DNA of 64,000 bases. It comes from Phenylobacterium sp. (GTDB lineage Bacteria; Pseudomonadota; Alphaproteobacteria; Caulobacterales; Caulobacteraceae). The notes beneath the pieces are model-generated. The model was not told where the DNA came from, did not search any database, and saw only the letters and a program-made list of their open reading frames with translations. The stretch is from positions 286,224 through 350,223 of the forward strand of contig NZ_JACESE010000002.1 of assembly GCF_013911965.1 (NCBI RefSeq), given 5' to 3'. Below, in pieces: positions 1 through 64,000 of the stretch (the first letter of the stretch is position 1; each line of letters begins with the position of its first letter). Both the position numbers and the translations under genes were made by a program.

Positions 1-1018
1 CCCGCAGCAGGAAGGGACCGGCGGAGAAGGGCAGGCCGATGAGGAACATGAGCAGGGCGGCCACCGGCCAATTGCCCGGCGGGATGACCAGGGCGCCGGC
101 GGTGACGATGGCGTAGAAGACCGTGGCGATGGCCAGCGCCCTGTGCTTGCCCGTCCGGTAGGCCAGTCGCGTCCACAGCGGGCCGCCGATCAGGCCCCCG
201 ATGAAATAGACGAGCAGCAGGCTGCCGGCCTCGGCCTTGTCGAAGCCCTTCACGCGCTCGAAGAAGAAGAAGAACAGGGCCCCGGTGATCGCCGGGCCCG
301 TGCCGATGGCCAGGTCGGCGGCCAGCAGGCGGCGCACGCTGTCGCGGCGGAAGAGCTGAAGATACTCCTTGAAGCCCGAGCGGTGCGGCGGCGTCGTCAG
401 GATGGGCTCCGGCACCTTCAGGAGGGCGAGGCCCATGGTCAGCGGCAAGAGCAGGATGATGAACCAGCCCATGGCCTCGACGCCGATGGCGTGGCTGGGG
501 ACGCCCAGCAGGCCGAGCAGCGGGGGCAGGGTGAGCACGAGGATCATCCCCACAACATTGCCGCCCTGCCACCAGGCGTAGATGCGGGACCGTTCGTCGT
601 AGCCGGGCGACAGAACCGAGCCCCAGGAGAGGTGGGCGAGCGTCGCGATGGAGAAGCCCGCATAGACCACCAGCAGCCACAGCCACAGATAGCCGACGCC
701 GACGCCGACGCCCGGCTGGGCCATGAACAGCATGTAGGCCGCCAGCATCAGGATCGGCGCGCTGATGGCGAACCAGAGGCGGAAGCGGCCCAGGCGGGTG
801 CGCGTCTTGTCCATCACCCCGCCGATGAAGGGGTCGAAGGCGATGTCCAGGAGACGGACGCCCATGAAGGCCGTGCCCACGGCCGAGAGGTTCAGACCAA
901 GCTCGTTGGCGTAGAACTCCGGCAGGTACACCACGAGCGGCAGGCCGAGCCCGGCGAGCGGCAGGCAGGGGGCGGCGAGCGCCGCGAGGGTCAGGCTCGA
1001 ACGGCGATCAGCGGACAT
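1..1018 (-). CDS. MFS sugar:cation symporter-like permease (3' end outside window)
   Basis: Integral membrane transporter resembling the GPH (glycoside-pentoside-hexuronide) branch of the major facilitator superfamily. Reading down from the ATG at 1018, the protein has regularly spaced hydrophobic helices and, near residue 45, the loop GVRLLDIAFDPFIGGVMDKT followed by RLGRFR. This matches the conserved GPH loop between helices 2 and 3 (DxxxDPxxGxxxDRT, then GRRRP). About 339 residues are visible against a usual 430-480, so the last few helices lie before position 1. The substrate cannot be named; a sugar or glycoside taken up with a cation is the family norm. The gene follows the secreted unknown at 1093-1608 on the same strand with a 74-nt gap. 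Confidence 0.8.
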   Translation of the reverse strand, partial: MSADRRSSLTLAALAAPCLPLAGLGLPLVVYLPEFYANELGLNLSAVGTAFMGVRLLDIAFDPFIGGVMDKTRTRLGRFRLWFAISAPILMLAAYMLFMAQPGVGVGVGYLWLWLLVVYAGFSIATLAHLSWGSVLSPGYDERSRIYAWWQGGNVVGMILVLTLPPLLGLLGVPSHAIGVEAMGWFIILLLPLTMGLALLKVPEPILTTPPHRSGFKEYLQLFRRDSVRRLLAADLAIGTGPAITGALFFFFFERVKGFDKAEAGSLLLVYFIGGLIGGPLWTRLAYRTGKHRALAIATVFYAIVTAGALVIPPGNWPVAALLMFLIGLPFSAGPFLLR

Positions 1019-1092
1019 GGGCACTCTTTCCGGGAATACGGCGCAGAACGCGGCCGATCAGACTGCGGCGGGCGAGCCGGCGCAAGCCGTGA

Positions 1093-1608
1093 TCAGCGCA
1101 GGGCGTAGAGCTGGCCGCGGCTGAGCCGCCGGGCGAAGCTGTCGAAGGTGCGTTCGGCGTCGGCCCAGACCGAACCGTGACGCGCGTCGGTGATGTCGGT
1201 GGCGTACCAGTCGTAGCGGATCGGCGTGACCTTGCCATCGAAGCTCACCGTCCGGCCCGTGATGCGGGCGCCGCCCACCGAGAAGCTGCGGAAGGACAGG
1301 CCGGGCCTGTCCGACATCTCCTTGCGCGTCGGGCGGTTGGGCTTGGCGTCCTCGAGCACGAGCTCCACCCGGCCGCCGATCATCACGCCGGTGCGGGAGA
1401 GTTCGCGGGCGACGTCGCCTTCCAGCTCCTCGGCCAGGGCTTCGATTTCCGCCAGGCCGTAGGTGGAGACCGCCTTTTCGCGCAGCTCCTCGCTCAGAGT
1501 GACGCTGACGGTGGCCGAAGGCTGCGGCCGCGTGCGGTCGGCGGCTGCGGGAGCGCCAGCGGCGAGGAGCAGGAAGCCGGACAAGAGGGCGAGGCAGGTG
1601 CGACGCAT
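1093..1608 (-). CDS. Secreted protein of unknown function
   Basis: A 171-residue protein with a clear Sec signal peptide: MRRT, a hydrophobic core LALLSGFLLLAAG, then a likely signal peptidase I site after APAAA near residue 23. The mature part has no cysteines and no membrane segment. It looks like a small mixed alpha/beta periplasmic domain, with a charged helix (residues 38-65) and later beta-rich segments such as VEVLEDAK-type and GRTVSFDGKVTPIRYDW-type strands. I do not recognise the family. The ATG at 1608 places the signal peptide exactly at the N-terminus, which supports this start. It lies between the MFS permease and the LOG gene on the same strand. Confidence 0.75.
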   Translation of the reverse strand: MRRTCLALLSGFLLLAAGAPAAADRTRPQPSATVSVTLSEELREKAVSTYGLAEIEALAEELEGDVARELSRTGVMIGGRVELVLEDAKPNRPTRKEMSDRPGLSFRSFSVGGARITGRTVSFDGKVTPIRYDWYATDITDARHGSVWADAERTFDSFARRLSRGQLYALR

Positions 1609-1680
1609 GGAAGTCCCCCAGAATCGGACTTGGTCAGGGTGCGGCGAAAGAATGGCGCGACTATGGCCTCGCTCGGCCGT

Positions 1681-2448
1681 TCAGGCCACCGCCGCCAGCC
1701 CGTTTTCCTCCAGAGTCCGCCAGATCGACTCGGCGTCCTCCGCAAAGCCGAAGAGGTGCAGATCCTCCGGCGCGATCATCCCGTGACGCACAAGGGTCTC
1801 GAAGTTCACCACCTCGCGCCAGTAGGCCTCGTCCACCAGGCAGATCGGTATGGGCGGGCTCTTGTGGGTCTGGCGCAAGGTCAGCAGTTCGAAGAATTCG
1901 TCCAGGGTCCCGAAACCGCCTGGAAAGATCACCAGCGCGCTGGCCCGCATCGCCAGGTGCATCTTGCGCATGGCGAAGTAGTGGAAGCGGAAGGTGAGAT
2001 CGGGGGTGGAATAGGGGTTCGGCGCCTGCTCGTGCGGCAGGGTGATGTTGAATCCGATGGACGGCGCGCCGGCTTCGAAAGCCCCGCGATTGGCCGCTTC
2101 CATGATCCCGGGGCCGCCCCCGGTGGCGATCACATTGTGCCGGCCCGCTTCGCCGTCGACCAGGGCGCCGCCGCGCTCGGAGGCCAGGCGGCCGAAGGCG
2201 CGGGCGATCCCATACCAGCGGCCGGCCTCGCCGGGACCGTCCTCCGAGACGCGGGCGCTGCCGAACACCACGATGGTCGACAGCACGCCCCACCGCCGCA
2301 GCGCCTCGTCGGCCTTGGCGAACTCGAGCAGGAAGCGGACGCCCCGCATGGAGTCGCCCAGCAGGAACTCCTGATCCAAAGCGGCCAGCCGATAGGAGGG
2401 GGCGGCGAGTTGCTCGCGATTGGCGGGCGGCTCCGGTGGCTGGGGCAT
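1681..2448 (-). CDS. LOG-family protein (nucleoside 5'-monophosphate phosphoribohydrolase-like)
   Basis: A cytosolic Rossmann-fold protein of the LOG/YgdH family, whose members release the base from nucleoside 5'-monophosphates (cytokinin riboside monophosphates in the founding enzymes). The signature PGGFGTLDE is at about residue 176, and the upstream glycine-rich ATGGGPGIMEAANRGA segment is also typical. At 255 residues with an N-terminal extension it belongs to the longer LOG subgroup (type II-like). I chose the ATG at 2448 because a GGAG sequence precedes it by about 9 nt; the frame stays open upstream only to a TTG at 2484. It is divergent from HU across about 200 bp that must hold both promoters. 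Confidence 0.88.
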   Translation of the reverse strand: MPQPPEPPANREQLAAPSYRLAALDQEFLLGDSMRGVRFLLEFAKADEALRRWGVLSTIVVFGSARVSEDGPGEAGRWYGIARAFGRLASERGGALVDGEAGRHNVIATGGGPGIMEAANRGAFEAGAPSIGFNITLPHEQAPNPYSTPDLTFRFHYFAMRKMHLAMRASALVIFPGGFGTLDEFFELLTLRQTHKSPPIPICLVDEAYWREVVNFETLVRHGMIAPEDLHLFGFAEDAESIWRTLEENGLAAVA

Positions 2449-2654
2449 GGTCTGAACTCCGGCGGCGGTTGACGAGCGAAGCAAGGGACAGTTCTGGCCG
2501 GCTCAATTCGGCACAGTGGGAGCCGGCGCCCCGGATTCCGGCTGCGAAAGGGGCGAAAATCCTTTGGTTACCCGGATTTCAACCCATTTGCAGGCGTGAC
2601 ACCCGCTTCCGCCCTTGGCAGTGTCGAAAGCCGATTCTCAACCTGGAGCCATCC

Positions 2655-2933
2655 ATGAACACCTCCGACCTGATCGACCGCGTCGCAGCCGCCGATGAGA
2701 AGCTGACCAAGGCGCAGGCCAAGCAGATCGTCGACGGCGTCTTCGCCGCGATCCGCGATGCGGCCGTGCGCGGCGAGGAAGTGTCCCTTCCGGGCTTCGG
2801 CAAGTTCAAGGTGCAGAACAAGCCCGCCCGGCAAGGCCGCAACCCGCAGACCGGCGAGACGGTGCAGATCGCCGCCTCCAAGAAGGTCTCCTTCCAGCCG
2901 GCCAAGGCCCTGAAGGACGCGGTCAACGGCTGA
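2655..2933 (+). CDS. hup: HU-type histone-like DNA-binding protein
   Basis: A 92-residue nucleoid protein of the HU/IHF family, which bends and compacts DNA as a dimer. The N-terminal helices (MNTSDLIDRVAAADEKLTKAQA) lead into GEEVSLPGFGKFKVQNKPAR, the start of the DNA-embracing beta arm. GRNPQTGETVQIAASKKVSF covers the arm tip, with the invariant RNPxTG, and the return strand. The last helix is AKALKDAVNG. The ATG at 2655 has GGAG 8 nt upstream and gives the exact family length; the frame is open further upstream, but that part does not look like protein. HU and the cation transporter gene converge on a GC-rich hairpin region. Confidence 0.96.
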   Translation: MNTSDLIDRVAAADEKLTKAQAKQIVDGVFAAIRDAAVRGEEVSLPGFGKFKVQNKPARQGRNPQTGETVQIAASKKVSFQPAKALKDAVNG

Positions 2934-3012
2934 TCGTCTCGGATCGGGCCCGCCGCCGACCCCCGCTGCGCGCGGGCGGCCGGGCGGCGGCGCCCGCCGC
3001 GGGACGACGATC
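2932..3012. terminator. GC-rich convergent hairpin region between HU and CDF genes
   Basis: The stop codons of two convergent genes sit inside a complementary pair: GATCGTC at 2932-2938 and GACGATC at 3006-3012. Nested inside is a tighter hairpin, CGGGCG (2981-2986), loop GCGG, CGCCCG (2991-2996). There is no strong T-run. The placement between converging genes suggests a bidirectional terminator, but this is inferred from position and pairing only. Confidence 0.45.
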
Positions 3013-3944
3013 TAGGCGTCGCGCCGCGACCGACGGTCCTCGATCGCCACCTCTATCAGCCGCCACCCCTCGTCGTCGCCCACGAGCGCCCTGGCGTGCT
3101 CTTCGGGGAGATGCGGCGTGTCGGGCGGCCCGACCACGGCCCGCATGTAGCGGCCGGTCTCGCGAACCTGAACCGCCACGTCGCCGTGCTGACGGCGCAG
3201 GCGTTCGGTGATCTGATCCACCAGCGGGTCCACCTCGGCGCTGTCCAGCTTGCGGGGCGCCCCGTCGGTCAGTTCGACGATCGCCACCCGCATGGCGTTG
3301 ACGCCGTCGCGCAGGATCGACAGGGCGATGAAGCCCGCGGCCACTGCATCGGCCCACCAGAGACCGAAGGCGACGCCGCCGATGCCCAGTATGGCGGCCA
3401 GCCCGGTCTGCCAGTCGGCCTTGTTCATCAGCGCGTCGGTGTGCAGCACCTTGTCGGCGATCTTCCGCGCCAGGGGCAGTTTCATGCGGCCGAGGATCAC
3501 CGGCGGGATCACCGAATAGGCGAGTGCGGCCATCATCGGCCAGCCGAGCCAGACCTCCTGCCCGAACCACCTCACCGATCCGATCGTCGGGTGCTCGCCC
3601 TTGGCCAGGGTCATGGCCGACTCGTAGACCATCAGCGCGCCCATGGCGGTCAGAGCCGTTGCGGCGATCAGGAAGGCCAGGGAGTTGGCGCGCTGAAAGC
3701 CGAAGGGGAAGCGCCGCGTGGCGGGTTTCCGCTCCAGCTTCATGGCGATCAGGAAGGCCACCGGCGGCAACAGGCTGAGCATGTCTTCGATCCAGGCGGT
3801 CCGCAGGGCCTGGCTGCCGCCCATGACGAGGGCGAGGACGGTCACGATCGACAACTGGAAGCCCAGGCTGATCCACGCCAGCCGTCCGGCCGTTCGCATC
3901 GCCTCTTGAACGTCTGACGGAAGGTTCGGAGCCGGTTCGGTCAT
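3012..3944 (-). CDS. Cation diffusion facilitator family transporter
   Basis: Inner-membrane divalent metal efflux protein of the CDF family, normally exchanging Zn2+, Fe2+ or similar ions for protons. The 310-residue protein has about five or six hydrophobic segments between residues 23 and 220. The HTDALMNKADW motif (near residue 166) corresponds to the HxxxD metal site of transmembrane helix 5, and WIEDMLSLLPP holds the partner acidic site of helix 2. A soluble C-terminal domain (LDSAEVDPLVDQITERLRRQ onward) is the CDF cytoplasmic domain, with a charged tail. Its ATG overlaps the stop of the upstream frameshifted lipoprotein gene (3941-3944), so the two were translationally coupled. The metal is not predictable from this alone. 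Confidence 0.88.
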   Translation of the reverse strand: MTEPAPNLPSDVQEAMRTAGRLAWISLGFQLSIVTVLALVMGGSQALRTAWIEDMLSLLPPVAFLIAMKLERKPATRRFPFGFQRANSLAFLIAATALTAMGALMVYESAMTLAKGEHPTIGSVRWFGQEVWLGWPMMAALAYSVIPPVILGRMKLPLARKIADKVLHTDALMNKADWQTGLAAILGIGGVAFGLWWADAVAAGFIALSILRDGVNAMRVAIVELTDGAPRKLDSAEVDPLVDQITERLRRQHGDVAVQVRETGRYMRAVVGPPDTPHLPEEHARALVGDDEGWRLIEVAIEDRRSRRDA

Positions 3945-4377
3945 TGGCCGCGCCCGCGCGTCTCGGCGGAGATGGCCCGGTCGAGGGCCAGCAGGAAACC
4001 GTTCTCTCCCGCCCGCACGGCCAGGACGCGCTCCTCGCCCTCCGGAGAGCCGCTGAGGCGTCCGGCGGGCCGCGACAGGCCCAGGTGCGACTTGAACGGC
4101 GTGGCGGCCGGGAGGCCGCCGCCGATGACATGGATCTGGCCCTTCTCCAGGGCGGCGACCAGCTGGTGAGCCTCGCCCGTCTGAAACGCCGCCTGCGCGT
4201 CCAGCTGGCGGGCGAGCCGGAGAATGATGGCCCGATCAGCCTCCACGTCCGGGCCCTGGACCAGGCCAGCCTTCAGGACGCCCCCGCTCACCTGAGAGGT
4301 CGTCCGGGCCGGGTCCCTGTGGAGCCCGCACCCGCCAGCGCGACGCCGGCCAGGCATGCAACCAGGAGATTTTTCAC
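3941..4377 (-). pseudogene. Frameshifted solute-binding-like lipoprotein coupled to the CDF transporter
   Basis: The body (MPGRRR... to SAETRGRGQ) reads like a small periplasmic solute-binding fold, with GVLKAGLVQGPDVEADRAI, ILRLARQLDAQAAF and QIHVIGGGLPAATPF matching lobe-1 signatures. No signal peptide is in that frame. One frame over, a GTG at 4377, preceded by GAGG, encodes VKNLLVACLAGVALAG, a lipoprotein leader. Adding one G to the GGG run at 4331-4333 would join them as ...ALAG-CGLHRDPAR..., giving a perfect LAGC lipobox. I therefore infer one gene broken by a one-base deletion or a base-call error. The 4-nt overlap with the CDF gene suggests that the products work together. Confidence 0.7.
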
Positions 4378-4539
4378 GTCCGTCCTCAACCTTGCTGACG
4401 GCTCTAACGGCTCAGCCGGTGCGCAGTTCAGCCCCGGCGCGGGCCGCGATCCTCGTCCCTGCGGCGATCGTTGCGGCGAAGCTGGAACGACCGCGTGGGC
4501 TCCCCGGTTCGTGGTTGATCTGTTCCTGGGGAGTTTCCG

Positions 4540-5118
4540 GTGTCGCTAGCAGACCAACCATCTCACGGCCGTCCGAACGGCCTGGCCGCAGGCGCGGCTG
4601 TTTTCAGAAAGACCCGCGCCGCCTTCGACCGTCGCGGGCCCTTCGCCAGCGCCGAACGTGCGCCGAGCGTGACCTTCACCGCACCGGGGGGCAAGCGCAT
4701 CACGCTGGCCACCGACCGCGTGCGGGCGCGGCCGGCCCTGTCGTCCACCCTTTCCGGGGCCATCGGGATGACCGCCGTGGGGCTGGGGGTCTGCGGGCTG
4801 CTGTTTCCGCGCACGACGGCGCGGAAGGTCGGGCTCAAGGCGGGGCCGGCGACGGTGATGGCGCTCTTCGGACTGCGCGAACTGGCCACGGGGCTGCGGC
4901 TGGTCTCCGACCCGACGCGGACCTCGACCCTGTGGGCCCGGACGGCCTTCGACCTCTTCGACATCGCCGTGCTGAAGGCGCTGGACAACCACCGCAATCC
5001 CCGCCGCGGAGCAGCGCGGAGCGCACTGGGTTTCGTCCTGGCGGTCACCGTCCTCGACATCCTCGCCGGCGCCCGTCTCAGCCATGTCCAACGCAACTGC
5101 GAAACGGGAGACCGCTGA
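4540..5118 (+). CDS. Small multi-helix membrane protein, partner of the alcohol dehydrogenase
   Basis: A 192-residue protein. A basic, probably cytosolic N-terminus (about 70 residues) is followed by four likely membrane helices (about SGAIGMTAVGLGVCGLLF, GPATVMALFGLRELATGL, RTAFDLFDIAVLKAL and GFVLAVTVLDILAGARL). The pattern FGLRELATGL...W.R...D..D...L resembles the membrane-anchor part of SRPBCC cyclase/dehydrase proteins, here without the SRPBCC domain. The start is a GTG at 4540 with GGGGAG 7-8 nt upstream. Its TGA overlaps the ATG of the zinc dehydrogenase by one base, so the two are translationally coupled. A related pairing recurs in other alphaproteobacteria from general knowledge. 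Function is unknown. Confidence 0.7.
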   Translation: MSLADQPSHGRPNGLAAGAAVFRKTRAAFDRRGPFASAERAPSVTFTAPGGKRITLATDRVRARPALSSTLSGAIGMTAVGLGVCGLLFPRTTARKVGLKAGPATVMALFGLRELATGLRLVSDPTRTSTLWARTAFDLFDIAVLKALDNHRNPRRGAARSALGFVLAVTVLDILAGARLSHVQRNCETGDR

Positions 5119-6302
5119 TGAAGGCGCTGTGCTGGCAGGGCAAGAAGGACCTCCGCTGCGAGGAGGTGCCTGACCCGATCATCGAGGCGCCGCGGGACGC
5201 CATCGTCGAGGTGACGAGCTGCGCCATATGCGGCTCGGACCTGCACCTGTGGGACGGGCTGGTCCCCACCATGTGCAAGGGCGACGTCATGGGCCACGAA
5301 ATGATGGGCCGCATCGTCGACGTCGGCAAGGAGGCCAACGGCTCCGGCGGCGGCCTGAAGGTCGGCGATCGGGTTGTCGTTCCCTTCACCATCGTCTGCG
5401 GCGAATGCGAGCAGTGCCGGAAGGGGAACTACTCCGTCTGCCGGCGCACCAACCGCAACGCGGCCCTCGGCGACGCCTTCTTCGGGCACCACACGGCCGG
5501 GATCTTCGGCTATTCGCACATCACCGGCGGCTATGCGGGCGGGCAGGCGGAGTATCTGCGCGTGCCCTATGCCGACACCACCCTGATCAAGGTGCCCGAA
5601 GGCCCCTCCGACGAAACCCTGCTCTTCCTGGGCGACATCTTCCCGACCGGCTGGCAGGCGGCCTGGCAGTGCGACATCCAGCCGACCGACACCGTGGCGG
5701 TCTGGGGCTGCGGCCCGGTCGGTCAGTTCGCCCTGCGCGCGGCGCGGATGCTGGGCGCAGAGCGCGTGATCGCCATCGACGACGTGCCCGAACGGCTCGT
5801 CATGGCCCAGGAAGGCGGCGCCGAGACCATCGACCGCAGCCAGGTCAATGTGCTGGCCCAGCTCAACGAGATGACCAGGGGTGAAGGGCCCGAGAAGTGC
5901 ATCGACGCCGTCGGCATGGAGGCGCACGGACCGACGCCGGCGCTCGAGATGATCGACCGGGTCATGACCGGCCTGAAGATGGAGACCGAGCGGCCGACCG
6001 CCGTGCGCGAGGCCATCATGGCCTGCCAGGTCGGCGGAACCGTCTCCATCGCCGGCGTCTATGGCGGACTGGCCAACATGATCCCGCTCGGCGCGCTCAT
6101 GAACAAGGCCCTGACCATCCGGACGGGACAGACCCACGTCCAGCGCTGGGCCAAGGAGCTCCTGCAGCGGATCGAGAACGAGGAGATCGACCCGGCGGTC
6201 ATCGTCACCCACGTGGAATCCCTGGCCCGAGGACCGGAAATGTACCGCAAGTTCCGGGACAAGGAGGATGGCTGCGTGAAGGTGGTGCTGAAGCCGCGCT
6301 GA
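5118..6302 (+). CDS. Zinc-dependent alcohol dehydrogenase, formaldehyde-dehydrogenase-like
   Basis: A 394-residue medium-chain dehydrogenase that should oxidise an alcohol or aldehyde adduct with NAD(P). Catalytic zinc ligands are in CAICGSDLHLWDG (about residue 35) and GHEMMG (about 60). A structural zinc cluster is spaced CGECEQCRKGNYSVC. The nucleotide-binding Rossmann turn is WGCGPVGQ, followed by an acidic AIDDVPERL. The long insertion GHHTAGIFGYSHITGGYAGG and the helix around TPALEMIDRVM are typical of the glutathione-dependent or -independent formaldehyde dehydrogenase branch. It directly follows the membrane protein (TGATG junction). The substrate is unknown. Confidence 0.9.
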   Translation: MKALCWQGKKDLRCEEVPDPIIEAPRDAIVEVTSCAICGSDLHLWDGLVPTMCKGDVMGHEMMGRIVDVGKEANGSGGGLKVGDRVVVPFTIVCGECEQCRKGNYSVCRRTNRNAALGDAFFGHHTAGIFGYSHITGGYAGGQAEYLRVPYADTTLIKVPEGPSDETLLFLGDIFPTGWQAAWQCDIQPTDTVAVWGCGPVGQFALRAARMLGAERVIAIDDVPERLVMAQEGGAETIDRSQVNVLAQLNEMTRGEGPEKCIDAVGMEAHGPTPALEMIDRVMTGLKMETERPTAVREAIMACQVGGTVSIAGVYGGLANMIPLGALMNKALTIRTGQTHVQRWAKELLQRIENEEIDPAVIVTHVESLARGPEMYRKFRDKEDGCVKVVLKPR

Positions 6303-6368
6303 AGCGCCCTTCCGACGAGTGGACGCCGGTCGTCGGAGGAACCGGGCGCCGACAGGGAAGCTGGAGCG

Positions 6369-6399
6369 TGGCGCGATCCAAGTCCCCGGGATCGCGCCA
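6369..6399. terminator. Perfect 11-bp hairpin between convergent genes
   Basis: TGGCGCGATCC (6369-6379) and GGATCGCGCCA (6389-6399) are perfectly complementary, with a 9-nt loop. The hairpin lies between the end of the alcohol dehydrogenase gene on the plus strand and the end of ccoS on the minus strand. It has no T-run on either side. Position and stem strength suggest a bidirectional transcription stop. Confidence 0.6.
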
Positions 6400-6409
6400 T
6401 GTCCTGGCG

Positions 6410-6565
6410 TCAGGCGATCTTGTCGTCGGCGTCGTCCATGAGGATGCGCGAGGAGTCGCCGAGCGGGTCGTCATACTGGCCGGAGCGCAGGGTCCACCAG
6501 AAGGCGCCGAGGCCCGCCAGGCCCAGCAGCAGTGAGATCGGCGCCAGGAAGAGGACGATGTCCAT
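6410..6565 (-). CDS. ccoS: cbb3 oxidase maturation protein CcoS (FixS)
   Basis: A 51-residue single-helix membrane protein needed for cofactor insertion into cbb3-type cytochrome oxidase. The sequence begins MDIVLFLAPISLLLGLAGLG, followed by AFWWTLRSGQYDDPLGDSSRIL. The WtlrsGQydD segment directly after the helix is the family hallmark. The C-terminus is acidic (DDADDKIA). The ATG overlaps the ccoI stop by one base (TGATG), making it the last gene of ccoNOQP-ccoGHIS. Confidence 0.93.
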   Translation of the reverse strand: MDIVLFLAPISLLLGLAGLGAFWWTLRSGQYDDPLGDSSRILMDDADDKIA

Positions 6566-8751
6566 CAGGACCTCCCGACCGCGTGCATGCGCAGCGCGTT
6601 GAGGGTGACCACGAGCGAGGAGCCCGACATGGCGAGCGCCGCCACCAGCGGGTTGACGAAGCCCAGCATGGCCGCCGGCGCGGCCACCACGTTGTAGAGA
6701 GCCGAGAAGCCGAAGTTCTCGAGCGCGCGGCGGCGGGCGGCGCGGGCGATGACGATGGACTCGGCCACGATCAGCAGCCCCTCGCCAGAGAAGACGAGAT
6801 CGGCGGCGTTCTGGGTGGCGTCCAGCGCGGCCCCGGGAGCCATGGCGGCGTGCGCCTTGGCGAGCGCGGCGGCGTCGTTCAGGCCGTCGCCGACCATCAG
6901 CACCTTGCGGCCTGCTGCGGCATGGGCCTCGATGGCGGAGGCCTTGTCCTCGGGCGACAGGCCGGCGCGCCAGGCTTGGATGCCGGCGGCGGTCGCCGCC
7001 CGCTCCACCGGCCCCGGCAGGTCGCCCGACAGCACTTCGACGCTCAGGCCGAGGGCGCGGAGCTGGGCGACCGCCTCGGCGGCGTCCGCCCGCAGGTGAT
7101 CGGAGAAGCGGAAGCGGACCTTGGTGTCGCCGTCGAAGCCGAACCACAGCTCGGTCTCGCCCCCGGCCCGCCCTTCGACGCCCACGAAGCTGGCGCGGCC
7201 GAGGCGGGCGCGGCGGCCGTCGATCAGGCCCTCCACGCCCTGGCCGGCGATTTCCCGCACCTCGGTGGCCCGTGGGCCGCTGCGGCCGGCCTCGGCCGCC
7301 AGCGCCCGGGCGAGGGGATGGGCCGAGGCCCGGGCCAGGGGCGCGGCGAGCTTGAGGGTCGTGGGGCAGGGGTCGATCAGCCGCGGCCGCCCTTCGGTCA
7401 GCACGCCGGTCTTGTCGAAGACCACGTGCTCCACCTCCGCCAGCCGTTCGAGCGCGGCGCCGGACTTGACCAGAACGCCCTTGCGGAACAGCCGGGCCGA
7501 GGCGGTGATCTGCACGGCGGGCACGGCCAGGCCCAGGGCGCACGGGCAGGTGATGATCAGGACGGCGACCGCGCGCAGCAGGGCTTCGCGCGGACCAAGG
7601 CCCAGCGCCCAGCCGCCGGCGAAGGTCAGGGCCGCCAGGGTGTGGACGACGGGCACGTAGACGGCGGCAGCCTTGTCGGCCAGCCGTACATAGAGGGACT
7701 TGGTCTGGGCGCCGGCCTCCACCAGCCGGGCGATGGCGGCGACGGCGGAATCCTCGGACCGCGCCAGGGTGAGCAGGCGAAGCGAGCCGGACAGGTTCAC
7801 CGCGCCGGCGCGGCAGGTGTCGCCAGGCCGGACCGGGACGGGCGCGGTCTCTCCCGTCAGCAGGGCGTTGTCGAGCTCGGAGACGCCGTCCTCGACAAAG
7901 CCGTCGACAGGGATGCGGTCGCCTGGACGGACCAGCACGCGCTCGCCGACGGCGATGTCGCCGAGCGGTTTGACGCGTTCCGCCCCGTCGGGTCCCACCA
8001 CGGTGGCGCTGGGCGCCTGGAGGGCCAGAAGGTCGGCCGCCGCGCTGCGGGCGCGGGCGCGCAGACGGTGATCCAGCCAGCGGCCGATGAGCAGCAGGAA
8101 GAGCAGCGAAACGGCGGCGTCGAAATAGGCGTCGCGCCCATGCAGTATGGTCTCGACGAAGCTGATGAACAGGGTGAGGACGACGCCGATGGAGATCGGC
8201 ACGTCCATGTTGGCGCGGCCCGCCTTCAGCGACCGCCAGGCGGACTCGAAGAAGGGCATGCCGGCATAGAGCGCGCAGGGCGTGGCCACGAGGGCCGACA
8301 GCCAGAGCATCAGGTTCCGGGTGGCCGGGCCCAGCTCCTGCCCGAACAGGCCGGCCCAGACCGGGACCGAAAACATCATGGCGTTGCCGGCGCCGAAGGC
8401 GGCGACGGCCAGGGCCAGCACCAGACGGCGGCTCTCCTGATCGTGCGCCTTGGCCGCCTGTCCGGGATCGAAGGGCGTGGCCGGATAGCCGAGCCGATCG
8501 AGCGTCATGATCACCCGGCCGGCGTCGCCGCGGCCGCCCCGGAAGCGGACGGACAGCCGCCCCTCCGTCAGGTTGAGGCGGGCGCTGGCCACGTCGGGCA
8601 GCTCGGCCAGGCTCTTCTCGATCTTGGCCATGCAGCCCGCGCAGCGGGCGCCCTTCACCAGCAGATCGAGGGAGGCCCCGCCGCTCTGGTCCTTGCGGAC
8701 GAAAGCCGAGAAGTCGGGGGCCGCGGAGAGGGTGTCGTGGGTCAGCGCCAT
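6565..8751 (-). CDS. ccoI: Copper-transporting P1B-type ATPase CcoI (FixI)
   Basis: A 728-residue inner-membrane ATPase that exports Cu+ toward the periplasmic side for CuB assembly in cbb3 oxidase. The N-terminal heavy-metal-associated domain carries GARCAGCMAKIE (CxxC near residue 37). Eight helices follow. The transport helix has the CPCALGLAVP metal site, the phosphorylation site is DKTGVLTEGRP, and the hinge is VGDGLNDAAALA. A TGE actuator loop is present (LLTGETAPV). It overlaps ccoH by 10 nt upstream and ccoS by 1 nt downstream. The length and order match the FixI family. Confidence 0.95.
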   Translation of the reverse strand: MALTHDTLSAAPDFSAFVRKDQSGGASLDLLVKGARCAGCMAKIEKSLAELPDVASARLNLTEGRLSVRFRGGRGDAGRVIMTLDRLGYPATPFDPGQAAKAHDQESRRLVLALAVAAFGAGNAMMFSVPVWAGLFGQELGPATRNLMLWLSALVATPCALYAGMPFFESAWRSLKAGRANMDVPISIGVVLTLFISFVETILHGRDAYFDAAVSLLFLLLIGRWLDHRLRARARSAAADLLALQAPSATVVGPDGAERVKPLGDIAVGERVLVRPGDRIPVDGFVEDGVSELDNALLTGETAPVPVRPGDTCRAGAVNLSGSLRLLTLARSEDSAVAAIARLVEAGAQTKSLYVRLADKAAAVYVPVVHTLAALTFAGGWALGLGPREALLRAVAVLIITCPCALGLAVPAVQITASARLFRKGVLVKSGAALERLAEVEHVVFDKTGVLTEGRPRLIDPCPTTLKLAAPLARASAHPLARALAAEAGRSGPRATEVREIAGQGVEGLIDGRRARLGRASFVGVEGRAGGETELWFGFDGDTKVRFRFSDHLRADAAEAVAQLRALGLSVEVLSGDLPGPVERAATAAGIQAWRAGLSPEDKASAIEAHAAAGRKVLMVGDGLNDAAALAKAHAAMAPGAALDATQNAADLVFSGEGLLIVAESIVIARAARRRALENFGFSALYNVVAAPAAMLGFVNPLVAALAMSGSSLVVTLNALRMHAVGRS

Positions 8752-9227
8752 GTCAGCCGCCGTTCGGCTTCGAAGAGCCGTCCTTCCTGGTCGTGGCCCT
8801 GGACCCAGAGGTCCCAGGCGCCGGTTTCCGCCGGAACCGCAGCGCGGTAGCGGCCGGGGCTGACCTCCGAGAAGGCCATCTCGATCCGGCCGGCTTCGGT
8901 CGCCGGGCGCTGGAGATGGCCGGAGAGCTTCAGCTCGGTCACGGGCGCGCCCTGGCGGTCGGCGATCTCGACCAGAACCGCGCCGTCCTCGACGGTGGCG
9001 GCGGCCCGCCAGCCGAGCTTCTTCTGCGCCGCCTGCTGGGCGAGACGGCTGTTATAGGCCAGGCCGTCCTCATAGGGCGTGACCGAGACCTCGCCGGGGT
9101 AGCTGCGCAGGGCGACCGTCAGGAAGACGGCGTTCACGGCGATGATGACGCCGAAGAAGGCCACCATCCCGGCCAGCACGTGCCAGCCTGTGATGCGGAA
9201 TTCGCGGGTCGGTTCCATGAGGCTCAT
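8742..9227 (-). CDS. ccoH: cbb3 oxidase assembly protein CcoH (FixH)
   Basis: A 161-residue membrane-anchored protein required for stable cbb3 assembly. A short cytosolic N-terminus (MSLMEPTREFRITGWHVL) leads into one helix (AGMVAFFGVIIAVNAVFLTVAL). The periplasmic part contains SYPGEVSVTPYEDGLAYN, the conserved FixH segment where the Gly-Leu-x-Tyr-Asn box occurs, and ends in a beta-sandwich-like domain (W.L.v.GhD). It overlaps ccoG by 4 nt and ccoI by 10 nt, as expected for translational coupling. Confidence 0.93.
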   Translation of the reverse strand: MSLMEPTREFRITGWHVLAGMVAFFGVIIAVNAVFLTVALRSYPGEVSVTPYEDGLAYNSRLAQQAAQKKLGWRAAATVEDGAVLVEIADRQGAPVTELKLSGHLQRPATEAGRIEMAFSEVSPGRYRAAVPAETGAWDLWVQGHDQEGRLFEAERRLTWR

Positions 9228-10732
9228 CGGGCGTTCGCCGCTCCGGACAGGAAGGTGGTGGAGACATCGGACACGCGGTCGCCGGCCTCGATGCGGAAGG
9301 CGGCGGGCATGTTCTCAGACGGCAAGGCCGAGGCCGGCGCAGTGACCAGGACCCGGACGGCGCGCACCTGGTTCGGCTCGACCGTCACCGAGATGGGGCC
9401 CGGGGTCGCGTCCTCGCCGGGCGTCTTGAGGGTCACGCCCGCCACGCCGGAGAAGCTGATCCGGGCGGTCATCGGCTCGAAGGTCCGGTTGGCGATCTTC
9501 AGCGTGTAGCCGTTGCGGATCGCCCCGTCGTGCAGGCGCACGAAGGTGGGGTTGCGGTCCCGCAGCACGTGCATGTCGAGCGGGGTGCGGACCGAGAAGC
9601 CCCAGGCCATCACGGCGGCGACGAGGACGAGAGCCACCGCGTAGTAGATCGTGCGCGACCGGACCAGCTTGTAGACCGGCTTTTCGCTCCTGGACCGCGC
9701 GGCGACGGCGGAGTCGGTGTCGTAGGCGATGAGCCCCTTGGGCCGCCCGACCTTGCCCATGATGTCGTCGCAGGCGTCGATGCAGAGGCCGCAATTGATG
9801 CACTCCAGCTGCGGTCCGTTACGGATGTCAATGCCCATCGGACAGACCACGACGCAGGCGTGGCAGTCGACGCAGTCGCCGCGGCCTTCCCAGGTCGCGC
9901 CCTTCTTGTGCGGGCCGCGCGGTTCGCCCCGGTCGAAGCGGTAGGTCACCTGCAGCGAATGCTCGTCGAGCATGGCGCCCTGGATCCGGGGCCAGGGGCA
10001 CATGTAGGTGCAGACCTGCTCGCGCATCGTCCCGGCGAGCGCATAGGTGGTGAAGGTCAGGATGGCGCAGGAGAGGTAGGCGCTGACCGGCGCCTGGCCG
10101 ACCCAGAAGTCGCGGATCAGGGTCGGCGCGTCGTGGAAATAGAAGATCCAGGCGCCGCCCGTGCCGAAGGCCACGGCGATCCAGGCGGCGTGCTTGCCGA
10201 ACTTCCGCCAGGCCTTGTCGAAGGACCAGGGCGAGGCGTCGAGCTTCATGCGGGCGTTGCGGTCGCCCTCGAACAGCCGCTCGATATAGATGTAGAGGTC
10301 GGTCCAGACGGTCTGCGGACAGGCGTAGCCGCACCACAGCCGCCCGAAGAGGGCGGTGACCAGGAAGAGCGCCAGGGCCGCCATCACCAGCAAGCCGGTG
10401 ATGAAGTAGACCTCCTGCGGCCAGAGCTGGATGAAGAAGAAGTAGAAGCGCCGCCCGGTGAAATCGACGAGCACGGCCTGGTCCGGCAGGTCGCCGGGGC
10501 GGTCCCAGCGGATCCAGGGCGTGACGTAGTAGATGGTGAGCGTCAGGATCAGCAGCGCCCACTTGATCGTCCGCCACCGGCCATGGACCAGCTTCGGGTA
10601 GATGGGCGTGCGGCGCTTGTAGAGCCCGCCGTCCGGCCCGCCCTTCTGGCGGGCCTTGGCGGCCGCCGAAACCGGCGCGGCGTGCGCGGGCTTCGACGGC
10701 TCGGCCTTGGTGCGGTCGATCACCGTGGTCAT
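9224..10732 (-). CDS. ccoG: cbb3 oxidase accessory ferredoxin CcoG (FixG/RdxA)
   Basis: A 502-residue membrane iron-sulfur protein linked to copper reduction during cbb3 biogenesis. It has several helices in the N-terminal half and a NapH-like CGYACPQTVWTDLY segment near residue 130. Two 4Fe-4S motifs follow, CVDCHACVVVCPMGIDIRNG and CINCGLCIDACDDIM. The C-terminal half after one further helix is an Ig-like periplasmic domain (ANRTFEPMTARISFSGV). I chose the ATG at 10732 because GAGG lies 6 nt upstream; a GTG at 10744 in the same frame is possible but overlaps the ccoP stop. It follows ccoP after 8 nt. Confidence 0.95.
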   Translation of the reverse strand: MTTVIDRTKAEPSKPAHAAPVSAAAKARQKGGPDGGLYKRRTPIYPKLVHGRWRTIKWALLILTLTIYYVTPWIRWDRPGDLPDQAVLVDFTGRRFYFFFIQLWPQEVYFITGLLVMAALALFLVTALFGRLWCGYACPQTVWTDLYIYIERLFEGDRNARMKLDASPWSFDKAWRKFGKHAAWIAVAFGTGGAWIFYFHDAPTLIRDFWVGQAPVSAYLSCAILTFTTYALAGTMREQVCTYMCPWPRIQGAMLDEHSLQVTYRFDRGEPRGPHKKGATWEGRGDCVDCHACVVVCPMGIDIRNGPQLECINCGLCIDACDDIMGKVGRPKGLIAYDTDSAVAARSRSEKPVYKLVRSRTIYYAVALVLVAAVMAWGFSVRTPLDMHVLRDRNPTFVRLHDGAIRNGYTLKIANRTFEPMTARISFSGVAGVTLKTPGEDATPGPISVTVEPNQVRAVRVLVTAPASALPSENMPAAFRIEAGDRVSDVSTTFLSGAANAR

Positions 10733-10740
10733 GGAAGACC

Positions 10741-11607
10741 TCACTGGCCCCCGGCGTTGGCGTGGACGTACACGGCCAGCGCCTTCAGCGTCTCAGGGTC
10801 GAATCGGCCGGACCAGGCGGGCATGACGCCGTTGCGGCCAGACCAGATCTGGGTGCGGATCTCCTCGCGCGAGGAGCCGTAGAGCCACTCGGCGTCGGTC
10901 AGGTTCGGCGCGCCCTGGGCCTTGTCGCCCTGGCCCGTCAGACCGTGGCACGAGGCGCACTGTTCGGCGAAGATCGGCGCCGCGCGGCCGACCGCCGCGG
11001 CGTCGGCCTCCCGGCCCGAGAGCCGGACGACGTACTCGGTCAGGTCGCTGATCTGGCCCGCATTGAGCATCTGGTCGCGGCCGAAGGCGGGCATCTGGGA
11101 GAAGCGCGCCTCCGGGTGATCGGAACGGACGCCCACCTGAAGCGTGTGGTGGATCTCGTCCAGGCTTCCGCCCCAGAGCCAGACGTCGTCGCGCAGGTTC
11201 GGATAGCCCTTGGCGCCCGCGCCGCCGGTGCCGTGGCAGGTGGCGCAGTTGTCGCCGAAGACCGACTGGCCGACGGTCAGGGCATATTCCTGCAGCTCAG
11301 GATCGGACTCGATCTCCTGCAGGCTGGCGCGCGTCAGACGGGCCGCCTCGGCCCCGCGCAGGTCCTTCAGAGCCTCGAGCTGCTGGGCCACCTGGGCGCG
11401 GTCGGAATGGCCGCGGGTCCCCTTGGTGTAGCCGCTGATACCCGGCCAGGCGGGCATGAGCACCCAGTAGACCGCCGAGAAGACGACGGTCGCCCAGAAG
11501 ATGTAGAGCCACCAGCGCGGCAGCGGGTTGTCCAGTTCCTTGATGCCGTCCCACTCATGGCCCGTGGTCTCGACACCGGTGACCTCGTCGGCCTCACGCT
11601 TGGACAT
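10741..11607 (-). CDS. ccoP: cbb3 oxidase dihaem cytochrome c subunit CcoP (FixP)
   Basis: A membrane-anchored c-type cytochrome that passes electrons from the bc1 complex to CcoO and CcoN. The N-terminus ([22 protein letters not shown] then ELDNPLPRWWLYIFWAT) is the typical cytosolic stretch before the single helix. Two haem sites, CATCH and CASCH, are each followed by a conserved methionine loop (MPAF and VMPAW). I selected the ATG at 11607 because GAGG is suitably spaced before it; the preceding in-frame ATG at 11610 is equally possible. The start lies inside the 3' end of ccoQ. Confidence 0.94.
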   Translation of the reverse strand: MSKREADEVTGVETTGHEWDGIKELDNPLPRWWLYIFWATVVFSAVYWVLMPAWPGISGYTKGTRGHSDRAQVAQQLEALKDLRGAEAARLTRASLQEIESDPELQEYALTVGQSVFGDNCATCHGTGGAGAKGYPNLRDDVWLWGGSLDEIHHTLQVGVRSDHPEARFSQMPAFGRDQMLNAGQISDLTEYVVRLSGREADAAAVGRAAPIFAEQCASCHGLTGQGDKAQGAPNLTDAEWLYGSSREEIRTQIWSGRNGVMPAWSGRFDPETLKALAVYVHANAGGQ

Positions 11608-11773
11608 CATGGTCCTCATCATTCTCAAGGGGCAGTTGCGCGGCGCGGCGGAAGGTCTCGCCGTTGCGCGGCCAGAGGGCGTAGAGCACGCCTCCGGCGA
11701 AGATGGCGGCGAAGTAGAGGGTCCCGCCCTGCTGGGCGAACTGGGCCACCGTTTCGTAGGTCAGGCCGCTCAT
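11594..11773 (-). CDS. ccoQ: cbb3 oxidase small subunit CcoQ (FixQ)
   Basis: A 59-residue one-helix protein that stabilises the cbb3 complex. [17 protein letters not shown] precedes the helix [18 protein letters not shown], and a charged cytosolic tail follows ([19 protein letters not shown]). Its ATG overlaps the ccoO stop (ATGA, 11770-11773), and its 3' end overlaps the ccoP start by 14 nt. Size, topology and position are those of FixQ. Confidence 0.9.
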
Positions 11774-12504
11774 CGCAGGCTCTCCTCGGCCTCGTAGGTC
11801 GAGAAGTCGACGAGGGTGCCCAGCATCTGGAGATAGGCCACGAGGGCGTCCATCTCCGTCACCTTGGACGGATTGCCGTCGAAGTCGCGCTGCTGGACCT
11901 TGTCGCCGTAGCGGGCCTTCAGGTCGCGGCCCGGGGCGAAGGGATCGGCCTGGGCCTGGAGGTCGGCCGCGGCGTTGTCGATCATGGCCTGGGTGTAGGG
12001 CACGCCGACCTTGGTCATGGCGGCGACCTTGGCCTGCATGTCGCGGTACTCCAGCTCCCGGTCGGCCAGGAAGGCGTAGGGGGGCATGACCGACTCCGGA
12101 ACGACCGAGCGGGGGTCGATCAGGTGGTCGCGGTGCCAGGCGTCGGAGTACTTGCCGCCCACCCGCGCCAGATCCGGCCCCGTGCGCTTGGAGCCCCACT
12201 GGAAGGGGTGGTCGTACATGCTCTCGGCGGCGAGGCTGTAGTGGCCGTAGCGTTCCACCTCGTCGCGCAGGGGGCGGACCATCTGCGAGTGGCAGGTGTA
12301 GCAGCCTTCGCGGATGTAGATGTCGCGCCCGGCCAGTTCGAGGGGCGTATAGGGGCGCACGCCCTCCACCTCCTCGATGGTGCTCTCCAGGTAGAAGAGC
12401 GGCGCGATCTCCACCAGGCCGCCGATGGAGACGACGACCAGGATGGCGACGGTGAGGAGCAGGGAGCGCCGCTCCAGGACGCCGTGCTTGTTCCAGATCT
12501 GCAT
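11770..12504 (-). CDS. ccoO: cbb3 oxidase monohaem cytochrome c subunit CcoO (FixO)
   Basis: A 244-residue membrane-anchored monohaem cytochrome c of the cbb3 oxidase. It starts [17 protein letters not shown], then one helix ([20 protein letters not shown]). The haem site [14 protein letters not shown] follows the [14 protein letters not shown] segment. [24 protein letters not shown] is a strongly conserved FixO block, and the axial methionine is in VMPPYAF. It starts 10 nt after the ccoN stop and overlaps ccoQ by 4 nt. Confidence 0.96.
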
Positions 12505-12514
12505 GGGAGCCCCC

Positions 12515-14164
12515 TTACTCGGCTGCGATCAGCGCAGGGGCGGGCGTCGCGGCTTCCGAGGCGATGCTCGGCTGCCGGACGGTACGCCACAGGTTGTAGG
12601 ACATGATCACCGCGCCGGAGAGGTACATGAGGCCCCCGAGCGTGCGGATGATGTTCTCGATATGCTTGGCCGAGACCGTCTCGACGAAGGAGTTGGCCAG
12701 GAAGCCTTGCGGCGTGTACTCGCGCCACATCAGGCCTTCCATGATGCCGGAGACCCACATCGCGCAGATGTAGAGAAGGATGCCGGTGGTCGCGATCCAG
12801 AAGTGCCACTCGACCAGGTTGTTCGAGTACAGCCGCTCCTTCTTCCACAGCCAGGGCACCAGGCAGTAGACCGCGCCGAAGCTGATGAAGCCGACCCAGC
12901 CGAGCGCGCCGGAATGCACGTGGCCGATGGTCCAGTCGGTGTAGTGGGACAGCGAGTTCACCGCCCGGATGGACATGAGCGGACCCTCGAAGGTCGACAT
13001 GCCGTAGAAGGCGATGGCCACCACCATCATCCGGATCACCGGGTCGGTGCGCAGCTTGTCCCAGGCCCCCGACAGCGTCATCAGGCCGTTGATCATGCCG
13101 CCCCAGGACGGCATCCACAGCATCACCGAGAAGGTCATGCCCAGCGTCTGGGCCCATTGCGGCAGGGCCGTGTAGTGCAGGTGGTGCGGGCCCGCCCAGA
13201 TGTAGATGAAGATCAGCGACCAGAAGTGGACGATGGACAGGCGGTAGGAATAGACCGGCCGCTCCGCGCGCTTGGGCACGAAGTAGTACATCATCCCCAG
13301 GAAGCCGGCGGTCAGGAAGAAGCCCACGGCGTTGTGGCCGTACCACCACTGGGTCAGCGCATCCTGCACCCCGGCGAACAGCGAATAGCTGCGGTGATGC
13401 AGCCCGCCCACCGGCATGGCCAGGTTGTTGACCACGTGCAGCAGGGCGATGGTCACGATGAAGGCGAGATAGAACCAGTTGGCCACATAGATGTGGGGTT
13501 CCTTCCGCTTCCAGAGCGTGCCCAGGAAGACGAGCAGGTAGGCCACCCACACGACGGTCAGCCAGAGGTCGACGTACCATTCCGGCTCGGCGTACTCACG
13601 GCTCTGGGTGATGCCGGCCAGGTAGCCGGTGGCGGCCAGCACGATGAAGAGCTGGTAGCCCCAGAAGACGAACCAGGGCCAGGCGCCGCCGGCCAGCCGC
13701 GCCTTCGTCGTGCGCTGCACGACATAGAATGAGGTGGCGATCAGCGCGTTGCCGCCGAAGGCGAAGATGACGCCCGAGGTGTGCAGGGGACGCAGGCGGC
13801 CGAAGTTCAGCCAGCCGTGTTCCGGAAAGTAGAGCAGGTTCGGCCAGGAGAGCTGCGCGGCGATGACCACGCCCACCAGCAGACCGACCACGGCCCAGAA
13901 CATGGTGGCGATGACGCCCGCCCGGACGACGCCGTCGGCGTAACGGTCCTGCGGCGCACGGAAGCGGCCCGACGACAGGCCGACGCTCATCACCGAGAAG
14001 GCGATGGTGAAGGCTGCGATCAGGACATAGCCGTGAAAGCGGAAGAGGCGATCGTCCGTGAAGGCCGTCGCGAAGATCGCCCCCAGGGCGCAGAGCCCTG
14101 TGAAGGCGAAGAGCAGAAGCGCATCGAGCGGCGCCCGATCCTGCTCGGCGGCGATTTGATTCAT
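12515..14164 (-). CDS. ccoN: cbb3 oxidase catalytic subunit I CcoN (FixN)
   Basis: A 549-residue haem-copper oxidase subunit with about twelve helices that reduces O2 at a haem b3/CuB centre and pumps protons. Haem ligands and CuB histidines appear in [49 protein letters not shown] and [17 protein letters not shown]. High O2 affinity is the family rule, so this enzyme serves micro-oxic growth. The ATG at 14164 gives the usual length; the frame continues upstream to a GTG at 14215, which adds residues not typical of FixN. A near-consensus FNR/FixK box lies about 63 bp upstream of this start. Confidence 0.97.
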
Positions 14165-14226
14165 GTTCCCCAGCGACTCGGTGCGAAAGACTTCGCTCCC
14201 TGTGCGCTGCGCCACGGATGGTGGCT

Positions 14227-14240
14227 TTGATCCATCTCAA
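14227..14240 (-). promoter_or_regulatory. FNR/FixK-type box upstream of ccoN
   Basis: On the minus strand this reads TTGAG-ATGG-ATCAA, one mismatch from the FNR/FixK consensus TTGAT-N4-ATCAA. It lies about 63 bp before the chosen ccoN ATG and about 70 bp before the divergent small gene at 14311. Oxygen-responsive CRP/FNR-family activators classically control fixNOQP in alphaproteobacteria, so activation of the operon at low oxygen is expected. The regulator gene itself is not in the window. Confidence 0.8.
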
Positions 14241-14310
14241 GGCCGCCCGGACGCGGGGCCGGCATCCCATGCGACACGGGGCCGCCGCCCCCAAGTCCGG
14301 AGTCGCCGTC

Positions 14311-14592
14311 ATGCCCGCCAAGCCGTCCCCCGCCGCCGCCTTCGACATGCGGCTGCTGTTGGGCTCATCCCTCCTGGCCGGAGCCGGGATCAGTCTCGAA
14401 CTGGCCTGGCTGCATGCGCGCGAGACCGCCGAGATCTATGGGGTGATCTGCGGCGCAGTTGGGGGCGCTCCGCACTGCGCGGCCTGCTACGCCGCGCCGC
14501 TGCTGGCCTGGGCGGGCCTGAGCGTGCTCTTCGGACCGCAGCTTCGCCAACGGTTCGATCCGGCGCGCCAACCGGCGCAGGTCCGACCCTAG
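14311..14592 (+). CDS. Small membrane protein with a C-x8-C-x2-C cluster, divergent from ccoN
   Basis: A 93-residue protein with two hydrophobic segments (about MRLLLGSSLLAGAGISLELAW and AAPLLAWAGLSVLFG). A short loop between them contains ICGAVGGAPHCAACYAAP, three cysteines that could bind metal or form a disulfide. I do not recognise the family. The ATG at 14311 has GGAG 9 nt upstream; earlier in-frame starts would run back through the FNR-type box. The gene shares that box with the cbb3 operon, which suggests a redox- or copper-related role. Its stop overlaps the convergent treY stop by 4 nt. Confidence 0.6.
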   Translation: MPAKPSPAAAFDMRLLLGSSLLAGAGISLELAWLHARETAEIYGVICGAVGGAPHCAACYAAPLLAWAGLSVLFGPQLRQRFDPARQPAQVRP

Positions 14593-17168
14593 TCGGCTGT
14601 GAGCAGCGCCACCGGCAGGGTGGCGAACAGGTTCTGGGCCGCCAGGGCGCCGTCGCCGGCGAGGACTTCGCCGGTCAGGCGGTTCACCCATCGCCCCGTG
14701 GGGCTCGCCGTCGCCGCAAGCTCCGTCCCGTTCCACCACGCGGAGCTCAGGGTGGGGCCGGATGCGCCCTCCAGGGCGGCCGCCGCGCGAATGGCGCAGG
14801 CGACCAGGAGCGGCCCTTCCGGACCACCGCGCTCGAAGGCGAGGACGGAGCCGGACCGCAGGCCGCTCGCCCCTATCGGACGGTAGGCGGCGTCGGAGAA
14901 CAGGCCCGGCCTGAGCCGGCGCAGCGACAATGTGCGCGCGATCACATGCTGCTTGATCGCTCCGGTGCGCCACGCCTCCACAAGACGCGCCGCCGGCGCG
15001 CCGGAGGCCAGAGCCGCCATGCGGAGGGCGTAGTCGACGGGCCGCCGGTTGTCGGGATCGACGAGGCTGAAATCCCAGAACTCGCAGCCCTGATAGGTGT
15101 CGGGGACGCCGGGGGCAGCGCAACGCAGCAGGGCCTGCGCTAAGCCGTTGAGGGCTCCGCCGGGGGCGATACGCTCGACGAAGCCATGCAGCTGCTCGCG
15201 GAAGGCGCGGTCGTCGAGGCGGCCGACGGTCTCTTCGCGGCAGCGCGTCTCGTACGCCTCGTCCGGGGCCAGCCAGGAGGTGCGCAGCTTGGCCTCGCGC
15301 AGAGCCTTGACCTGCCAGCGTCCCACCCGTTCGCCGAAGGCGGCGACGCCCTCGTCATCCTGCGGGTCGAGCTCGGGCGGCCAGGCGCCGACCAGGGTCT
15401 GAAGACCCTGATAGACGTCGCCAGGATCCACGTGATCGGGAAGATCGGCGAGCCAGTTTCGGACGTGCAGGGTCCAGAGGTGCGGCCGCTCGCTGAGCAC
15501 GGCCAGGCGCGCCCGGACATCCTCGCCGCGTTTGTGGTCGTGGGTGGCGGTGGCCAGCATGCTGCGCGGCCATTTGGCGGCCCGGCGGGCCATCGCCGCA
15601 TGGAACGCCTCCGGCCCATCCCCCAGGCGCGCAGGATCGCAGCCGACATCATTCCGCGAAATCAGCCGGCCGTAGCGATAGAAGGCGGTGTCCTCCACCG
15701 ACTTGGCCGCCACCGGCGCGCTGAGCTGCTGCAGGGCCTGCAGGGCCTGCAGGGCTTCCTTGCGGCGCTCCAGCGGCCCCGGCCCCTGGCCGCGGAGCCA
15801 GGCCAGGATCTGGAGCAGGGCGGGGCGATCGGCCATGGCCGTCGTCCGGAGCGCGGCCGCCTCGGCTCGCCTCAGGATCTCGAGATCCGCCTCCCCAGCC
15901 GCCTCGCCGCGGGCATAGGTGCGATAGGCCGGGAAGCCGGCCAGCAGCGCCTGCAGAGCCCGCCGCAGGCTCTCCTCCGTCAGGTCGCGGGTGGCCAAGT
16001 CGCAGCGGGCCAGGCGCGACAGGTTTCGCGCGGTCGTCGCCAGCTGACCGGCGAAGCCCTGCTGGAGGATCTCTGCGCGGGCCCTGCGCTCCTCGTCTTC
16101 GAAGTCGGGCGACCGGCCGGCGATGGCCGCCCAGAGCTGGCCCAGCGGTTCGGCCCCGGAGGGCTCATGGATCAGCGCCGACACCTCGTTCAGGAAGTCG
16201 TATCCGCTCGTGCCGTCGCAGGGCCAGTCCGGCGGCAGCGGCTCGTCCGGCGCCAGGATCTTCTCGACGACCAGATAGGCTGGGCCGTCGCGGTTCGGGC
16301 GTTCGGCGGCGAGCGCATCGAGCCGGGCGCGCAGCTTGCGGAGGTAGGCGCCAGGATCGGCGAGGCCGTCCACATGGTCGACGCGCAGCCCGTCGATCAG
16401 GCCCTCGGCATAGAGGCGCAGGGGCAGGGCGTGGACCGCCTCGAACACCTCGTCGCGCTCGATCCGCAGGCCCGCCAGTTCGGTGATGTCGAAGAAGCGC
16501 CGCCAGTTGATCTCGTCGCCCGCCGTACGCCACCAGGCGAGCCGGTAGTGCTGGCGCTCGAGGAGCTCGTGGAGGCGCGCCTGGCCTTCGGGCGTCCGCG
16601 CGTCGTAGGCGGAGAGGTCGCCGCCGCGCAGGGCTTGGACGTCGGCGGGGCGGAGAGGGAAGCGGTGATGATCGTGGGCCCAGACGGCGAGCCCCCGGTC
16701 GTCCACCTTCAGCCGGAGATCGCCGCCGCTGAGCGCCTCGCCATAGGGCCGCCCCAGGAACGGGGCGAGCACCTTGCCCTGGAGGGCGGGGTCCGCCGGC
16801 GTCCAGTCGATGTCGAAGTGCCGGGCGAAGGGGCTTTCCGGCCCGTTCTCCAGAATGTCCTGCCACCAGGCGTTGTCAGCGCCGCCGACGGCCATGTGGT
16901 TGGGAACGATGTCCAGAACGACGCCGATCCGCCGCGCCCGCAAGGCGGCGGCCATGTCGCGGAAGCCCTGTTCTCCGCCGAGCGCCTCGCTGATCCGGCT
17001 GGGATCGACCACGTCGTATCCGTGCATGGAGCCGCTTCGCGCCTCGGCGATCGGCGAGGCGTAAAGGTGGGTGACGCCGAGGGCTTCGAGATAGCCCGCC
17101 AGCTCAGCCGCATCGGCGAAGGTGAAGCCGGCGTGGAACTGGATGCGATAGGTGGCCGACACCTTCAT
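14589..17168 (-). CDS. treY: Malto-oligosyltrehalose synthase
   Basis: An 859-residue cytosolic GH13 enzyme that isomerises the reducing-end alpha-1,4 bond of maltodextrins to alpha-1,1, giving maltooligosyltrehalose for TreZ. The N-terminus SATYRIQFHAGFTFADAAEL is characteristic, as are YLEALGVTHLYASPI, GSMHGYDVVDPSRI and VLDIVPNHMAVGG. The nucleophile region is LIDGLRVDHVDGLADP, the acid region is YLVVEKILAPDE, and the stabiliser region is ATATHDHKRGEDVRARL. The ATG at 17168 overlaps the malQ stop (17165-17168). A 9-bp triplication (15729-15757) in the gene encodes a short ALQ repeat. This is the last gene of the operon. Confidence 0.96.
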   Translation of the reverse strand: MKVSATYRIQFHAGFTFADAAELAGYLEALGVTHLYASPIAEARSGSMHGYDVVDPSRISEALGGEQGFRDMAAALRARRIGVVLDIVPNHMAVGGADNAWWQDILENGPESPFARHFDIDWTPADPALQGKVLAPFLGRPYGEALSGGDLRLKVDDRGLAVWAHDHHRFPLRPADVQALRGGDLSAYDARTPEGQARLHELLERQHYRLAWWRTAGDEINWRRFFDITELAGLRIERDEVFEAVHALPLRLYAEGLIDGLRVDHVDGLADPGAYLRKLRARLDALAAERPNRDGPAYLVVEKILAPDEPLPPDWPCDGTSGYDFLNEVSALIHEPSGAEPLGQLWAAIAGRSPDFEDEERRARAEILQQGFAGQLATTARNLSRLARCDLATRDLTEESLRRALQALLAGFPAYRTYARGEAAGEADLEILRRAEAAALRTTAMADRPALLQILAWLRGQGPGPLERRKEALQALQALQQLSAPVAAKSVEDTAFYRYGRLISRNDVGCDPARLGDGPEAFHAAMARRAAKWPRSMLATATHDHKRGEDVRARLAVLSERPHLWTLHVRNWLADLPDHVDPGDVYQGLQTLVGAWPPELDPQDDEGVAAFGERVGRWQVKALREAKLRTSWLAPDEAYETRCREETVGRLDDRAFREQLHGFVERIAPGGALNGLAQALLRCAAPGVPDTYQGCEFWDFSLVDPDNRRPVDYALRMAALASGAPAARLVEAWRTGAIKQHVIARTLSLRRLRPGLFSDAAYRPIGASGLRSGSVLAFERGGPEGPLLVACAIRAAAALEGASGPTLSSAWWNGTELAATASPTGRWVNRLTGEVLAGDGALAAQNLFATLPVALLTAD

Positions 17169-19164
17169 CCGGGCCGCCTCGTCCGCAGGTCTTCCAGCCG
17201 CGCGCGGACGGCCGGCGCGGCGAGCAGGTCTCGCAACGGACCTGCCAGGCGGCGGCGCCAGTTCGGCTGTTCGTCCACCGTGCCCGGCACGTTGACCTGG
17301 TCTTCGAGCGCGAGGAGATCCTCCAAGGGGATCAGGGCGAGATCGCAGGGCGTGGCGGCGACATAGGCGACCGCCGCGGAGACCGCCGCCGCAGGGGTGT
17401 CCTTGTCCGGTGCGTCGCCGGCGGCGCAGCCCGCGCGGCGCGCCGCCGTCCAAAGGCGCCGCCGATCCGCCGCCCGCTCCTGGCGGGCCTCATCCGCAGC
17501 CTCGGGCGGCGCAGCGTCCAGTGATCGCCGGACATCTATGTCCCGCTCGCCCCACCATCCGGCGATCGGGGGCAGGTCGTGGGTCGTGGTCATGGCGCAG
17601 GTCTCCTGCGGCCAGTCGTCAGGCGGCCGGAAGCCGCCGTCCGCCTCCCGCTCGAACAGCAGGACGCCCATGCCCATGATGCGTCGCGAACGCAGTTCGT
17701 CACGGAAGCCGGGCGGAACGGTGCCGAGGTCTTCGCCGATCACCACGGCGCGCTCGCGCCAGCTTTCCAGCGCGATCAGGCGCAGGAGATCCGAGAGCGG
17801 ATAGTTGAGATAGACGCCTTCGGTCGGCGACGCGCCGTGCGGCACGAGCCACAGCCGCCGCAAGCCCAGAATGTGGTCGATGCGCACGCCGCCGGCGTGG
17901 CGCATCGCCGAGCGAAGGGTGGCCAGAAAGCCCGCATAGTTCGTCTGCGCCAGGGCGGCCGGCGAGAAGGCGGTGACGCCCCAGTCCTGGCCGCGCGCCT
18001 GGAAGGCGTCCGGTGGCGCGCCCACATTGACCCCGGTCAGCAGGTCCTGCGGCCTCGACCAGGCATGGCTGCCGCCCGGGTCCATCCCCACCGCGACATC
18101 GGTGATGAGGCCTATTCCCATCCCGGCCGACCTGGCTTCCGACTGCGCCGAAGACAGGCTGCGTTCGGCGAGCCACTGCAGGAACAGGTGGAACTCGATC
18201 TCGCCCGTATGGGCCTGGGCGAAGGCGCGCGCCGCCGACCCGCTGGGGTCGTGGTAGGCCTGTGGCCAATCGGCCCAACCCCGGGCGCCGTCCTTGGCGA
18301 AGAAATGGCCATGCAGGGCCTCGAAAAGGGCGTGCCGCTCCAGGTCGGCGCCGCCGTCCTGCCGGAACTGCGCGAAGTCCGCCAAGACCGCATCGCCGGC
18401 TTCGGCGAACCGTGAATGGGCCTGGCGCAAGGCGGCGATCCGCCGTTCGGACGCCGCCGGCCAGTCGATCAGATCGTCCGGCGAGGCCGGGCCGCTCTCC
18501 TCGACGCCGAAACGGGCGGGGTCGGCGTAGAGGACGTTGAGGAACAGCCGGCTCGAGGGGCCGTAGGGACTGAAGCGGCTCGGGTCTGCCGCGAACAGCG
18601 CGTGCACCGGGCTGACTGCGAGGGCCGAAGCGCCGACCTTTCCCAGCGCGGCCGCCGCAGAGGCGAGCGCCGCGAAATCGCCGAAGCCTGAGCCGGAGGC
18701 CTCCCGCAGGGCGTAGATCTGAGCCGTGGCGCCCCAGAGGCGTTCTCCAGGCGCGGCGTCGGCCATGCCGAACGCCCGGGGCGGCGTCACCGCGAGACGC
18801 ATGGTCCGTTCGCCGATCTCCAGCTGATGACGCCCGGGGACGTCGACGATCGTCCCGGCGCCGGACGCGAGTTCGACGGTGCGGCCGTCCTCATAGCGCA
18901 GCCTTCCCCGCGCCGCTCCGAGGTCGGCCAGGTCCAGACGGGCGCCCGCCTCCAGGATCAGGAAGTCCCGGGCCGCCCGGGTCTGGCGGCGCCGCAGCGC
19001 CTCCCGGCTCTCCCGCGCCTGCGCCTCGTCGGCGGCCGGCAGATCCATGGCCGCGAGAACGGCGCGCAGGGTGTCCGGGCGAACCCGCTGCGTGCGGCCG
19101 TGGACATCCTCCCAGCGCTCGTGCAGGCCGGCTTCGGCCGCCAGGGCGCTGAGCTCCGCGCCCG

Positions 19165-19168
<4 letters not shown>
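17165..19168 (-). CDS. malQ: 4-alpha-glucanotransferase (amylomaltase)
   Basis: A 667-residue GH77 enzyme that transfers glucan segments between maltodextrins, adjusting chain lengths for TreY and debranching. The N-terminus is an extra beta-rich domain (about 140 residues). The catalytic barrel contains YALREASGSGFGDF, SRFSPYGPSSRLFLN, IGLITDVAVGMDPGGSHAW, GVNVGAPPDAFQARGQDWG and VRIDHILGLRRLWLVPHG, where Asp in VRIDH is the nucleophile. The acid is in VIGEDLGTVP and the third Asp in TTHDLPPIAGWW. It overlaps glgX-treZ and treY by 4 nt each. Confidence 0.95.
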
Positions 19169-23021
<3,853 letters not shown>

Positions 23022-23025
<4 letters not shown>

Positions 23026-25220
23026 GCACGGACTCCTTCGTGTCGCAGGATGATGGCGCCCAGGGGGGGCAGGGTCAGGCGGAGGCTGTGGGGCTGGCCC
23101 TGGCCGGGCGCGTCGTCAGCGTGAACTTCCCCGCCGTTGCCGATGTTCCCGCCGCCATAGCGTTCGGCGTCGCTGTTGAAGATTTCGCGCCACAGACCGG
23201 CCTCGGGCGCGCCGATCTCGTATTCCCGGCGCGGCTCGGGCGTCAGGTTCAGGACCACGATGACGGGGGCGTCCTCCCCGCCGCCGCGGCGGAGATAGGC
23301 GAAGATGCTGGCGGCGCCATCGACGGTCAGCCACGCGAAGCCCTCGGCCGCCGCATCGAGGCGGTGCAGGGCGGGATGGTCCTGATAGATCCGGTTCAGG
23401 TCGCGGACGAGCTTCTGGATTCCCGCGTGCTCGGCCTGCTCGAGCAGGTCCCAGGGGATCTCGGCGTCGTGGTTCCACTCGCTGGGCTGGGCGATCTCGC
23501 CCCCCATGAAAAGCAGCTTCTTGCCCGGATGGGTCCACATGAAGGCGAAATAGGCGCGCAGATTGGCGAAGCGCCGCCACGGATCGCCCGGCATCTTCCC
23601 CAGCAGCGAACCCTTCCCGTGCACCACTTCGTCATGGGACAGCGGCAGGACGAAGCGTTCGGTGAAGGCGTAGAGCAGTCCGAAGGTGAGCTCGTGCGGG
23701 TGCCACGCCCGGTGGATCGGATCGCGGGCCATGAAGCTCAGCGTGTCGTGCATCCAGCCCATGTTCCACTTGTAGTGGAAGCCAAGGCCGCCCTCGTGCG
23801 TCGGCGCCGAGACGCCGGGCCAGGCTGTGGACTCTTCGGCCACCATGACCGCGCCCGGGCATCGGCTCGCCACAACCTCGTTGAGCTGCTTGAGGAAGGC
23901 GATGGATTCGAGGTTCTCGCGCCCGCCGTGCACATTGGGCACCCACTCGCCGGCCGAGCGGCTGTAGTCGCGGTAGAGCATCGAGGCGACGGCGTCGACG
24001 CGCAGGCCGTCGACGTGGAAGGTCTCGAGCCAGTAGAGAGCGCTGGCGATCAGAAACCCGGAAACCTCACGTCTTCCAAGGTTGTAGATCAGGGTGTTCC
24101 AGTCCTGGTGGAAGCCCTCGCGCGGATCGGAATGCTCGTAGAGATGGGTTCCGTCGAACTGCGCGAGCCCATGGGCGTCGGTCGGGAAGTGGGCCGGGAC
24201 CCAATCGAAGATGACGCCGATCCCCGCGCGGTGACAGGCGTCGACGAAGCGCGCCAGGCCCTCGGGCGAGCCGAAGCGGGCGCTGGGGGCGAACTGCGAC
24301 AGCGGCTGATAGCCCCAGGATCCGCCGAACGGATGCTCCATGATCGGCAGGAGCTCCACATGGGTGAAGCCCATGTCGGCCACATAGGGCACGAGGCGCT
24401 CGGCCAGGCCGTCCCAGTCGAGGCTGCCCTCGGGCCGTCCGTCGGGCCGCAGCCAGGAGGCGGCGTGCACCTCGTAGACGGAGATCGGCGCGTCCTTCGC
24501 CTGCCTGGCGGCGCGGCGCGCCATCCATTCGTCGTCGCTCCAGGCGAAGTCCCAGTTGGGCGCCACGATCGAACTGGTGGCTGGCGGGGCCTCGGTCATC
24601 CGGGCCAGGGGATCGGCTTTCAGCGGCAGCAGGACGCCGTCCGGACCGACGATCTCGAACTTGTAGCGCTCGCCGGCGCCCAGCCGGGGCACGAAGAGCT
24701 CCCAGACGCCCGCCGCGTGCCGCAGGCGCATGGGATGGCGCCGGCCGTCCCAGCTGTTGAAGTCGCCGACCACCGACACGCGGCGGGCGTTGGGCGCCCA
24801 GACGGAGAAGCCCACGCCCGGCACGCCCTCCAGTTCGCGGGGGCGCGCGCCCAGTTCCTGGGCCAGGCGCCAGTGGGAGCCTTCGGCGAAGAGGTGCAGG
24901 TCCATGTCCCCGAGGAGGAGGCCGAAGGCGTAGGGGTCCTCGGTCTCCTGGACCCCGCCGCCGGGCCAGGTGATCCGCAGACGGTAGGCGCCGCCGGCGG
25001 GCAGGGGGCCGACGAAGAGGCCGGGCGCCGCCGCTTCGAGCCGGCGGGGAGACTCCCCCTCGGTCAGCAGTTCGACCCCTTCGGCGCCTGGCTGGAAGGT
25101 CCGCAGGAATCGCTGGTCGCCCTCGCCCTGCGGGCCCAGGAAGGCGAACGGATCGGTCAGCCGCCCCTCCAGAAGGGCGGCGGTCATGGCGTCGGTGAGG
25201 CCGCGGCCGGAATCGTCCAT
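23022..25220 (-). CDS. glgB: 1,4-alpha-glucan branching enzyme
   Basis: A 732-residue GH13 enzyme that cuts alpha-1,4 chains and re-attaches them as alpha-1,6 branches. An N-terminal domain precedes CBM48 ([20 protein letters not shown]). The catalytic barrel has [16 protein letters not shown], nucleophile in [19 protein letters not shown] (about D409), acid in [13 protein letters not shown] (about E462) and [19 protein letters not shown] (about D530). The length and order of domains match long-form bacterial GlgB. It starts 5 nt after the treS-mak stop and overlaps the fusion gene by 4 nt. With GlgE it makes branched glucan. Confidence 0.97.
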
Positions 25221-25225
25221 GGTCG

Positions 25226-28467
<3,242 letters not shown>

Positions 28468-28471
<4 letters not shown>

Positions 28472-31400
28472 TGGGCGGCCTCCATCCGCCAGATGGCGTA
28501 GGGCCGGCCGGGATCGAGATCGATCCGCCGCCACTTGCCGTGGGCGATGAAGGCCTGGCCGCTCAGCAGATCCTCGATACGGGCTTCGCCGTGATCGGAG
28601 ATGCCGAGCAGCCAGAAGGGCAGTTCCACGTCTGCGCCATGCCCGGCGTGCGGGTCAAGATTGACCGCCACCAGCACCATGTCGCGCCCGTCGGGGGAGG
28701 GCTTGGCGTAGAAGAGGATGTTGTCGTCGCTGGCCGGCAGGAAGCGGACGTTCAGGTGCGTCTGGAGGGCGGGGTGGCCCTTGCGCAGCCGGTTGAGCTG
28801 GGTGATCTCCGGCACGATCGATCCGGGCGCGTTCCAGTCGCGGACGCGGATCTCGTACTTCTCGGAGTCCTTGTACTCCTCCTTGCCGGGGACGGGCTCG
28901 GACTCGAGGAGCTCGAAGCCGGAATAGACGCCCCAGAGCCCCGACAGCGTCGCCGCCAGCGCCGCGCGGATCAGGAAGCCGGCCCGGCCCGAGGTCTGAA
29001 GGAAGTAGGGGTTGATGTCCGGCGTGTTGACGAAGAAGTGGGGGCGGAAGAAGTCCTTCGGCGGCCCCTGCGTCAGCTCGGTCAGGTATTCGATGAACTC
29101 GGCCTTGCTGTGGCGCCAGGTGAAGTAGGTGTAGGACTGCGAGAATCCGATTTTCGCCAGGCGGTACATCACCTTGGGCCGGGTGAAGGCTTCCGACAGG
29201 AAGATCACGTCCGGATAGGCGAGGCGGACCTCGCGGATCATCCACTCCCAGAAGGCGAAGGGCTTGGTGTGGGGGTTGTCGACCCGGAAGGTGCGGACGC
29301 CTTCGCGCACCCACAGCAGGACCACGTCGCGCAGGGCGATCCAGAGGTCGGGGATCGCCTCGTCCTTGTAGAAGTCGACGTTGACGATGTCCTGGTACTT
29401 CTTGGGCGGGTTCTCGGCGTATTTGATCGTCCCGTCCGGCCGCCAGTCGAACCAGCCGGGATGGGCCTTCACCCAGGGATGGTCGGGCGAGCACTGGATG
29501 GCGAAGTCGAGCGCGATCTCCAGACCGTGGTCGCGGGCGGCGGCCACCAGACGACGGAAGTCCTCGAAATCGCCGAGTTCCGGGTGGATGGCGTCGTGGC
29601 CGCCGTCGGGCGAGCCGATGGCGTAGGGACTGCCAGGATCGCCGGCCTCCGGGGTCAGGCTGTTGTTGCGGCCCTTGCGATGCTTGGCTCCGATCGGATG
29701 GATCGGCGGGAAGTAGAGGACGTCGAACCCCATCTCCCGGATGTCCGGCAGCCGGGCGATCACATCGTCGAACGTCCCGTGGCGTGCGGGGTCGTCGGTC
29801 TGGGACCGCGGGAAGAGCTCGTACCAGCTGGCGAACTGGGCGGACCGCCGCTCGGCGTCGAGGCACTGGGTCTCGCTCCGCTGCGCGAACGGCCGGTCGT
29901 CGGCCGCAGCCATCAGATCGCGCGTCTCAGCCGCGAGCAGCCGCTCGGCGGCCGCGGCGGGCTCCGCCCCCTTCAGGCTCGCGGCGATCTCGCTCAGCTG
30001 GGCCTGAGCCTCGCCCTCGGTCCGCTTCGCGGCGTCGACGATCAGGCGGCGGCCCTCCTCGAAGTCGACCGCCTGGGCGACTCCGGCCTCCCACTTCTTG
30101 CCGAGGTCGCGGCGGTAGGACCCGAAGCGGTCCAGCCAGGCCTCGATCTGGAACTGGTGGCGGCCGAGTCGCTCCAGGGGAAAGGCGCCGCTCCAGACGT
30201 CGTTCTCCGCCGGCGCCATGGGCGTGGCGCGCCACTCGCTCTCGTCGACGGCCCGCCAGCGCAGTTCAGCGGCCAGGACCTCGTGGCCGTCGGCATAGAT
30301 GTCGGCCGTCACCGCCACCCGGTCGCCGATGACGCGCTTGACGGGGAGGGCGCCGCCATCGACGGCGGGCGAGACCTGCTCCACCCTCAGGCGCGGCTGG
30401 CGCGCCGCGGTTTTGGCGGCCTGCCGCCCGCCTCGGGGCTGTTGCCGGATCGGCTGGGCCCGGCCGGCGCCGAGCAGGCGCACCTCGCCGGGGCCGAGCG
30501 GGGCGTACGGCTCGCCCTTGCCGTCCAGGCGCTGAAAGGGGGCGAAGGCCGCGTCGGCCCCGCCGATGAAGTCGGAGGGACGGACCTCGCTTTCGGCGTC
30601 CAGGCGGGTGTTGATCAGGGCCAGCAGGCCAGCCTCGGCGTGCCGCACATCCGGCGCGGTGACGCGCAGCAGGGCCGAGACCTCCGATGCGGCTCCGCTC
30701 AGCAGGCGCATCTCGCCGTCGAACGCCCCGAGTTCGGCGGCCAGCATGTTGGCCGCCCGGACTTCGTCGGTCAGATCCAGGGGGCCGTGGCCTACCGGGG
30801 TGCGGCGGCTCAGGGGCGCGCGGTCTCCATGCTCGAACCCCATCGGCACGATCAGGCCGGCGCCGACGGCCGTGGCCACCATCAGCGCCCGGCCATAGGC
30901 GGCGCGGAGATCGGTCTCGCCGCGCAACCGGGCCGCCAGGCGAGGGGCGTAGGGCGCTTCGGGCTGGCCAAGAAGGGGGGCGACGGTGCGGAGGGCCTCG
31001 TGCTCTTCCGCCAGCCAGCGGTCACGGCCGTTCCACCACGCGCTGGAGGAGATGATGTGATCCACGCCGCAGCCGGCCAGGGCCTGGACCGCCGGCCGGG
31101 GCAGTCCGGGCGTGTCGGCGATGATCAGAATGTCCGGCCGCTGAGCGCGGAACCGCGTGATGGCGTCGCGCCAGAAGTCCGGCGGCGCGGAGTCCAGCCC
31201 GACCAGCCGCAGTCCCGCCAGCCCGTGGCCGAACCAGCGTTCGGTGCGGGCGCTGAAGAAATCGAGAATCATCCCGGCGGACGCCGGATCCGACAGCCGC
31301 GCCAAGGCGACGCCCTGGGGCGGTCCGGGGCGCCGCGGATCGACCGCGCCGTCCTCGGCGCTGCGGCGATGGAGAGCGAAGGCGTCCGGATGGGACTGGG

Positions 31401-31719
31401 CCAGCGGATGCTGCGCGTCGAACCGCTGGAGATCGAGATCGATCAGCAGGCGCAGTCCAAGATCGCCGGCGGCGGCCGCCAGCCGAGAGAGGACGGCGTC
31501 GGTGGAGGGCTCGTCGGCGAAGACCGAACGGTCATGATCGACCGGGCGGAACACGGCGTCCTCCAAGCCGCTCGCAAACGGCGGCGAGATCAGGAGGCTG
31601 TCAAAGCCCAGCCCTGAAATCCGATCCAGGTCGGCGAGCGCGCGGCAAAGGTCGCCCCAGGCCGGGGCGTAAGCGTAGTAGACGCGAGGCGCAGGAGCCT
31701 CGGCGGCGTCGGCGGTCAT
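28468..31719 (-). CDS. glgE: Alpha-1,4-glucan:maltose-1-phosphate maltosyltransferase GlgE with extra N-terminal barrel
   Basis: A 1083-residue protein. The C-terminal 640 residues (from about 440) are canonical GlgE: the N-domain RVEQVSPAVDGGALPVKRVI, the barrel with YFPPIHPIGAKHRKGRNNS, nucleophile in FRVDNPHTKPFAFW (about D814), acid in FLSEAFTRPKVMYRLAKIG (about E843) and HFFVNTPDINPYF. GlgE extends glucan chains with maltose from maltose-1-phosphate. Residues 1-430 look like another GH13-type barrel, but the expected catalytic sites are missing (LRLVGLDSAP, LIIADTPGLP and no NHD motif), so this part is probably non-catalytic, perhaps for glucan binding or assembly. This is the first gene of the operon; the 220-bp upstream gap should contain its promoter. 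Confidence 0.94.
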
Positions 31720-31907
31720 GAGGAGCCCCGGATCATCAGACTCCGAGAACCGAAGCCGCTGAGCTTCGTTCCCACGGCCAAGCTGCCGAAGTTCGTGATG
31801 CGCCAGGAGAGGCCGCTACGGCGACGGCGCGAGCCGCACAGTCGTCGTAGCGTTTATCGCCTAAGATAGATTATCGGAAATACGAGTGTCATCGCCGGCT
31901 TGCGGCC
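31720..31907. other. Likely promoter region of the glucan/trehalose operon
   Basis: A gap of about 190 bp before glgE with no credible gene. It contains an imperfect inverted pair, CTACGGCGAC (31816-31825) and GTCGTCGTAG (31841-31850), 9 of 10 matching, and an AT-richer stretch around 31852-31890, the only AT-rich part of this area. A promoter here is inferred from position. I see no recognised operator. Confidence 0.35.
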
Positions 31908-31926
31908 GCCCCGGGCCTGCCGGGGC
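31908..31926 (-). terminator. Hairpin after the Inh-SH3 gene
   Basis: GCCCCGG (31908-31914), loop GCCTG, CCGGGGC (31920-31926) is a perfect 7-bp stem. It starts 14 bp beyond the stop of the minus-strand gene at 31940. There is no T-run, so factor-independent termination is possible but not certain. It also isolates the glgE promoter region from that gene. Confidence 0.5.
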
Positions 31927-31939
31927 GCAACCGGGCGAC

Positions 31940-32647
31940 TTAGCGGCAGCTGTTGGCGAAGGTCATCAGTTCCGATTGGCCGTTCGGGGGCTTGAAGAAC
32001 TTCACGATGTAGCCGAGCTCGCCATTCCGTTCGACTTCGCACCAGACGCCTTCGGAGGTGTTCCGGCATTCATTGACCCGCAGGCAGGCGTTCGGGCCGA
32101 GCGTGCCGATCACCGGCTGGCTGAGGCTCGCGCCCCTGCGGACATTCAGATTGGTGAGAGTCTGGACATAGGAGCCGGCGGCCGGAGTCTGCATCTCGAA
32201 GCTCGTCGCGCAGCGGTTCTGGCTGCCATAGGTGATGCAGTTGCGCCCCCCGTTCGCGCCGCTCCCCCAGCCGCCGAACGGCTGGCTTGCGACGATCGGC
32301 GGCGCGCCGGCGCGGCGCATATAGACCGACGATCCGGAGGTGGTCCTTCCGGTCAGTTCGTCGCCGCGGGCGTTGAGCACGGCGAGTTCCTTGTCGCCGA
32401 TGCCGAGGAGGACGATCTGCGACCCGCGGATGTTGTAGCGGTTGACCGAGAAGAGATCGCCGCTGCAGCCGAAGGACGAGGCGCGGAAAGCGCCGAACAT
32501 GCTGTCGCCGGTCAGATCGATGGTGCAGGTGCGGCCGTCGGCCTGGACCGACCACTTGCCCCGCACGTCGGTGTTCTGCGCCGCCGCCGGCGCGGCGATG
32601 ACCAGGGCGCCGGCGAGGATGCCGACGGCGAGATGCTGAAGTCGCAT
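31940..32647 (-). CDS. Exported protein with protease-inhibitor-like (Inh) and SH3 domains
   Basis: A 235-residue protein with a signal peptide (MRLQHLAVGILAGALVIAAP, cleavage after AAAQ or nearby). The first domain (GKWSVQADGRTCTIDLTGDS to LTGRTT) resembles the AprI/Inh beta-barrel, which inhibits serralysin-type metalloproteases, including the W, the C...C pair and the LxGR ending. A second domain (TLTNLNVRRGASLSQPVIG, then GVWCEVERNGELGYIVKFF) is a bacterial SH3 fold. The cysteines in the SH3 part could form disulfides. The ATG at 32647 places the signal peptide at the N-terminus. A periplasmic or surface role is likely; no protease gene is nearby. Confidence 0.65.
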   Translation of the reverse strand: MRLQHLAVGILAGALVIAAPAAAQNTDVRGKWSVQADGRTCTIDLTGDSMFGAFRASSFGCSGDLFSVNRYNIRGSQIVLLGIGDKELAVLNARGDELTGRTTSGSSVYMRRAGAPPIVASQPFGGWGSGANGGRNCITYGSQNRCATSFEMQTPAAGSYVQTLTNLNVRRGASLSQPVIGTLGPNACLRVNECRNTSEGVWCEVERNGELGYIVKFFKPPNGQSELMTFANSCR

Positions 32648-32737
32648 GAATGCCCCCAACTGAACCTGCGCCATTGGTCGCGGTTCAGAGCGGACGCCGT
32701 CAAGGTCCTGTACGACAGACGGGGCGACCTTGAGGGA

Positions 32738-33130
32738 TCAGAAGAGGTCCAGATCCCCGTCGTCGTCATGGAGGGGGCCGAGGTCCAGGCCGGTGGCGGC
32801 CCCTTCGATCCGCTTGACCACGTCGCCGAGGGTGATGTGGCTGAGCGCCGAAGTGAGGTCGACGGCCTCCTCCTCGCTGGCCTGGAGTCCCAGGTCGCGC
32901 GCGAAATTGGCCAGGGCCGTCAGGTGCTGGTTGAGCAGATCGATCGTATGCAGGTCGGGCATGACCTTCAGCCGCTCCTCGGGGCTGATCAGGTCGAGGA
33001 GCCGGCCGAGCGTGTCGTCGAGATGCTGCGACGCATTGCAGGCCATCGCGATCTCGCCGGCCAGCAGATCCAGCGCTTTCGCCGGGCTGATATGCAGGCG
33101 GTCTGGGATCTTGGCGGCCGTTGCAGTCAT
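32738..33130 (-). CDS. Helical protein of unknown function with acidic tail
   Basis: A 130-residue soluble protein, predicted almost all helical, with leucine-rich segments (SPAKALDLLAGEIAMACNA, LGRLLDLISPEERLKVMPDL, LHTIDLLNQHLTALANFARD). It ends in an acidic tail, DDDGDLDLF. The helix pattern and the tail vaguely recall CheZ-like phosphatases, whose last residues form a docking helix, and the LDLF end also resembles sliding-clamp-binding peptides, but neither is established. The ATG at 33130 has GGGGAG 6 nt upstream. It stands alone, about 90 bp from its neighbours on each side. Confidence 0.6.
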   Translation of the reverse strand: MTATAAKIPDRLHISPAKALDLLAGEIAMACNASQHLDDTLGRLLDLISPEERLKVMPDLHTIDLLNQHLTALANFARDLGLQASEEEAVDLTSALSHITLGDVVKRIEGAATGLDLGPLHDDDGDLDLF

Positions 33131-33218
33131 GAGTCGCTCCCCTGAGTCGACGGAAATTGCCGCGCTGTCGCTTAAGGCCAGATGAATGCCGTTCTGCGAA
33201 GTGCCGTTCCGCGAAATC

Positions 33219-33815
33219 TCAGACGACCGGCAGTCGCCGCCGCCCCTCGGCGATCTCCTGCAGGGTGCGGACATAGAAGTCCGGCTCGAGGGCGGTGATC
33301 CGCGCCTCCAGGGTTTCGGCGGTGTCGCCCGGCAGAACTGGCGCGCTGATGCGGGCGATCTCGGGGCCCTGGTCGTATTCGCCGTCGACCAGATGAATGA
33401 CCGCTCCGCTCTCGGCGACGCCGGACGCGATCACCGCCTCATGCACGCGACGGCCGTACATCCCCTGCCCTCCGAAGGCCGGCAGGGGACCGGGATGGAT
33501 GTTCAGGACGCGGCCGCGGAATCGCTCGAGGAAGACCGGCCCCAGCTTGCGCAGGTAGCCGGAGAGCACGACGAGCTCGACGCCGGCGGCTGACATGGCC
33601 TGGGTCAGGGCGACGTCGGCGGCGGCCGGATCGTCCTTGGTCGGGATCCAGGCCGTCGGCACGCCCAGGGCGGCGGCGTGAGCCAGGGCTGGCGCCTGCC
33701 GATTGTTGCTGACCACGATCCGCGGCTCGGCGGCGAGTTCGCCCCTGGCCATGGCTTCGAGGATGGCCCGCATGGCGGTCCCGTTTCGAGATGCGAGAAA
33801 GCCGAGCCTAAGCAT
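33219..33815 (-). CDS. purN: PurN-like formyltransferase
   Basis: A 198-residue protein of the glycinamide ribonucleotide formyltransferase family, which transfers formyl from 10-formyl-tetrahydrofolate to GAR in purine synthesis. The catalytic Asn-His pair is in NIHPGPLPAFGGQGMYG and the catalytic Asp in HLVDGEYDQGPEI. The N-terminal phosphate loop reads SRNGTAMRAI rather than the usual SGxGSNLxA, so the substrate could differ from GAR. The usual partner purM is not adjacent. It follows the MBL hydrolase by 8 nt and ends the rlpA-to-purN run. Confidence 0.75.
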   Translation of the reverse strand: MLRLGFLASRNGTAMRAILEAMARGELAAEPRIVVSNNRQAPALAHAAALGVPTAWIPTKDDPAAADVALTQAMSAAGVELVVLSGYLRKLGPVFLERFRGRVLNIHPGPLPAFGGQGMYGRRVHEAVIASGVAESGAVIHLVDGEYDQGPEIARISAPVLPGDTAETLEARITALEPDFYVRTLQEIAEGRRRLPVV

Positions 33816-33823
33816 CTGTCATA

Positions 33824-34651
33824 TCAAAGAAAAGCGTCGGCCAATTCATGTTCAAAGCGAAGCCCGTCATAGGCGGGTTCCACGCCCGGGGGCAGGCGGC
33901 CGGCCAAGTCGCGATAGTCGAGGTCGATATGCAGGTTGGTCAGGATGGCGCGCCGCGGCTTCAGGCGCTCGATCCAGGCCAGGGTCCGCTCCACATGGGC
34001 GTGGGTCGGGTGCGGCCGCCAGCGGAGGGCGTCGACGATCCAGACGTCGAGGTCGGCCAGCATGGCGAACGCGTCCTCGGGCAGATCGACGAGGTCGCTG
34101 GAATAGGCCACGCCGCCGAACCGGTAGCCGACGCTGCGGATCGCCCCATGGTCCTGGTCGAAGGTCGTCACGGGGATGGCGCCGGATGGGCCGGAGACCT
34201 CGAACGGCCGGCCGAGCGGCGGAAGCGGCTGATGCCGGCAGATGGCGGGATAGCCCCCCTGCCCTTCGAAGATGTAGTCGAAGCGGCGCGACATGGTCCC
34301 CCAGGTCGCGGCGTCCATGTAGCAGGGAATCTCCGCGCGCTGGCGGATGAAGAAGGCGCGCACGTCGTCGATGCCATGCACCTGGTCGGCGTGGTCGTGG
34401 GTCAGCAGGATGGCGTCGAGACGCTTCACGCCGGCCGCGGCCGTCTGCAGGCGCAGGTCCGGCGAGGTGTCCACCAGGGCCGTGGTCACCGCCGCGTCGG
34501 GGTCTGCGGCCTTGCGCCGCACGAGCATGGAGCAGCGGCTGCGATGGTTGCGGGGTTCGTCCGGGTCGCACACGCCCCAGTCGCCGTCGGCCCGCGGCAC
34601 GCCGCCGGAGGATCCGCTGCCCAGAATGGTGAACTCCAGGACGCCGGTCAC
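33824..34651 (-). CDS. Metallo-beta-lactamase-fold hydrolase (PhnP-like)
   Basis: A 275-residue cytosolic MBL-fold protein. It starts with LEFTILGSGSSGGVPR, typical of PhnP-type phosphodiesterases. It has a Cys-rich stretch (GVCDPDEPRNHRSRCSMLV), the metal motif THDHADQVHG (HxHxDH), a later SSDLVDLPEDAF ligand region and TNLHIDLDY. These enzymes hydrolyse cyclic phosphodiesters in phosphonate metabolism or unknown phosphodiesters; this gene commonly follows tatD in alphaproteobacteria without phosphonate genes. The ATG overlaps the tatD stop by 4 nt. Confidence 0.85.
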   Translation of the reverse strand: MTGVLEFTILGSGSSGGVPRADGDWGVCDPDEPRNHRSRCSMLVRRKAADPDAAVTTALVDTSPDLRLQTAAAGVKRLDAILLTHDHADQVHGIDDVRAFFIRQRAEIPCYMDAATWGTMSRRFDYIFEGQGGYPAICRHQPLPPLGRPFEVSGPSGAIPVTTFDQDHGAIRSVGYRFGGVAYSSDLVDLPEDAFAMLADLDVWIVDALRWRPHPTHAHVERTLAWIERLKPRRAILTNLHIDLDYRDLAGRLPPGVEPAYDGLRFEHELADAFL

Positions 34652-35424
34652 GGGCGCGGGATCCGGTCGAAGAGGGCGAAGAAGGCGGCCTCCGTCCGGC
34701 GCTCGGCCTCGGGGAGCGACCAGCCGCGGATCTCCGCCAGCTTGGCCAGCACGTGGGGCAGATAGGCCGGCTCGTTGCGGCGGCCGCGATGGGGAACCGG
34801 CGCGAGATAGGGGCAGTCGGTCTCGACGATGATCCGCTCGCCCGGCATGTCGGCGATGACGGCGCGCACGTCGTCCGCGGCCTTGAAGGTGGCGATGCCC
34901 GAGACGGAGAACCAGGCGCCCAGCGCCGCGGCCCGGCGCGCCAGTTCGGCGCCGCTGGTGTAGCAGTGCATCAGCATCCGGAAGGGGCCGCGTTCGAACT
35001 CCTCCTCCAGGATGTCGCCCATCATCTCGTCGGCCTCGCGCGTATGGACCACGAGCGGCAGGCCGGTCTCGCGGGCGGCGGCGACGTGGGCGCGGAAGAC
35101 GCGGGCCTGGATGTCGCGCGGGCTGAGGTCGTAGTGGAAGTCGAGCCCCGTCTCGCCGATGCCGACGACCTTGGGATCGCCGGCCAGCTCGACCAGGGTC
35201 TGCGCCGACAGGTCCGGGTTCTCCTTGGCCTCATGGGGATGGGTCCCCACGGTGCACCAGATGTCGGGAGCGTCGGCGACGGCGCGCACGGCGGAGAAGC
35301 CGGAGACCTTGTCGCTGATATTGACCATCAGGGCGATGCCGGCCGCCCGGGCGCGGTCGATCACCGCCTGGCGGTCCTCGTCGAACTGGGGGGCGTGCAG
35401 GTTGACGTGACTGTCGATGAGCAT
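34648..35424 (-). CDS. tatD: TatD-family metal-dependent hydrolase
   Basis: A 258-residue TIM-barrel hydrolase related to TatD/YcfH DNases, which degrade DNA 3' ends or act on D-aminoacyl-tRNA. The motifs are GTHPHEAKENPDL, VGIGETGLDFHYDLS, LPLVVHTREADEMM, MLMHCYTSGAELA, IIVETDCPYLAPVPHRG and RRNEPAYLPHVL. The N-terminal metal motif reads DSHVNLH instead of the usual DSHCHL, so one of the two HxH ligands is replaced by Asn, as in E. coli TatD itself. The gene follows holB by 15 nt and overlaps the next gene by 4 nt. Confidence 0.9.
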   Translation of the reverse strand: MLIDSHVNLHAPQFDEDRQAVIDRARAAGIALMVNISDKVSGFSAVRAVADAPDIWCTVGTHPHEAKENPDLSAQTLVELAGDPKVVGIGETGLDFHYDLSPRDIQARVFRAHVAAARETGLPLVVHTREADEMMGDILEEEFERGPFRMLMHCYTSGAELARRAAALGAWFSVSGIATFKAADDVRAVIADMPGERIIVETDCPYLAPVPHRGRRNEPAYLPHVLAKLAEIRGWSLPEAERRTEAAFFALFDRIPRP

Positions 35425-35439
35425 GAAGGCGACGGCGGA

Positions 35440-36441
35440 TCAGGCGCGGGCGGCGATCCGCAGGTCGCGAAGCGCCGTGAACAGGGCGTCGGCGCGGTCG
35501 AGATTGAGCGCCTCGACCTCGCGCGGTAGGGCGGTCAGCCTCTCCCACGCCTGGGCCCAGGGATCAAGGCCGCCGATCCGGGCGCTCGCCCGCTCGCGCG
35601 CCATCTCGTGCACCCGCTCGGCCAGGCGTTCGAGGAAGAGGCTGAAATTGGCCGCCCCCTCCCCGCCTCGGAACCGATCGGTCAAGGCGAGCGCGGCGGC
35701 CTCATCCAGGTCCGGAAGCCTCAGCAGGATCTCCCGCGCCGCATCGTCGAGGGCGATCGCGGAGCCGGCGGCGAGCGCCAGGGCCCGCCCCGGCGCCTCC
35801 CCGGACATCCGGGCCAGCCGAAGGGCCTCTTCCGGATTGGCGCTCGTGTGGTCGCGCACGAAGGCTGCGGTCGCCTCCAGGCCGAGCGGCCGGAACAGCA
35901 GCCGCCGGCATCGGGAGCGGATGGTCGAAAGAAGCCGGCCGGGCGCATGCGAGACGAGGAAGATCACCCCCCGCGGCGGCGGCTCCTCCAGCGTCTTCAG
36001 GACGGCGTTGGCGGCGTTGACGTTCAGGTCGTCGGCCGGATCGATGATCGCCACCCGGTGCGGCGCAGAGGCCGGCGACTTGGCGAAGAAGTCCGCCAGC
36101 TTGCGCGCCTCGTCGACCGGGATCGACTTCCGCATCTTGCCGTCCTCGCCCATCCGCTCGATGACCAGCAGGTCGGGATGGGAGCGCGCCGACACCTGCC
36201 GGCTGACGGGATGCTCCGGATCGCTGCCGAGGACCCCGTAGGACTTGGCGTGGGGCGCGCCCAGAAGGCGCCGCGCCGCGCGATAGGCGAAGGTCGCCTT
36301 GCCCGTCCCCTCGGGCCCGGTCAGCAGCCAGGCGTGGTGCAGCCGGCCGCGACCATAGGCGTCCTCGAAGGCGTGCTCGGGGCCCTCATGGCCGATCAGG
36401 CGGAAGACGTCGCGCGGATGCGGCAGCTCGGCCTCAGCCAT
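35440..36441 (-). CDS. holB: DNA polymerase III delta' subunit
   Basis: A 333-residue AAA+ clamp-loader subunit. RHPRDVFRLIGHEGPEHAFEDAYGRGR precedes a P-loop (LLTGPEGTGKATFAYRAARR). The sensor-like region IPVDEARKLADFFAKSPA and AIIDPADDLNVNAANAVLKTLEEPPP (Walker B and the conserved LKxLEEPP) identify delta'. The C-terminal helical collar domain is shorter and alanine-rich. Its start overlaps the tmk stop by 8 nt, the classic tmk-holB coupling. Confidence 0.93.
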   Translation of the reverse strand: MAEAELPHPRDVFRLIGHEGPEHAFEDAYGRGRLHHAWLLTGPEGTGKATFAYRAARRLLGAPHAKSYGVLGSDPEHPVSRQVSARSHPDLLVIERMGEDGKMRKSIPVDEARKLADFFAKSPASAPHRVAIIDPADDLNVNAANAVLKTLEEPPPRGVIFLVSHAPGRLLSTIRSRCRRLLFRPLGLEATAAFVRDHTSANPEEALRLARMSGEAPGRALALAAGSAIALDDAAREILLRLPDLDEAAALALTDRFRGGEGAANFSLFLERLAERVHEMARERASARIGGLDPWAQAWERLTALPREVEALNLDRADALFTALRDLRIAARA

Positions 36442-37075
36442 GGTCCGACAGTCCCAGCCGGCGGCGCGCCGCCGCCCAGACGGCCGCCTCCACCGCCTCC
36501 AGCGGCGCCGTGGCGTCGATGATCTCGCAGCGGTTGGGCTCGGCCGCGGCGATGCCGAGGAAGCCTTCCCGAAGCTTCGTATGGAAGGCGAGCCCCTTGG
36601 ACTCGAACCGCGTCTCCGCGCCGGCCCGGGCTGCGGCGCGGGCTAGCCCGACCTCCGGCGGCAGGTCGAGGATCAGCGTCAGGTCGGGAGTCACGCCGGC
36701 CAGCACATGGGCTTCCAGCGCCGCGATCAGGGCGGGGTCGGTCCCGCCCCCGGCGCCCTGATAGGCGCGGGTGGAGTCGGCGTAGCGGTCGCAGAGCACC
36801 CAGGCTCCGCGCGCGAGGCCCGGTGCGATCACGCGTTCGATGTGGTCGCGCCGGGCGGCGTACATCAGGAGGGTCTCGGTCACAGGGGACCAGCGGTCGG
36901 CCTCGCCCTGGACCAGCAGGGCGCGGATCGCTTCGGCCCCGGGAGAGCCGCCCGGTTCGCGGGTGGCGATCACGTCATGCCCGGCGTCGCCGAGCCGTTC
37001 GGCCAGGCGGCGGAGCTGGGTCGACTTGCCGCCCCCTTCGCCGCCTTCGAACGTGATGAAGCGCCCGCGTTTCAC
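36434..37075 (-). CDS. tmk: Thymidylate kinase
   Basis: A 213-residue enzyme that phosphorylates dTMP to dTDP. The P-loop is FEGGEGGGKSTQ, the substrate loop EPGGSPGAEAIR, the dTMP-binding DRYADSTRAYQGAGG, and the lid region ARAAARAGAETRFESKG. The start is uncertain: GTG at 37075 (MKRGRFITFEGG) or TTG at 37084; both lack a strong ribosome site. I use the GTG. It overlaps holB by 8 nt. Confidence 0.93.
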   Translation of the reverse strand: MKRGRFITFEGGEGGGKSTQLRRLAERLGDAGHDVIATREPGGSPGAEAIRALLVQGEADRWSPVTETLLMYAARRDHIERVIAPGLARGAWVLCDRYADSTRAYQGAGGGTDPALIAALEAHVLAGVTPDLTLILDLPPEVGLARAAARAGAETRFESKGLAFHTKLREGFLGIAAAEPNRCEIIDATAPLEAVEAAVWAAARRRLGLSDHG

Positions 37076-37132
37076 GCCGCCCAAATTGGCCGGTTCGCCG
37101 TGCGTGTCCAGAGCCCTTCGCCGGGAACGGCG

Positions 37133-38077
37133 TCAGTAGGGGTGGATGACGCGGGCGTCGGCGAATCCGACGCTGGCCACCTGGTCGCGGATCGCCCAGG
37201 CCCGTCCCTCGTCGCCGGACACGTTGAGCATGACGCGATAGAGCGTGCCGGCGCCGGTCTCGACCGGCTCGATCACCGCCTCCCCGGACCCGGCCAGAAG
37301 GTCCAGAGCGCGTTCGGCCCGCAGACGGTCGCCAAAGGCCGCGGCCTGAACCCGGTAGGCGCCCGGCGGCGGAAGGTAGGCGCTCGCCGCCGGCGGGGCT
37401 GCGGCGGCCGGCGGCGCAGGGGGGGCGACGGGCGGTGCGGCGGCGGGCGCGGGCGTCGGCGTGGCCCGGGCCAGTTGGCTGTAGGGTATGGGGGCGGCCG
37501 GCAGGGCGGGCGCAGGTTCGGCGGCCGCGGTCCGTACGCCGAGGTCGCCGCCGCCTCCGAGCGGCGCGCGCCCGACATAGCGCACGCGCACCCTGGCCAG
37601 CCCCTTGCGTTCGAAGTCGAGCTCGCGGGCCGCGGCCTTCGACAGGTCGATGATGCGGTCGCCGACGAAGGGGCCGCGGTCATTGACCCGCACGATGACC
37701 TTTCGGCCGTTCTCCAGGTTGGTGACCTCCACCAGGCTCGGCAGAGGCAGGGTCGTATGGGCCGCCGTCATGGCGTTCATGTCGAAGGTTTCGCCGTTGG
37801 CCGTGGCCTTGTTGTGGAACTGGGGACCGTACCAGGAGGCGATGCCGACCCGGTTGTAGTTCGGGTCCTCCTTCGGCACGTACCAGACGCCCCCCACCTG
37901 ATAGGGCTTTCCCACCTTGTAGCGGCCGCCGGCGCCCGACGGCGGCTTGGCTCCCCCGGCCTCGGGCAGGCGGGTGGCCAGGCGCGGGGTCGGCGCGGCG
38001 CAGGCGGCGAGCGTCAGGGCGGCGAGGCTCAGAACGGCGGCGGCTCGAAACGTCCGCGCCGGATCGGCGATCTGCAT
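37133..38077 (-). CDS. rlpA: RlpA-type septal ring lipoprotein
   Basis: A lipoprotein with a double-psi beta-barrel, the RlpA lytic transglycosylase family that cleaves denuded glycans at the septum. The lipobox LAAC is near residue 26. The barrel has VGIASWYGPQFHNKATANGE and NDRGPFVGDRIIDLS, with the catalytic-type Asp in VNDRGPF. A Pro/Ala-rich linker (about 195-240) leads to a SPOR domain (YRVQAAAFGDRLRAERAL to SVGFADARVIHPY) that binds denuded septal glycan. The ATG at 38077 has GGAG about 6 nt before it; an ATG at 38083 adds two residues. Confidence 0.9.
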   Translation of the reverse strand: MQIADPARTFRAAAVLSLAALTLAACAAPTPRLATRLPEAGGAKPPSGAGGRYKVGKPYQVGGVWYVPKEDPNYNRVGIASWYGPQFHNKATANGETFDMNAMTAAHTTLPLPSLVEVTNLENGRKVIVRVNDRGPFVGDRIIDLSKAAARELDFERKGLARVRVRYVGRAPLGGGGDLGVRTAAAEPAPALPAAPIPYSQLARATPTPAPAAAPPVAPPAPPAAAAPPAASAYLPPPGAYRVQAAAFGDRLRAERALDLLAGSGEAVIEPVETGAGTLYRVMLNVSGDEGRAWAIRDQVASVGFADARVIHPY

Positions 38078-38236
38078 CCCCATCTCCGCTGCTCCGCGGA
38101 CCGCGCATGAGGCGCGGCTCCATCATCCTTAGCGGAGTGTGAAGCCACAGGATTTGAGACGAGGTTAAGCCGGATGCGACCGGCGGCCGCATGTCCGTTG
38201 GAGCCGCGCCCCCTCCCCTGCTATAGCCCCCGCTCC

Positions 38237-38326
38237 GGACGGGTGGCCGAGTGGTTTAAGGCAGCGGTCTTGAAAACCGCCGTGGGTTCACGCCCACCGT
38301 GGGTTCGAATCCCACCCCGTCCGCCA
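38237..38326 (+). tRNA. tRNA-Ser (UGA)
   Basis: A 90-nt tRNA with acceptor strands GGACGGG and CCCGTCC, discriminator G and encoded CCA. It has a D-arm (GGCCGAGTGGTTTAAGGC), the anticodon loop CTTGAAA (anticodon TGA) on a GCGGT/ACCGC stem, a long class II variable arm (CGTGGGTTCACGCCCACC region) and a T-arm with GGTTCGAATCC. It sits at the chromosome/element junction. Its 3' part overlaps the recombinase gene on the other strand, so the element probably supplies or shares the 3' end. Confidence 0.97.
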
Positions 38327-38358
38327 CTTCGGTATAAAACCGGGAACGCCGATTCCCG
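38288..38358. other. Candidate attachment-site arm at tRNA-Ser
   Basis: The 3' half of tRNA-Ser (38288-38326), plus an adjoining perfect inverted pair CGGGAA (38341-38346) and TTCCCG (38353-38358), lie at the boundary between chromosomal genes and the recombinase. Large serine recombinases recombine at short cores inside partly palindromic sites. I therefore place one end of the element here; the exact core is unknown because the other junction is outside the window. Confidence 0.5.
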
Positions 38359-39943
38359 CCGATTTCCCTCCTTTCGCGGCTACCAGCGTCCGCAACAGGG
38401 TGTTCTTCGATCCCATGATGCGGATTTCGTCGTCCGCGACCTCGACACGCTGGGCGAAGGCCCGGACGTGTTCCCGCCGATAGCCGCCCTCTCCGAGCCG
38501 AAGCCGGGTGCGGGCTTCGCTCGCCAGTTCCCGCACGGCCGTCCCTGTGAGGCCCTGGTGGGCCGAACTTTTCAGCATGGCCTCGGTCCTTTCGGCGTCG
38601 GCCCGCGCCTGGTCCCGTAGCGCGGTCAGGCCCGCGATCCGCTCGCCAAGGGCGGACTCGGCCGGATCGAGCGAACCGGCCTCGATGGCGTCATAGAGCC
38701 GCTTTAGGCGCATGTCGGCCTCGGCCGCTCGATGGTTCAACTCTGCGATGTGCTGGCCGCGCCGCTCGACGCTCTCCTGCCGGCGGTCGAGCAACGAGGC
38801 GAGGACTTCTTCGATCCGCTCGGGGTCGAGCAGCCGTTCCTCGATATGGCTGACCACCATGCTGTCGAGCTTGTCCATCGGGATCGCCCGGCCCTTGCAG
38901 CCGGTATCGCCCTGCCGCGCCCGGATCGAGCAGGCGTAGTAGCGGTAGCGGCCGTTCTTGCCGGTGCGCAGCGTCATGGCCCCGCCGCAGTTGCCGCAAT
39001 GGCAGATGCCCGTGAGCAGGTTCGGGCCACTGACGACGCGCGGCGGCGTCACCTTCGGATTGTTGGCCTGCAAGCGGCTCTGCACGGCCTCGAATATCTC
39101 AAGGTCGATCAGCGGCGGCACCGCGACGGTGACGACCTCTTCCTCGGGTTTCACCTCGCCCTTTTTGGAGCGGCGATTGAACCGATGCTCGCCGATATAA
39201 GTGCGGCGGGTCAGGATGCGGTGAAGCTGGCCAATGCCCCAACGCCCGCCGCTCCGGGTGAACATGCGGTTCCTGTTCAGGTAGCTGACGATGTTCTTGA
39301 CGCCCATGGGGCCGGACGTGCCGTCGCCTTCCGATGCAAGGCGGAAGACCAGCCGCACGGTGTCGGCGTGCAGCGGGTCGATCTCCAGCTTCTTCTTCAT
39401 CTTCGCGCCGCGCTGCTCGGCGTCGACGACGCGGTAGCCTATGGGCGGAAGCGAGCCGTTCCAGAAGCCTTGCCGGGCGTTCTCCTTCAAGGCGCGCAAG
39501 ACATGCTTGGCGTTCTCTTTGGACTGGTATTCGTCGAACAGGGACATGATCCGCCGCATCATGTCGTGGATCGGATCGTCGCCAAGCTCCTGCGTGATCG
39601 AAACCAGCTTCACGCCGTTCTTCGCCAGCTTCCGGTAATAAAATTCCATCTCGAACTCGTCGCGGAAGAAGCGCGAAAAGCTGTGGACCACCACCACGTC
39701 GAACGGCGCTGGCTTGGCCGTGGCGGCTTCGATCATACGCTGGAACTCGGGGCGCTTGTCGTTGGTGGCCGACGCGCCCGGCTCAATGAAGGTCTCGACG
39801 AGCTGGTAGCCGCGTTCCTGGCAATACGCCTCGCCCTGGCGCTTCTGGTCGGGGATCGACACGTCATGCTCGGCCTGCCGCGCCGTCGAGACGCGCAGGT
39901 AGAGGGCGGCGCGCAGGGCGACATGGGGGCTTTGCATATTCAT
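38288..39943 (-). CDS. Large serine recombinase (integrase of the element)
   Basis: A 551-residue site-specific recombinase. The resolvase domain has the catalytic serine in YLRVSTARQ (Ser19), then VVVHSFSRFFRDEFEMEFYY and LFDEYQSKENAKHV. The recombinase domain (IGYRVVDAEQ, GVKNIVSYLNRN, LHRILTRRTYIGEH) and a zinc ribbon (CHCGNCGG near 315 with later CSIRARQGDTGCKG) precede a coiled coil (about 395-450). The C-terminus IPKWRTGWDSNPRWA is encoded antisense to the tRNA-Ser 3' half, so the reading frame ends inside the tRNA gene. Its ATG overlaps the tumA stop by 4 nt. Confidence 0.93.
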   Translation of the reverse strand: MNMQSPHVALRAALYLRVSTARQAEHDVSIPDQKRQGEAYCQERGYQLVETFIEPGASATNDKRPEFQRMIEAATAKPAPFDVVVVHSFSRFFRDEFEMEFYYRKLAKNGVKLVSITQELGDDPIHDMMRRIMSLFDEYQSKENAKHVLRALKENARQGFWNGSLPPIGYRVVDAEQRGAKMKKKLEIDPLHADTVRLVFRLASEGDGTSGPMGVKNIVSYLNRNRMFTRSGGRWGIGQLHRILTRRTYIGEHRFNRRSKKGEVKPEEEVVTVAVPPLIDLEIFEAVQSRLQANNPKVTPPRVVSGPNLLTGICHCGNCGGAMTLRTGKNGRYRYYACSIRARQGDTGCKGRAIPMDKLDSMVVSHIEERLLDPERIEEVLASLLDRRQESVERRGQHIAELNHRAAEADMRLKRLYDAIEAGSLDPAESALGERIAGLTALRDQARADAERTEAMLKSSAHQGLTGTAVRELASEARTRLRLGEGGYRREHVRAFAQRVEVADDEIRIMGSKNTLLRTLVAAKGGKSAGIGVPGFIPKWRTGWDSNPRWA

Positions 39944-40329
39944 GGCCGGTCTCCTTTCGCCGCACGGCGTTCGAGCAAGGGCAATTCCAGCTCCACCCGG
40001 TCATGCAGCACCTTGGGCACGACCTTCTGCCCTTCGCCGGGGTCCATGCGGATCAGGCCGTAGCTCGCCATCGTCTTGAGGGTTCGGGAGAGGCTGGGCT
40101 TCGTCCGTCCGGTGATCCGCGACAGTTCCTCCAGCGAGCCGGGCGACTGCTCGTCGATGACGCGCAGCAACTCGCGGTTCCCGCTGGAGAGGATTTGCGC
40201 GAAGGATTCCGTGGATGTGAACCACACCTTCGGATCGCCGGGTGCGGGCTTTTCCTCACCCTTGGCAATCTGCATGGTGCGGGCCTTCATTTCTTCGTAG
40301 TCGGCAATCCCGACTTTCAGGGTGGTCAT
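39940..40329 (-). CDS. tumA: TumA-type antitoxin (HVO_A0114-like winged-helix DNA-binding protein)
   Basis: A 129-residue winged-helix protein. The middle segment (LLRVIDEQSPGSLEELSRI, then TGRTKPSLSRTLKTMASYGLI) is a MarR/ArsR-like reading head. The N-terminus (TLKVGIADYEEMKARTMQIA) and C-terminal beta segment match the HVO_A0114 family, which pairs with DUF6516/TumE proteins as antitoxin. It lies between tumE (4-nt overlap) and the recombinase (4-nt overlap). Assignment is by recalled family features; it may also repress the operon. Confidence 0.75.
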   Translation of the reverse strand: MTTLKVGIADYEEMKARTMQIAKGEEKPAPGDPKVWFTSTESFAQILSSGNRELLRVIDEQSPGSLEELSRITGRTKPSLSRTLKTMASYGLIRMDPGEGQKVVPKVLHDRVELELPLLERRAAKGDRP

Positions 40330-40679
40330 GTTACGCCTCGCTCCTTCAAAACCGCGTCCACCGCCCGCCAGAAGTCGGCCAGCAGCGTGGCCGCGTCTTC
40401 GTAGGCGTAGAGCTTCACGGTCTGGAACCGGTGCCGATGGTCCATCGGCTCGCCGTGCCTGCCTCGGCGGACCGGATGGGCGTTATCGAAGCCGACCAGC
40501 CGTTCGCCCGAAGGCCCGTGAAGCGTGAGCGAGTAATCGAGGCCGTGCGGCTTCTCCGTCGATGCCGGAATGCGGGTGACGATGAACTTCACCCAATGGC
40601 CGCCCTCGGGATCGACAACGAGCACCTGTCCGTCGAGGTCCAGAAGCGTGTCGAGGCTCGGGTCACGATCCTCGCTCAT
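40326..40679 (-). CDS. tumE: TumE-type toxin (DUF6516)
   Basis: A 117-residue protein of the DUF6516/TumE family. The characteristic segments are GLDYSLTLHGPSGERLVGFDNAHPV and DHRHRFQTVKLYAYEDAATLLADFW (histidine-rich DHRHR). The toxin gene precedes the antitoxin and overlaps it by 4 nt. The family is reported as a toxin acting with TumA; the biochemical target is not evident here. It overlaps the upstream unknown gene by 4 nt. Confidence 0.75.
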   Translation of the reverse strand: MSEDRDPSLDTLLDLDGQVLVVDPEGGHWVKFIVTRIPASTEKPHGLDYSLTLHGPSGERLVGFDNAHPVRRGRHGEPMDHRHRFQTVKLYAYEDAATLLADFWRAVDAVLKERGVT

Positions 40680-40999
40680 GGCTTACTATTACCATCAGGT
40701 GTTAACAGTGACAAGCCCTGATTGTCGGGATCGGCGTCTATGGGGCCGAACAAGCGGTCGAGCACGTCGCCGAAATACCGCTCGAAGATTTCAAGCTCGA
40801 CCTCGGTGATCGGCACCTTCTCCGGCCAGTCGTCGATGACGGGCAGCGTCTCCACATCGACGATGCGTAGCGGCGACCGGCGGCGTTCCCTGCCGTCCGG
40901 CGCGGGTTCGTCGGCATAGTCGAAAAGATCGTCGGGAAGTGTCTCGGGGACCGGCTGTCGCGGTCGCCCTTTGCGGGCGCGGCGGCGCTTTGTGCACAT
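40676..40999 (-). CDS. Unknown element protein heading the tumE-tumA-recombinase operon
   Basis: A 107-residue protein with a basic N-terminus (MCTKRRRARKGRPRQPVPE) and an acidic middle and C-terminus (DLFDYADEPAPDG, then VPITEVELEIFERYFGDVLDRLFG). I do not recognise it. The ATG has a perfect AGGAGG 5 nt upstream, the best ribosome site in this operon. Its stop overlaps the tumE start by 4 nt, so all four genes are coupled. The basic tail suggests nucleic-acid or acidic-partner binding. Confidence 0.6.
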   Translation of the reverse strand: MCTKRRRARKGRPRQPVPETLPDDLFDYADEPAPDGRERRRSPLRIVDVETLPVIDDWPEKVPITEVELEIFERYFGDVLDRLFGPIDADPDNQGLSLLTPDGNSKP

Positions 41000-41136
41000 G
41001 GAATCCTCCTTGATTCTGGTGGATTCCGGGGCGCTCAAGGCCCCGGAATTAAGCGAACCATGGAGGGGGATCGGCGGGCTGTAGCGTGCCGCATTCGCGC
41101 CTGTGCGCTGGCGGCACCCCTACCGCCAAGATGGAC

Positions 41137-41358
41137 TTAGCTTGCGGCTCGCCGTGCCTTGGCGAAACCGCGATCTGTGGCGATGAAGCGTTCAAGCATG
41201 GGCACGATCAGCCTGACGGGATCGGCGGCGGGCTGGCCGCTCTCGCGGGCCAGCACCTCGGCATAGGCGACCAGATCACGGTGAAGCGGCGCGGGCAGTT
41301 CCACCGTCACCTTTATGGGCTTGTCGTCGGGCAGCGGGCCGAGTTTCAGCTTGGTCAT
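41137..41358 (-). CDS. DUF2274 protein at the end of the trb operon
   Basis: A 73-residue protein, MTKLKLGPLPDDKPIKVTVELPAPLHRDLVAYAEVLARESG, of the DUF2274 family found directly after trbI in many proteobacterial ICEs. The N-terminal strand and two helices look like a ribbon-helix-helix fold, suggesting DNA binding. It starts 2 nt after the trbI stop. The role is unknown; the fold suggests it could be a regulator of transfer genes. Confidence 0.85.
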   Translation of the reverse strand: MTKLKLGPLPDDKPIKVTVELPAPLHRDLVAYAEVLARESGQPAADPVRLIVPMLERFIATDRGFAKARRAAS

Positions 41359-41360
41359 GG

Positions 41361-42506
41361 TCAGCCTCCTGCCGGCTCGAACACAAGGTCGCGGGTGACG
41401 ATGATCCTGACCGGGAAGCCGGGGCGGATCGTGAGCGTCGGCGCGACCTGCAACTGACGCTGGACGATCTGCTGGCCCGCTTGGTTGACGGTATCCTGCG
41501 CACCGTCGCGGATGGCGCGGATCAGCCGGTCCTCGTCGCTGGTCGCCAGCTCCGTCCCGACTGCCAGCAGCGTGGACAGCCCTGCCGCCTTCATCAGATC
41601 CCACCAATGATAATCGACACCATCCTCAAGGCCGGCGTAACCGGAAGCGTCCGCGCCCGGAAGGCGCTCCAGGACGATGGAACGGCCGCCCGGCAGGATC
41701 AGGCGATTCCACACCAGCAACACCCTGCGCTGGCCGAAGGTCACGCCATCATCGTATTGGCCGATGATGCGCGTGCCCTGCGGGATCAGGAGCAGCGAGC
41801 CGGTCGGACTGTCATAGACGTTCTCGGTGACTTGCGCTGTGATCTGGCCCGGAAGGTCGGAACGGATGCCGGTGATGAGCGCCGCCGGGATCACCGCCCC
41901 GGCTTGAAGGATATAGGGCGATGCCGGCGGCGTGACGCGATCCGGCGCGACCGTCCGCCGTTCTACCGGCCCATTGAGGAACGCCGTGTGCCGGTCCTGC
42001 GTCCCCGTAGCGCCAGGCTGGCCGGCGAGGCCGAGACCGGCAAGGCCGGGCGTAGCGATGCCGGTTGCCGTCCCCGTGCCGGGCGCGGTCTGGAAAAAGA
42101 CGCGGCTGAGGCGCGCGGCTTCTTCCTCGGCAAGACGGCGCTGCTCCGCTGGATCGACGGCGGGCGTCGCCACGACAGGCGGCGCAACCGGCTGGCCCCG
42201 GTTCTGCGCGTCGAGGATCGGGCGGCCGAGGTCTCCCGGTAATGCCGGCCCCAGGACCGGGCCGGTATAGTCGCGCGGCAGGCCGGACAAGCCGTCCGCC
42301 GTGGGCCGGTTCTCGGTCGAATAGAGTTCTTCCCCGCCCGGTCCCGCATCGCGGGTCTGGAGGGCATAGATGAGCGCACCGCCGATGCCGAGCAAGGCAA
42401 CGGCTCCGACGCCTGCGAGCATCTTCCGCGACAGGCGGGTGACGCGGGGCGGTTCGGCACGTAGGCGCATGGGCGCGGCGGTGTCCGTGATGGTGTCGTC
42501 TGTCAT
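41361..42506 (-). CDS. trbI: Conjugal transfer protein TrbI (VirB10 family)
   Basis: A 381-residue channel protein that spans the inner membrane and inserts in the outer membrane. A single helix (KMLAGVGAVALLGIGGALIYA, about 30-50) follows a cytosolic tail. A proline-rich linker precedes the VirB10 C-terminal domain: YILQAGAVIPAALITGIRSDLPGQI, LLIPQGTRIIGQYDDGV and ATSDEDRLIRAIRDGAQ. The final GFPVRIIVTRDL strand is typical. It overlaps trbG by 4 nt. Confidence 0.94.
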   Translation of the reverse strand: MTDDTITDTAAPMRLRAEPPRVTRLSRKMLAGVGAVALLGIGGALIYALQTRDAGPGGEELYSTENRPTADGLSGLPRDYTGPVLGPALPGDLGRPILDAQNRGQPVAPPVVATPAVDPAEQRRLAEEEAARLSRVFFQTAPGTGTATGIATPGLAGLGLAGQPGATGTQDRHTAFLNGPVERRTVAPDRVTPPASPYILQAGAVIPAALITGIRSDLPGQITAQVTENVYDSPTGSLLLIPQGTRIIGQYDDGVTFGQRRVLLVWNRLILPGGRSIVLERLPGADASGYAGLEDGVDYHWWDLMKAAGLSTLLAVGTELATSDEDRLIRAIRDGAQDTVNQAGQQIVQRQLQVAPTLTIRPGFPVRIIVTRDLVFEPAGG

Positions 42507-43495
42507 GAGGAGGAGTCTCCGGTCACTCGGTCGGATTGATCGGCAGTGGCTTGAGTGGGGTTCACGCGCACGATCCTGACCGTCTGCTGGCGGTTGCCGC
42601 TGCCAAGGCGCAGCTCGGCCGCGCCGAACAGGCGATCCACGATCAGGATGTTCTGGTGGATGCGGCTGTTGACAATCTGCGGCTCACCATCGGAGCCGAG
42701 CACGAAGATGGGCGGCATCTCGCCCTGCACGATGCCGGCCGGGAAGACGACATAGACGCGGCGGCCATCGTCGAAGACGGAGACCGGCCGCCATGGCGGG
42801 CTGTCTCCGGTCAGGCCGTAACGATAGTTCCGCGCGGTTTCGGCCGGGATGATCGGGGCGGTCGGGACCGTCTGGCGCTGGCCGGCTGGTGGCGCGGGAT
42901 AGGCCCAGGCGACGGCCGGCATGTAGAGGGCTTCGCGAGCGCGCAGCTCGATCATGTAGGTGCGGCGGTCGGTGGTAACGACAAGGTTGGTGGAAATGTC
43001 CGGGCGCGTCGGCTTGACGAGGATATGGACGCGGCGGGTCGCGCCGCTGCCGCTCACGGTGTCACCGATCACCCATCGGGCGGTGTCGCCGGCCGCGATC
43101 GGCCCCGCCCCGGTCAGGCTCTCGCCCGGCTCCAGTGCAATGGTGGTGATCTGGCCGACTGCGGCATAGACCTGATAGAGCGCGCCTTCGCTCCACGGAT
43201 ATATCTGGATGGCGTTGTAGTAGCCTTCCCGGCGCGGCTCGACGCGGGCAGCGGCATTGGCGTTCTCGACGCGGCCGGTCGGCGTGCCGGCGGCTTGTCC
43301 TCCACGAGCGACGGTCCAGGCCGGGGGCACATGCAACGGCCGGGGCGTTTCATCGGTGACAGCCGCCTGCACGGTCGGCAGCGGCGGCACCTCGGCGTCG
43401 TAGCTCCATTGCGGCCGGTTGGTGGCGCAGCCGGCCAGCATGGTCGCCGAAAGCAGCACGGCCGCAATTGTGGGAGTGCGGGTGATCGTCCTCAT
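42503..43495 (-). CDS. trbG: Conjugal transfer lipoprotein TrbG (VirB9 family)
   Basis: A 330-residue outer-membrane complex component. The lipobox LAGC is at about residue 23. The body contains VYAAVGQITTIALEPGESLTG (VirB9 N-domain), RRVHILVKPTRPDISTNLVVTTDRRTY and the C-domain NYRYGLTGDSPPWRPVSVFDDG. The ATG at 43495 overlaps the trbF stop by 4 nt; the frame extends further upstream inside trbF. It should assemble with TrbI and TrbH-like proteins. Confidence 0.94.
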   Translation of the reverse strand: MRTITRTPTIAAVLLSATMLAGCATNRPQWSYDAEVPPLPTVQAAVTDETPRPLHVPPAWTVARGGQAAGTPTGRVENANAAARVEPRREGYYNAIQIYPWSEGALYQVYAAVGQITTIALEPGESLTGAGPIAAGDTARWVIGDTVSGSGATRRVHILVKPTRPDISTNLVVTTDRRTYMIELRAREALYMPAVAWAYPAPPAGQRQTVPTAPIIPAETARNYRYGLTGDSPPWRPVSVFDDGRRVYVVFPAGIVQGEMPPIFVLGSDGEPQIVNSRIHQNILIVDRLFGAAELRLGSGNRQQTVRIVRVNPTQATADQSDRVTGDSSS

Positions 43496-44181
43496 TGGCT
43501 CATCTCCCGCGACCATGAAACTGCGTTGACGTAGATGCCGAGCGGATTGGCGCGCAAGCGCTCGGTGTCGCGCGGGGGCTGGATCACGATGGTCAGGATC
43601 GCGGTCCATCGCTCGGTGGTGGAAAGCTGGCCGTTTTCGTAGTGGCGTTCGGTCCAGGCGACGCGGAAGCTGTTCGGGGATGCCCGAATGACGCTCGAGA
43701 CCTCGACGGCGACCTGTTGGCGGCCGACCTTGGCGAAGGGATCATTGGCGCGGGCGTAGTCGTTGAGCGCCGCCGCGCCGCGATCCGTGGTCCACTCGTA
43801 GGCGCGAAGCCAGTTCTGGCGGACAATGATCGCGTCGGCCGGGATCGCGCGGACCTGCTCGATGAAGCGGCCGAGGTGAAACGCGATCTGCGGATCGGTC
43901 GGCCGGTAATCGGCGTTCGCGGGCGCGACGGTTTGCGCCTGGCCGAGATTATCGACCTGCACCACCCAGGGCACCACGGTCCCGCGCGCCGACTGCCAGA
44001 CCAGCGCCGACGCGAAGCCGGCCGACAGGATCAGCGAGCCGAACGCCATATAGCGCCAGTTCTTCGCCTGTACGCGGGCCGAGCCGATGCGCTCGTCCCA
44101 TGCCTGCGCGGCCTTCTGATAGGGCGTCTCGGGTTCCGGCGATTTGCCGTAGTGGGTCGATGGTCGTTTGAAGATGTTCAT
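43492..44181 (-). CDS. trbF: Conjugal transfer protein TrbF (VirB8 family)
   Basis: A 229-residue inner-membrane protein. A short cytosolic part (HYGKSPEPETPYQKAAQAWDERIGSARVQAKNWR) precedes one helix (MAFGSLILSAGFASALVW). The periplasmic NTF2-like VirB8 domain has VPWVVQVDNLGQAQTVAPA, FIEQVRAIPADAIIVRQNW and YVNAVSWSREM. It overlaps trbL and trbG by 4 nt each. Confidence 0.94.
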   Translation of the reverse strand: MNIFKRPSTHYGKSPEPETPYQKAAQAWDERIGSARVQAKNWRYMAFGSLILSAGFASALVWQSARGTVVPWVVQVDNLGQAQTVAPANADYRPTDPQIAFHLGRFIEQVRAIPADAIIVRQNWLRAYEWTTDRGAAALNDYARANDPFAKVGRQQVAVEVSSVIRASPNSFRVAWTERHYENGQLSTTERWTAILTIVIQPPRDTERLRANPLGIYVNAVSWSREMSQ

Positions 44182-45539
44182 GAGCGGTCACTTTCGGAAA
44201 GGTTGACGGAGGAACCGGAGCCGTGGCTGTCGCCAGAGCGCACCGCATGGGCGACCATGGTGGCGCCGTGGTTCATGGCCCGCGAGCGCCGCATCCGCTG
44301 CGCCCAGGCCGGAGGGCTGCCGCTGGGGCCGGATGGCGCGGCGGCGGGATCGGCGCTCGCACCGCCGACCGTTCCCATGGTGGAGGTGCCGCCGGTCGCG
44401 CCGAAACCTGCCCGCGCGCCAGCGGAGAAGCTGGACTTGACGGATTCGCTGGCGCGCGCGGCAGCACGTTTGAGCGGAGAGATTGCCGCCGAGCCTGCGG
44501 CGCGTGCGACGCCGCCAAGGCCGGAGGCGACGCCTGCCGCCCCGCTCTGGCCGAGCGAGCCGAGGCTATAGGCTGCGGTCGCCGCGCCCGCGGTCGCCGC
44601 GCCTCCGCGGACGGCCGCGGCCCCGCCGGACAGGGCGGCAGCTCCGCCCTTCGCGGCGAGCATGGCCCCACCGCCGGCAGCGACGGCCGCGCCGCCGACC
44701 GCAAGGCCGGTTCCCACGGCTGCGCCCGCGCCGAGCTGCGGGCCGCCCGAGACGATGCCGTTGGCGATGCCGGGGCCGAAGATGCCGAGGCCGAGCAGCG
44801 ACAGCGCGGCGAGCACGATTGCCATGGCGTCGTCGATGCTCGGCGTCTGGCCGCCGAAGCCGGCAGTGAACTGCGAAAACAAGGTGCTGCCGATGCCGAT
44901 GATAACGGCGAGCACCAGAACCTTGATGCCGGACGAGACGACGTTCCCCAAGACCTTCTCGGCCATGAACGCGGTCTTGCCGAACAAGCCGAAGGGGATC
45001 AGCACGAAGCCGGCGAGCGTCGTCAGCTTGAACTCGATCAGGGTGACGAAAAGCTGGATGGCGAGGATGAAGAAGGCGAGAACGACCAACGCCCAGGCGA
45101 ACAGCAGGCACGCGATCTGGATGAAGTTCTCGAAAAAGGCGATCCAGCCCATCAGGTCGGAAATGGAATCGAGCAGCGGGCGGCCAGCTTCGAGGCCGGT
45201 CTGCGCCACGCGGCCCGGCCGCATCAGATCGGTAACGGAAAAGCTGGTGCCCGACGCCATGAGGCCGAGGCCGGCGAAGCTCTCAAAGACGATACGCGCG
45301 AGGTTGTTCCAGTTGGAGATGATGTAGGCGAAGACGCCGACGAACAGCGTCTTCTTCACCAGCCGCGCGATGATGTCGTCATCCGCGCCCCAGGCCCAAA
45401 AGAGCGCGGCGAGCGTCACGTCGATGACGATGAGCGTGGTGGCGATGAAGGCCACCTCGCCGCCGAGCAGGCCGAAACCGCTGTCGATGTATGAGGTGAA
45501 TACGCCGAGAAAATTGTCGATGACGCCTGTGTTCCCCAT
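44178..45539 (-). CDS. trbL: Conjugal transfer protein TrbL (VirB6 family)
   Basis: A 453-residue polytopic inner-membrane protein of the mating channel. Hydrophobic helices cover roughly residues 25-260 (for example VAFIATTLIVIDVTLAALFWAW, LFAWALVVLAFFILAIQLFV, LVLAVIIGIGSTLF). The C-terminal third is a Gly/Ala-rich cytosolic or periplasmic region of low complexity (about 270-390), followed by GARAGFGATGGTSTMG. The Gly/Ala run explains the strong base bias here. It overlaps trbF by 4 nt. Confidence 0.93.
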   Translation of the reverse strand: MGNTGVIDNFLGVFTSYIDSGFGLLGGEVAFIATTLIVIDVTLAALFWAWGADDDIIARLVKKTLFVGVFAYIISNWNNLARIVFESFAGLGLMASGTSFSVTDLMRPGRVAQTGLEAGRPLLDSISDLMGWIAFFENFIQIACLLFAWALVVLAFFILAIQLFVTLIEFKLTTLAGFVLIPFGLFGKTAFMAEKVLGNVVSSGIKVLVLAVIIGIGSTLFSQFTAGFGGQTPSIDDAMAIVLAALSLLGLGIFGPGIANGIVSGGPQLGAGAAVGTGLAVGGAAVAAGGGAMLAAKGGAAALSGGAAAVRGGAATAGAATAAYSLGSLGQSGAAGVASGLGGVARAAGSAAISPLKRAAARASESVKSSFSAGARAGFGATGGTSTMGTVGGASADPAAAPSGPSGSPPAWAQRMRRSRAMNHGATMVAHAVRSGDSHGSGSSVNLSESDRS

Positions 45540-45541
45540 GG

Positions 45542-45808
45542 TCAGCGCGCCTCCCGGCGATCACGGCCGAGGAAACGGTCCCTGCTTTCGGCCCAGGCGG
45601 CGAGGCATTCGGCATCGCTGGCGGCGGCTTCGCCGAGCTGCTGGCAGCGGCGCAGGGTTGCGCGCAGCGGGTCGGGCGGCGGCTGGAGGGCTGGCGCGGA
45701 ACGCGGCGCGGGCGGTTCGTCCTCCCGTGCCATGTCGATAGCGGTCGCCGTGACGGCGATGGCGACGAACACCACGACCCCGAGCCGGGCCAGCATCTTG
45801 CCGTCCAT
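45542..45808 (-). CDS. trbK: TrbK-like entry-exclusion protein (TrbK-alt)
   Basis: An 88-residue protein with one N-terminal helix (MLARLGVVVFVAIAVTATAI) and a periplasmic part with two cysteines (RRCQQLGEAAASDAECLAAW). Family members of this TrbK-alt type lie between trbJ and trbL and are thought to block entry of a second copy of the element. It starts 13 nt after the trbJ stop and ends 2 nt before trbL. Confidence 0.85.
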   Translation of the reverse strand: MDGKMLARLGVVVFVAIAVTATAIDMAREDEPPAPRSAPALQPPPDPLRATLRRCQQLGEAAASDAECLAAWAESRDRFLGRDRREAR

Positions 45809-45821
45809 GGCGACCCTCCCG

Positions 45822-46592
45822 TCAGTTGTTGCCGTTGTTGAACATCTGCGCGTTGCCCGGCTGGTAGCCGGTGCCCGGCGTGAGAAACCGGCGGCGCTGC
45901 TCTCGGCCTTGTTCGGCGGCGGCTGCGCGCTCGGCTTCCGTCAATGCACCGGCCCGGCCGTTGGCGGCGAGCAAGGCGATCAGGTCGGAAAGCTGCTGCG
46001 ACTGGAGCGCGAGAAGCTGGTTGCCGGCCTGCGTGGCTTGCAGCGCGCCGGTTGCGCCCTGGCTCTGGCCGACAAGCGCGGCCATCTCGGCGCGGTTGCT
46101 GTCGATATTGCCGACCGCGCCTGCCTGCACGCGCATGGCGTCCTGCAAGCCGCCGACCGTGTTCTCCCAGCGCGAGCGGGCATCGGCGATGAGCTGCTGA
46201 TCGGTGGCCGACAGCGAGACTTTGCCGTATTGCTGCTGGAACGCCTGGTCGATGCGCTGCACGTCGAAGGCGATGTTCTGCGCCTGGCTCAAAAGCTGCT
46301 GCGTGCGTTGGACGTTCTGCTGGAGCTGCTGGAGTGAGGAATATGGCAGGCTCGCGAGATTACGGGCCTGGTTGATGAGCATCGTCGCCTCGTTCTGGAG
46401 GCTCTGAATCTGGTTGTTGATCTGCTCCAGCGTGCGCGCGGCCGTGAGCACGTTCTGAACGTAGTTGGTCGGGTCATAGACGACCCATTGCGCACGGGCC
46501 GGACTCGCCAGCATGGGCGACAGGACGATGGGCGCAGCGAGCATGGTCGCTGCCATCAGGATGGGACGCGAGCGGAAACGGCGAATGGTCAT
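45822..46592 (-). CDS. trbJ: Conjugal transfer protein TrbJ (VirB5 family)
   Basis: A 256-residue exported pilus-tip-type protein. A signal peptide (about 35 residues, ending SPARAQW) precedes VVYDPTNYVQNVLTAARTLEQI, the classic TrbJ start. Long amphipathic coiled-coil helices follow (NNQIQSLQNEATMLINQAR and SSLQQLQQNVQRTQQLLSQA). The ATG at 46592 has GGAGG 7 nt upstream. It follows trbE by 2 nt. Confidence 0.93.
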   Translation of the reverse strand: MTIRRFRSRPILMAATMLAAPIVLSPMLASPARAQWVVYDPTNYVQNVLTAARTLEQINNQIQSLQNEATMLINQARNLASLPYSSLQQLQQNVQRTQQLLSQAQNIAFDVQRIDQAFQQQYGKVSLSATDQQLIADARSRWENTVGGLQDAMRVQAGAVGNIDSNRAEMAALVGQSQGATGALQATQAGNQLLALQSQQLSDLIALLAANGRAGALTEAERAAAAEQGREQRRRFLTPGTGYQPGNAQMFNNGNN

Positions 46593-46594
46593 AG

Positions 46595-49045
46595 TCAGGC
46601 CTCCTTTTCGGAACGAGGGGTGATGTTGGTGAGGTTGGGGATCAGGTCGGCCGCCCAATCGACGCCGCGCTCGCGCAGCCAGGCGACGAGGAAGCCGTTG
46701 CTTCCATGCTCGGCGACGAGTTCGGCGATGCGGGTCTGGTCGGATTTGGCGGATGCGGCGCAGAGCGCGAGACCGACTTCGGACAGGCCAAGCTCGAACA
46801 GCCGGTTGCCCCTGCGGCTTTGGCAGTAGTAGTCGCGTTTGGGCGTCGCCCGCGCGAGGATTTCGATCTGCCGGTCATTGAGGCCGAAACGGCGATAGAT
46901 GGCCGTGATCTGCGGCTCGATGGCGCGTTCGTTCGGCAGCAAGAGCCGCGTCGGGCAGCTCTCGATGATGGCGGGTGCGATGTTGCTGCCGTCAATGTCG
47001 GACAGGCTTTGCGTGGCGAAGATGACGCTGGCGTTCTTCTTGCGCAGCGTTTTCAGCCATTCGCGGAGCTGGCCGGCGAATCCCTCGTCGTCCAGGGCAA
47101 GCCAGCCCTCGTCGATGATGAGCAGCGTGGGCCGCCCATCGAGCCGGTCGCCGATGCGATGGAACAGGTAGGACAGGACGGCCGGAGCCGCGCCGGTCCC
47201 GACGAGCCCCTCGATCTCGAACGCCTGCACGTCCGCCACGCCGAGATGTTCGGTTTCGGCGTCGAGCAACCGGCCATGGGCACCGCCGACGCAGTAAGGC
47301 CGAAGCGCTTGCTTGAGGTCGTTGGATTGCAGCAGGACCGCAAGGCCGGTGATGGTGCGTTCCCCGACCGGCGCTGACGCCAGCGAAGTCAGCGCCGTCC
47401 AGATATGCTCCTTCACCTCCGGCGTGATCGTCATGCCTTCGCGCATGAGGATGGCGGCGATCCAGTCCGCCGCCCAGGCGCGTTCATAGGTGTCGTGGAT
47501 ACGAGCGAGCGGCTGGAGCGAGACGGAAGCGTCGGACCCTTCGGTCAATCCGCCGCCGAGGTCGTGCCAGTCGCCGCCCATGGCGAGCGCCGCCGCCCGG
47601 ATCGAGCCGCCGAAATCGAAGGCAAAGACCTGGGCATCTGCGTAGCGGCGGAACTGCAAGGCCATGAGCGCGAGCAGCACGGACTTGCCCGCGCCGGTCG
47701 GGCCGACGACGAGGGTGTGGCCCACGTCGCCGACGTGAAGGGAAAACCGGAACGGGGTTGAGCCTTCGGTCCTGGCGTAAAGCAATGGAGCGTCGCCGAA
47801 ATGCTCGTCCCGTTCCGGCCCCGCCCACACCGCCGACAGCGGGATCATGTGGGCGAGATTCAATGTGCTGATGGGCGGCTGCCGGACGTTCGCATAAGCG
47901 TGTCCGGGCAGGCTGCCGAGCCATGCATCCACCGCGTTGACCGTCTCGGCCATGGCGGTGAAGTCGCGGCCCTGGATGACCTTCTCGACCAGCCGCAACT
48001 TCTCGTCGGCTATGCGGGGATCGGCGTCCCAAACGGTGACGGTCGCCGTGACGTAGGCCATGCCCGCCACGTCCGCGCCGAGTTCCTGCAGGGCCATGTC
48101 GGCGTCGAGCGCCTTGTTGGCGGCATCGGTGTCCACAAGCGCGGACGCCTCGTTAGTCATCACCTCTTTCAGAATCGCCGCTATGGACTTGCGCTTGGCG
48201 AACCATTGCCGCCTGATCTTGGTGAGCAGCCGCGTCGCGTCCGTCTTGTCGAGCAGGATCGCGCGCGTGCTCCAGCGATAAGGGAATGGCAGCCGGTTCA
48301 TGTCGTCCAGCAGGCCGGGCGTCGTGGCGGTGGGGAATCCCACGATGGTCAGGACGCGCAGATGCGCGCTGCCAAGGCGCGGCTCCAGCCCGCCGGTCAA
48401 CGGCTGGTCGGCCAGCAGCGCGTCGAGGTGCATCGGCACCTCGGGCACGCGAACGCGATGCCGGTTGGTCGAGACGGTAGAATGGAGGTAGGTCAGCGTG
48501 CCGGCGTCATCGAGCCAGCGGCATTCCGGCATGAAACCATCGAGCAGCGCCAGAACGCGGTCGGTGCGATCCGCGAAGCCGCGCAGGGCTTCCCACGGAT
48601 CGACGCCGGATTGCTCCCGGCCCTCGTAGAGCCAGGTTTCCGCGCGAGCGGCTTCCTCGACCGGCGGCAGATAGAGGAAGGTCAGCAAGTAGTCTGACAC
48701 GAAATGCGTGCCCGCTTCCTCGAAACCGGCTTTCCGCTCGGCATCGACGAGCGCCGACGCGGGATCGGGAAAGGTGCTGTCGGGATAGGTCGCAGCTTCG
48801 CTGCGCTGCGCCTCGACGAAGATGCTCCAGCCGGAGCCGAGACGGCGCAGGGCATTGTTGATGCGGCCGGCGACGGCGACCAGCTCGGCTGCGACGGCGG
48901 AATCCAGATCAGGACCGCGAAACTTCGCGGTGCGCTGGAACGAGCCGTCCTTGTTCAACACGACGCCGGAGCCGACCAGTGCGGCCCAGGGCAGATAGTC
49001 AGCAAGGCGGCTGGCGGTGCGGCGGTATTCGGCAAGGTTCATCAT
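46595..49045 (-). CDS. trbE: Conjugal transfer ATPase TrbE (VirB4 family)
   Basis: An 816-residue ATPase that energises pilus assembly. The N-terminal domain begins MMNLAEYRRTASRLADYLPW. Walker A is in LVVGPTGAGKSVLLALMAL (about 455), Walker B in LLIIDEGWLALDDEGF, followed by the conserved SVIFATQSLSDIDGS and ARATPKRDYYCQSRRG. Two consecutive ATGs (49045 and 49042) are possible starts. It begins 10 nt after trbD and is followed by trbJ. Confidence 0.95.
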   Translation of the reverse strand: MMNLAEYRRTASRLADYLPWAALVGSGVVLNKDGSFQRTAKFRGPDLDSAVAAELVAVAGRINNALRRLGSGWSIFVEAQRSEAATYPDSTFPDPASALVDAERKAGFEEAGTHFVSDYLLTFLYLPPVEEAARAETWLYEGREQSGVDPWEALRGFADRTDRVLALLDGFMPECRWLDDAGTLTYLHSTVSTNRHRVRVPEVPMHLDALLADQPLTGGLEPRLGSAHLRVLTIVGFPTATTPGLLDDMNRLPFPYRWSTRAILLDKTDATRLLTKIRRQWFAKRKSIAAILKEVMTNEASALVDTDAANKALDADMALQELGADVAGMAYVTATVTVWDADPRIADEKLRLVEKVIQGRDFTAMAETVNAVDAWLGSLPGHAYANVRQPPISTLNLAHMIPLSAVWAGPERDEHFGDAPLLYARTEGSTPFRFSLHVGDVGHTLVVGPTGAGKSVLLALMALQFRRYADAQVFAFDFGGSIRAAALAMGGDWHDLGGGLTEGSDASVSLQPLARIHDTYERAWAADWIAAILMREGMTITPEVKEHIWTALTSLASAPVGERTITGLAVLLQSNDLKQALRPYCVGGAHGRLLDAETEHLGVADVQAFEIEGLVGTGAAPAVLSYLFHRIGDRLDGRPTLLIIDEGWLALDDEGFAGQLREWLKTLRKKNASVIFATQSLSDIDGSNIAPAIIESCPTRLLLPNERAIEPQITAIYRRFGLNDRQIEILARATPKRDYYCQSRRGNRLFELGLSEVGLALCAASAKSDQTRIAELVAEHGSNGFLVAWLRERGVDWAADLIPNLTNITPRSEKEA

Positions 49046-49055
49046 GGCCGCGCCC

Positions 49056-49337
49056 TCACACCGCCAGATGGCCGGGGATGCGGAGATGCCGCCGCCCGAC
49101 CTCGACAAAGAGAGGGTCGCGCTTCGCCGCCCATACGGCCGCGAAGTGGCCGATGGCCCATATGGCGAGGCCGACCAGCCAGAGGCGCAGGCCGAGGCCC
49201 ACGGCCCCGGCCAGCGTGCCGTTCATGATGGCGATGGCGCGCGGTGCGCCGCCGAGCAGGATATGCTCGGTCAGTGCCCGATGGACCGGGACCGAAAATC
49301 CCGACACCGCGTCAAGTTGCTCGAAAGCGCCGGCCAT
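49056..49337 (-). CDS. trbD: Conjugal transfer protein TrbD (VirB3 family)
   Basis: A 93-residue inner-membrane protein. FSVPVHRALTEHILLGGAPRA is the diagnostic TrbD/VirB3 stretch, followed by two hydrophobic segments (IAIMNGTLAGAVGLGLRLWLVGLAIWAIGHF region) and a basic end (AAKRDPLFVEVGRRH). The ATG overlaps the trbC stop by one base. Confidence 0.93.
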   Translation of the reverse strand: MAGAFEQLDAVSGFSVPVHRALTEHILLGGAPRAIAIMNGTLAGAVGLGLRLWLVGLAIWAIGHFAAVWAAKRDPLFVEVGRRHLRIPGHLAV

Positions 49338-49669
49338 CAGATGAGCGCCCCGCCGCCGAACGAAAAGAACGACAGGAAGAAGCTCGATGCGGCGAACGCG
49401 ATGGACAGGCCGAACACGATCTGAATCAACCGACGGAAGCCGCCGCTGGTGTCGCCGAAGGCCAGCGTCAGGCCGGTCACGATAATGATGATGACGGCGA
49501 TGATCTTGGCGACCGGCCCCTCAATGGACTGGAGGATGCTTTGGAGAGGCGCTTCCCACGGCATCGACGAGCCGGACGCATGAGCGGCCGGAGCGAGCAT
49601 GAGGCTGATGGCAAGGGTGGATGCAGCGGTCGCCATGCTGCGATAGCCGCGCGGAAGGGTGCGGATCAT
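49337..49669 (-). CDS. trbC: Conjugal transfer pilin precursor TrbC (VirB2 family)
   Basis: A 110-residue pilin precursor. A long signal sequence (RSMATAASTLAISLMLAPAAHA) is followed by SGSSMPWEAPLQSILQSIEGPVAKIIAV, the TrbC start, then two membrane helices separated by FGDTSGGFRRL. In the RP4 system the mature pilin is cyclised. It overlaps trbB by 4 nt and trbD by 1 nt. Confidence 0.93.
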   Translation of the reverse strand: MIRTLPRGYRSMATAASTLAISLMLAPAAHASGSSMPWEAPLQSILQSIEGPVAKIIAVIIIIVTGLTLAFGDTSGGFRRLIQIVFGLSIAFAASSFFLSFFSFGGGALI

Positions 49670-50649
49670 GAAGTTTCTCCTGTGCTGGTGGGGATTGCGG
49701 GGGTGATGCGGTAGTCGCCGTCCGGCCCCAGCCCTTCGACGCGGGCGAGTTCGGCCAGCCGGCGCGCGGAGCCGCGCCCGGACAGGACGGCAACAAGGTC
49801 GATGGTCTCGGCGATCAGTGCGCGCGGGACGGTGACGACAGCCTCTTGAATGAGCTGTTCAAGGCGACGGAGCGCGCCGATGCCGGTGCCGGCATGGATG
49901 GTGCCGATGCCGCCGGGGTGTCCTGTTCCCCAGGCTTTGAGCAGGTCGAGGGCTTCGGAACCGCGCACCTCGCCGATGGGGATGCGGTCGGGGCGCAGGC
50001 GCAGCGACGAGCGGACCAGATCGGAAAGCGTGGCGACGCCATCCTTCGTCCGCATGGCGACGAGGTTGGGCGCGGCGCATTGCAGTTCGCGCGTGTCCTC
50101 GATGATGACGACGCGATCCGCCGTCTTCGCCACCTCGGCGAGCAGCGCGTTGGTAAGCGTCGTCTTGCCCGTGCTGGTGCCGCCAGCAACGAGGATGTTG
50201 GCGCGGGAGGTGACGGCCGCGCGCAGCGTCGTCGCGTGATCGGCGGTCATGATGCCGGCGGCGACGTAATCGTCGAGCGTGAACACCGCGACAGCCGGCT
50301 TGCGAATGGCGAAGGCCGGCGCGGCGACCACGGGCGGCAACAGCCCCTCGAACCGCTCGCCGGTATCCGGCAGTTCGGCCGAGACGCGGGGGCTACGCGG
50401 ATGAACCTCCGCGCCGACGTGGTGCGCGACCAGCCGCACGATGCGTTCGCCATCGGCGGCGGACAGGCGCTCGCCCGTGTCGGCCAGCCCTTCGGACAGC
50501 CGGTCCACCCAAAGGCGGCCGTCCGGGTTCAACATGACCTCGACCACGGCCGGGTCTTCGAGAAGCCGGGCAATGGCTGGGCCGAGCGCGGTGCGCAACA
50601 TGCGCGCGCCGCGTGTGATGGCTTCCGCTCTGTGGTGGTTGGTAGTCAT
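49666..50649 (-). CDS. trbB: Conjugal transfer ATPase TrbB (VirB11 family)
   Basis: A 327-residue cytosolic hexameric ATPase. Walker A is in [19 protein letters not shown] (about 155), the Asp box in [12 protein letters not shown], Walker B with [27 protein letters not shown], then a His box in GTIHAGTG. It is the first gene of the trb operon, whose promoter should lie in 50,650-50,796, where a shared 22-bp motif occurs. Confidence 0.95.
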
Positions 50650-50766
50650 GTCGGCCCCGGTTGCTGGCGGGGACGCGACAGGCGATCCCCGGATCGGGGT
50701 CGATTAAGAGAGGCCGAAAACGGGCCGGTTCAACAAGTATCTAAGTGCGTGCGGGCATCGGCGGCC

Positions 50767-50788
50767 ATCGGCGGCAAATGGGATGGGT
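50767..50788 (-). repeat. 22-bp motif copy 1, upstream of trbB
   Basis: On the plus strand it reads ATCGGCGGCAAAT, G, then GGATGGGT. The same 22 bp with one change (A for G) occurs at 53350-53371. This copy lies about 118 bp upstream of the trbB start. Both copies sit before a transfer gene read on the minus strand, suggesting a shared operator or promoter part. No protein is known to bind it. Confidence 0.7.
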
Positions 50789-50796
50789 CTGAATAC

Positions 50797-51258
50797 TTAC
50801 GCTTGATCGCCGTTGATCTCGGACTGATCCGGCGTTGAATCGTCGCGGAGTGAGTCGATGTCTCGCGACAGCTCTTTGAGGAACCTGTCGCCCGTCGCCA
50901 GACGCCGGCCGAGGGTCTGCATGAAGCCCTCAAAGCGTTCCGCGCCTTTTGTGCGGGCGGCGGATTGTGCGGTTCCTGAAAGCGGCGGCGTGATGGTCAG
51001 CCAGAAATGGATGAACTGCGCGACCGTCTCGCCGAGCACGGCGAGATCCAGGTCGAGCGTGTCGATCTGGCGGCCGAGCCTGTCCAGGCGGCGCGACATG
51101 GCTGCCTCAAGCTGGTCGGTGGAATCGCCGGACAGGTAAGACATGACAGCAGCCTCCACGATGGCGGATTTCGAGACCTTGCGGCGCAGCGCCAGTGTCT
51201 CGATCTGCGGCATGAGCGCGGGGTCGAAATAGAGATTCAGGCGGGTTCGGGTTGGCAT
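50797..51258 (-). CDS. CopG-type ribbon-helix-helix regulator
   Basis: A 153-residue protein. The N-terminal 45 residues (RTRLNLYFDPALMPQIETLALRRKVSKSAIVEAAV) form a CopG/MetJ ribbon-helix-helix DNA-binding domain, with the strand TRLNLYF as the reading strand. A long helical part follows (about 60-150) with a possible coiled coil. In related ICEs this gene lies next to traG and is regarded as a regulator of transfer. It starts 10 nt downstream of the traG stop and so is probably co-transcribed with it. Confidence 0.85.
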   Translation of the reverse strand: MPTRTRLNLYFDPALMPQIETLALRRKVSKSAIVEAAVMSYLSGDSTDQLEAAMSRRLDRLGRQIDTLDLDLAVLGETVAQFIHFWLTITPPLSGTAQSAARTKGAERFEGFMQTLGRRLATGDRFLKELSRDIDSLRDDSTPDQSEINGDQA

Positions 51259-51268
51259 GGGCGTGTCC

Positions 51269-53251
51269 TTACAGTTCGATTCCGTCGTCGGGATTCAGGG
51301 CGACCTGCCGCGCCACCATCCTCATGCGCTGGCGCATGGCGCGGGCCTTGGCTGCGTCAACGTCCGGCTCATCGTCCAGAAACTCGAACTCCTGTTCGGG
51401 CGGTGGCGGGGCGACGATTTCCTCATGCTCGGGCAATTCCGGCTCGCGGCGGATGCCGGCGTTGGCCGGATCGCCCTCGGCCGCGCTGGCGTCGCTCGTC
51501 GCGGAACGGCCGGCCGCCGCGACCACGCGGCTCGACCAATCGTCGGATGACGGGTGTGCGGCGGGATCGTCCGCCGGATCGGGCGGGGTCAGGATGCGTT
51601 CCTTGAACCGCGTGTCCTCGTAGTAGCGGGCTTTGGTCGCGCGGATCGGCGGCGTGCCCGCGACCATGACGATTTCTTCGGTGGGCGGAAGCTGCATGAT
51701 CTCGCCGGGCGTCATCAACGGCCGGGCGGTCTCCTGGCGCGACACCATCAAATGCCCCAACCATGGCGCGAGGCGATGGCCGGCGTAGTTGGTGGAATCG
51801 CGCAACTCGGTTGCGGTGCCGAGCGCGTCGCTCACCCGCTTGGCCGTGCGCTCGTCGTTCGTGGCAAAGCTGACGCGGACATGGCAGTTGTCGAGGATCG
51901 CGTTGTTCGGCCCATAGGCGCGCTCGATCTGGTTGAGGCTTTGCGCGATCAGGAAACCCTTGAGGCCGTAGCCCGCCATGAAAGCCAAGGCGGACTCGAA
52001 AAAATCCAACCTGCCGAGCGCGGGAAACTCGTCCAGCATCAAAAGCAAGCGATGGCGTTTGCCGGACGTATGCAATTCCTCGGTCAGTCGTCTGCCGATC
52101 TGGTTGAGGATCAGGCGGATGAGCGGTTTGGTGCGGTTTATGTCGGACGGCGGCACGACAAGGTAGAGCGTGACGGGTCGGCGGTTGCCGACCAGATCGG
52201 CAATGCGCCAGTCGCATCGTGCCGTTACCCGCGCCACCACTGGATCGCGGTAGAGGCCGAGAAAGGACATGGCGGTGCTCAACACGCCCGACCGTTCGTT
52301 CTCGGATTTGTTCAACAGCTCGCGGGCAGATGACGCGATGACGGGATGAACGCCCGCCTCGCCGAGATGCGGCGTATCCATCATGGCCCGCAAGGTTGCC
52401 TCGACCGGCCGGCGAGGGTCGGACAGGAAGTTGGCGACGCCCGCCAGGGTCTTGTCCTTCTCCGCGTAGAGGACATGCAGGATTGCGCCGACCAGCAGGC
52501 TATGGCTGGTCTTTTCCCAATGGTTGCGCTTGTCGAGGCTGCCTTCTGGATCGACCAGAATATCCGCGATGTTCTGCACGTCGCGGACTTCCCATTCGCC
52601 CTGCCGCACCTCCAGCAGCGGATTGTAGGCGGAGGATTTCACGTTGGTCGGATCGAACAGCAGGACGCGGCCGTGCTTTGCGCGGAAGCCGGCCGTCAAC
52701 GTCCAGTTCTCTCCTTTGATGTCGTGGACGATGCAGCTTCCCGGCCAGGTCAGCAGCGTCGGCACAACCAGACCGACGCCTTTGCCGCTGCGGGTCGGGG
52801 CGAAGCATAGGACGTGCTCGGGGCCGTCATGGCGCAGATAGTCGCGTTCGTGCTTGCCGAGCACGACGCCATCGGGGCCGAGCAGTCCGGCGGCGCGGAT
52901 TTCGCGATCTGCGGCCCATCGCGCCGATCCGTAGGTGGCGACGTTGCGCGCCTCCCGCGCCCGGATGATCGACATGAAGATGGCGGCGGCGATGGCGATG
53001 AAGCCGCCAGACGTGGCAATGGCCGCACCCTCCATGAAGATCGCGGGCGCATAGGCGTCGAACGAAAACCACCACCAGAAGAAAGCCGGCGGGTAATAGA
53101 CCGGCAGGCCGGCCAGCTCGAACCACGGATTGCCGAGTTGGGGCTGAAAGCCGAGGCGGAACGCTACCCATTGCGTCGCTGCCCACGTCATCACCAAAAC
53201 GATGGTGAAAACTACGGCGATCTGACCCCAAAGGATTCGGCATCCGCGCAA
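51269..53251 (-). CDS. traG: Type IV coupling protein TraG (VirD4 family)
   Basis: A 660-residue membrane ATPase that brings the relaxase-DNA complex to the mating channel. Two N-terminal helices (QIAVVFTIVLVMTWAATQW and a second region near 65-100) are followed by the TraG domain. Walker A is CFAPTRSGKGVGLVVPTLL, Walker B LLLMLDEFPALGR, and the conserved SLNQIERAYGPNNAILDNC segment is present. The start is a TTG at 53251 with GGAG 6-7 nt upstream, giving LRGCRILWGQI; the TTG at 53263 is less well placed. The C-terminus is acidic and probably disordered. Confidence 0.94.
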   Translation of the reverse strand: MRGCRILWGQIAVVFTIVLVMTWAATQWVAFRLGFQPQLGNPWFELAGLPVYYPPAFFWWWFSFDAYAPAIFMEGAAIATSGGFIAIAAAIFMSIIRAREARNVATYGSARWAADREIRAAGLLGPDGVVLGKHERDYLRHDGPEHVLCFAPTRSGKGVGLVVPTLLTWPGSCIVHDIKGENWTLTAGFRAKHGRVLLFDPTNVKSSAYNPLLEVRQGEWEVRDVQNIADILVDPEGSLDKRNHWEKTSHSLLVGAILHVLYAEKDKTLAGVANFLSDPRRPVEATLRAMMDTPHLGEAGVHPVIASSARELLNKSENERSGVLSTAMSFLGLYRDPVVARVTARCDWRIADLVGNRRPVTLYLVVPPSDINRTKPLIRLILNQIGRRLTEELHTSGKRHRLLLMLDEFPALGRLDFFESALAFMAGYGLKGFLIAQSLNQIERAYGPNNAILDNCHVRVSFATNDERTAKRVSDALGTATELRDSTNYAGHRLAPWLGHLMVSRQETARPLMTPGEIMQLPPTEEIVMVAGTPPIRATKARYYEDTRFKERILTPPDPADDPAAHPSSDDWSSRVVAAAGRSATSDASAAEGDPANAGIRREPELPEHEEIVAPPPPEQEFEFLDDEPDVDAAKARAMRQRMRMVARQVALNPDDGIEL

Positions 53252-53349
53252 TGCAGGCTCCAATCGGTAAAAGAGACGGAGCCGATCAGAGAGTAGGCAA
53301 AATCGGGACGGGCAACAGGAAAGGCGATGCGGGAGGACTGCCGGATACT

Positions 53350-53371
53350 ATCGGCGGCAAATAGGATGGGT
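53350..53371 (-). repeat. 22-bp motif copy 2, upstream of traG
   Basis: Plus-strand reading ATCGGCGGCAAAT, A, then GGATGGGT, which is 21 of 22 identical to 50767-50788. It lies about 100 bp upstream of the traG start. The flanks of the two copies differ, so the match is specific to this stretch. It may be an operator that ties expression of traG-copG to the trb operon. Confidence 0.7.
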
Positions 53372-53415
53372 TGCGATGGTCACTAGGCCGACGAGTCGCC
53401 GGGAAATCAGATTGC

Positions 53416-54297
53416 CTAGCCTGATCGACTCATCTCGCCTGCAAGGTCGAGAAGGCTTCGGAGCGCAGGGCTACGGTTGTGCGGCGACCAGATTGCGGAG
53501 AACGGAAGCGGTTCCAACTCGTCGAGGATCGGCACGAAAGTCACGCCGGGCGCGTTCATCGGCGCTGTCGCTTCGCCGACGATGGTGACGCCGTAGCCCT
53601 GCGCGACCATGGACAGCAGCGTGCCGCGTTCGACATCGAAGCGCAGGATGGACAGGTTCGCGCATCTGCCCGCCAGGCGCTTGACGATGTGGTCATGCAC
53701 TTGGGGTCCGGTGCCGCCGTGCCGGACGATGAAGGTGTCACCCGCCAGATCGGCCCAGGTGACGCCTGCTCCCTCGGCGAGCGGATGGCGTGACGGCAGC
53801 GCGGCCAGCAGCCGTTCGCTCCATATCCGCCGGGAATGGCAGTCGGGAAACTCGGGCGTGCCTGCCACGAATGTCACGTCGAGCTGGTCGGCGCGAAGCT
53901 GCATGACGCTATCGCGGGCCGTGCCCTCGGCGATCTCGACCTCGATGCCCGGATGTCGTTCGCGGTATCGCTCAAGCAGGTTGGCGAGAAAGCTGCCGGG
54001 GATCAGGGCATGGATGCCGACGCGCAAGCTGCCGTGTTCGCCGCGCGCGACCATGCCGGCGGTCCTGACGGCATGGTCGAGATGGTCAATCCCGGTCGTC
54101 ACCCGCGCGACGAAATGCCGGCCGGCCTCGGTCAGCCGGACGCCCCGCGCATGGCGCTCGAACAGGAGGATGCCAAGGTCTTCCTCCAGCGCCTTCACGC
54201 GCGCGCTGACACTGGATTGCGCCACGCCGAGCGCGTTGGCGGCGTGACGAAAGTTCAGATATTGGGCGACGGCAAGCGCTTGGATGAGCGATGTCAT
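53416..54297 (-). CDS. LysR-family transcriptional regulator
   Basis: A 293-residue regulator. The N-terminal HTH (LIQALAVAQYLNFRHAANALG, then VAQSSVSARVKALEEDLGI) and the following wing identify LysR. The effector domain starts near residue 90 (GSLRVGIHALIPGSF). The effector is unknown. The start ATG at 54297 is the family-typical one although a ribosome site is weak; the frame continues upstream without matching the family. It lies 89 bp downstream of the MFS gene on the same strand, so it may be read with the operon. Confidence 0.88.
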   Translation of the reverse strand: MTSLIQALAVAQYLNFRHAANALGVAQSSVSARVKALEEDLGILLFERHARGVRLTEAGRHFVARVTTGIDHLDHAVRTAGMVARGEHGSLRVGIHALIPGSFLANLLERYRERHPGIEVEIAEGTARDSVMQLRADQLDVTFVAGTPEFPDCHSRRIWSERLLAALPSRHPLAEGAGVTWADLAGDTFIVRHGGTGPQVHDHIVKRLAGRCANLSILRFDVERGTLLSMVAQGYGVTIVGEATAPMNAPGVTFVPILDELEPLPFSAIWSPHNRSPALRSLLDLAGEMSRSG

Positions 54298-54386
54298 AGG
54301 AATGCGCGACCCCAGCGAGGTCGGCACTCCCTGTTGGCGGTCGATCAACGGTGGTGATTGTCGCCGCCTGCGCATCGGACACCGGC

Positions 54387-55640
54387 CTAACCGATCGGCA
54401 GGCGGCGGCTCGCTGCCCATATCAGGAGGGCGGCGGCGCTAAACGCCACCCCCAAAGCCGAAACGCCGGGCCAGCCCGCGAAGGCATAGGCCATGGTGGA
54501 GGCTATCGCTCCGGTCGCGCTTCCGATGGAATAAAACACCATGTAGCCGCCGACGAGGCGACTGCGCGCTTCCGGGTGGCGGTTGAAGATAATGCTCTGA
54601 TTGGTGACGTGGACCGCCTGCACCGCGAGGTCGAGAAGGACGATGCCGATAAGGAAGATCGGGATTGAGCAAGGGAGCAGCGCGATCAGCCCCCATGACG
54701 CCAGCAGCAGCAGGAGCGATATGCCGCTGGTCCACTGACCAAGCCCTCGATCCGCGAGCCTGCCCGCGCCAGTCGCTGCGAGCGCTCCGGTCATGCCGAC
54801 CAGACCGAACAGACCGATCTGCGTGTGCGAGTAGGAAAAAGGCGCGGCACTGAGCGGCAACACCAATGCCGTCCAGAGCGTGCTGAACGCGGCGAAGACA
54901 AGTAACGCCAGGAGGCCGCGAACGAGAAGTATCCGGTCTTGCAGGAACAGGATCGGCGTGGAACGCAGGATCGCGAGATAGCTATCTGTGCTGACCGATG
55001 GCCGGCCCGAAGGAAGGGCGCGCAGCAGGAGCAGCACCATGGCGAGCGTCAGGACGGCGGAGGTCATATAGACGGCTCGCCACCCTCCGAGATCGGCGAC
55101 CAGTCCGGCAACGAACCGGGCTCCGAGAATGCCGATCACGATGCCGCTCGTTACGATGCCGACAGTTGCACCGCGCTTTTCGGGGGGTGCGAGGGTTGCC
55201 GCGAAGGCGACGAGGATTTGAATGACGACCGCCATCAGGCCCATCGCCGCCAGACTGGCGAACAGCATCCCTGCTGATCCAGCCAGCGCAATGGAAACGA
55301 GGGCGATCACCGAGAGAAGGCTCTGGCCGGCTATCAATCGGCGGCGATCGACAATATCGCCGAGCGGAACAATGAAAATCAGCCCGAGGCCATAGCCGAC
55401 TTGCGTGAGCGTCACGACAAGGCCGATGGTCGCTGGGGCAATCGCGAAATCCCGCGCCATCGTGTCGAGTAACGGTTGGGCGTAGTAGGTGTTCGCAACG
55501 CTGAGTCCGGCGGCGAGTGCGAACAGCAGCGTGGCGGCCCTGGACAGACCGACTTCGGGCGCAGCCGATGAAACCGGCATCGGCCCGGTGGCGGGAGCGT
55601 ATTCAAGCTGCGGCGTTCCCATACCCTCACGAGATCGCAT
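54387..55640 (-). CDS. MFS transporter (DHA1-like efflux permease)
   Basis: A 417-residue permease with about twelve helices. The segment GLSVANTYYAQPLLDTMARDF and LGDIVDRRRLIAGQSLLS (the MFS loop 2-3) are typical of AraJ/YnfM-like exporters. VGIVTSGIVIGILGARFVAG is the motif C region of antiporters, which suggests export. It overlaps the hemA 3' end by 14 nt; a second ATG at 55622 with a closer GAGG is possible. In this operon the natural guess is export of a product or analogue related to aminolevulinate or PLP, but this is inference. Confidence 0.85.
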   Translation of the reverse strand: MRSREGMGTPQLEYAPATGPMPVSSAAPEVGLSRAATLLFALAAGLSVANTYYAQPLLDTMARDFAIAPATIGLVVTLTQVGYGLGLIFIVPLGDIVDRRRLIAGQSLLSVIALVSIALAGSAGMLFASLAAMGLMAVVIQILVAFAATLAPPEKRGATVGIVTSGIVIGILGARFVAGLVADLGGWRAVYMTSAVLTLAMVLLLLRALPSGRPSVSTDSYLAILRSTPILFLQDRILLVRGLLALLVFAAFSTLWTALVLPLSAAPFSYSHTQIGLFGLVGMTGALAATGAGRLADRGLGQWTSGISLLLLLASWGLIALLPCSIPIFLIGIVLLDLAVQAVHVTNQSIIFNRHPEARSRLVGGYMVFYSIGSATGAIASTMAYAFAGWPGVSALGVAFSAAALLIWAASRRLPIG

Positions 55641-56901
55641 CGGCGTTCTCCCGCATGGAAACGTGGATGTCGGGTTGCGCAGCCGCCGTCAGTTCCGTCC
55701 AGCGGGGAAAGGCTCCACGCGCCGAGACCAGCGCCGCGATCAAGGTGTCCTCGTCCTCGTCGGTGTGCAGCGGCGTCGGCGTGATCCGCAACCGTTCAGT
55801 TCCGCGCGGCACGGTCGGATAGTTGATCGGCTGAATGTAGATTCCATCCTCGGCCATGAGCCGGTCGGTGATCGCTTTCGCGAGCGCCGCGTCGCCGATC
55901 ATGACCGGCAATATATGGCTTGGACTCGGCAGGACCGGGATGCCGTTCGCGAGCATCTTTGCCTTGAGGGAGGCCGCGCGTCTTGCGAGGGCAGCGCGCG
56001 CGGAACCGTCTTCCTTCAGTTGATCCAGCGCCGCGCGAATGCCGGAAACGACCGAGGGCGGCAGAGCGGTGGAGAAAATGAAGCCGGGAGCGTGGCTGCG
56101 GACGAAATCGACCGCATCGCGACTGCCGGCGATATAGCCGCCGATGGCTCCGAAGCCCTTACTGAGCGTGCCCTGGAACATGTCGATGCGGTCGAGCAGG
56201 CCATCGCGCTCCGCCACGCCGGCCCCACGCGCGCCATAGAGGCCGACCGCATGGACTTCATCGACATAGGTGAACGCGCCGTGCCGTCGCGCGACATCGC
56301 AGATCGCTTCCATGGGAGCGAAATCGCCATCCATGGAATAGCAGCTCTCGAAACATATGATCTTGGGCCGGTATTTGCAGACGGAAGCGATCTGCCGTTC
56401 GAGGTCGCGCCAGTCGTTGTGCCTGAATATCCGCTTGTCGGCGCCTGAGTGGCGGATGCCCTCGATCATCGACGCATGATTGAGTTCGTCCGAAAAGATC
56501 ACGCAGCCGGGCAGAAAGCGGCCGAGCGATGACAGGGCGGCGTCGTTCGCCACATAGCCGGACGTGAACAGCAAGGCGGATTCCTTGCGGTGCAGGTCCG
56601 CCAGCTCTCCTTCGAGCAGAACATGCTCATGGGTCGTCCCGGAGATGTTGCGCGTGCCGCCCGCGCCCGCGCCATATCGTTCCAGCGCGGCACCTGCCGC
56701 GCGGATGACATCGGGATGAGCGCCCATCGCCAGATAGTCGTTGGAGCACCAGACCGTGACGCGTCGGCCTGTGCGGTGGTCATAGGCATGGACGCCGCTA
56801 TGCGAATCCCGTTCAAGATCGGCGAAGACACGATAGCGCCCCTCGCGTCGCAGGTTTTGCAGCGTTTCGGCGAAGCAGGAGTCAAAATCGAAGCCGTTCA
56901 T
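55627..56901 (-). CDS. hemA: 5-aminolevulinate synthase
   Basis: A 424-residue PLP-dependent enzyme that condenses glycine with succinyl-CoA to form 5-aminolevulinate, the first step of haem synthesis in alphaproteobacteria. Family blocks are VTVWCSNDYLAMGAHP, GAGGTRNISGTTHEHVLLE, FSDELNHASMIEGIRHSG, ESCYSMDGDFAPMEAICD, YVDEVHAVGLYG, the PLP lysine in GTLSKGFGAIGGYIAG and IQPINYPTVPRGTERLR. The last block is specific to ALAS rather than other oxoamine synthases. A chromosomal hemA is expected elsewhere, so this is probably a second copy. It begins 8 nt after the pdxY stop. Confidence 0.93.
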   Translation of the reverse strand: MNGFDFDSCFAETLQNLRREGRYRVFADLERDSHSGVHAYDHRTGRRVTVWCSNDYLAMGAHPDVIRAAGAALERYGAGAGGTRNISGTTHEHVLLEGELADLHRKESALLFTSGYVANDAALSSLGRFLPGCVIFSDELNHASMIEGIRHSGADKRIFRHNDWRDLERQIASVCKYRPKIICFESCYSMDGDFAPMEAICDVARRHGAFTYVDEVHAVGLYGARGAGVAERDGLLDRIDMFQGTLSKGFGAIGGYIAGSRDAVDFVRSHAPGFIFSTALPPSVVSGIRAALDQLKEDGSARAALARRAASLKAKMLANGIPVLPSPSHILPVMIGDAALAKAITDRLMAEDGIYIQPINYPTVPRGTERLRITPTPLHTDEDEDTLIAALVSARGAFPRWTELTAAAQPDIHVSMRENADAIS

Positions 56902-56909
56902 GGGTTCCG

Positions 56910-57737
56910 TCAATCGGGTTGCGTGGCAACTTGCGCCGCCATCGGGGAAAGACACATCTCATCCGCGCCGGCCTGCAGTGTGCGCTCCAGCACCCGGTAT
57001 GTGCCTTCGACAGCGCGGCGCAGCGCGGTTTCAACATCGGTGCCCTTCGCCACATGAGCGGCGACAAGGCCGCTCAGGAGGTCGCCCGTCCCGCATGGGC
57101 GGATCGGCAGGCGCGGTGTGGCGATGCGCGTCATCAGTCCATTCGCGCAAAGAACCGTCTCGACCTGGCCGGCCGGCGTATCGGCGAGCGTGCATCCGGT
57201 TGCGATCACTGCCGGTCGCCCGCCGTGCGCTATCCCATCGCTGGCCGTTAGAAGCCCCGCCGTGTCGCGCGCCTTCGTCCCGGCCAGAAGCTCCAGCTCG
57301 AACTGGTTGGGCGTGACGATCGAGGCGAGCGGAACGAGTTGGTCGCGGAATATGTCCGTCAAACCGTCCGCGACGAAGACGCCGAGGTCGTCATCGCCCA
57401 TGACGGGATCGCAGAGATAGACGAGGTTTGGATTGTGCTTCCGGGCGGTCGCGACGAACCGCGCCACATGCCCGGCAATCGTCGGCGAGCCGAGATAGCC
57501 GGTCAGCAGCACCGTTGCGCGCTCGACCAGCCCACGTTCCTCGACTCCGCGCAGCAGGTCCGCCACCAGCCCGGCGTCCAGCACCGTGCCCCGCATCGTC
57601 GAATAGTGGGGATGATTGGAAAGCAATGCGGTGGGAACGGCCGCCACCGTCACGCCTTCGGCCTGCATGGGATAGACTGCGGCGCTGTTGCCGACATGGC
57701 CGTGGACGACCTGGCTCTGAATTGAGATGACCAGCAT
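56910..57737 (-). CDS. pdxY: Pyridoxal kinase
   Basis: A 275-residue ribokinase-fold enzyme that phosphorylates pyridoxal to PLP. The N-terminus VISIQSQVVHGHVGNSAAVYP is diagnostic. Other blocks are TALLSNHPHYSTMRG, LTGYLGSPTIAGHV, LCDPVMGDDDLGVFV, IVTPNQFELELLAG and the anion hole with the catalytic Asp RPCGTGDLLSGLV. It overlaps the yggS stop by one base. Its product is the cofactor of the HemA and GlyA encoded next to it. Confidence 0.93.
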   Translation of the reverse strand: MLVISIQSQVVHGHVGNSAAVYPMQAEGVTVAAVPTALLSNHPHYSTMRGTVLDAGLVADLLRGVEERGLVERATVLLTGYLGSPTIAGHVARFVATARKHNPNLVYLCDPVMGDDDLGVFVADGLTDIFRDQLVPLASIVTPNQFELELLAGTKARDTAGLLTASDGIAHGGRPAVIATGCTLADTPAGQVETVLCANGLMTRIATPRLPIRPCGTGDLLSGLVAAHVAKGTDVETALRRAVEGTYRVLERTLQAGADEMCLSPMAAQVATQPD

Positions 57738-58471
57738 CAGGCCGTCCCTGCCGCGCCCGGCCAGTAATGGGAATCGGGAAGCGGCCGGGCACCGAACACC
57801 GCTTGGCCGACCCGGACGATGGTAGCGCCTTCCTCGATCGCCCAGGCGTAATCGCCCGACATGCCCATCGAGAGGTCGGCAAGTTTCGCACCCTGCGGAG
57901 CTTCCACCAGCGCGCGATCTCGTATGCCGCGCAGCAGGCGGAAACAGCGACGCACCTCCGCCTCATCGGGCGTGAAGGTGGCAAGCGTCATGAAGCCCTT
58001 GGGGCGCAGCGCGTCGAAGGCGTGCAATTCCCGCAGGAACGCAGGCACGTCCTCGGGTGAAAGGCCATATTTGCTGGCTTCGCCCGATGTGTTGACCTGC
58101 ACCAGCACGTCGAGGCCATGCCCGAGAAGCTGGAGCCGTTTTTCGAGCGCGGTCGCCAGAGAGAGACGATCGAGCGACTGCACCTCGCGCGCGAAGCGCA
58201 GCGCATCCTTCACCTTGTTGCTCTGGAGATGACCGATCATCGTCCAGCGGATAGGCTCGCCGGTCAGGGCTTCCGCCTTCCTGCGCCCCTCCTGCACCTT
58301 GTTCTCGCCGAGGTCGGTCGCGCCCGCGCGGACGGCTTCCAGCACCCGTTCAGCCGCCACGGTCTTCGTCACGAGGACGAAGCGCACCGCGTCCGGCGAG
58401 CGTTCCGACCGCGCTGCGGCGTCGGCGATCTTCTGCCGGACGACTGCGAGATTGGCGGCGACATCAGCCAT
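57737..58471 (-). CDS. yggS: YggS/PLPBP pyridoxal phosphate homeostasis protein
   Basis: A 244-residue PLP-binding protein without known catalysis that buffers PLP. The PLP lysine is in [11 protein letters not shown] (about residue 36). Other family blocks are [74 protein letters not shown]. The ATG at 58471 overlaps the glyA stop by 8 nt and has GGAGG upstream; earlier in-frame starts (58483, 58486) are possible. Confidence 0.94.
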
Positions 58472-59711
58472 CCGTCCCTCCATCAATCGGCCAGGCGTCG
58501 GTTAGCCGGCGAACCCGGTCGCGCACCGACGGGCCGGGCTCGTGCCCGGCGCGAAGCGCGCCAAGCACCTCCAGAATCAGCGCGCCGACTTCGCGAAAGG
58601 CCGCTTCGTCGAATCCGCGCGAGGTCGCGGCGGGCGTGCCGAGGCGGATACCGGAGGTGACGGTCGGCGGCAGCGGGTCGAACGGAACGGCATTCTTGTT
58701 GGCGGTCAGACCGAAGCGTTCGAGAGCTTCGACCGCCGCCTTGCCGGTGACGCCGAAAGGCTGGAGATCGACCAGCAGGAGATGACAGTCGGTGCCGCCG
58801 GTGACGAGGCGCAGTCCGCCCGCCATGAGCACGTCGCCCAGCGCCTGTGCATTGGCGACAACGGCGCGGGCATAGTCGCCGAACGCAGGTTGAAGCGCTT
58901 CATGGAAGCTCACGGCCTTCGCGGCGATGACGTGCATGAGCGGGCCGCCCTGCGTGCCGGGAAACACGGCCTTGTCGATCTTCTTCGCCAGCGCCGCATC
59001 GTTGGTGAGGATCAGCCCGCCGCGCGGTCCCCTGAGCGTCTTGTGCGTGGTGGAGGTGACGACATGCGCATGAGGCACGGGGTTGGGATAGAGCCCGGCA
59101 GCGATCAGCCCGGCATAGTGCGCCACGTCCGCGACCAGCCAAGCGCCGGCCGCGTCGGCGATGGCGCGCATGCGCGCGAAGTCGATCTCGCGCGGATAGG
59201 CGGAGCCGCCAGCGAAGATCAGGCGCGGCCTGGCGTCACGGGCAAGACGGTCCAACTCGTCATAGTCGATCCGTTCGTCATCCTCGCGCACGCTGTAAGG
59301 TGCGACCTCGAACCACCGTCCCGACAGGCTGACGGGCGATCCGTGCGTCAGGTGGCCGCCGCAGGCGAGATCGAGCCCCATGATCCGGTCGCCCGGATCG
59401 AGCAGCGCGAACAGGACAGCGATGTTGGCGTTCGCGCCCGAATGGGGTTGCACATTGGCATGGGCCGCTCTGAACAGCCTGCCGGCCCGGTCGATGGCGA
59501 GCTGCTCGACCCTATCGACCGCCTCGCAGCCGCCATAGTAGCGGCGGCCGGGATAGCCCTCGGCATATTTGTTGGTGAGGATCGAGCCTTGCGCGGCCCG
59601 CACTTGCGCGCTGACGATGTTCTCCGACGCGATCAGCTCGATATGATCCTGCTGCCGTCTTGCTTCCTGCCCGATGGCGATGGCGAGTTCGCTGTCGACC
59701 GCTGCTGTCAT
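58464..59711 (-). CDS. glyA: Serine hydroxymethyltransferase
   Basis: A 415-residue PLP enzyme that converts serine and tetrahydrofolate to glycine and methylene-tetrahydrofolate. The blocks are [91 protein letters not shown], the PLP lysine in [13 protein letters not shown], and [22 protein letters not shown] replaces the usual DMAHVAG, a small departure beside the cofactor. As a housekeeping copy is expected elsewhere, this is an accessory paralogue. It overlaps its neighbours on both sides and supplies glycine for HemA. Confidence 0.93.
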
Positions 59712-60412
59712 TGCGCCAGCCCCTGCAACCATTCGGTCAGCATCTTGCGCGCCGCGTCGCGCAAGGCCGGGCCGAACCGCTGGGCATCCTCGCGCAAGGC
59801 GCGCGGATCGACGCCCGCCGACGCCAGCTCGGCGGCGTGGCCGACCAGCCAGCGTTCGATGCCGGCGCAGGCGTCCACCTCGGGATGAAACTGGAGGCCG
59901 AGGACGTTCCGGCCGCGCGCGAAGCCCTGCGTCGCGCAAAGCGCCGTCGTTGCGAGATTCTCGGCGTCTTCGGGGGTTTGGAAGGCGTCGCCGTGCCAGT
60001 GCAGCACGGAGACGCCTTCCAGATGCCTGAGCGGCCCAACCCGCCCGGCATCGGTCAGGGTCAGCTCCGAAAAGCCGATTTCCTTGATTCCGCTCGGCGC
60101 GACCTTCGCGCCGAGCGTCGCCGCGATCTGCTGCGCGCCAAGGCAGATGCCCAGGGTCGGACGATCCGCGTCCAACCGTGCTTCTAGTATCTGCCGTTCT
60201 TCGGCCAGGAACGGATAGGCGTCCGTCTCATATACCCCCACCGGGCCGCCGAGCACGACGAGCAGATCGGCAAGCGGGGGGTCGAGCGTCCAAAGGTCAT
60301 GCACGCCGAGATCGTAATAGTGAATCCTGTAGCCAGCGGCCGTAAGCACGGCCTCGAAGGTTCCGAGATCCTCGAAATGAACATGCCGGATGGCGACCGC
60401 CGTTTTCAGCAT
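59708..60412 (-). CDS. Class I glutamine amidotransferase-like protein
   Basis: A 234-residue triad-type glutaminase fold. The nucleophile elbow is [15 protein letters not shown] (Cys about 97), and the His is in [18 protein letters not shown]. The upstream segment [20 protein letters not shown] resembles GuaA-like stand-alone amidotransferases (YfeJ type) rather than PdxT, which is smaller and different at this segment. No ammonia-accepting partner is adjacent. The ATG at 60412 has a GGGGAG 8 nt upstream. It overlaps glyA by 4 nt. Confidence 0.82.
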
Positions 60413-60438
60413 GGCGGGGGCTCCCCTCGACATGGCGG

Positions 60439-60675
60439 TCAGCGCAGCGCCGAAAGATCGGCACCGTGATTGATATGATAGACAGCTCCGGCGATGACGA
60501 GCGCGGGAACAGATTTCACGCCGGCTTGCTCGGCTTCATCGATGCGGCCCTTGCTCTCGCCAAGGTGGACGACCTCGACGTCATAGAGGCTCTTGTCGAG
60601 GGCACCGGCAAATCGCTGCTCGGCATCGACGCACACTGAACATCCGGCGTGATAGAACACTGCTTTCTCGGCCAT
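60439..60675 (-). CDS. Small thioredoxin-like protein with CSVC motif
   Basis: A 78-residue protein with a glutaredoxin/thioredoxin-like fold: KAVFYHAGCSVCVDAEQRF carries a CxxC redox motif at about residues 11-14, and VKSVPALVIAGAVYHINHGADL contains the cis-Pro (SVPAL) segment. It is shorter than a normal thioredoxin. The ATG at 60675 has AAGGA 7 nt upstream. It is the first gene of the PLP/aminolevulinate operon, facing the MocR regulator across 113 bp. Confidence 0.75.
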   Translation of the reverse strand: MAEKAVFYHAGCSVCVDAEQRFAGALDKSLYDVEVVHLGESKGRIDEAEQAGVKSVPALVIAGAVYHINHGADLSALR

Positions 60676-60742
60676 GCTTCGTTCCTTCTCTCTCGGCCTC
60701 GGCGCGATTGCGCCGGCCTTCCTCCCATGCAATAGCTTCTAT

Positions 60743-60791
60743 CCGGCCTATTCAGGAGTGCCGGTTTGTCGAAAGTGGGTAGGCCGGTTTG
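60743..60791. promoter_or_regulatory. Candidate MocR operator between the divergent genes
   Basis: The region between the thioredoxin-like gene and the MocR gene contains an inverted pair CCGGCCTA (60743-60750) and TAGGCCGG (60780-60787), plus a direct repeat GCCGGTTTG at 60760-60768 and 60783-60791, 23 bp apart. MocR/PdxR-family regulators often use spaced direct and inverted repeats about two helical turns apart. The function is inferred from position and repeat pattern; no binding evidence exists here. Confidence 0.6.
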
Positions 60792-62237
60792 GGAAAGCGT
60801 GGCGACATCTCGATCGAGTTGACGGAAGACGGCGGACAGCCGGTTTTCCTCAACCTTGCTACGACCCTCATCCGTGAGATCGAGCGCGGTCGCCTGAAGC
60901 CTGGCGATGCCTTGCCAGGCACGCGCACAATGGCGCGGAACCTCGGACTTCACCGCAACACGGTCGATGCGGCCTATCAAGAATTGACCATGCAGGGCTG
61001 GCTCGTATCCGAGCCGTCGCGCGGCACGTTTGTCGCGCGCGACCTGCCGGACATCGCACCGACTCGCGGCAGGAGGCGCAATCGCGTTCCAGCCAAGACC
61101 GTGGAGACAGGAAAGAACGCGCCGCCGCCGCTGCGTGTATCGGACGGCGCACCGGATTCCAGGCTCATGCCACGCGCCGAGCTGGCGCGGGCGTTCCGTC
61201 GTGCGCTCTCCGCGCCCGCCTTCCTGTCGGACGGGGGCTATGGCGATCCGCGCGGCGCGCTTACTCTGCGCACAGCCCTCGCAGATTATCTCGGGGTTGA
61301 GCGGGGTCTGACAGTTTCCCCGGCCGATCTGCTGGTGACGCGCGGGAGCCAGATGGGACTGTTCCTCGCCGCCTCCGCAATCATCGAACCAGGAGAAGCC
61401 ATTGCGGTGGAGCAGCCGGGTTATCCGCTCGCCTGGGCGGCTTTCCGCGCGGCGGGAGCAAAGGTGGTCGGCGTGCCCACCGATGCCCAAGGAATCGACG
61501 TGACGGGTCTTGAGCGTATTGCCGACCGGGAGCCTTCGCTGAAGGCGGTCTATGTCACGCCCCATCATCAATATCCGACCACGGTGACGCTAGGCGCGGG
61601 CCGCAGGCTGAAGCTGCTCGATGTCGCGCGCCGTCGCGGGCTGACGATTGTCGAGGACGACTACGATCACGAATACCGCTTCGACGGTCGTCCCGTCCTG
61701 CCGCTGGCGGGACGCGCCGAGGCGGAGTTGCCCGTCATCTATGTCGGCTCACTTTCCAAGCTGCTCGCTCCGGCCGTCCGCGCTGGATATGTGACGGCGC
61801 GACCAGACCTGCTCGCTCGTATGGCCTATCGCCGCGAAGCCATCGACCGGCAGGGCGATCTGCCGCTCGAACAGGCGCTCGCGAGTCTGATCGAGGACGG
61901 GACGCTGCGCCGGCACGCTCGCAAGGCCCGCCGCATCTATCAGTCTCGGCGAGACCATCTTGCGGGGGAATTGATCGACAGGCTCGGCGATGACGTGACT
62001 TTCGACGTTCCCGCTGGCGGCCTTGCCATCTGGCTCAGGCTGCGGGCCGGTCTCAGCGCCGAAACATGGGCAGCCAACGCCCATCGCTCGGGTCTGGCGG
62101 TAACGCCCGGTTTGCAGTTCGCGCTCGACGCCGCGAGCGCGCCGGAGGCGTTTCGGATCGGCTACGCCAGCCTGGACGAAAAGGAACTGACGCGCCTTGT
62201 CGGCCTGTTCGCGCGAACGCGGCCAGGATCGCGCTAG
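60789..62237 (+). CDS. MocR/PdxR-like regulator (GntR HTH fused to aminotransferase fold)
   Basis: A 482-residue regulator. The N-terminal winged helix (LIREIERGRLKPGDALPGTRTMARNLGLHRNTVDAAY) is GntR-type. A linker leads to a type I aminotransferase-like domain from about residue 110: LLVTRGSQMGLFLAASAII, YVTPHHQYPTTVTL, IVEDDYDHEYRFDGRP and the PLP lysine in GSLSKLLAPAVRAGY. Such proteins sense PLP or amine-PLP adducts. The start appears to be the TTG at 60789, because a TAG stop lies at 60780. It is divergent from the PLP operon and is the likely regulator. Confidence 0.9.
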   Translation: MGKRGDISIELTEDGGQPVFLNLATTLIREIERGRLKPGDALPGTRTMARNLGLHRNTVDAAYQELTMQGWLVSEPSRGTFVARDLPDIAPTRGRRRNRVPAKTVETGKNAPPPLRVSDGAPDSRLMPRAELARAFRRALSAPAFLSDGGYGDPRGALTLRTALADYLGVERGLTVSPADLLVTRGSQMGLFLAASAIIEPGEAIAVEQPGYPLAWAAFRAAGAKVVGVPTDAQGIDVTGLERIADREPSLKAVYVTPHHQYPTTVTLGAGRRLKLLDVARRRGLTIVEDDYDHEYRFDGRPVLPLAGRAEAELPVIYVGSLSKLLAPAVRAGYVTARPDLLARMAYRREAIDRQGDLPLEQALASLIEDGTLRRHARKARRIYQSRRDHLAGELIDRLGDDVTFDVPAGGLAIWLRLRAGLSAETWAANAHRSGLAVTPGLQFALDAASAPEAFRIGYASLDEKELTRLVGLFARTRPGSR

Positions 62238-62250
62238 GCGCATCGCATCT

Positions 62251-63111
62251 TCAGGCAAAGCGCTTGGCACCCGCTACGCACCCGACAACGATCACGGTTG
62301 ACGCGATCATGGTCCAGGCGATCGGCTCGCCGAGGAAGATCGCTGCCTGCAGAAATCCGAAAAAGGGCTGGAGAAGCTGCAACTGGCCGACGCCCGCGAT
62401 GCCGCCAAGCGCAAGGCCCCGATACCAGAATATGAAGCCGACCATCATGCTGAAGATCGAAACGTAGGCGAGGCCGATCCACGCCGGAACGCCGACATTG
62501 CTCCACGTATGAGGCAGGGTGAGCAGCGCGATTGCGGCCATGATCGGCAACGACAGCAACAACGCCCATGAGATAACCTGCCAGCCGCCAAGACGGCGCG
62601 AAAGTATCGCCCCTTCCGCATAGCCCATGCCGCAGACAAGAATGGCCGCGATCATGAGCAGGTCGCCCGTCAGCGTTCCTTCATTGCTTCCATAGAGTGC
62701 AAAGCCGGCGACCGCCGCCGCCCCGGCAACAGAAAACAACCAGAAAGCGGGCTTTGGCCGCTCGCCTCCGCGTAGCACGCCAAAGATCGCGGTCGCGAGC
62801 GGGAGCAGTCCGATGAAGACGATAGAATGGGCGGCGGTGATATGCTGAAGCGCCAGCGCCGTCAGAAGTGGAAAGCCGACGACACCGCCAATCGCCACCA
62901 ATGTAAGCGGAAAGATGTCATGTCGTTCCGGCCGTGTCTGGCGAAGGGCGAACAGGAACACCGCGCCGAGTAACGCGGCGATTACTGCCCGCGCGGAGGT
63001 CAGAAACATCGGCGAAAAGTCCGCGACTGCAACGCGCGTGGCCGGCAGCGACCCACTGAATATGATGACGCCTAAGAGGCCGCTGCCCCAACCCGCAGTC
63101 GTTCGTTCCAT
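62251..63111 (-). CDS. EamA/DMT-family transporter
   Basis: A 286-residue permease with about ten helices in two repeated EamA halves (for example GVIIFSGSLPATRVAVADFSP and MIAAILVCGMGYAEGAILSR). The family exports amino acids and other metabolites. It converges on the MocR gene (14 bp apart) and is divergent from the second MocR gene. Export of a compound controlled by that regulator is inferred. Confidence 0.85.
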   Translation of the reverse strand: MERTTAGWGSGLLGVIIFSGSLPATRVAVADFSPMFLTSARAVIAALLGAVFLFALRQTRPERHDIFPLTLVAIGGVVGFPLLTALALQHITAAHSIVFIGLLPLATAIFGVLRGGERPKPAFWLFSVAGAAAVAGFALYGSNEGTLTGDLLMIAAILVCGMGYAEGAILSRRLGGWQVISWALLLSLPIMAAIALLTLPHTWSNVGVPAWIGLAYVSIFSMMVGFIFWYRGLALGGIAGVGQLQLLQPFFGFLQAAIFLGEPIAWTMIASTVIVVGCVAGAKRFA

Positions 63112-63175
63112 AAATCCTCGCTTTCCTGACCTCCCGAAATAGCCGTTCAGCTCTGGTGCTGGAAGGAACAGTCAG

Positions 63176-63226
63176 ATACAATTATGACGAATTGTATTGG
63201 TAAACTAAGCCACACAGTTGTGTGGC
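63176..63226. promoter_or_regulatory. Two palindromes between EamA and second MocR gene
   Basis: ATACAATT (63176-63183) and AATTGTAT (63190-63197) form a perfect inverted repeat with a 6-bp spacer. GCCACAC (63209-63215) and GTGTGGC (63220-63226) form a second perfect inverted repeat with a 4-bp spacer. Both sit in the 133-bp divergent intergenic region, the natural place for a MocR binding site and two promoters. Function is inferred. Confidence 0.6.
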
Positions 63227-63244
63227 AGAGCTGGATTGAGCGGT

Positions 63245-64000
63245 ATGGGAACGCGGACAGAAGTGCTGATGAACGCCGTTCGCACCAAGATCGCGAACAG
63301 GGCGCTCGGGCCGGGGGATCGCTTGCCATCGGTTCGCCGCTTCGCTGAAACGATGGGCGTTTCCCCCTCCACCGTCGTCGAGGCTTATGATCGGCTGGAA
63401 GCGGAAGGGGTTATCCGTGCCCGGCGAGGTTCGGGCTTCTTTGTAACCGGCGCTCACCTGCCACCGATGGCCTTGGCAGAGATGGGACCGTCGCGCGAGC
63501 GCGATGTCGATCCATTTTGGGTATCCAAGCAGTCACTTGATGCTGATTCGTCCGTGCTCAAGCCTGGCTGTGGGTGGCTCCCTTCCGACTGGATGCCAAA
63601 TGCCGCGCTTCGCAGAGGACTGAGGGCGCTCAGCCGTGCTGACGATACGCTGCTGTCCGATTATGGGAGCACACGCGGTTCGCTCGCCCTGCGTCGCCTA
63701 CTACTCAGCCGGTTCACCGATGAAGGCATCACGGCGACGGCGGATCAGATAATGCTGACTGCCTCGGGAACGCAGGCGATCGACCTAATATGTCGCCTTC
63801 TATTGCGGCCTAACGATACCGTTCTCGTCGATGATCCTTGCTACTTCAATTTCCAAGCACTTTTGCGCGCGCATCAGGTCAACATCGTCGGCGTTCCTTT
63901 TACACCCACTGACCTGACCCCCAGCCTTCCCCCAGCTGGGATTAGAGCCGGGCGGTTGTTTTGCGCATGCGCGCGGTTGAAGCAATGGGCTGTGCAGCGG
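63245..64000 (+). pseudogene. Second MocR-family regulator, apparently interrupted near 63,910
   Basis: A GntR-type N-terminus (MGTRTEVLMNAVRTKIANRALG, then VRRFAETMGVSPSTVVEAYDRLE) and the first part of an aminotransferase domain (LLSDYGSTRGSLALRRLLL, IMLTASGTQAIDLICRLLL and LVDDPCYFNFQALLRAHQV). Family sequence stops after IVGVPFTPT. The expected GPDLxxFE-type continuation is absent, and from 63910 the frame reads DLTPSLPPAGIRAGRLFCACA, which is unlike MocR. The gene therefore seems broken by an insertion; the frame is still open at the window edge. Confidence 0.65.
63910..64000. mobile_element. Possible end of an insertion sequence (IS3-like terminus)
   Basis: At 63910 the MocR coding sequence gives way to TGACCTGACCCCC, a TG-start, C-rich end like the inverted repeats of many IS3-family elements. 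The next 80 bases are unlike the MocR gene and hold no complete gene. No transposase is visible because the window ends. The assignment rests on loss of family sequence plus the terminus pattern. Confidence 0.4.

Follow-up and report, generated by a model that had tools for sequence, protein, structure and literature searches.

A conjugative-element operon of accessory PLP enzymes in Phenylobacterium sp. and its possible role in tolerance to hydroxylamine or similar reagents

Gene content and organisation of the operon

The window considered here is the whole 64,000-nucleotide stretch of Phenylobacterium sp. DNA that was analysed. Within it, a MocR regulator of the PdxR type diverges from genes for a thioredoxin-like protein, a glutamine amidotransferase (GATase), GlyA, YggS, PdxY, HemA and an MFS transporter, which are followed by LysR, traG, copG and trbB genes. 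All operon genes were found where a preceding sequence-only reading had placed them, and profile matches agree with the naming. The regulator gene mocR (60789..62237, + strand) passed the PdxR model (NF052282, 343.7 bits, cut-off 320), and its product combines a GntR DNA-binding domain with a class I aminotransferase domain (Aminotran_1_2), as claimed for a PLP-sensing type of regulator; sensing itself is predicted. It also contains the motif that we take to mark a PLP-binding lysine.

The operon genes lie on the - strand. The small CxxC protein at 60439..60675 (longer start at 60732) matched the thioredoxin-like family PF13192 weakly, with 23.1 bits just below the cut-off of 24.8. The class I GATase gene (59708..60433; NF005458, 320 bits, cut-off 250) is followed by an accessory copy of the serine hydroxymethyltransferase gene glyA (58464..59711; PRK00011, 591 bits; PF00464, 517.5 bits), by yggS for a PLP homeostasis protein (57737..58486; COG0325; TIGR00044 above cut-off) and by the pyridoxal kinase gene pdxY (56910..57737; TIGR00687 above cut-off). 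HemA (55627..56901, longer start at 56955) is a predicted 5-aminolevulinate synthase according to its model match (TIGR01821, 584 bits, cut-off 339) and its PLP-lysine motif, and falls in an accessory clade of its own with tree support of 100/100. Its gene overlaps that of the MFS transporter (54387..55640; PF07690, 120.5 bits) by 14 bases. With the chosen starts, the gaps from the thioredoxin-like gene to the MFS gene are 5, −4, −23 (−8 with a later yggS start), −1, 8 and −14 bases, so that the proposed coupled unit stands up to this point. The LysR gene (53416..54297, longer start at 54420; PF03466/PF00126) had been counted into it and is not clearly a member, because 89 bases separate it from the MFS gene unless the longer start is used. 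A profile search of the operon proteins revealed no catalase, RidA or recognisable tailoring enzymes, and neither a DnfA diiron oxygenase nor a DnfB reductase.

Between mocR and the operon (60745..60787, - strand) lies a three-part repeat, CCGGCCTA-N15-CYGGMNC-N7-TRGGCC, which is probably the MocR operator. Of 20 loci scanned, 7 contained it exactly and with identical spacing; inspection by eye showed it with one or two altered half-sites in L006, L007, L027, L029 and L042, and partially in L023, L030 and L033. The pattern, which was derived from the site itself, matched once in the window and in 0 of 100 shuffles. A MocR gene divergent from an operon with the PLP salvage gene pdxY, with fixed-spacing repeats in between, is the arrangement that characterises a PdxR regulon.

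The proposed conjugative context was borne out by the backbone genes, all on the - strand: traG for the coupling protein (51269..53263; 64% to the annotated TraG of pBYT5-1, 89% in L010), a CopG-type gene (50797..51258; 73% in L010, order as annotated in L095) and trbB for the conjugation ATPase (49666..50649; 90% in L010, 50% to the annotated trbB of pAtl-11c). LysR has a 73% relative at the corresponding place in L010. A serine recombinase gene (38288..39943, - strand; PF00239, PF07508, PF13408) overlaps tRNA-Ser (38237-38326) and probably marks an element end. The traG-copG-trbB order and the site-specific recombinase point to an IncP/Trb-type integrative conjugative element, which is seen only in part since the window stops at the contig end (64000).

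A search of the same genome located a second hemA (55-56%) and a second glyA (65%) near each other on contig 23 and a second yggS (42%) on contig 17. The view that the operon holds second copies of housekeeping genes therefore holds for these three and not for pdxY, as the sole other match was weak (30%); the operon pdxY is the only clear pyridoxal kinase gene found in the genome.

Recurrence of the gene set and related systems

A MocR of the operon type was present in 13 of 80 pdxY loci, and under the score limits used, GATase, glyA, thioredoxin-like and hemA genes occurred only in pdxY loci with this MocR. The operon is thus no chance assembly, and of the two outcomes named earlier as fatal to the proposal, a sole hemA and glyA or a lack of co-occurrence elsewhere, neither came true. 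The regulator is rare: at E<=1e-110, Phenylobacterium sp. itself was the only one of 385 class genomes with it among the matches listed, which comprised up to 4 scored candidates per genome. Within the 13 MocR loci, the thioredoxin-like gene was found in 7, hemA in 4 (not found in 9) and the MFS gene in none, the latter accompanying the operon only in Phenylobacterium and pAtl-11c; hemA is the least constant member after the MFS gene. Of hemA, pAtl-11c retains only the last third, while the MFS gene matches at full length (91%). The order in L010 is pdxY-hemA-catalase-LysR, with catalase directly after hemA, and in L097 a RidA gene follows the GATase gene. AhpD-like, redoxin and catalase genes were also seen near several relatives of the operon.

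A sister cargo is present in pBYT1-1, pBYT5-1 and pKAZ5 with the order BenE-YggS-(GNAT)-GATase-PdxK-class III aminotransferase-TrpBA-GlyA. It follows the same logic and, in pBYT1-1 and pBYT5-1, occupies the same slot ahead of LysR, EexN and TraG, but lacks HemA and instead has TrpBA and the class III aminotransferase. Identities to the operon proteins are 32% for MocR, 36% for the kinase and 30% for LysR, so that it is built from other family members.

The earlier statement that no such system had been described was too strong, as the gene set is partly known from two sources. Following the accessible portions of the 2016 study of Suvorova and Rodionov (PMC5320631), predicted PdxR (MocR) regulons include pdxK, GlyA, COG325 (YggS), a GuaA-family amidotransferase and BioF-family enzymes; in these members they agree with the operon, and the main text, to the extent accessible, contains no mention of hemA, thioredoxin, plasmid, hydroxylamine or mobile genetic element. 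The second source is the dirammox cluster dnfT1RT2ABCD of Alcaligenes, which makes hydroxylamine and, in the available text (PMC9136411), carries MocR, SHMT, GATase and B6 kinase genes beside its oxidase genes. These four are common to both, whereas dnfA, dnfB and the SerC-type gene are missing from the operon, which has in addition yggS, hemA, the thioredoxin-like gene and the MFS gene; it is also mobile, while dnf is reported there as inherited within Alcaligenes and not transferred. In extracts on nitrifying A. faecalis (PMC8629993), a yggS gene (logFC 3.30), the pyruvic oxime dioxygenase (POD) gene and dnfABC were raised together; this yggS sits elsewhere in the Alcaligenes genome, that of the operon within it.

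Oxygenase neighbours and the amidotransferase

Relatives of the operon adjoin genes of the AurF family, which DnfA resembles (28-30% to AurF and CmlI; PMC9478400, accessible part). Xanthobacter L005 shares 94.5% DNA identity across 5,105 operon bases, followed by MocR facing the thioredoxin-like gene, GATase, a yggS remnant, an AurF-family gene (PF11583) and a ferredoxin-domain gene. A PF11583 gene also adjoins the relative in Aureimonas L033; 11 of the 13 MocR loci have no AurF-family gene within the stretch covered. Approached from the oxygenase side, GATase-GlyA lay beside the oxygenase in 3 of 3 class genomes, all of one genus. In L164, sister-cargo relatives (80-87%) adjoin MocR, glyA, an AurF-family gene, a DnfB-like gene and GATase; the other of the two phylum genomes found this way (L165, Pantoea-type) lacks MocR-GATase-GlyA genes. 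An oxygenase relative occurs in 11 plasmid records, of which three were examined: that of Tistrella has these genes, those of Pantoea and Burkholderia glumae do not. The MocR proteins of L164 (32%) and Tistrella (29%) are not close to that of the operon. In Phenylobacterium itself, the L005 oxygenase found no match at E<=1e-3, the same query finding relatives in other genomes, and distant AurF-family genes gave four matches, two above the cut-off. POD relatives lie near 3 of 13 MocR loci, two of these nearly identical; POD was rejected as a supporting neighbour, since 0 of 5 loci approached from the POD side contained the module.

The GATase is probably of the DnfC kind. Its nearest solved sequence is 9xfs (E 3.4e-71), and DnfC (8khs) is the top fold row for its predicted model, which is weak (pLDDT 42.6). 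According to the available excerpts, DnfC hydrolyses glutamine and glutamate gamma-hydroxamate (PMC11440038) and hydroxylamine production in Alcaligenes requires it (PMC11160463), so that the GATase alone might release hydroxylamine and not remove it.

Possible functions

We give even chances to the operon being a transferable module that confers tolerance to hydroxylamine or to similar PLP-trapping reagents and supplies PLP and spare PLP enzymes. The trap for the PLP aldehyde would most likely be hydroxylamine or an N-hydroxy or aminooxy relative. Loss of PLP as oxime would cause the PLP-reading MocR to turn the operon on, PdxY would regenerate PLP from pyridoxal, YggS would handle or deliver it, and the new GlyA and HemA copies would replace exposed PLP enzymes that are poisoned. 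Gamma-glutamyl hydroxamate forms when glutamine synthetase meets hydroxylamine, and the DnfC-type GATase might hydrolyse it; the MFS protein, itself an inconstant partner, could serve to export an adduct. Resistance to a PLP-directed antimetabolite, the nearest of the functions considered earlier, is supported as a general idea.

Hydroxylamine as the agent is suggested by the shared content of the hydroxylamine-making dnf cluster, the AurF-family neighbours of operon, GATase-GlyA and sister-cargo relatives, the DnfC fold match from the weak model, and the joint rise of yggS, POD and dnfABC. The accessible literature adds that hydroxylamine converts the PLP of 5-aminolevulinate synthase (ALAS) to an inactive oxime (PMC7077987), is an inhibitor of several PLP enzymes and, as named there, of catalase (PMC7277093), the gene for which follows hemA in L010, and that strain JQ135 is as tolerant without dnfA as with it, 'via some unknown mechanisms' (PMC11440038). 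Against it counts that the operon, judged by its gene content, makes no hydroxylamine itself, as it is devoid of an oxygenase gene and nothing close to the L005 oxygenase was found in the genome. Further points against are the 11 MocR loci without an AurF-family gene, the distant MocR proteins of L164 and Tistrella, the missing module in Pantoea, B. glumae, L165 and the loci approached from the POD side, and the poor GATase model. SHMT and aminotransferases of dnf have also been read as suggestive of biosynthesis (PMC11160463, in the part available).

The same mechanism could serve against a different agent, such as a natural carbonyl reagent or substrate analogue of the cycloserine, hydrazine, canaline or aminooxy type, or 2-aminoacrylate damage. 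This has a minor but real chance of being correct: duplicated TrpB and class III aminotransferase in the sister cargo are expected for broad PLP attack, a RidA gene occurs in L097, PMC7065518 names GlyA in its title as the primary 2-aminoacrylate target, and, in the accessible text of PMC5320631, some MocR regulons were proposed to answer damage caused by PLP enzymes. It leaves the repeated AurF/DnfA-type neighbours and the DnfC-type GATase unexplained, and the operon has no RidA. Plain PLP homeostasis, in which a PdxR regulon on the element lets a host with no clear pyridoxal kinase of its own salvage pyridoxal and load extra GlyA and HemA, has nearly the same minor chance; the sole clear kinase, the regulator score and the regulon members predicted in PMC5320631 fit it, but not the travelling GATase with several PLP enzymes, the rarity of the MocR or the AurF/DnfA-type neighbours.

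Two readings that centre on HemA fare worse. That it feeds heme to catalase and other oxidative-stress enzymes under an OxyR-like LysR agrees with the gene order in L010 and the AhpD-like, redoxin and catalase genes near relatives, but is very improbable given an operon without catalase and nine MocR loci without hemA. Synthesis and export of aminolevulinate or a natural product derived from it deserves hardly any credence: the hemA/MFS overlap and the separate HemA clade would suit it, but tailoring enzymes are missing, pAtl-11c retains a full-length MFS gene beside its hemA remnant, and hemA and the MFS gene are missing from 9 and 13 of the 13 MocR loci. The earlier proposals of aminolevulinate overproduction or export find no support, nor does a glycine-to-aminolevulinate pathway as the purpose, in view of the same scarcity of hemA, the remnant, and the TrpBA and class III aminotransferase that replace it in the sister cargo.

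Returning to tolerance of hydroxylamine, a tentative extension, which we hold to be rather less probable than its opposite, is that the PLP half of dirammox (MocR, SHMT, GATase and B6 kinase, with YggS, HemA, TrpB or other spare PLP enzymes) confers immunity to hydroxylamine as an interbacterial weapon. It would have split from the oxidase genes and spread with conjugative elements as a portable island, of which at least two versions, made from different family members, arose in the same slot of the element. The available part of PMC11440038 describes as unknown how the producers of hydroxylamine withstand it. If the tolerance reading is true, SHMT and aminotransferases of dnf would serve protection and not biosynthesis, this protection could travel alone, a predicted group of PdxR regulons would gain a function, and tolerance would be achieved by providing the poisoned enzymes in extra copies along with a supply of their cofactor.

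Gene set, recurrence and putative operator

A compact minus-strand operon in the window comprises, in this order, genes for a trx-like protein, a class I GATase, glyA, yggS, pdxY, hemA and an MFS protein, and a mocR gene (60789 to 62237, plus strand) diverges from it. The sequence-only reading, which had described an operon facing a MocR regulator, was thereby confirmed, as the named genes were found at this locus. Family assignments were firm for the GATase, SHMT (glyA product), YggS, pyridoxal kinase, ALAS (hemA product) and PdxR-type MocR, and weak for the trx-like protein. With the chosen starts, the genes are spaced by 5, −4, −23, −1, 8 and −14 bases. PLP-lysine motifs are present in MocR, HemA and GlyA, as is a kinase motif in PdxY. 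Downstream follow a LysR gene, located 89 bases past the MFS gene or overlapping it depending on the start chosen, and then traG, copG and trbB. Directly behind mocR and convergent with it lies an EamA-type exporter gene (62251 to 63111, minus strand), followed by a second GntR/MocR-like gene recognized by eye (63218 to 64000, plus strand), which runs off the contig end. Within 38237 to 39943, a serine recombinase gene overlaps a tRNA-Ser gene, marking a probable integration site of the element.

A PdxY scan across 84,980 species genomes gave 405 loci (loci are numbered L, sampled genomes G), of which the 80 best were retained; 13 of these 80 pdxY loci had a window-type MocR. These 13 carried GATase (9), glyA (10), trx-like (7), yggS (8) and hemA (4) genes and no MFS gene, whereas at the same score limits GATase, glyA, trx-like and hemA genes occurred in none of the 67 loci without a window-type MocR, and yggS in 5. 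Presence was defined by tblastn scores above self-set limits (e.g. 200 bits for GATase, 400 for glyA and hemA, 60 for trx), weaker relatives such as a 31% identical GATase in L032 being counted as absent; L005 passed the MocR limit via a second copy, its first mocR being in pieces. The gene set thus recurs with MocR and is not a chance assembly. In L027 (Brevundimonas), one of the four hemA-positive MocR loci, hemA lies about 4 kb away beside another MocR. There (L027:10057-13840), a plasmid-type second MocR (60% identical to that of pBYT5-1) and yggS are divergent from an accessory hemA, close to a PdxR-trx-glyA-pdxY set.

The operon DNA is 94.5% identical over 5,105 bases to that of Xanthobacter sp. 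NM-59 (L005) and 85–86% identical to that of the Agrobacterium fabrum plasmid pAtl-11c, typed as conjugative in PLSDB. An MFS gene at this place is common to the window and pAtl-11c only; on pAtl-11c, hemA is reduced to its last part (L085:18896-19301, window residues 291–422) between the pdxY and MFS genes. The operon is rare: of 385 sampled genomes of the class, a single one, the window's own, gave a MocR match at E ≤ 1e-110. Plasmid GATase matches without MocR nearby (L089, L093, L094, L096, L097) and glyA matches inside sarcosine oxidase clusters were set aside.

The mocR-operon intergenic region holds a three-part repeat, CCGGCCTA-N15-CYGGMNC-N7-TRGGCC. Applied to 20 loci, a strict script recovered it exactly and at unchanged spacing in 7. 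By eye, it was recognized with one changed half-site in L007, L027, L029 and L042, with two in L006, and only partially in L023, L030 and L033; among the 20 loci it was absent from L026, L087, L092, L095 and L108. The pattern, which was built from the site itself, matched once in the window vs. never in 100 shuffles. As MocR operators are described as repeats at helical-turn spacing (PMC5320631), which this arrangement resembles, it is a candidate operator.

An accessory HemA lineage and two cargos in one slot

The window's own genome (GCF_013911965.1; 3.86 Mb, 33 contigs) was checked for the second copies that had been claimed. Separate hemA (55% identical) and glyA (65%) genes are present near each other on contig 23, and another yggS (42%) exists; for pdxY the claim did not hold, since sequence search of this genome gave no second clear pyridoxal kinase. 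ALAS at E ≤ 1e-100 was found in 44 of 58 sampled class genomes, with two copies in only two of the 44, one being this genome. A HemA tree was built from 35 rows (five accessory HemA, the own chromosomal one, one from Sphingomonas, and 28 sampled loci, a 29th, L130, having been dropped for a stop within the match), taking in only matches having a locus. The accessory HemA of the window, L005, L010, L023 and L027 form one side of a single long-stemmed branch with 100/100 support, the bootstrap being short of fully settled, and the chromosomal HemA lies elsewhere in the tree. Judged from this topology, the window hemA is a separate accessory lineage and no recent duplicate of the chromosomal gene.

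The slot before LysR and traG can hold a different set. The Pseudomonas plasmids pBYT1-1 and pBYT5-1 (sludge, wastewater) and pKAZ5 carry a MocR gene next to BenE-YggS-(GNAT)-GATase-PdxK-class III aminotransferase-TrpB-TrpA-GlyA-LysR, the GATase and YggS of pKAZ5 being identified by comparison, and in both Pseudomonas plasmids EexN and TraG follow LysR. L010, a Hyphomicrobiales MAG, has GATase-yggS-pdxY-hemA-catalase-LysR-traG with a traG 89% identical to that of the window. With identities of 32% for MocR and 36% for the kinase, the two cargo types have only distantly related parts, so that sets of this kind were apparently assembled repeatedly. LysR was rejected as a constant part: across the cargo types, identity between the LysR genes in this position is only about 30%. 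On an Azospirillum plasmid (L108:5029-8702), BenE (87%) is divergent from a sister-cargo-type MocR (70%), after which comes a GATase sharing 71% identity with that of the window.

What the cargos have in common is a supply of PLP together with spare PLP enzymes, and not aminolevulinate. The proposed glycine-to-aminolevulinate purpose found no support, the sister cargo showing this theme and hemA being inconstant; aminolevulinate or tetrapyrrole overproduction was dropped, hemA being among the least constant genes (4 of 13 MocR loci).

Oxygenase genes and other neighbors

The dnf cluster of Alcaligenes is described as converting ammonia to hydroxylamine and N2; its annotation comprises a SerC-type transaminase, MocR, SHMT, the diiron N-oxygenase DnfA, the 2Fe-2S protein DnfB, the GATase DnfC and the B6 kinase DnfD (PMC9136411). 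The window operon shares MocR, SHMT, GATase and kinase with it but lacks DnfA and DnfB. Relatives of the operon adjoin PF11583 genes, and their likeness to DnfA would run via this AurF family, which DnfA is reported to resemble (PMC9478400). After the window-type operon, L005 carries a second MocR next to trx-like and GATase genes, a yggS remnant, an AurF-family gene (176.5 bits) and a ferredoxin-domain gene, so that a window-type operon and a dnf-like set stand in tandem (L005:3993-15365). In L033, MocR and trx-GATase-MOSC-glyA-pdxY-LysR are joined by an AurF-family gene in convergent orientation (166 bits) and by a reductase gene.

With the oxygenase as starting point, matches came from 3 of 385 class genomes (G033, G162, G260; one genus label, g37, putatively Tistrella), each having a MocR (29% identical to that of the window) next to GATase (58%)-glyA-oxygenase-reductase, and 2 of 398 phylum genomes. 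One of the latter, L164, has MocR, glyA, oxygenase, a DnfB-like gene and GATase adjoining BenE-YggS-aminotransferase-GlyA at 80–87% identity to the sister cargo; the other, L165, has a Pantoea-type oxygenase cluster without MocR or GATase. Eleven plasmid records hold an oxygenase relative; among three inspected, Tistrella has genes of the module (MocR plus operon-type genes), namely MocR, GATase and glyA, and Pantoea and Burkholderia glumae do not. On the Pantoea plasmid (L123:6420-12203) and in L165:6611-12533, an acetyltransferase-hydrolase-MFS-oxygenase-reductase-ATP-grasp cluster looks like a small-molecule cluster, its oxygenase relative being about 60% identical to that of L005. The window GATase had 9xfs as best sequence match among solved structures and 8khs, Alcaligenes DnfC, as best fold match, from a poor model (pLDDT 42.6) used for entry titles only. 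In the GATase tree, three labelled oxygenase-adjacent GATases are scattered among module GATases.

Relatives of pyruvic oxime dioxygenase (POD) occur in L006, L007 and L026; the best solved structures for the L006 protein, 8IL8, 8IQA and 8IX6, are identified as POD (PMC11841055). L006 and L007 share 96.7% identity across 13.3 kb and therefore count once. POD or oxygenase genes are present in 5 of 13 MocR loci vs. 0 of 67 others (4 of 12 with L006/L007 counted once), Fisher values being only descriptive because the queries were picked after the module loci had been seen. POD was rejected as a regular partner, since all five POD loci obtained from 385 evenly sampled genomes lacked the module. 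MOSC/YiiM-like genes, considered as markers of N-hydroxy detoxification, were dropped too, since they occur in 4 of 13 MocR loci but also in 6 of 67 others. In L006:8819-12068 and L026:6965-11348, the POD relative and an L-lactate permease gene lie beside PdxR-type MocR and pdxY, with a DapA-like gene in L006. MarR, AhpD-like peroxidase and redoxin genes recur beside MocR or GATase loci (L006:1757-3726; L110:5930-7965, MarR and redoxin assigned by eye; L087:2693-6102).

Hydroxylamine tolerance as a possible role

Glutamine synthetase forms gamma-glutamyl hydroxamate from hydroxylamine. Hydroxylamine is reported to react with the pyridoxal aldehyde, to inhibit several PLP enzymes and to be a catalase inhibitor (PMC7277093), and in yeast ALAS to convert PLP to an inactive PLP-oxime (PMC7077987). 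A module that senses PLP via MocR, re-makes PLP and provides spare GlyA and HemA would confer hydroxylamine tolerance, and such a set fits that need. In nitrifying A. faecalis cells, a yggS gene was described as raised along with POD and dnfABC (PMC8629993), and DnfC as hydrolyzing glutamate gamma-hydroxamate (PMC11440038). Alcaligenes strains reportedly withstand hydroxylamine where many other genera are inhibited (PMC9355588). The IC50 was given as 2.5 mM in wild type and dnfA deletion alike, with tolerance ascribed to unknown mechanisms (PMC11440038).

Against the tolerance reading, SHMT and aminotransferases of dnf were interpreted as suggesting biosynthesis, and DnfC is described as required for hydroxylamine production (PMC11160463). 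An oxygenase gene is missing from the operon, and in the own genome no close relative of the L005 oxygenase was found, only four distant AurF-like matches; these were dropped as partners, as no GATase, MocR or GlyA was recognized by eye around the best one. Several oxygenase relatives lack the module, and in the stretch covered per locus, 11 of 13 MocR loci showed no AurF-family oxygenase. POD neighbors are not general, nor are MOSC genes confined to loci with the module. The agent could be a PLP poison other than hydroxylamine; cycloserine, canaline and hydrazine are such poisons. Plain B6 homeostasis instead of tolerance is a further possible explanation; the predicted content of PdxR regulons largely covers the window gene set (PMC5320631).

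As the set is largely foreseen in these regulons and overlaps dnf, it is not categorically new, and the earlier statement that no such system was described went too far. In the open-licence literature, neither the mobile HemA-bearing form nor two parallel cargos in one slot, adjacency of the cargo to AurF/DnfA-type genes or a transferable tolerance module was found in print, and no paper was found that connects hydroxylamine tolerance with this operon or with the PLP genes of dnf. Considered with their AurF/DnfA-type neighbors, the cargos may be read as a transferable tolerance module.
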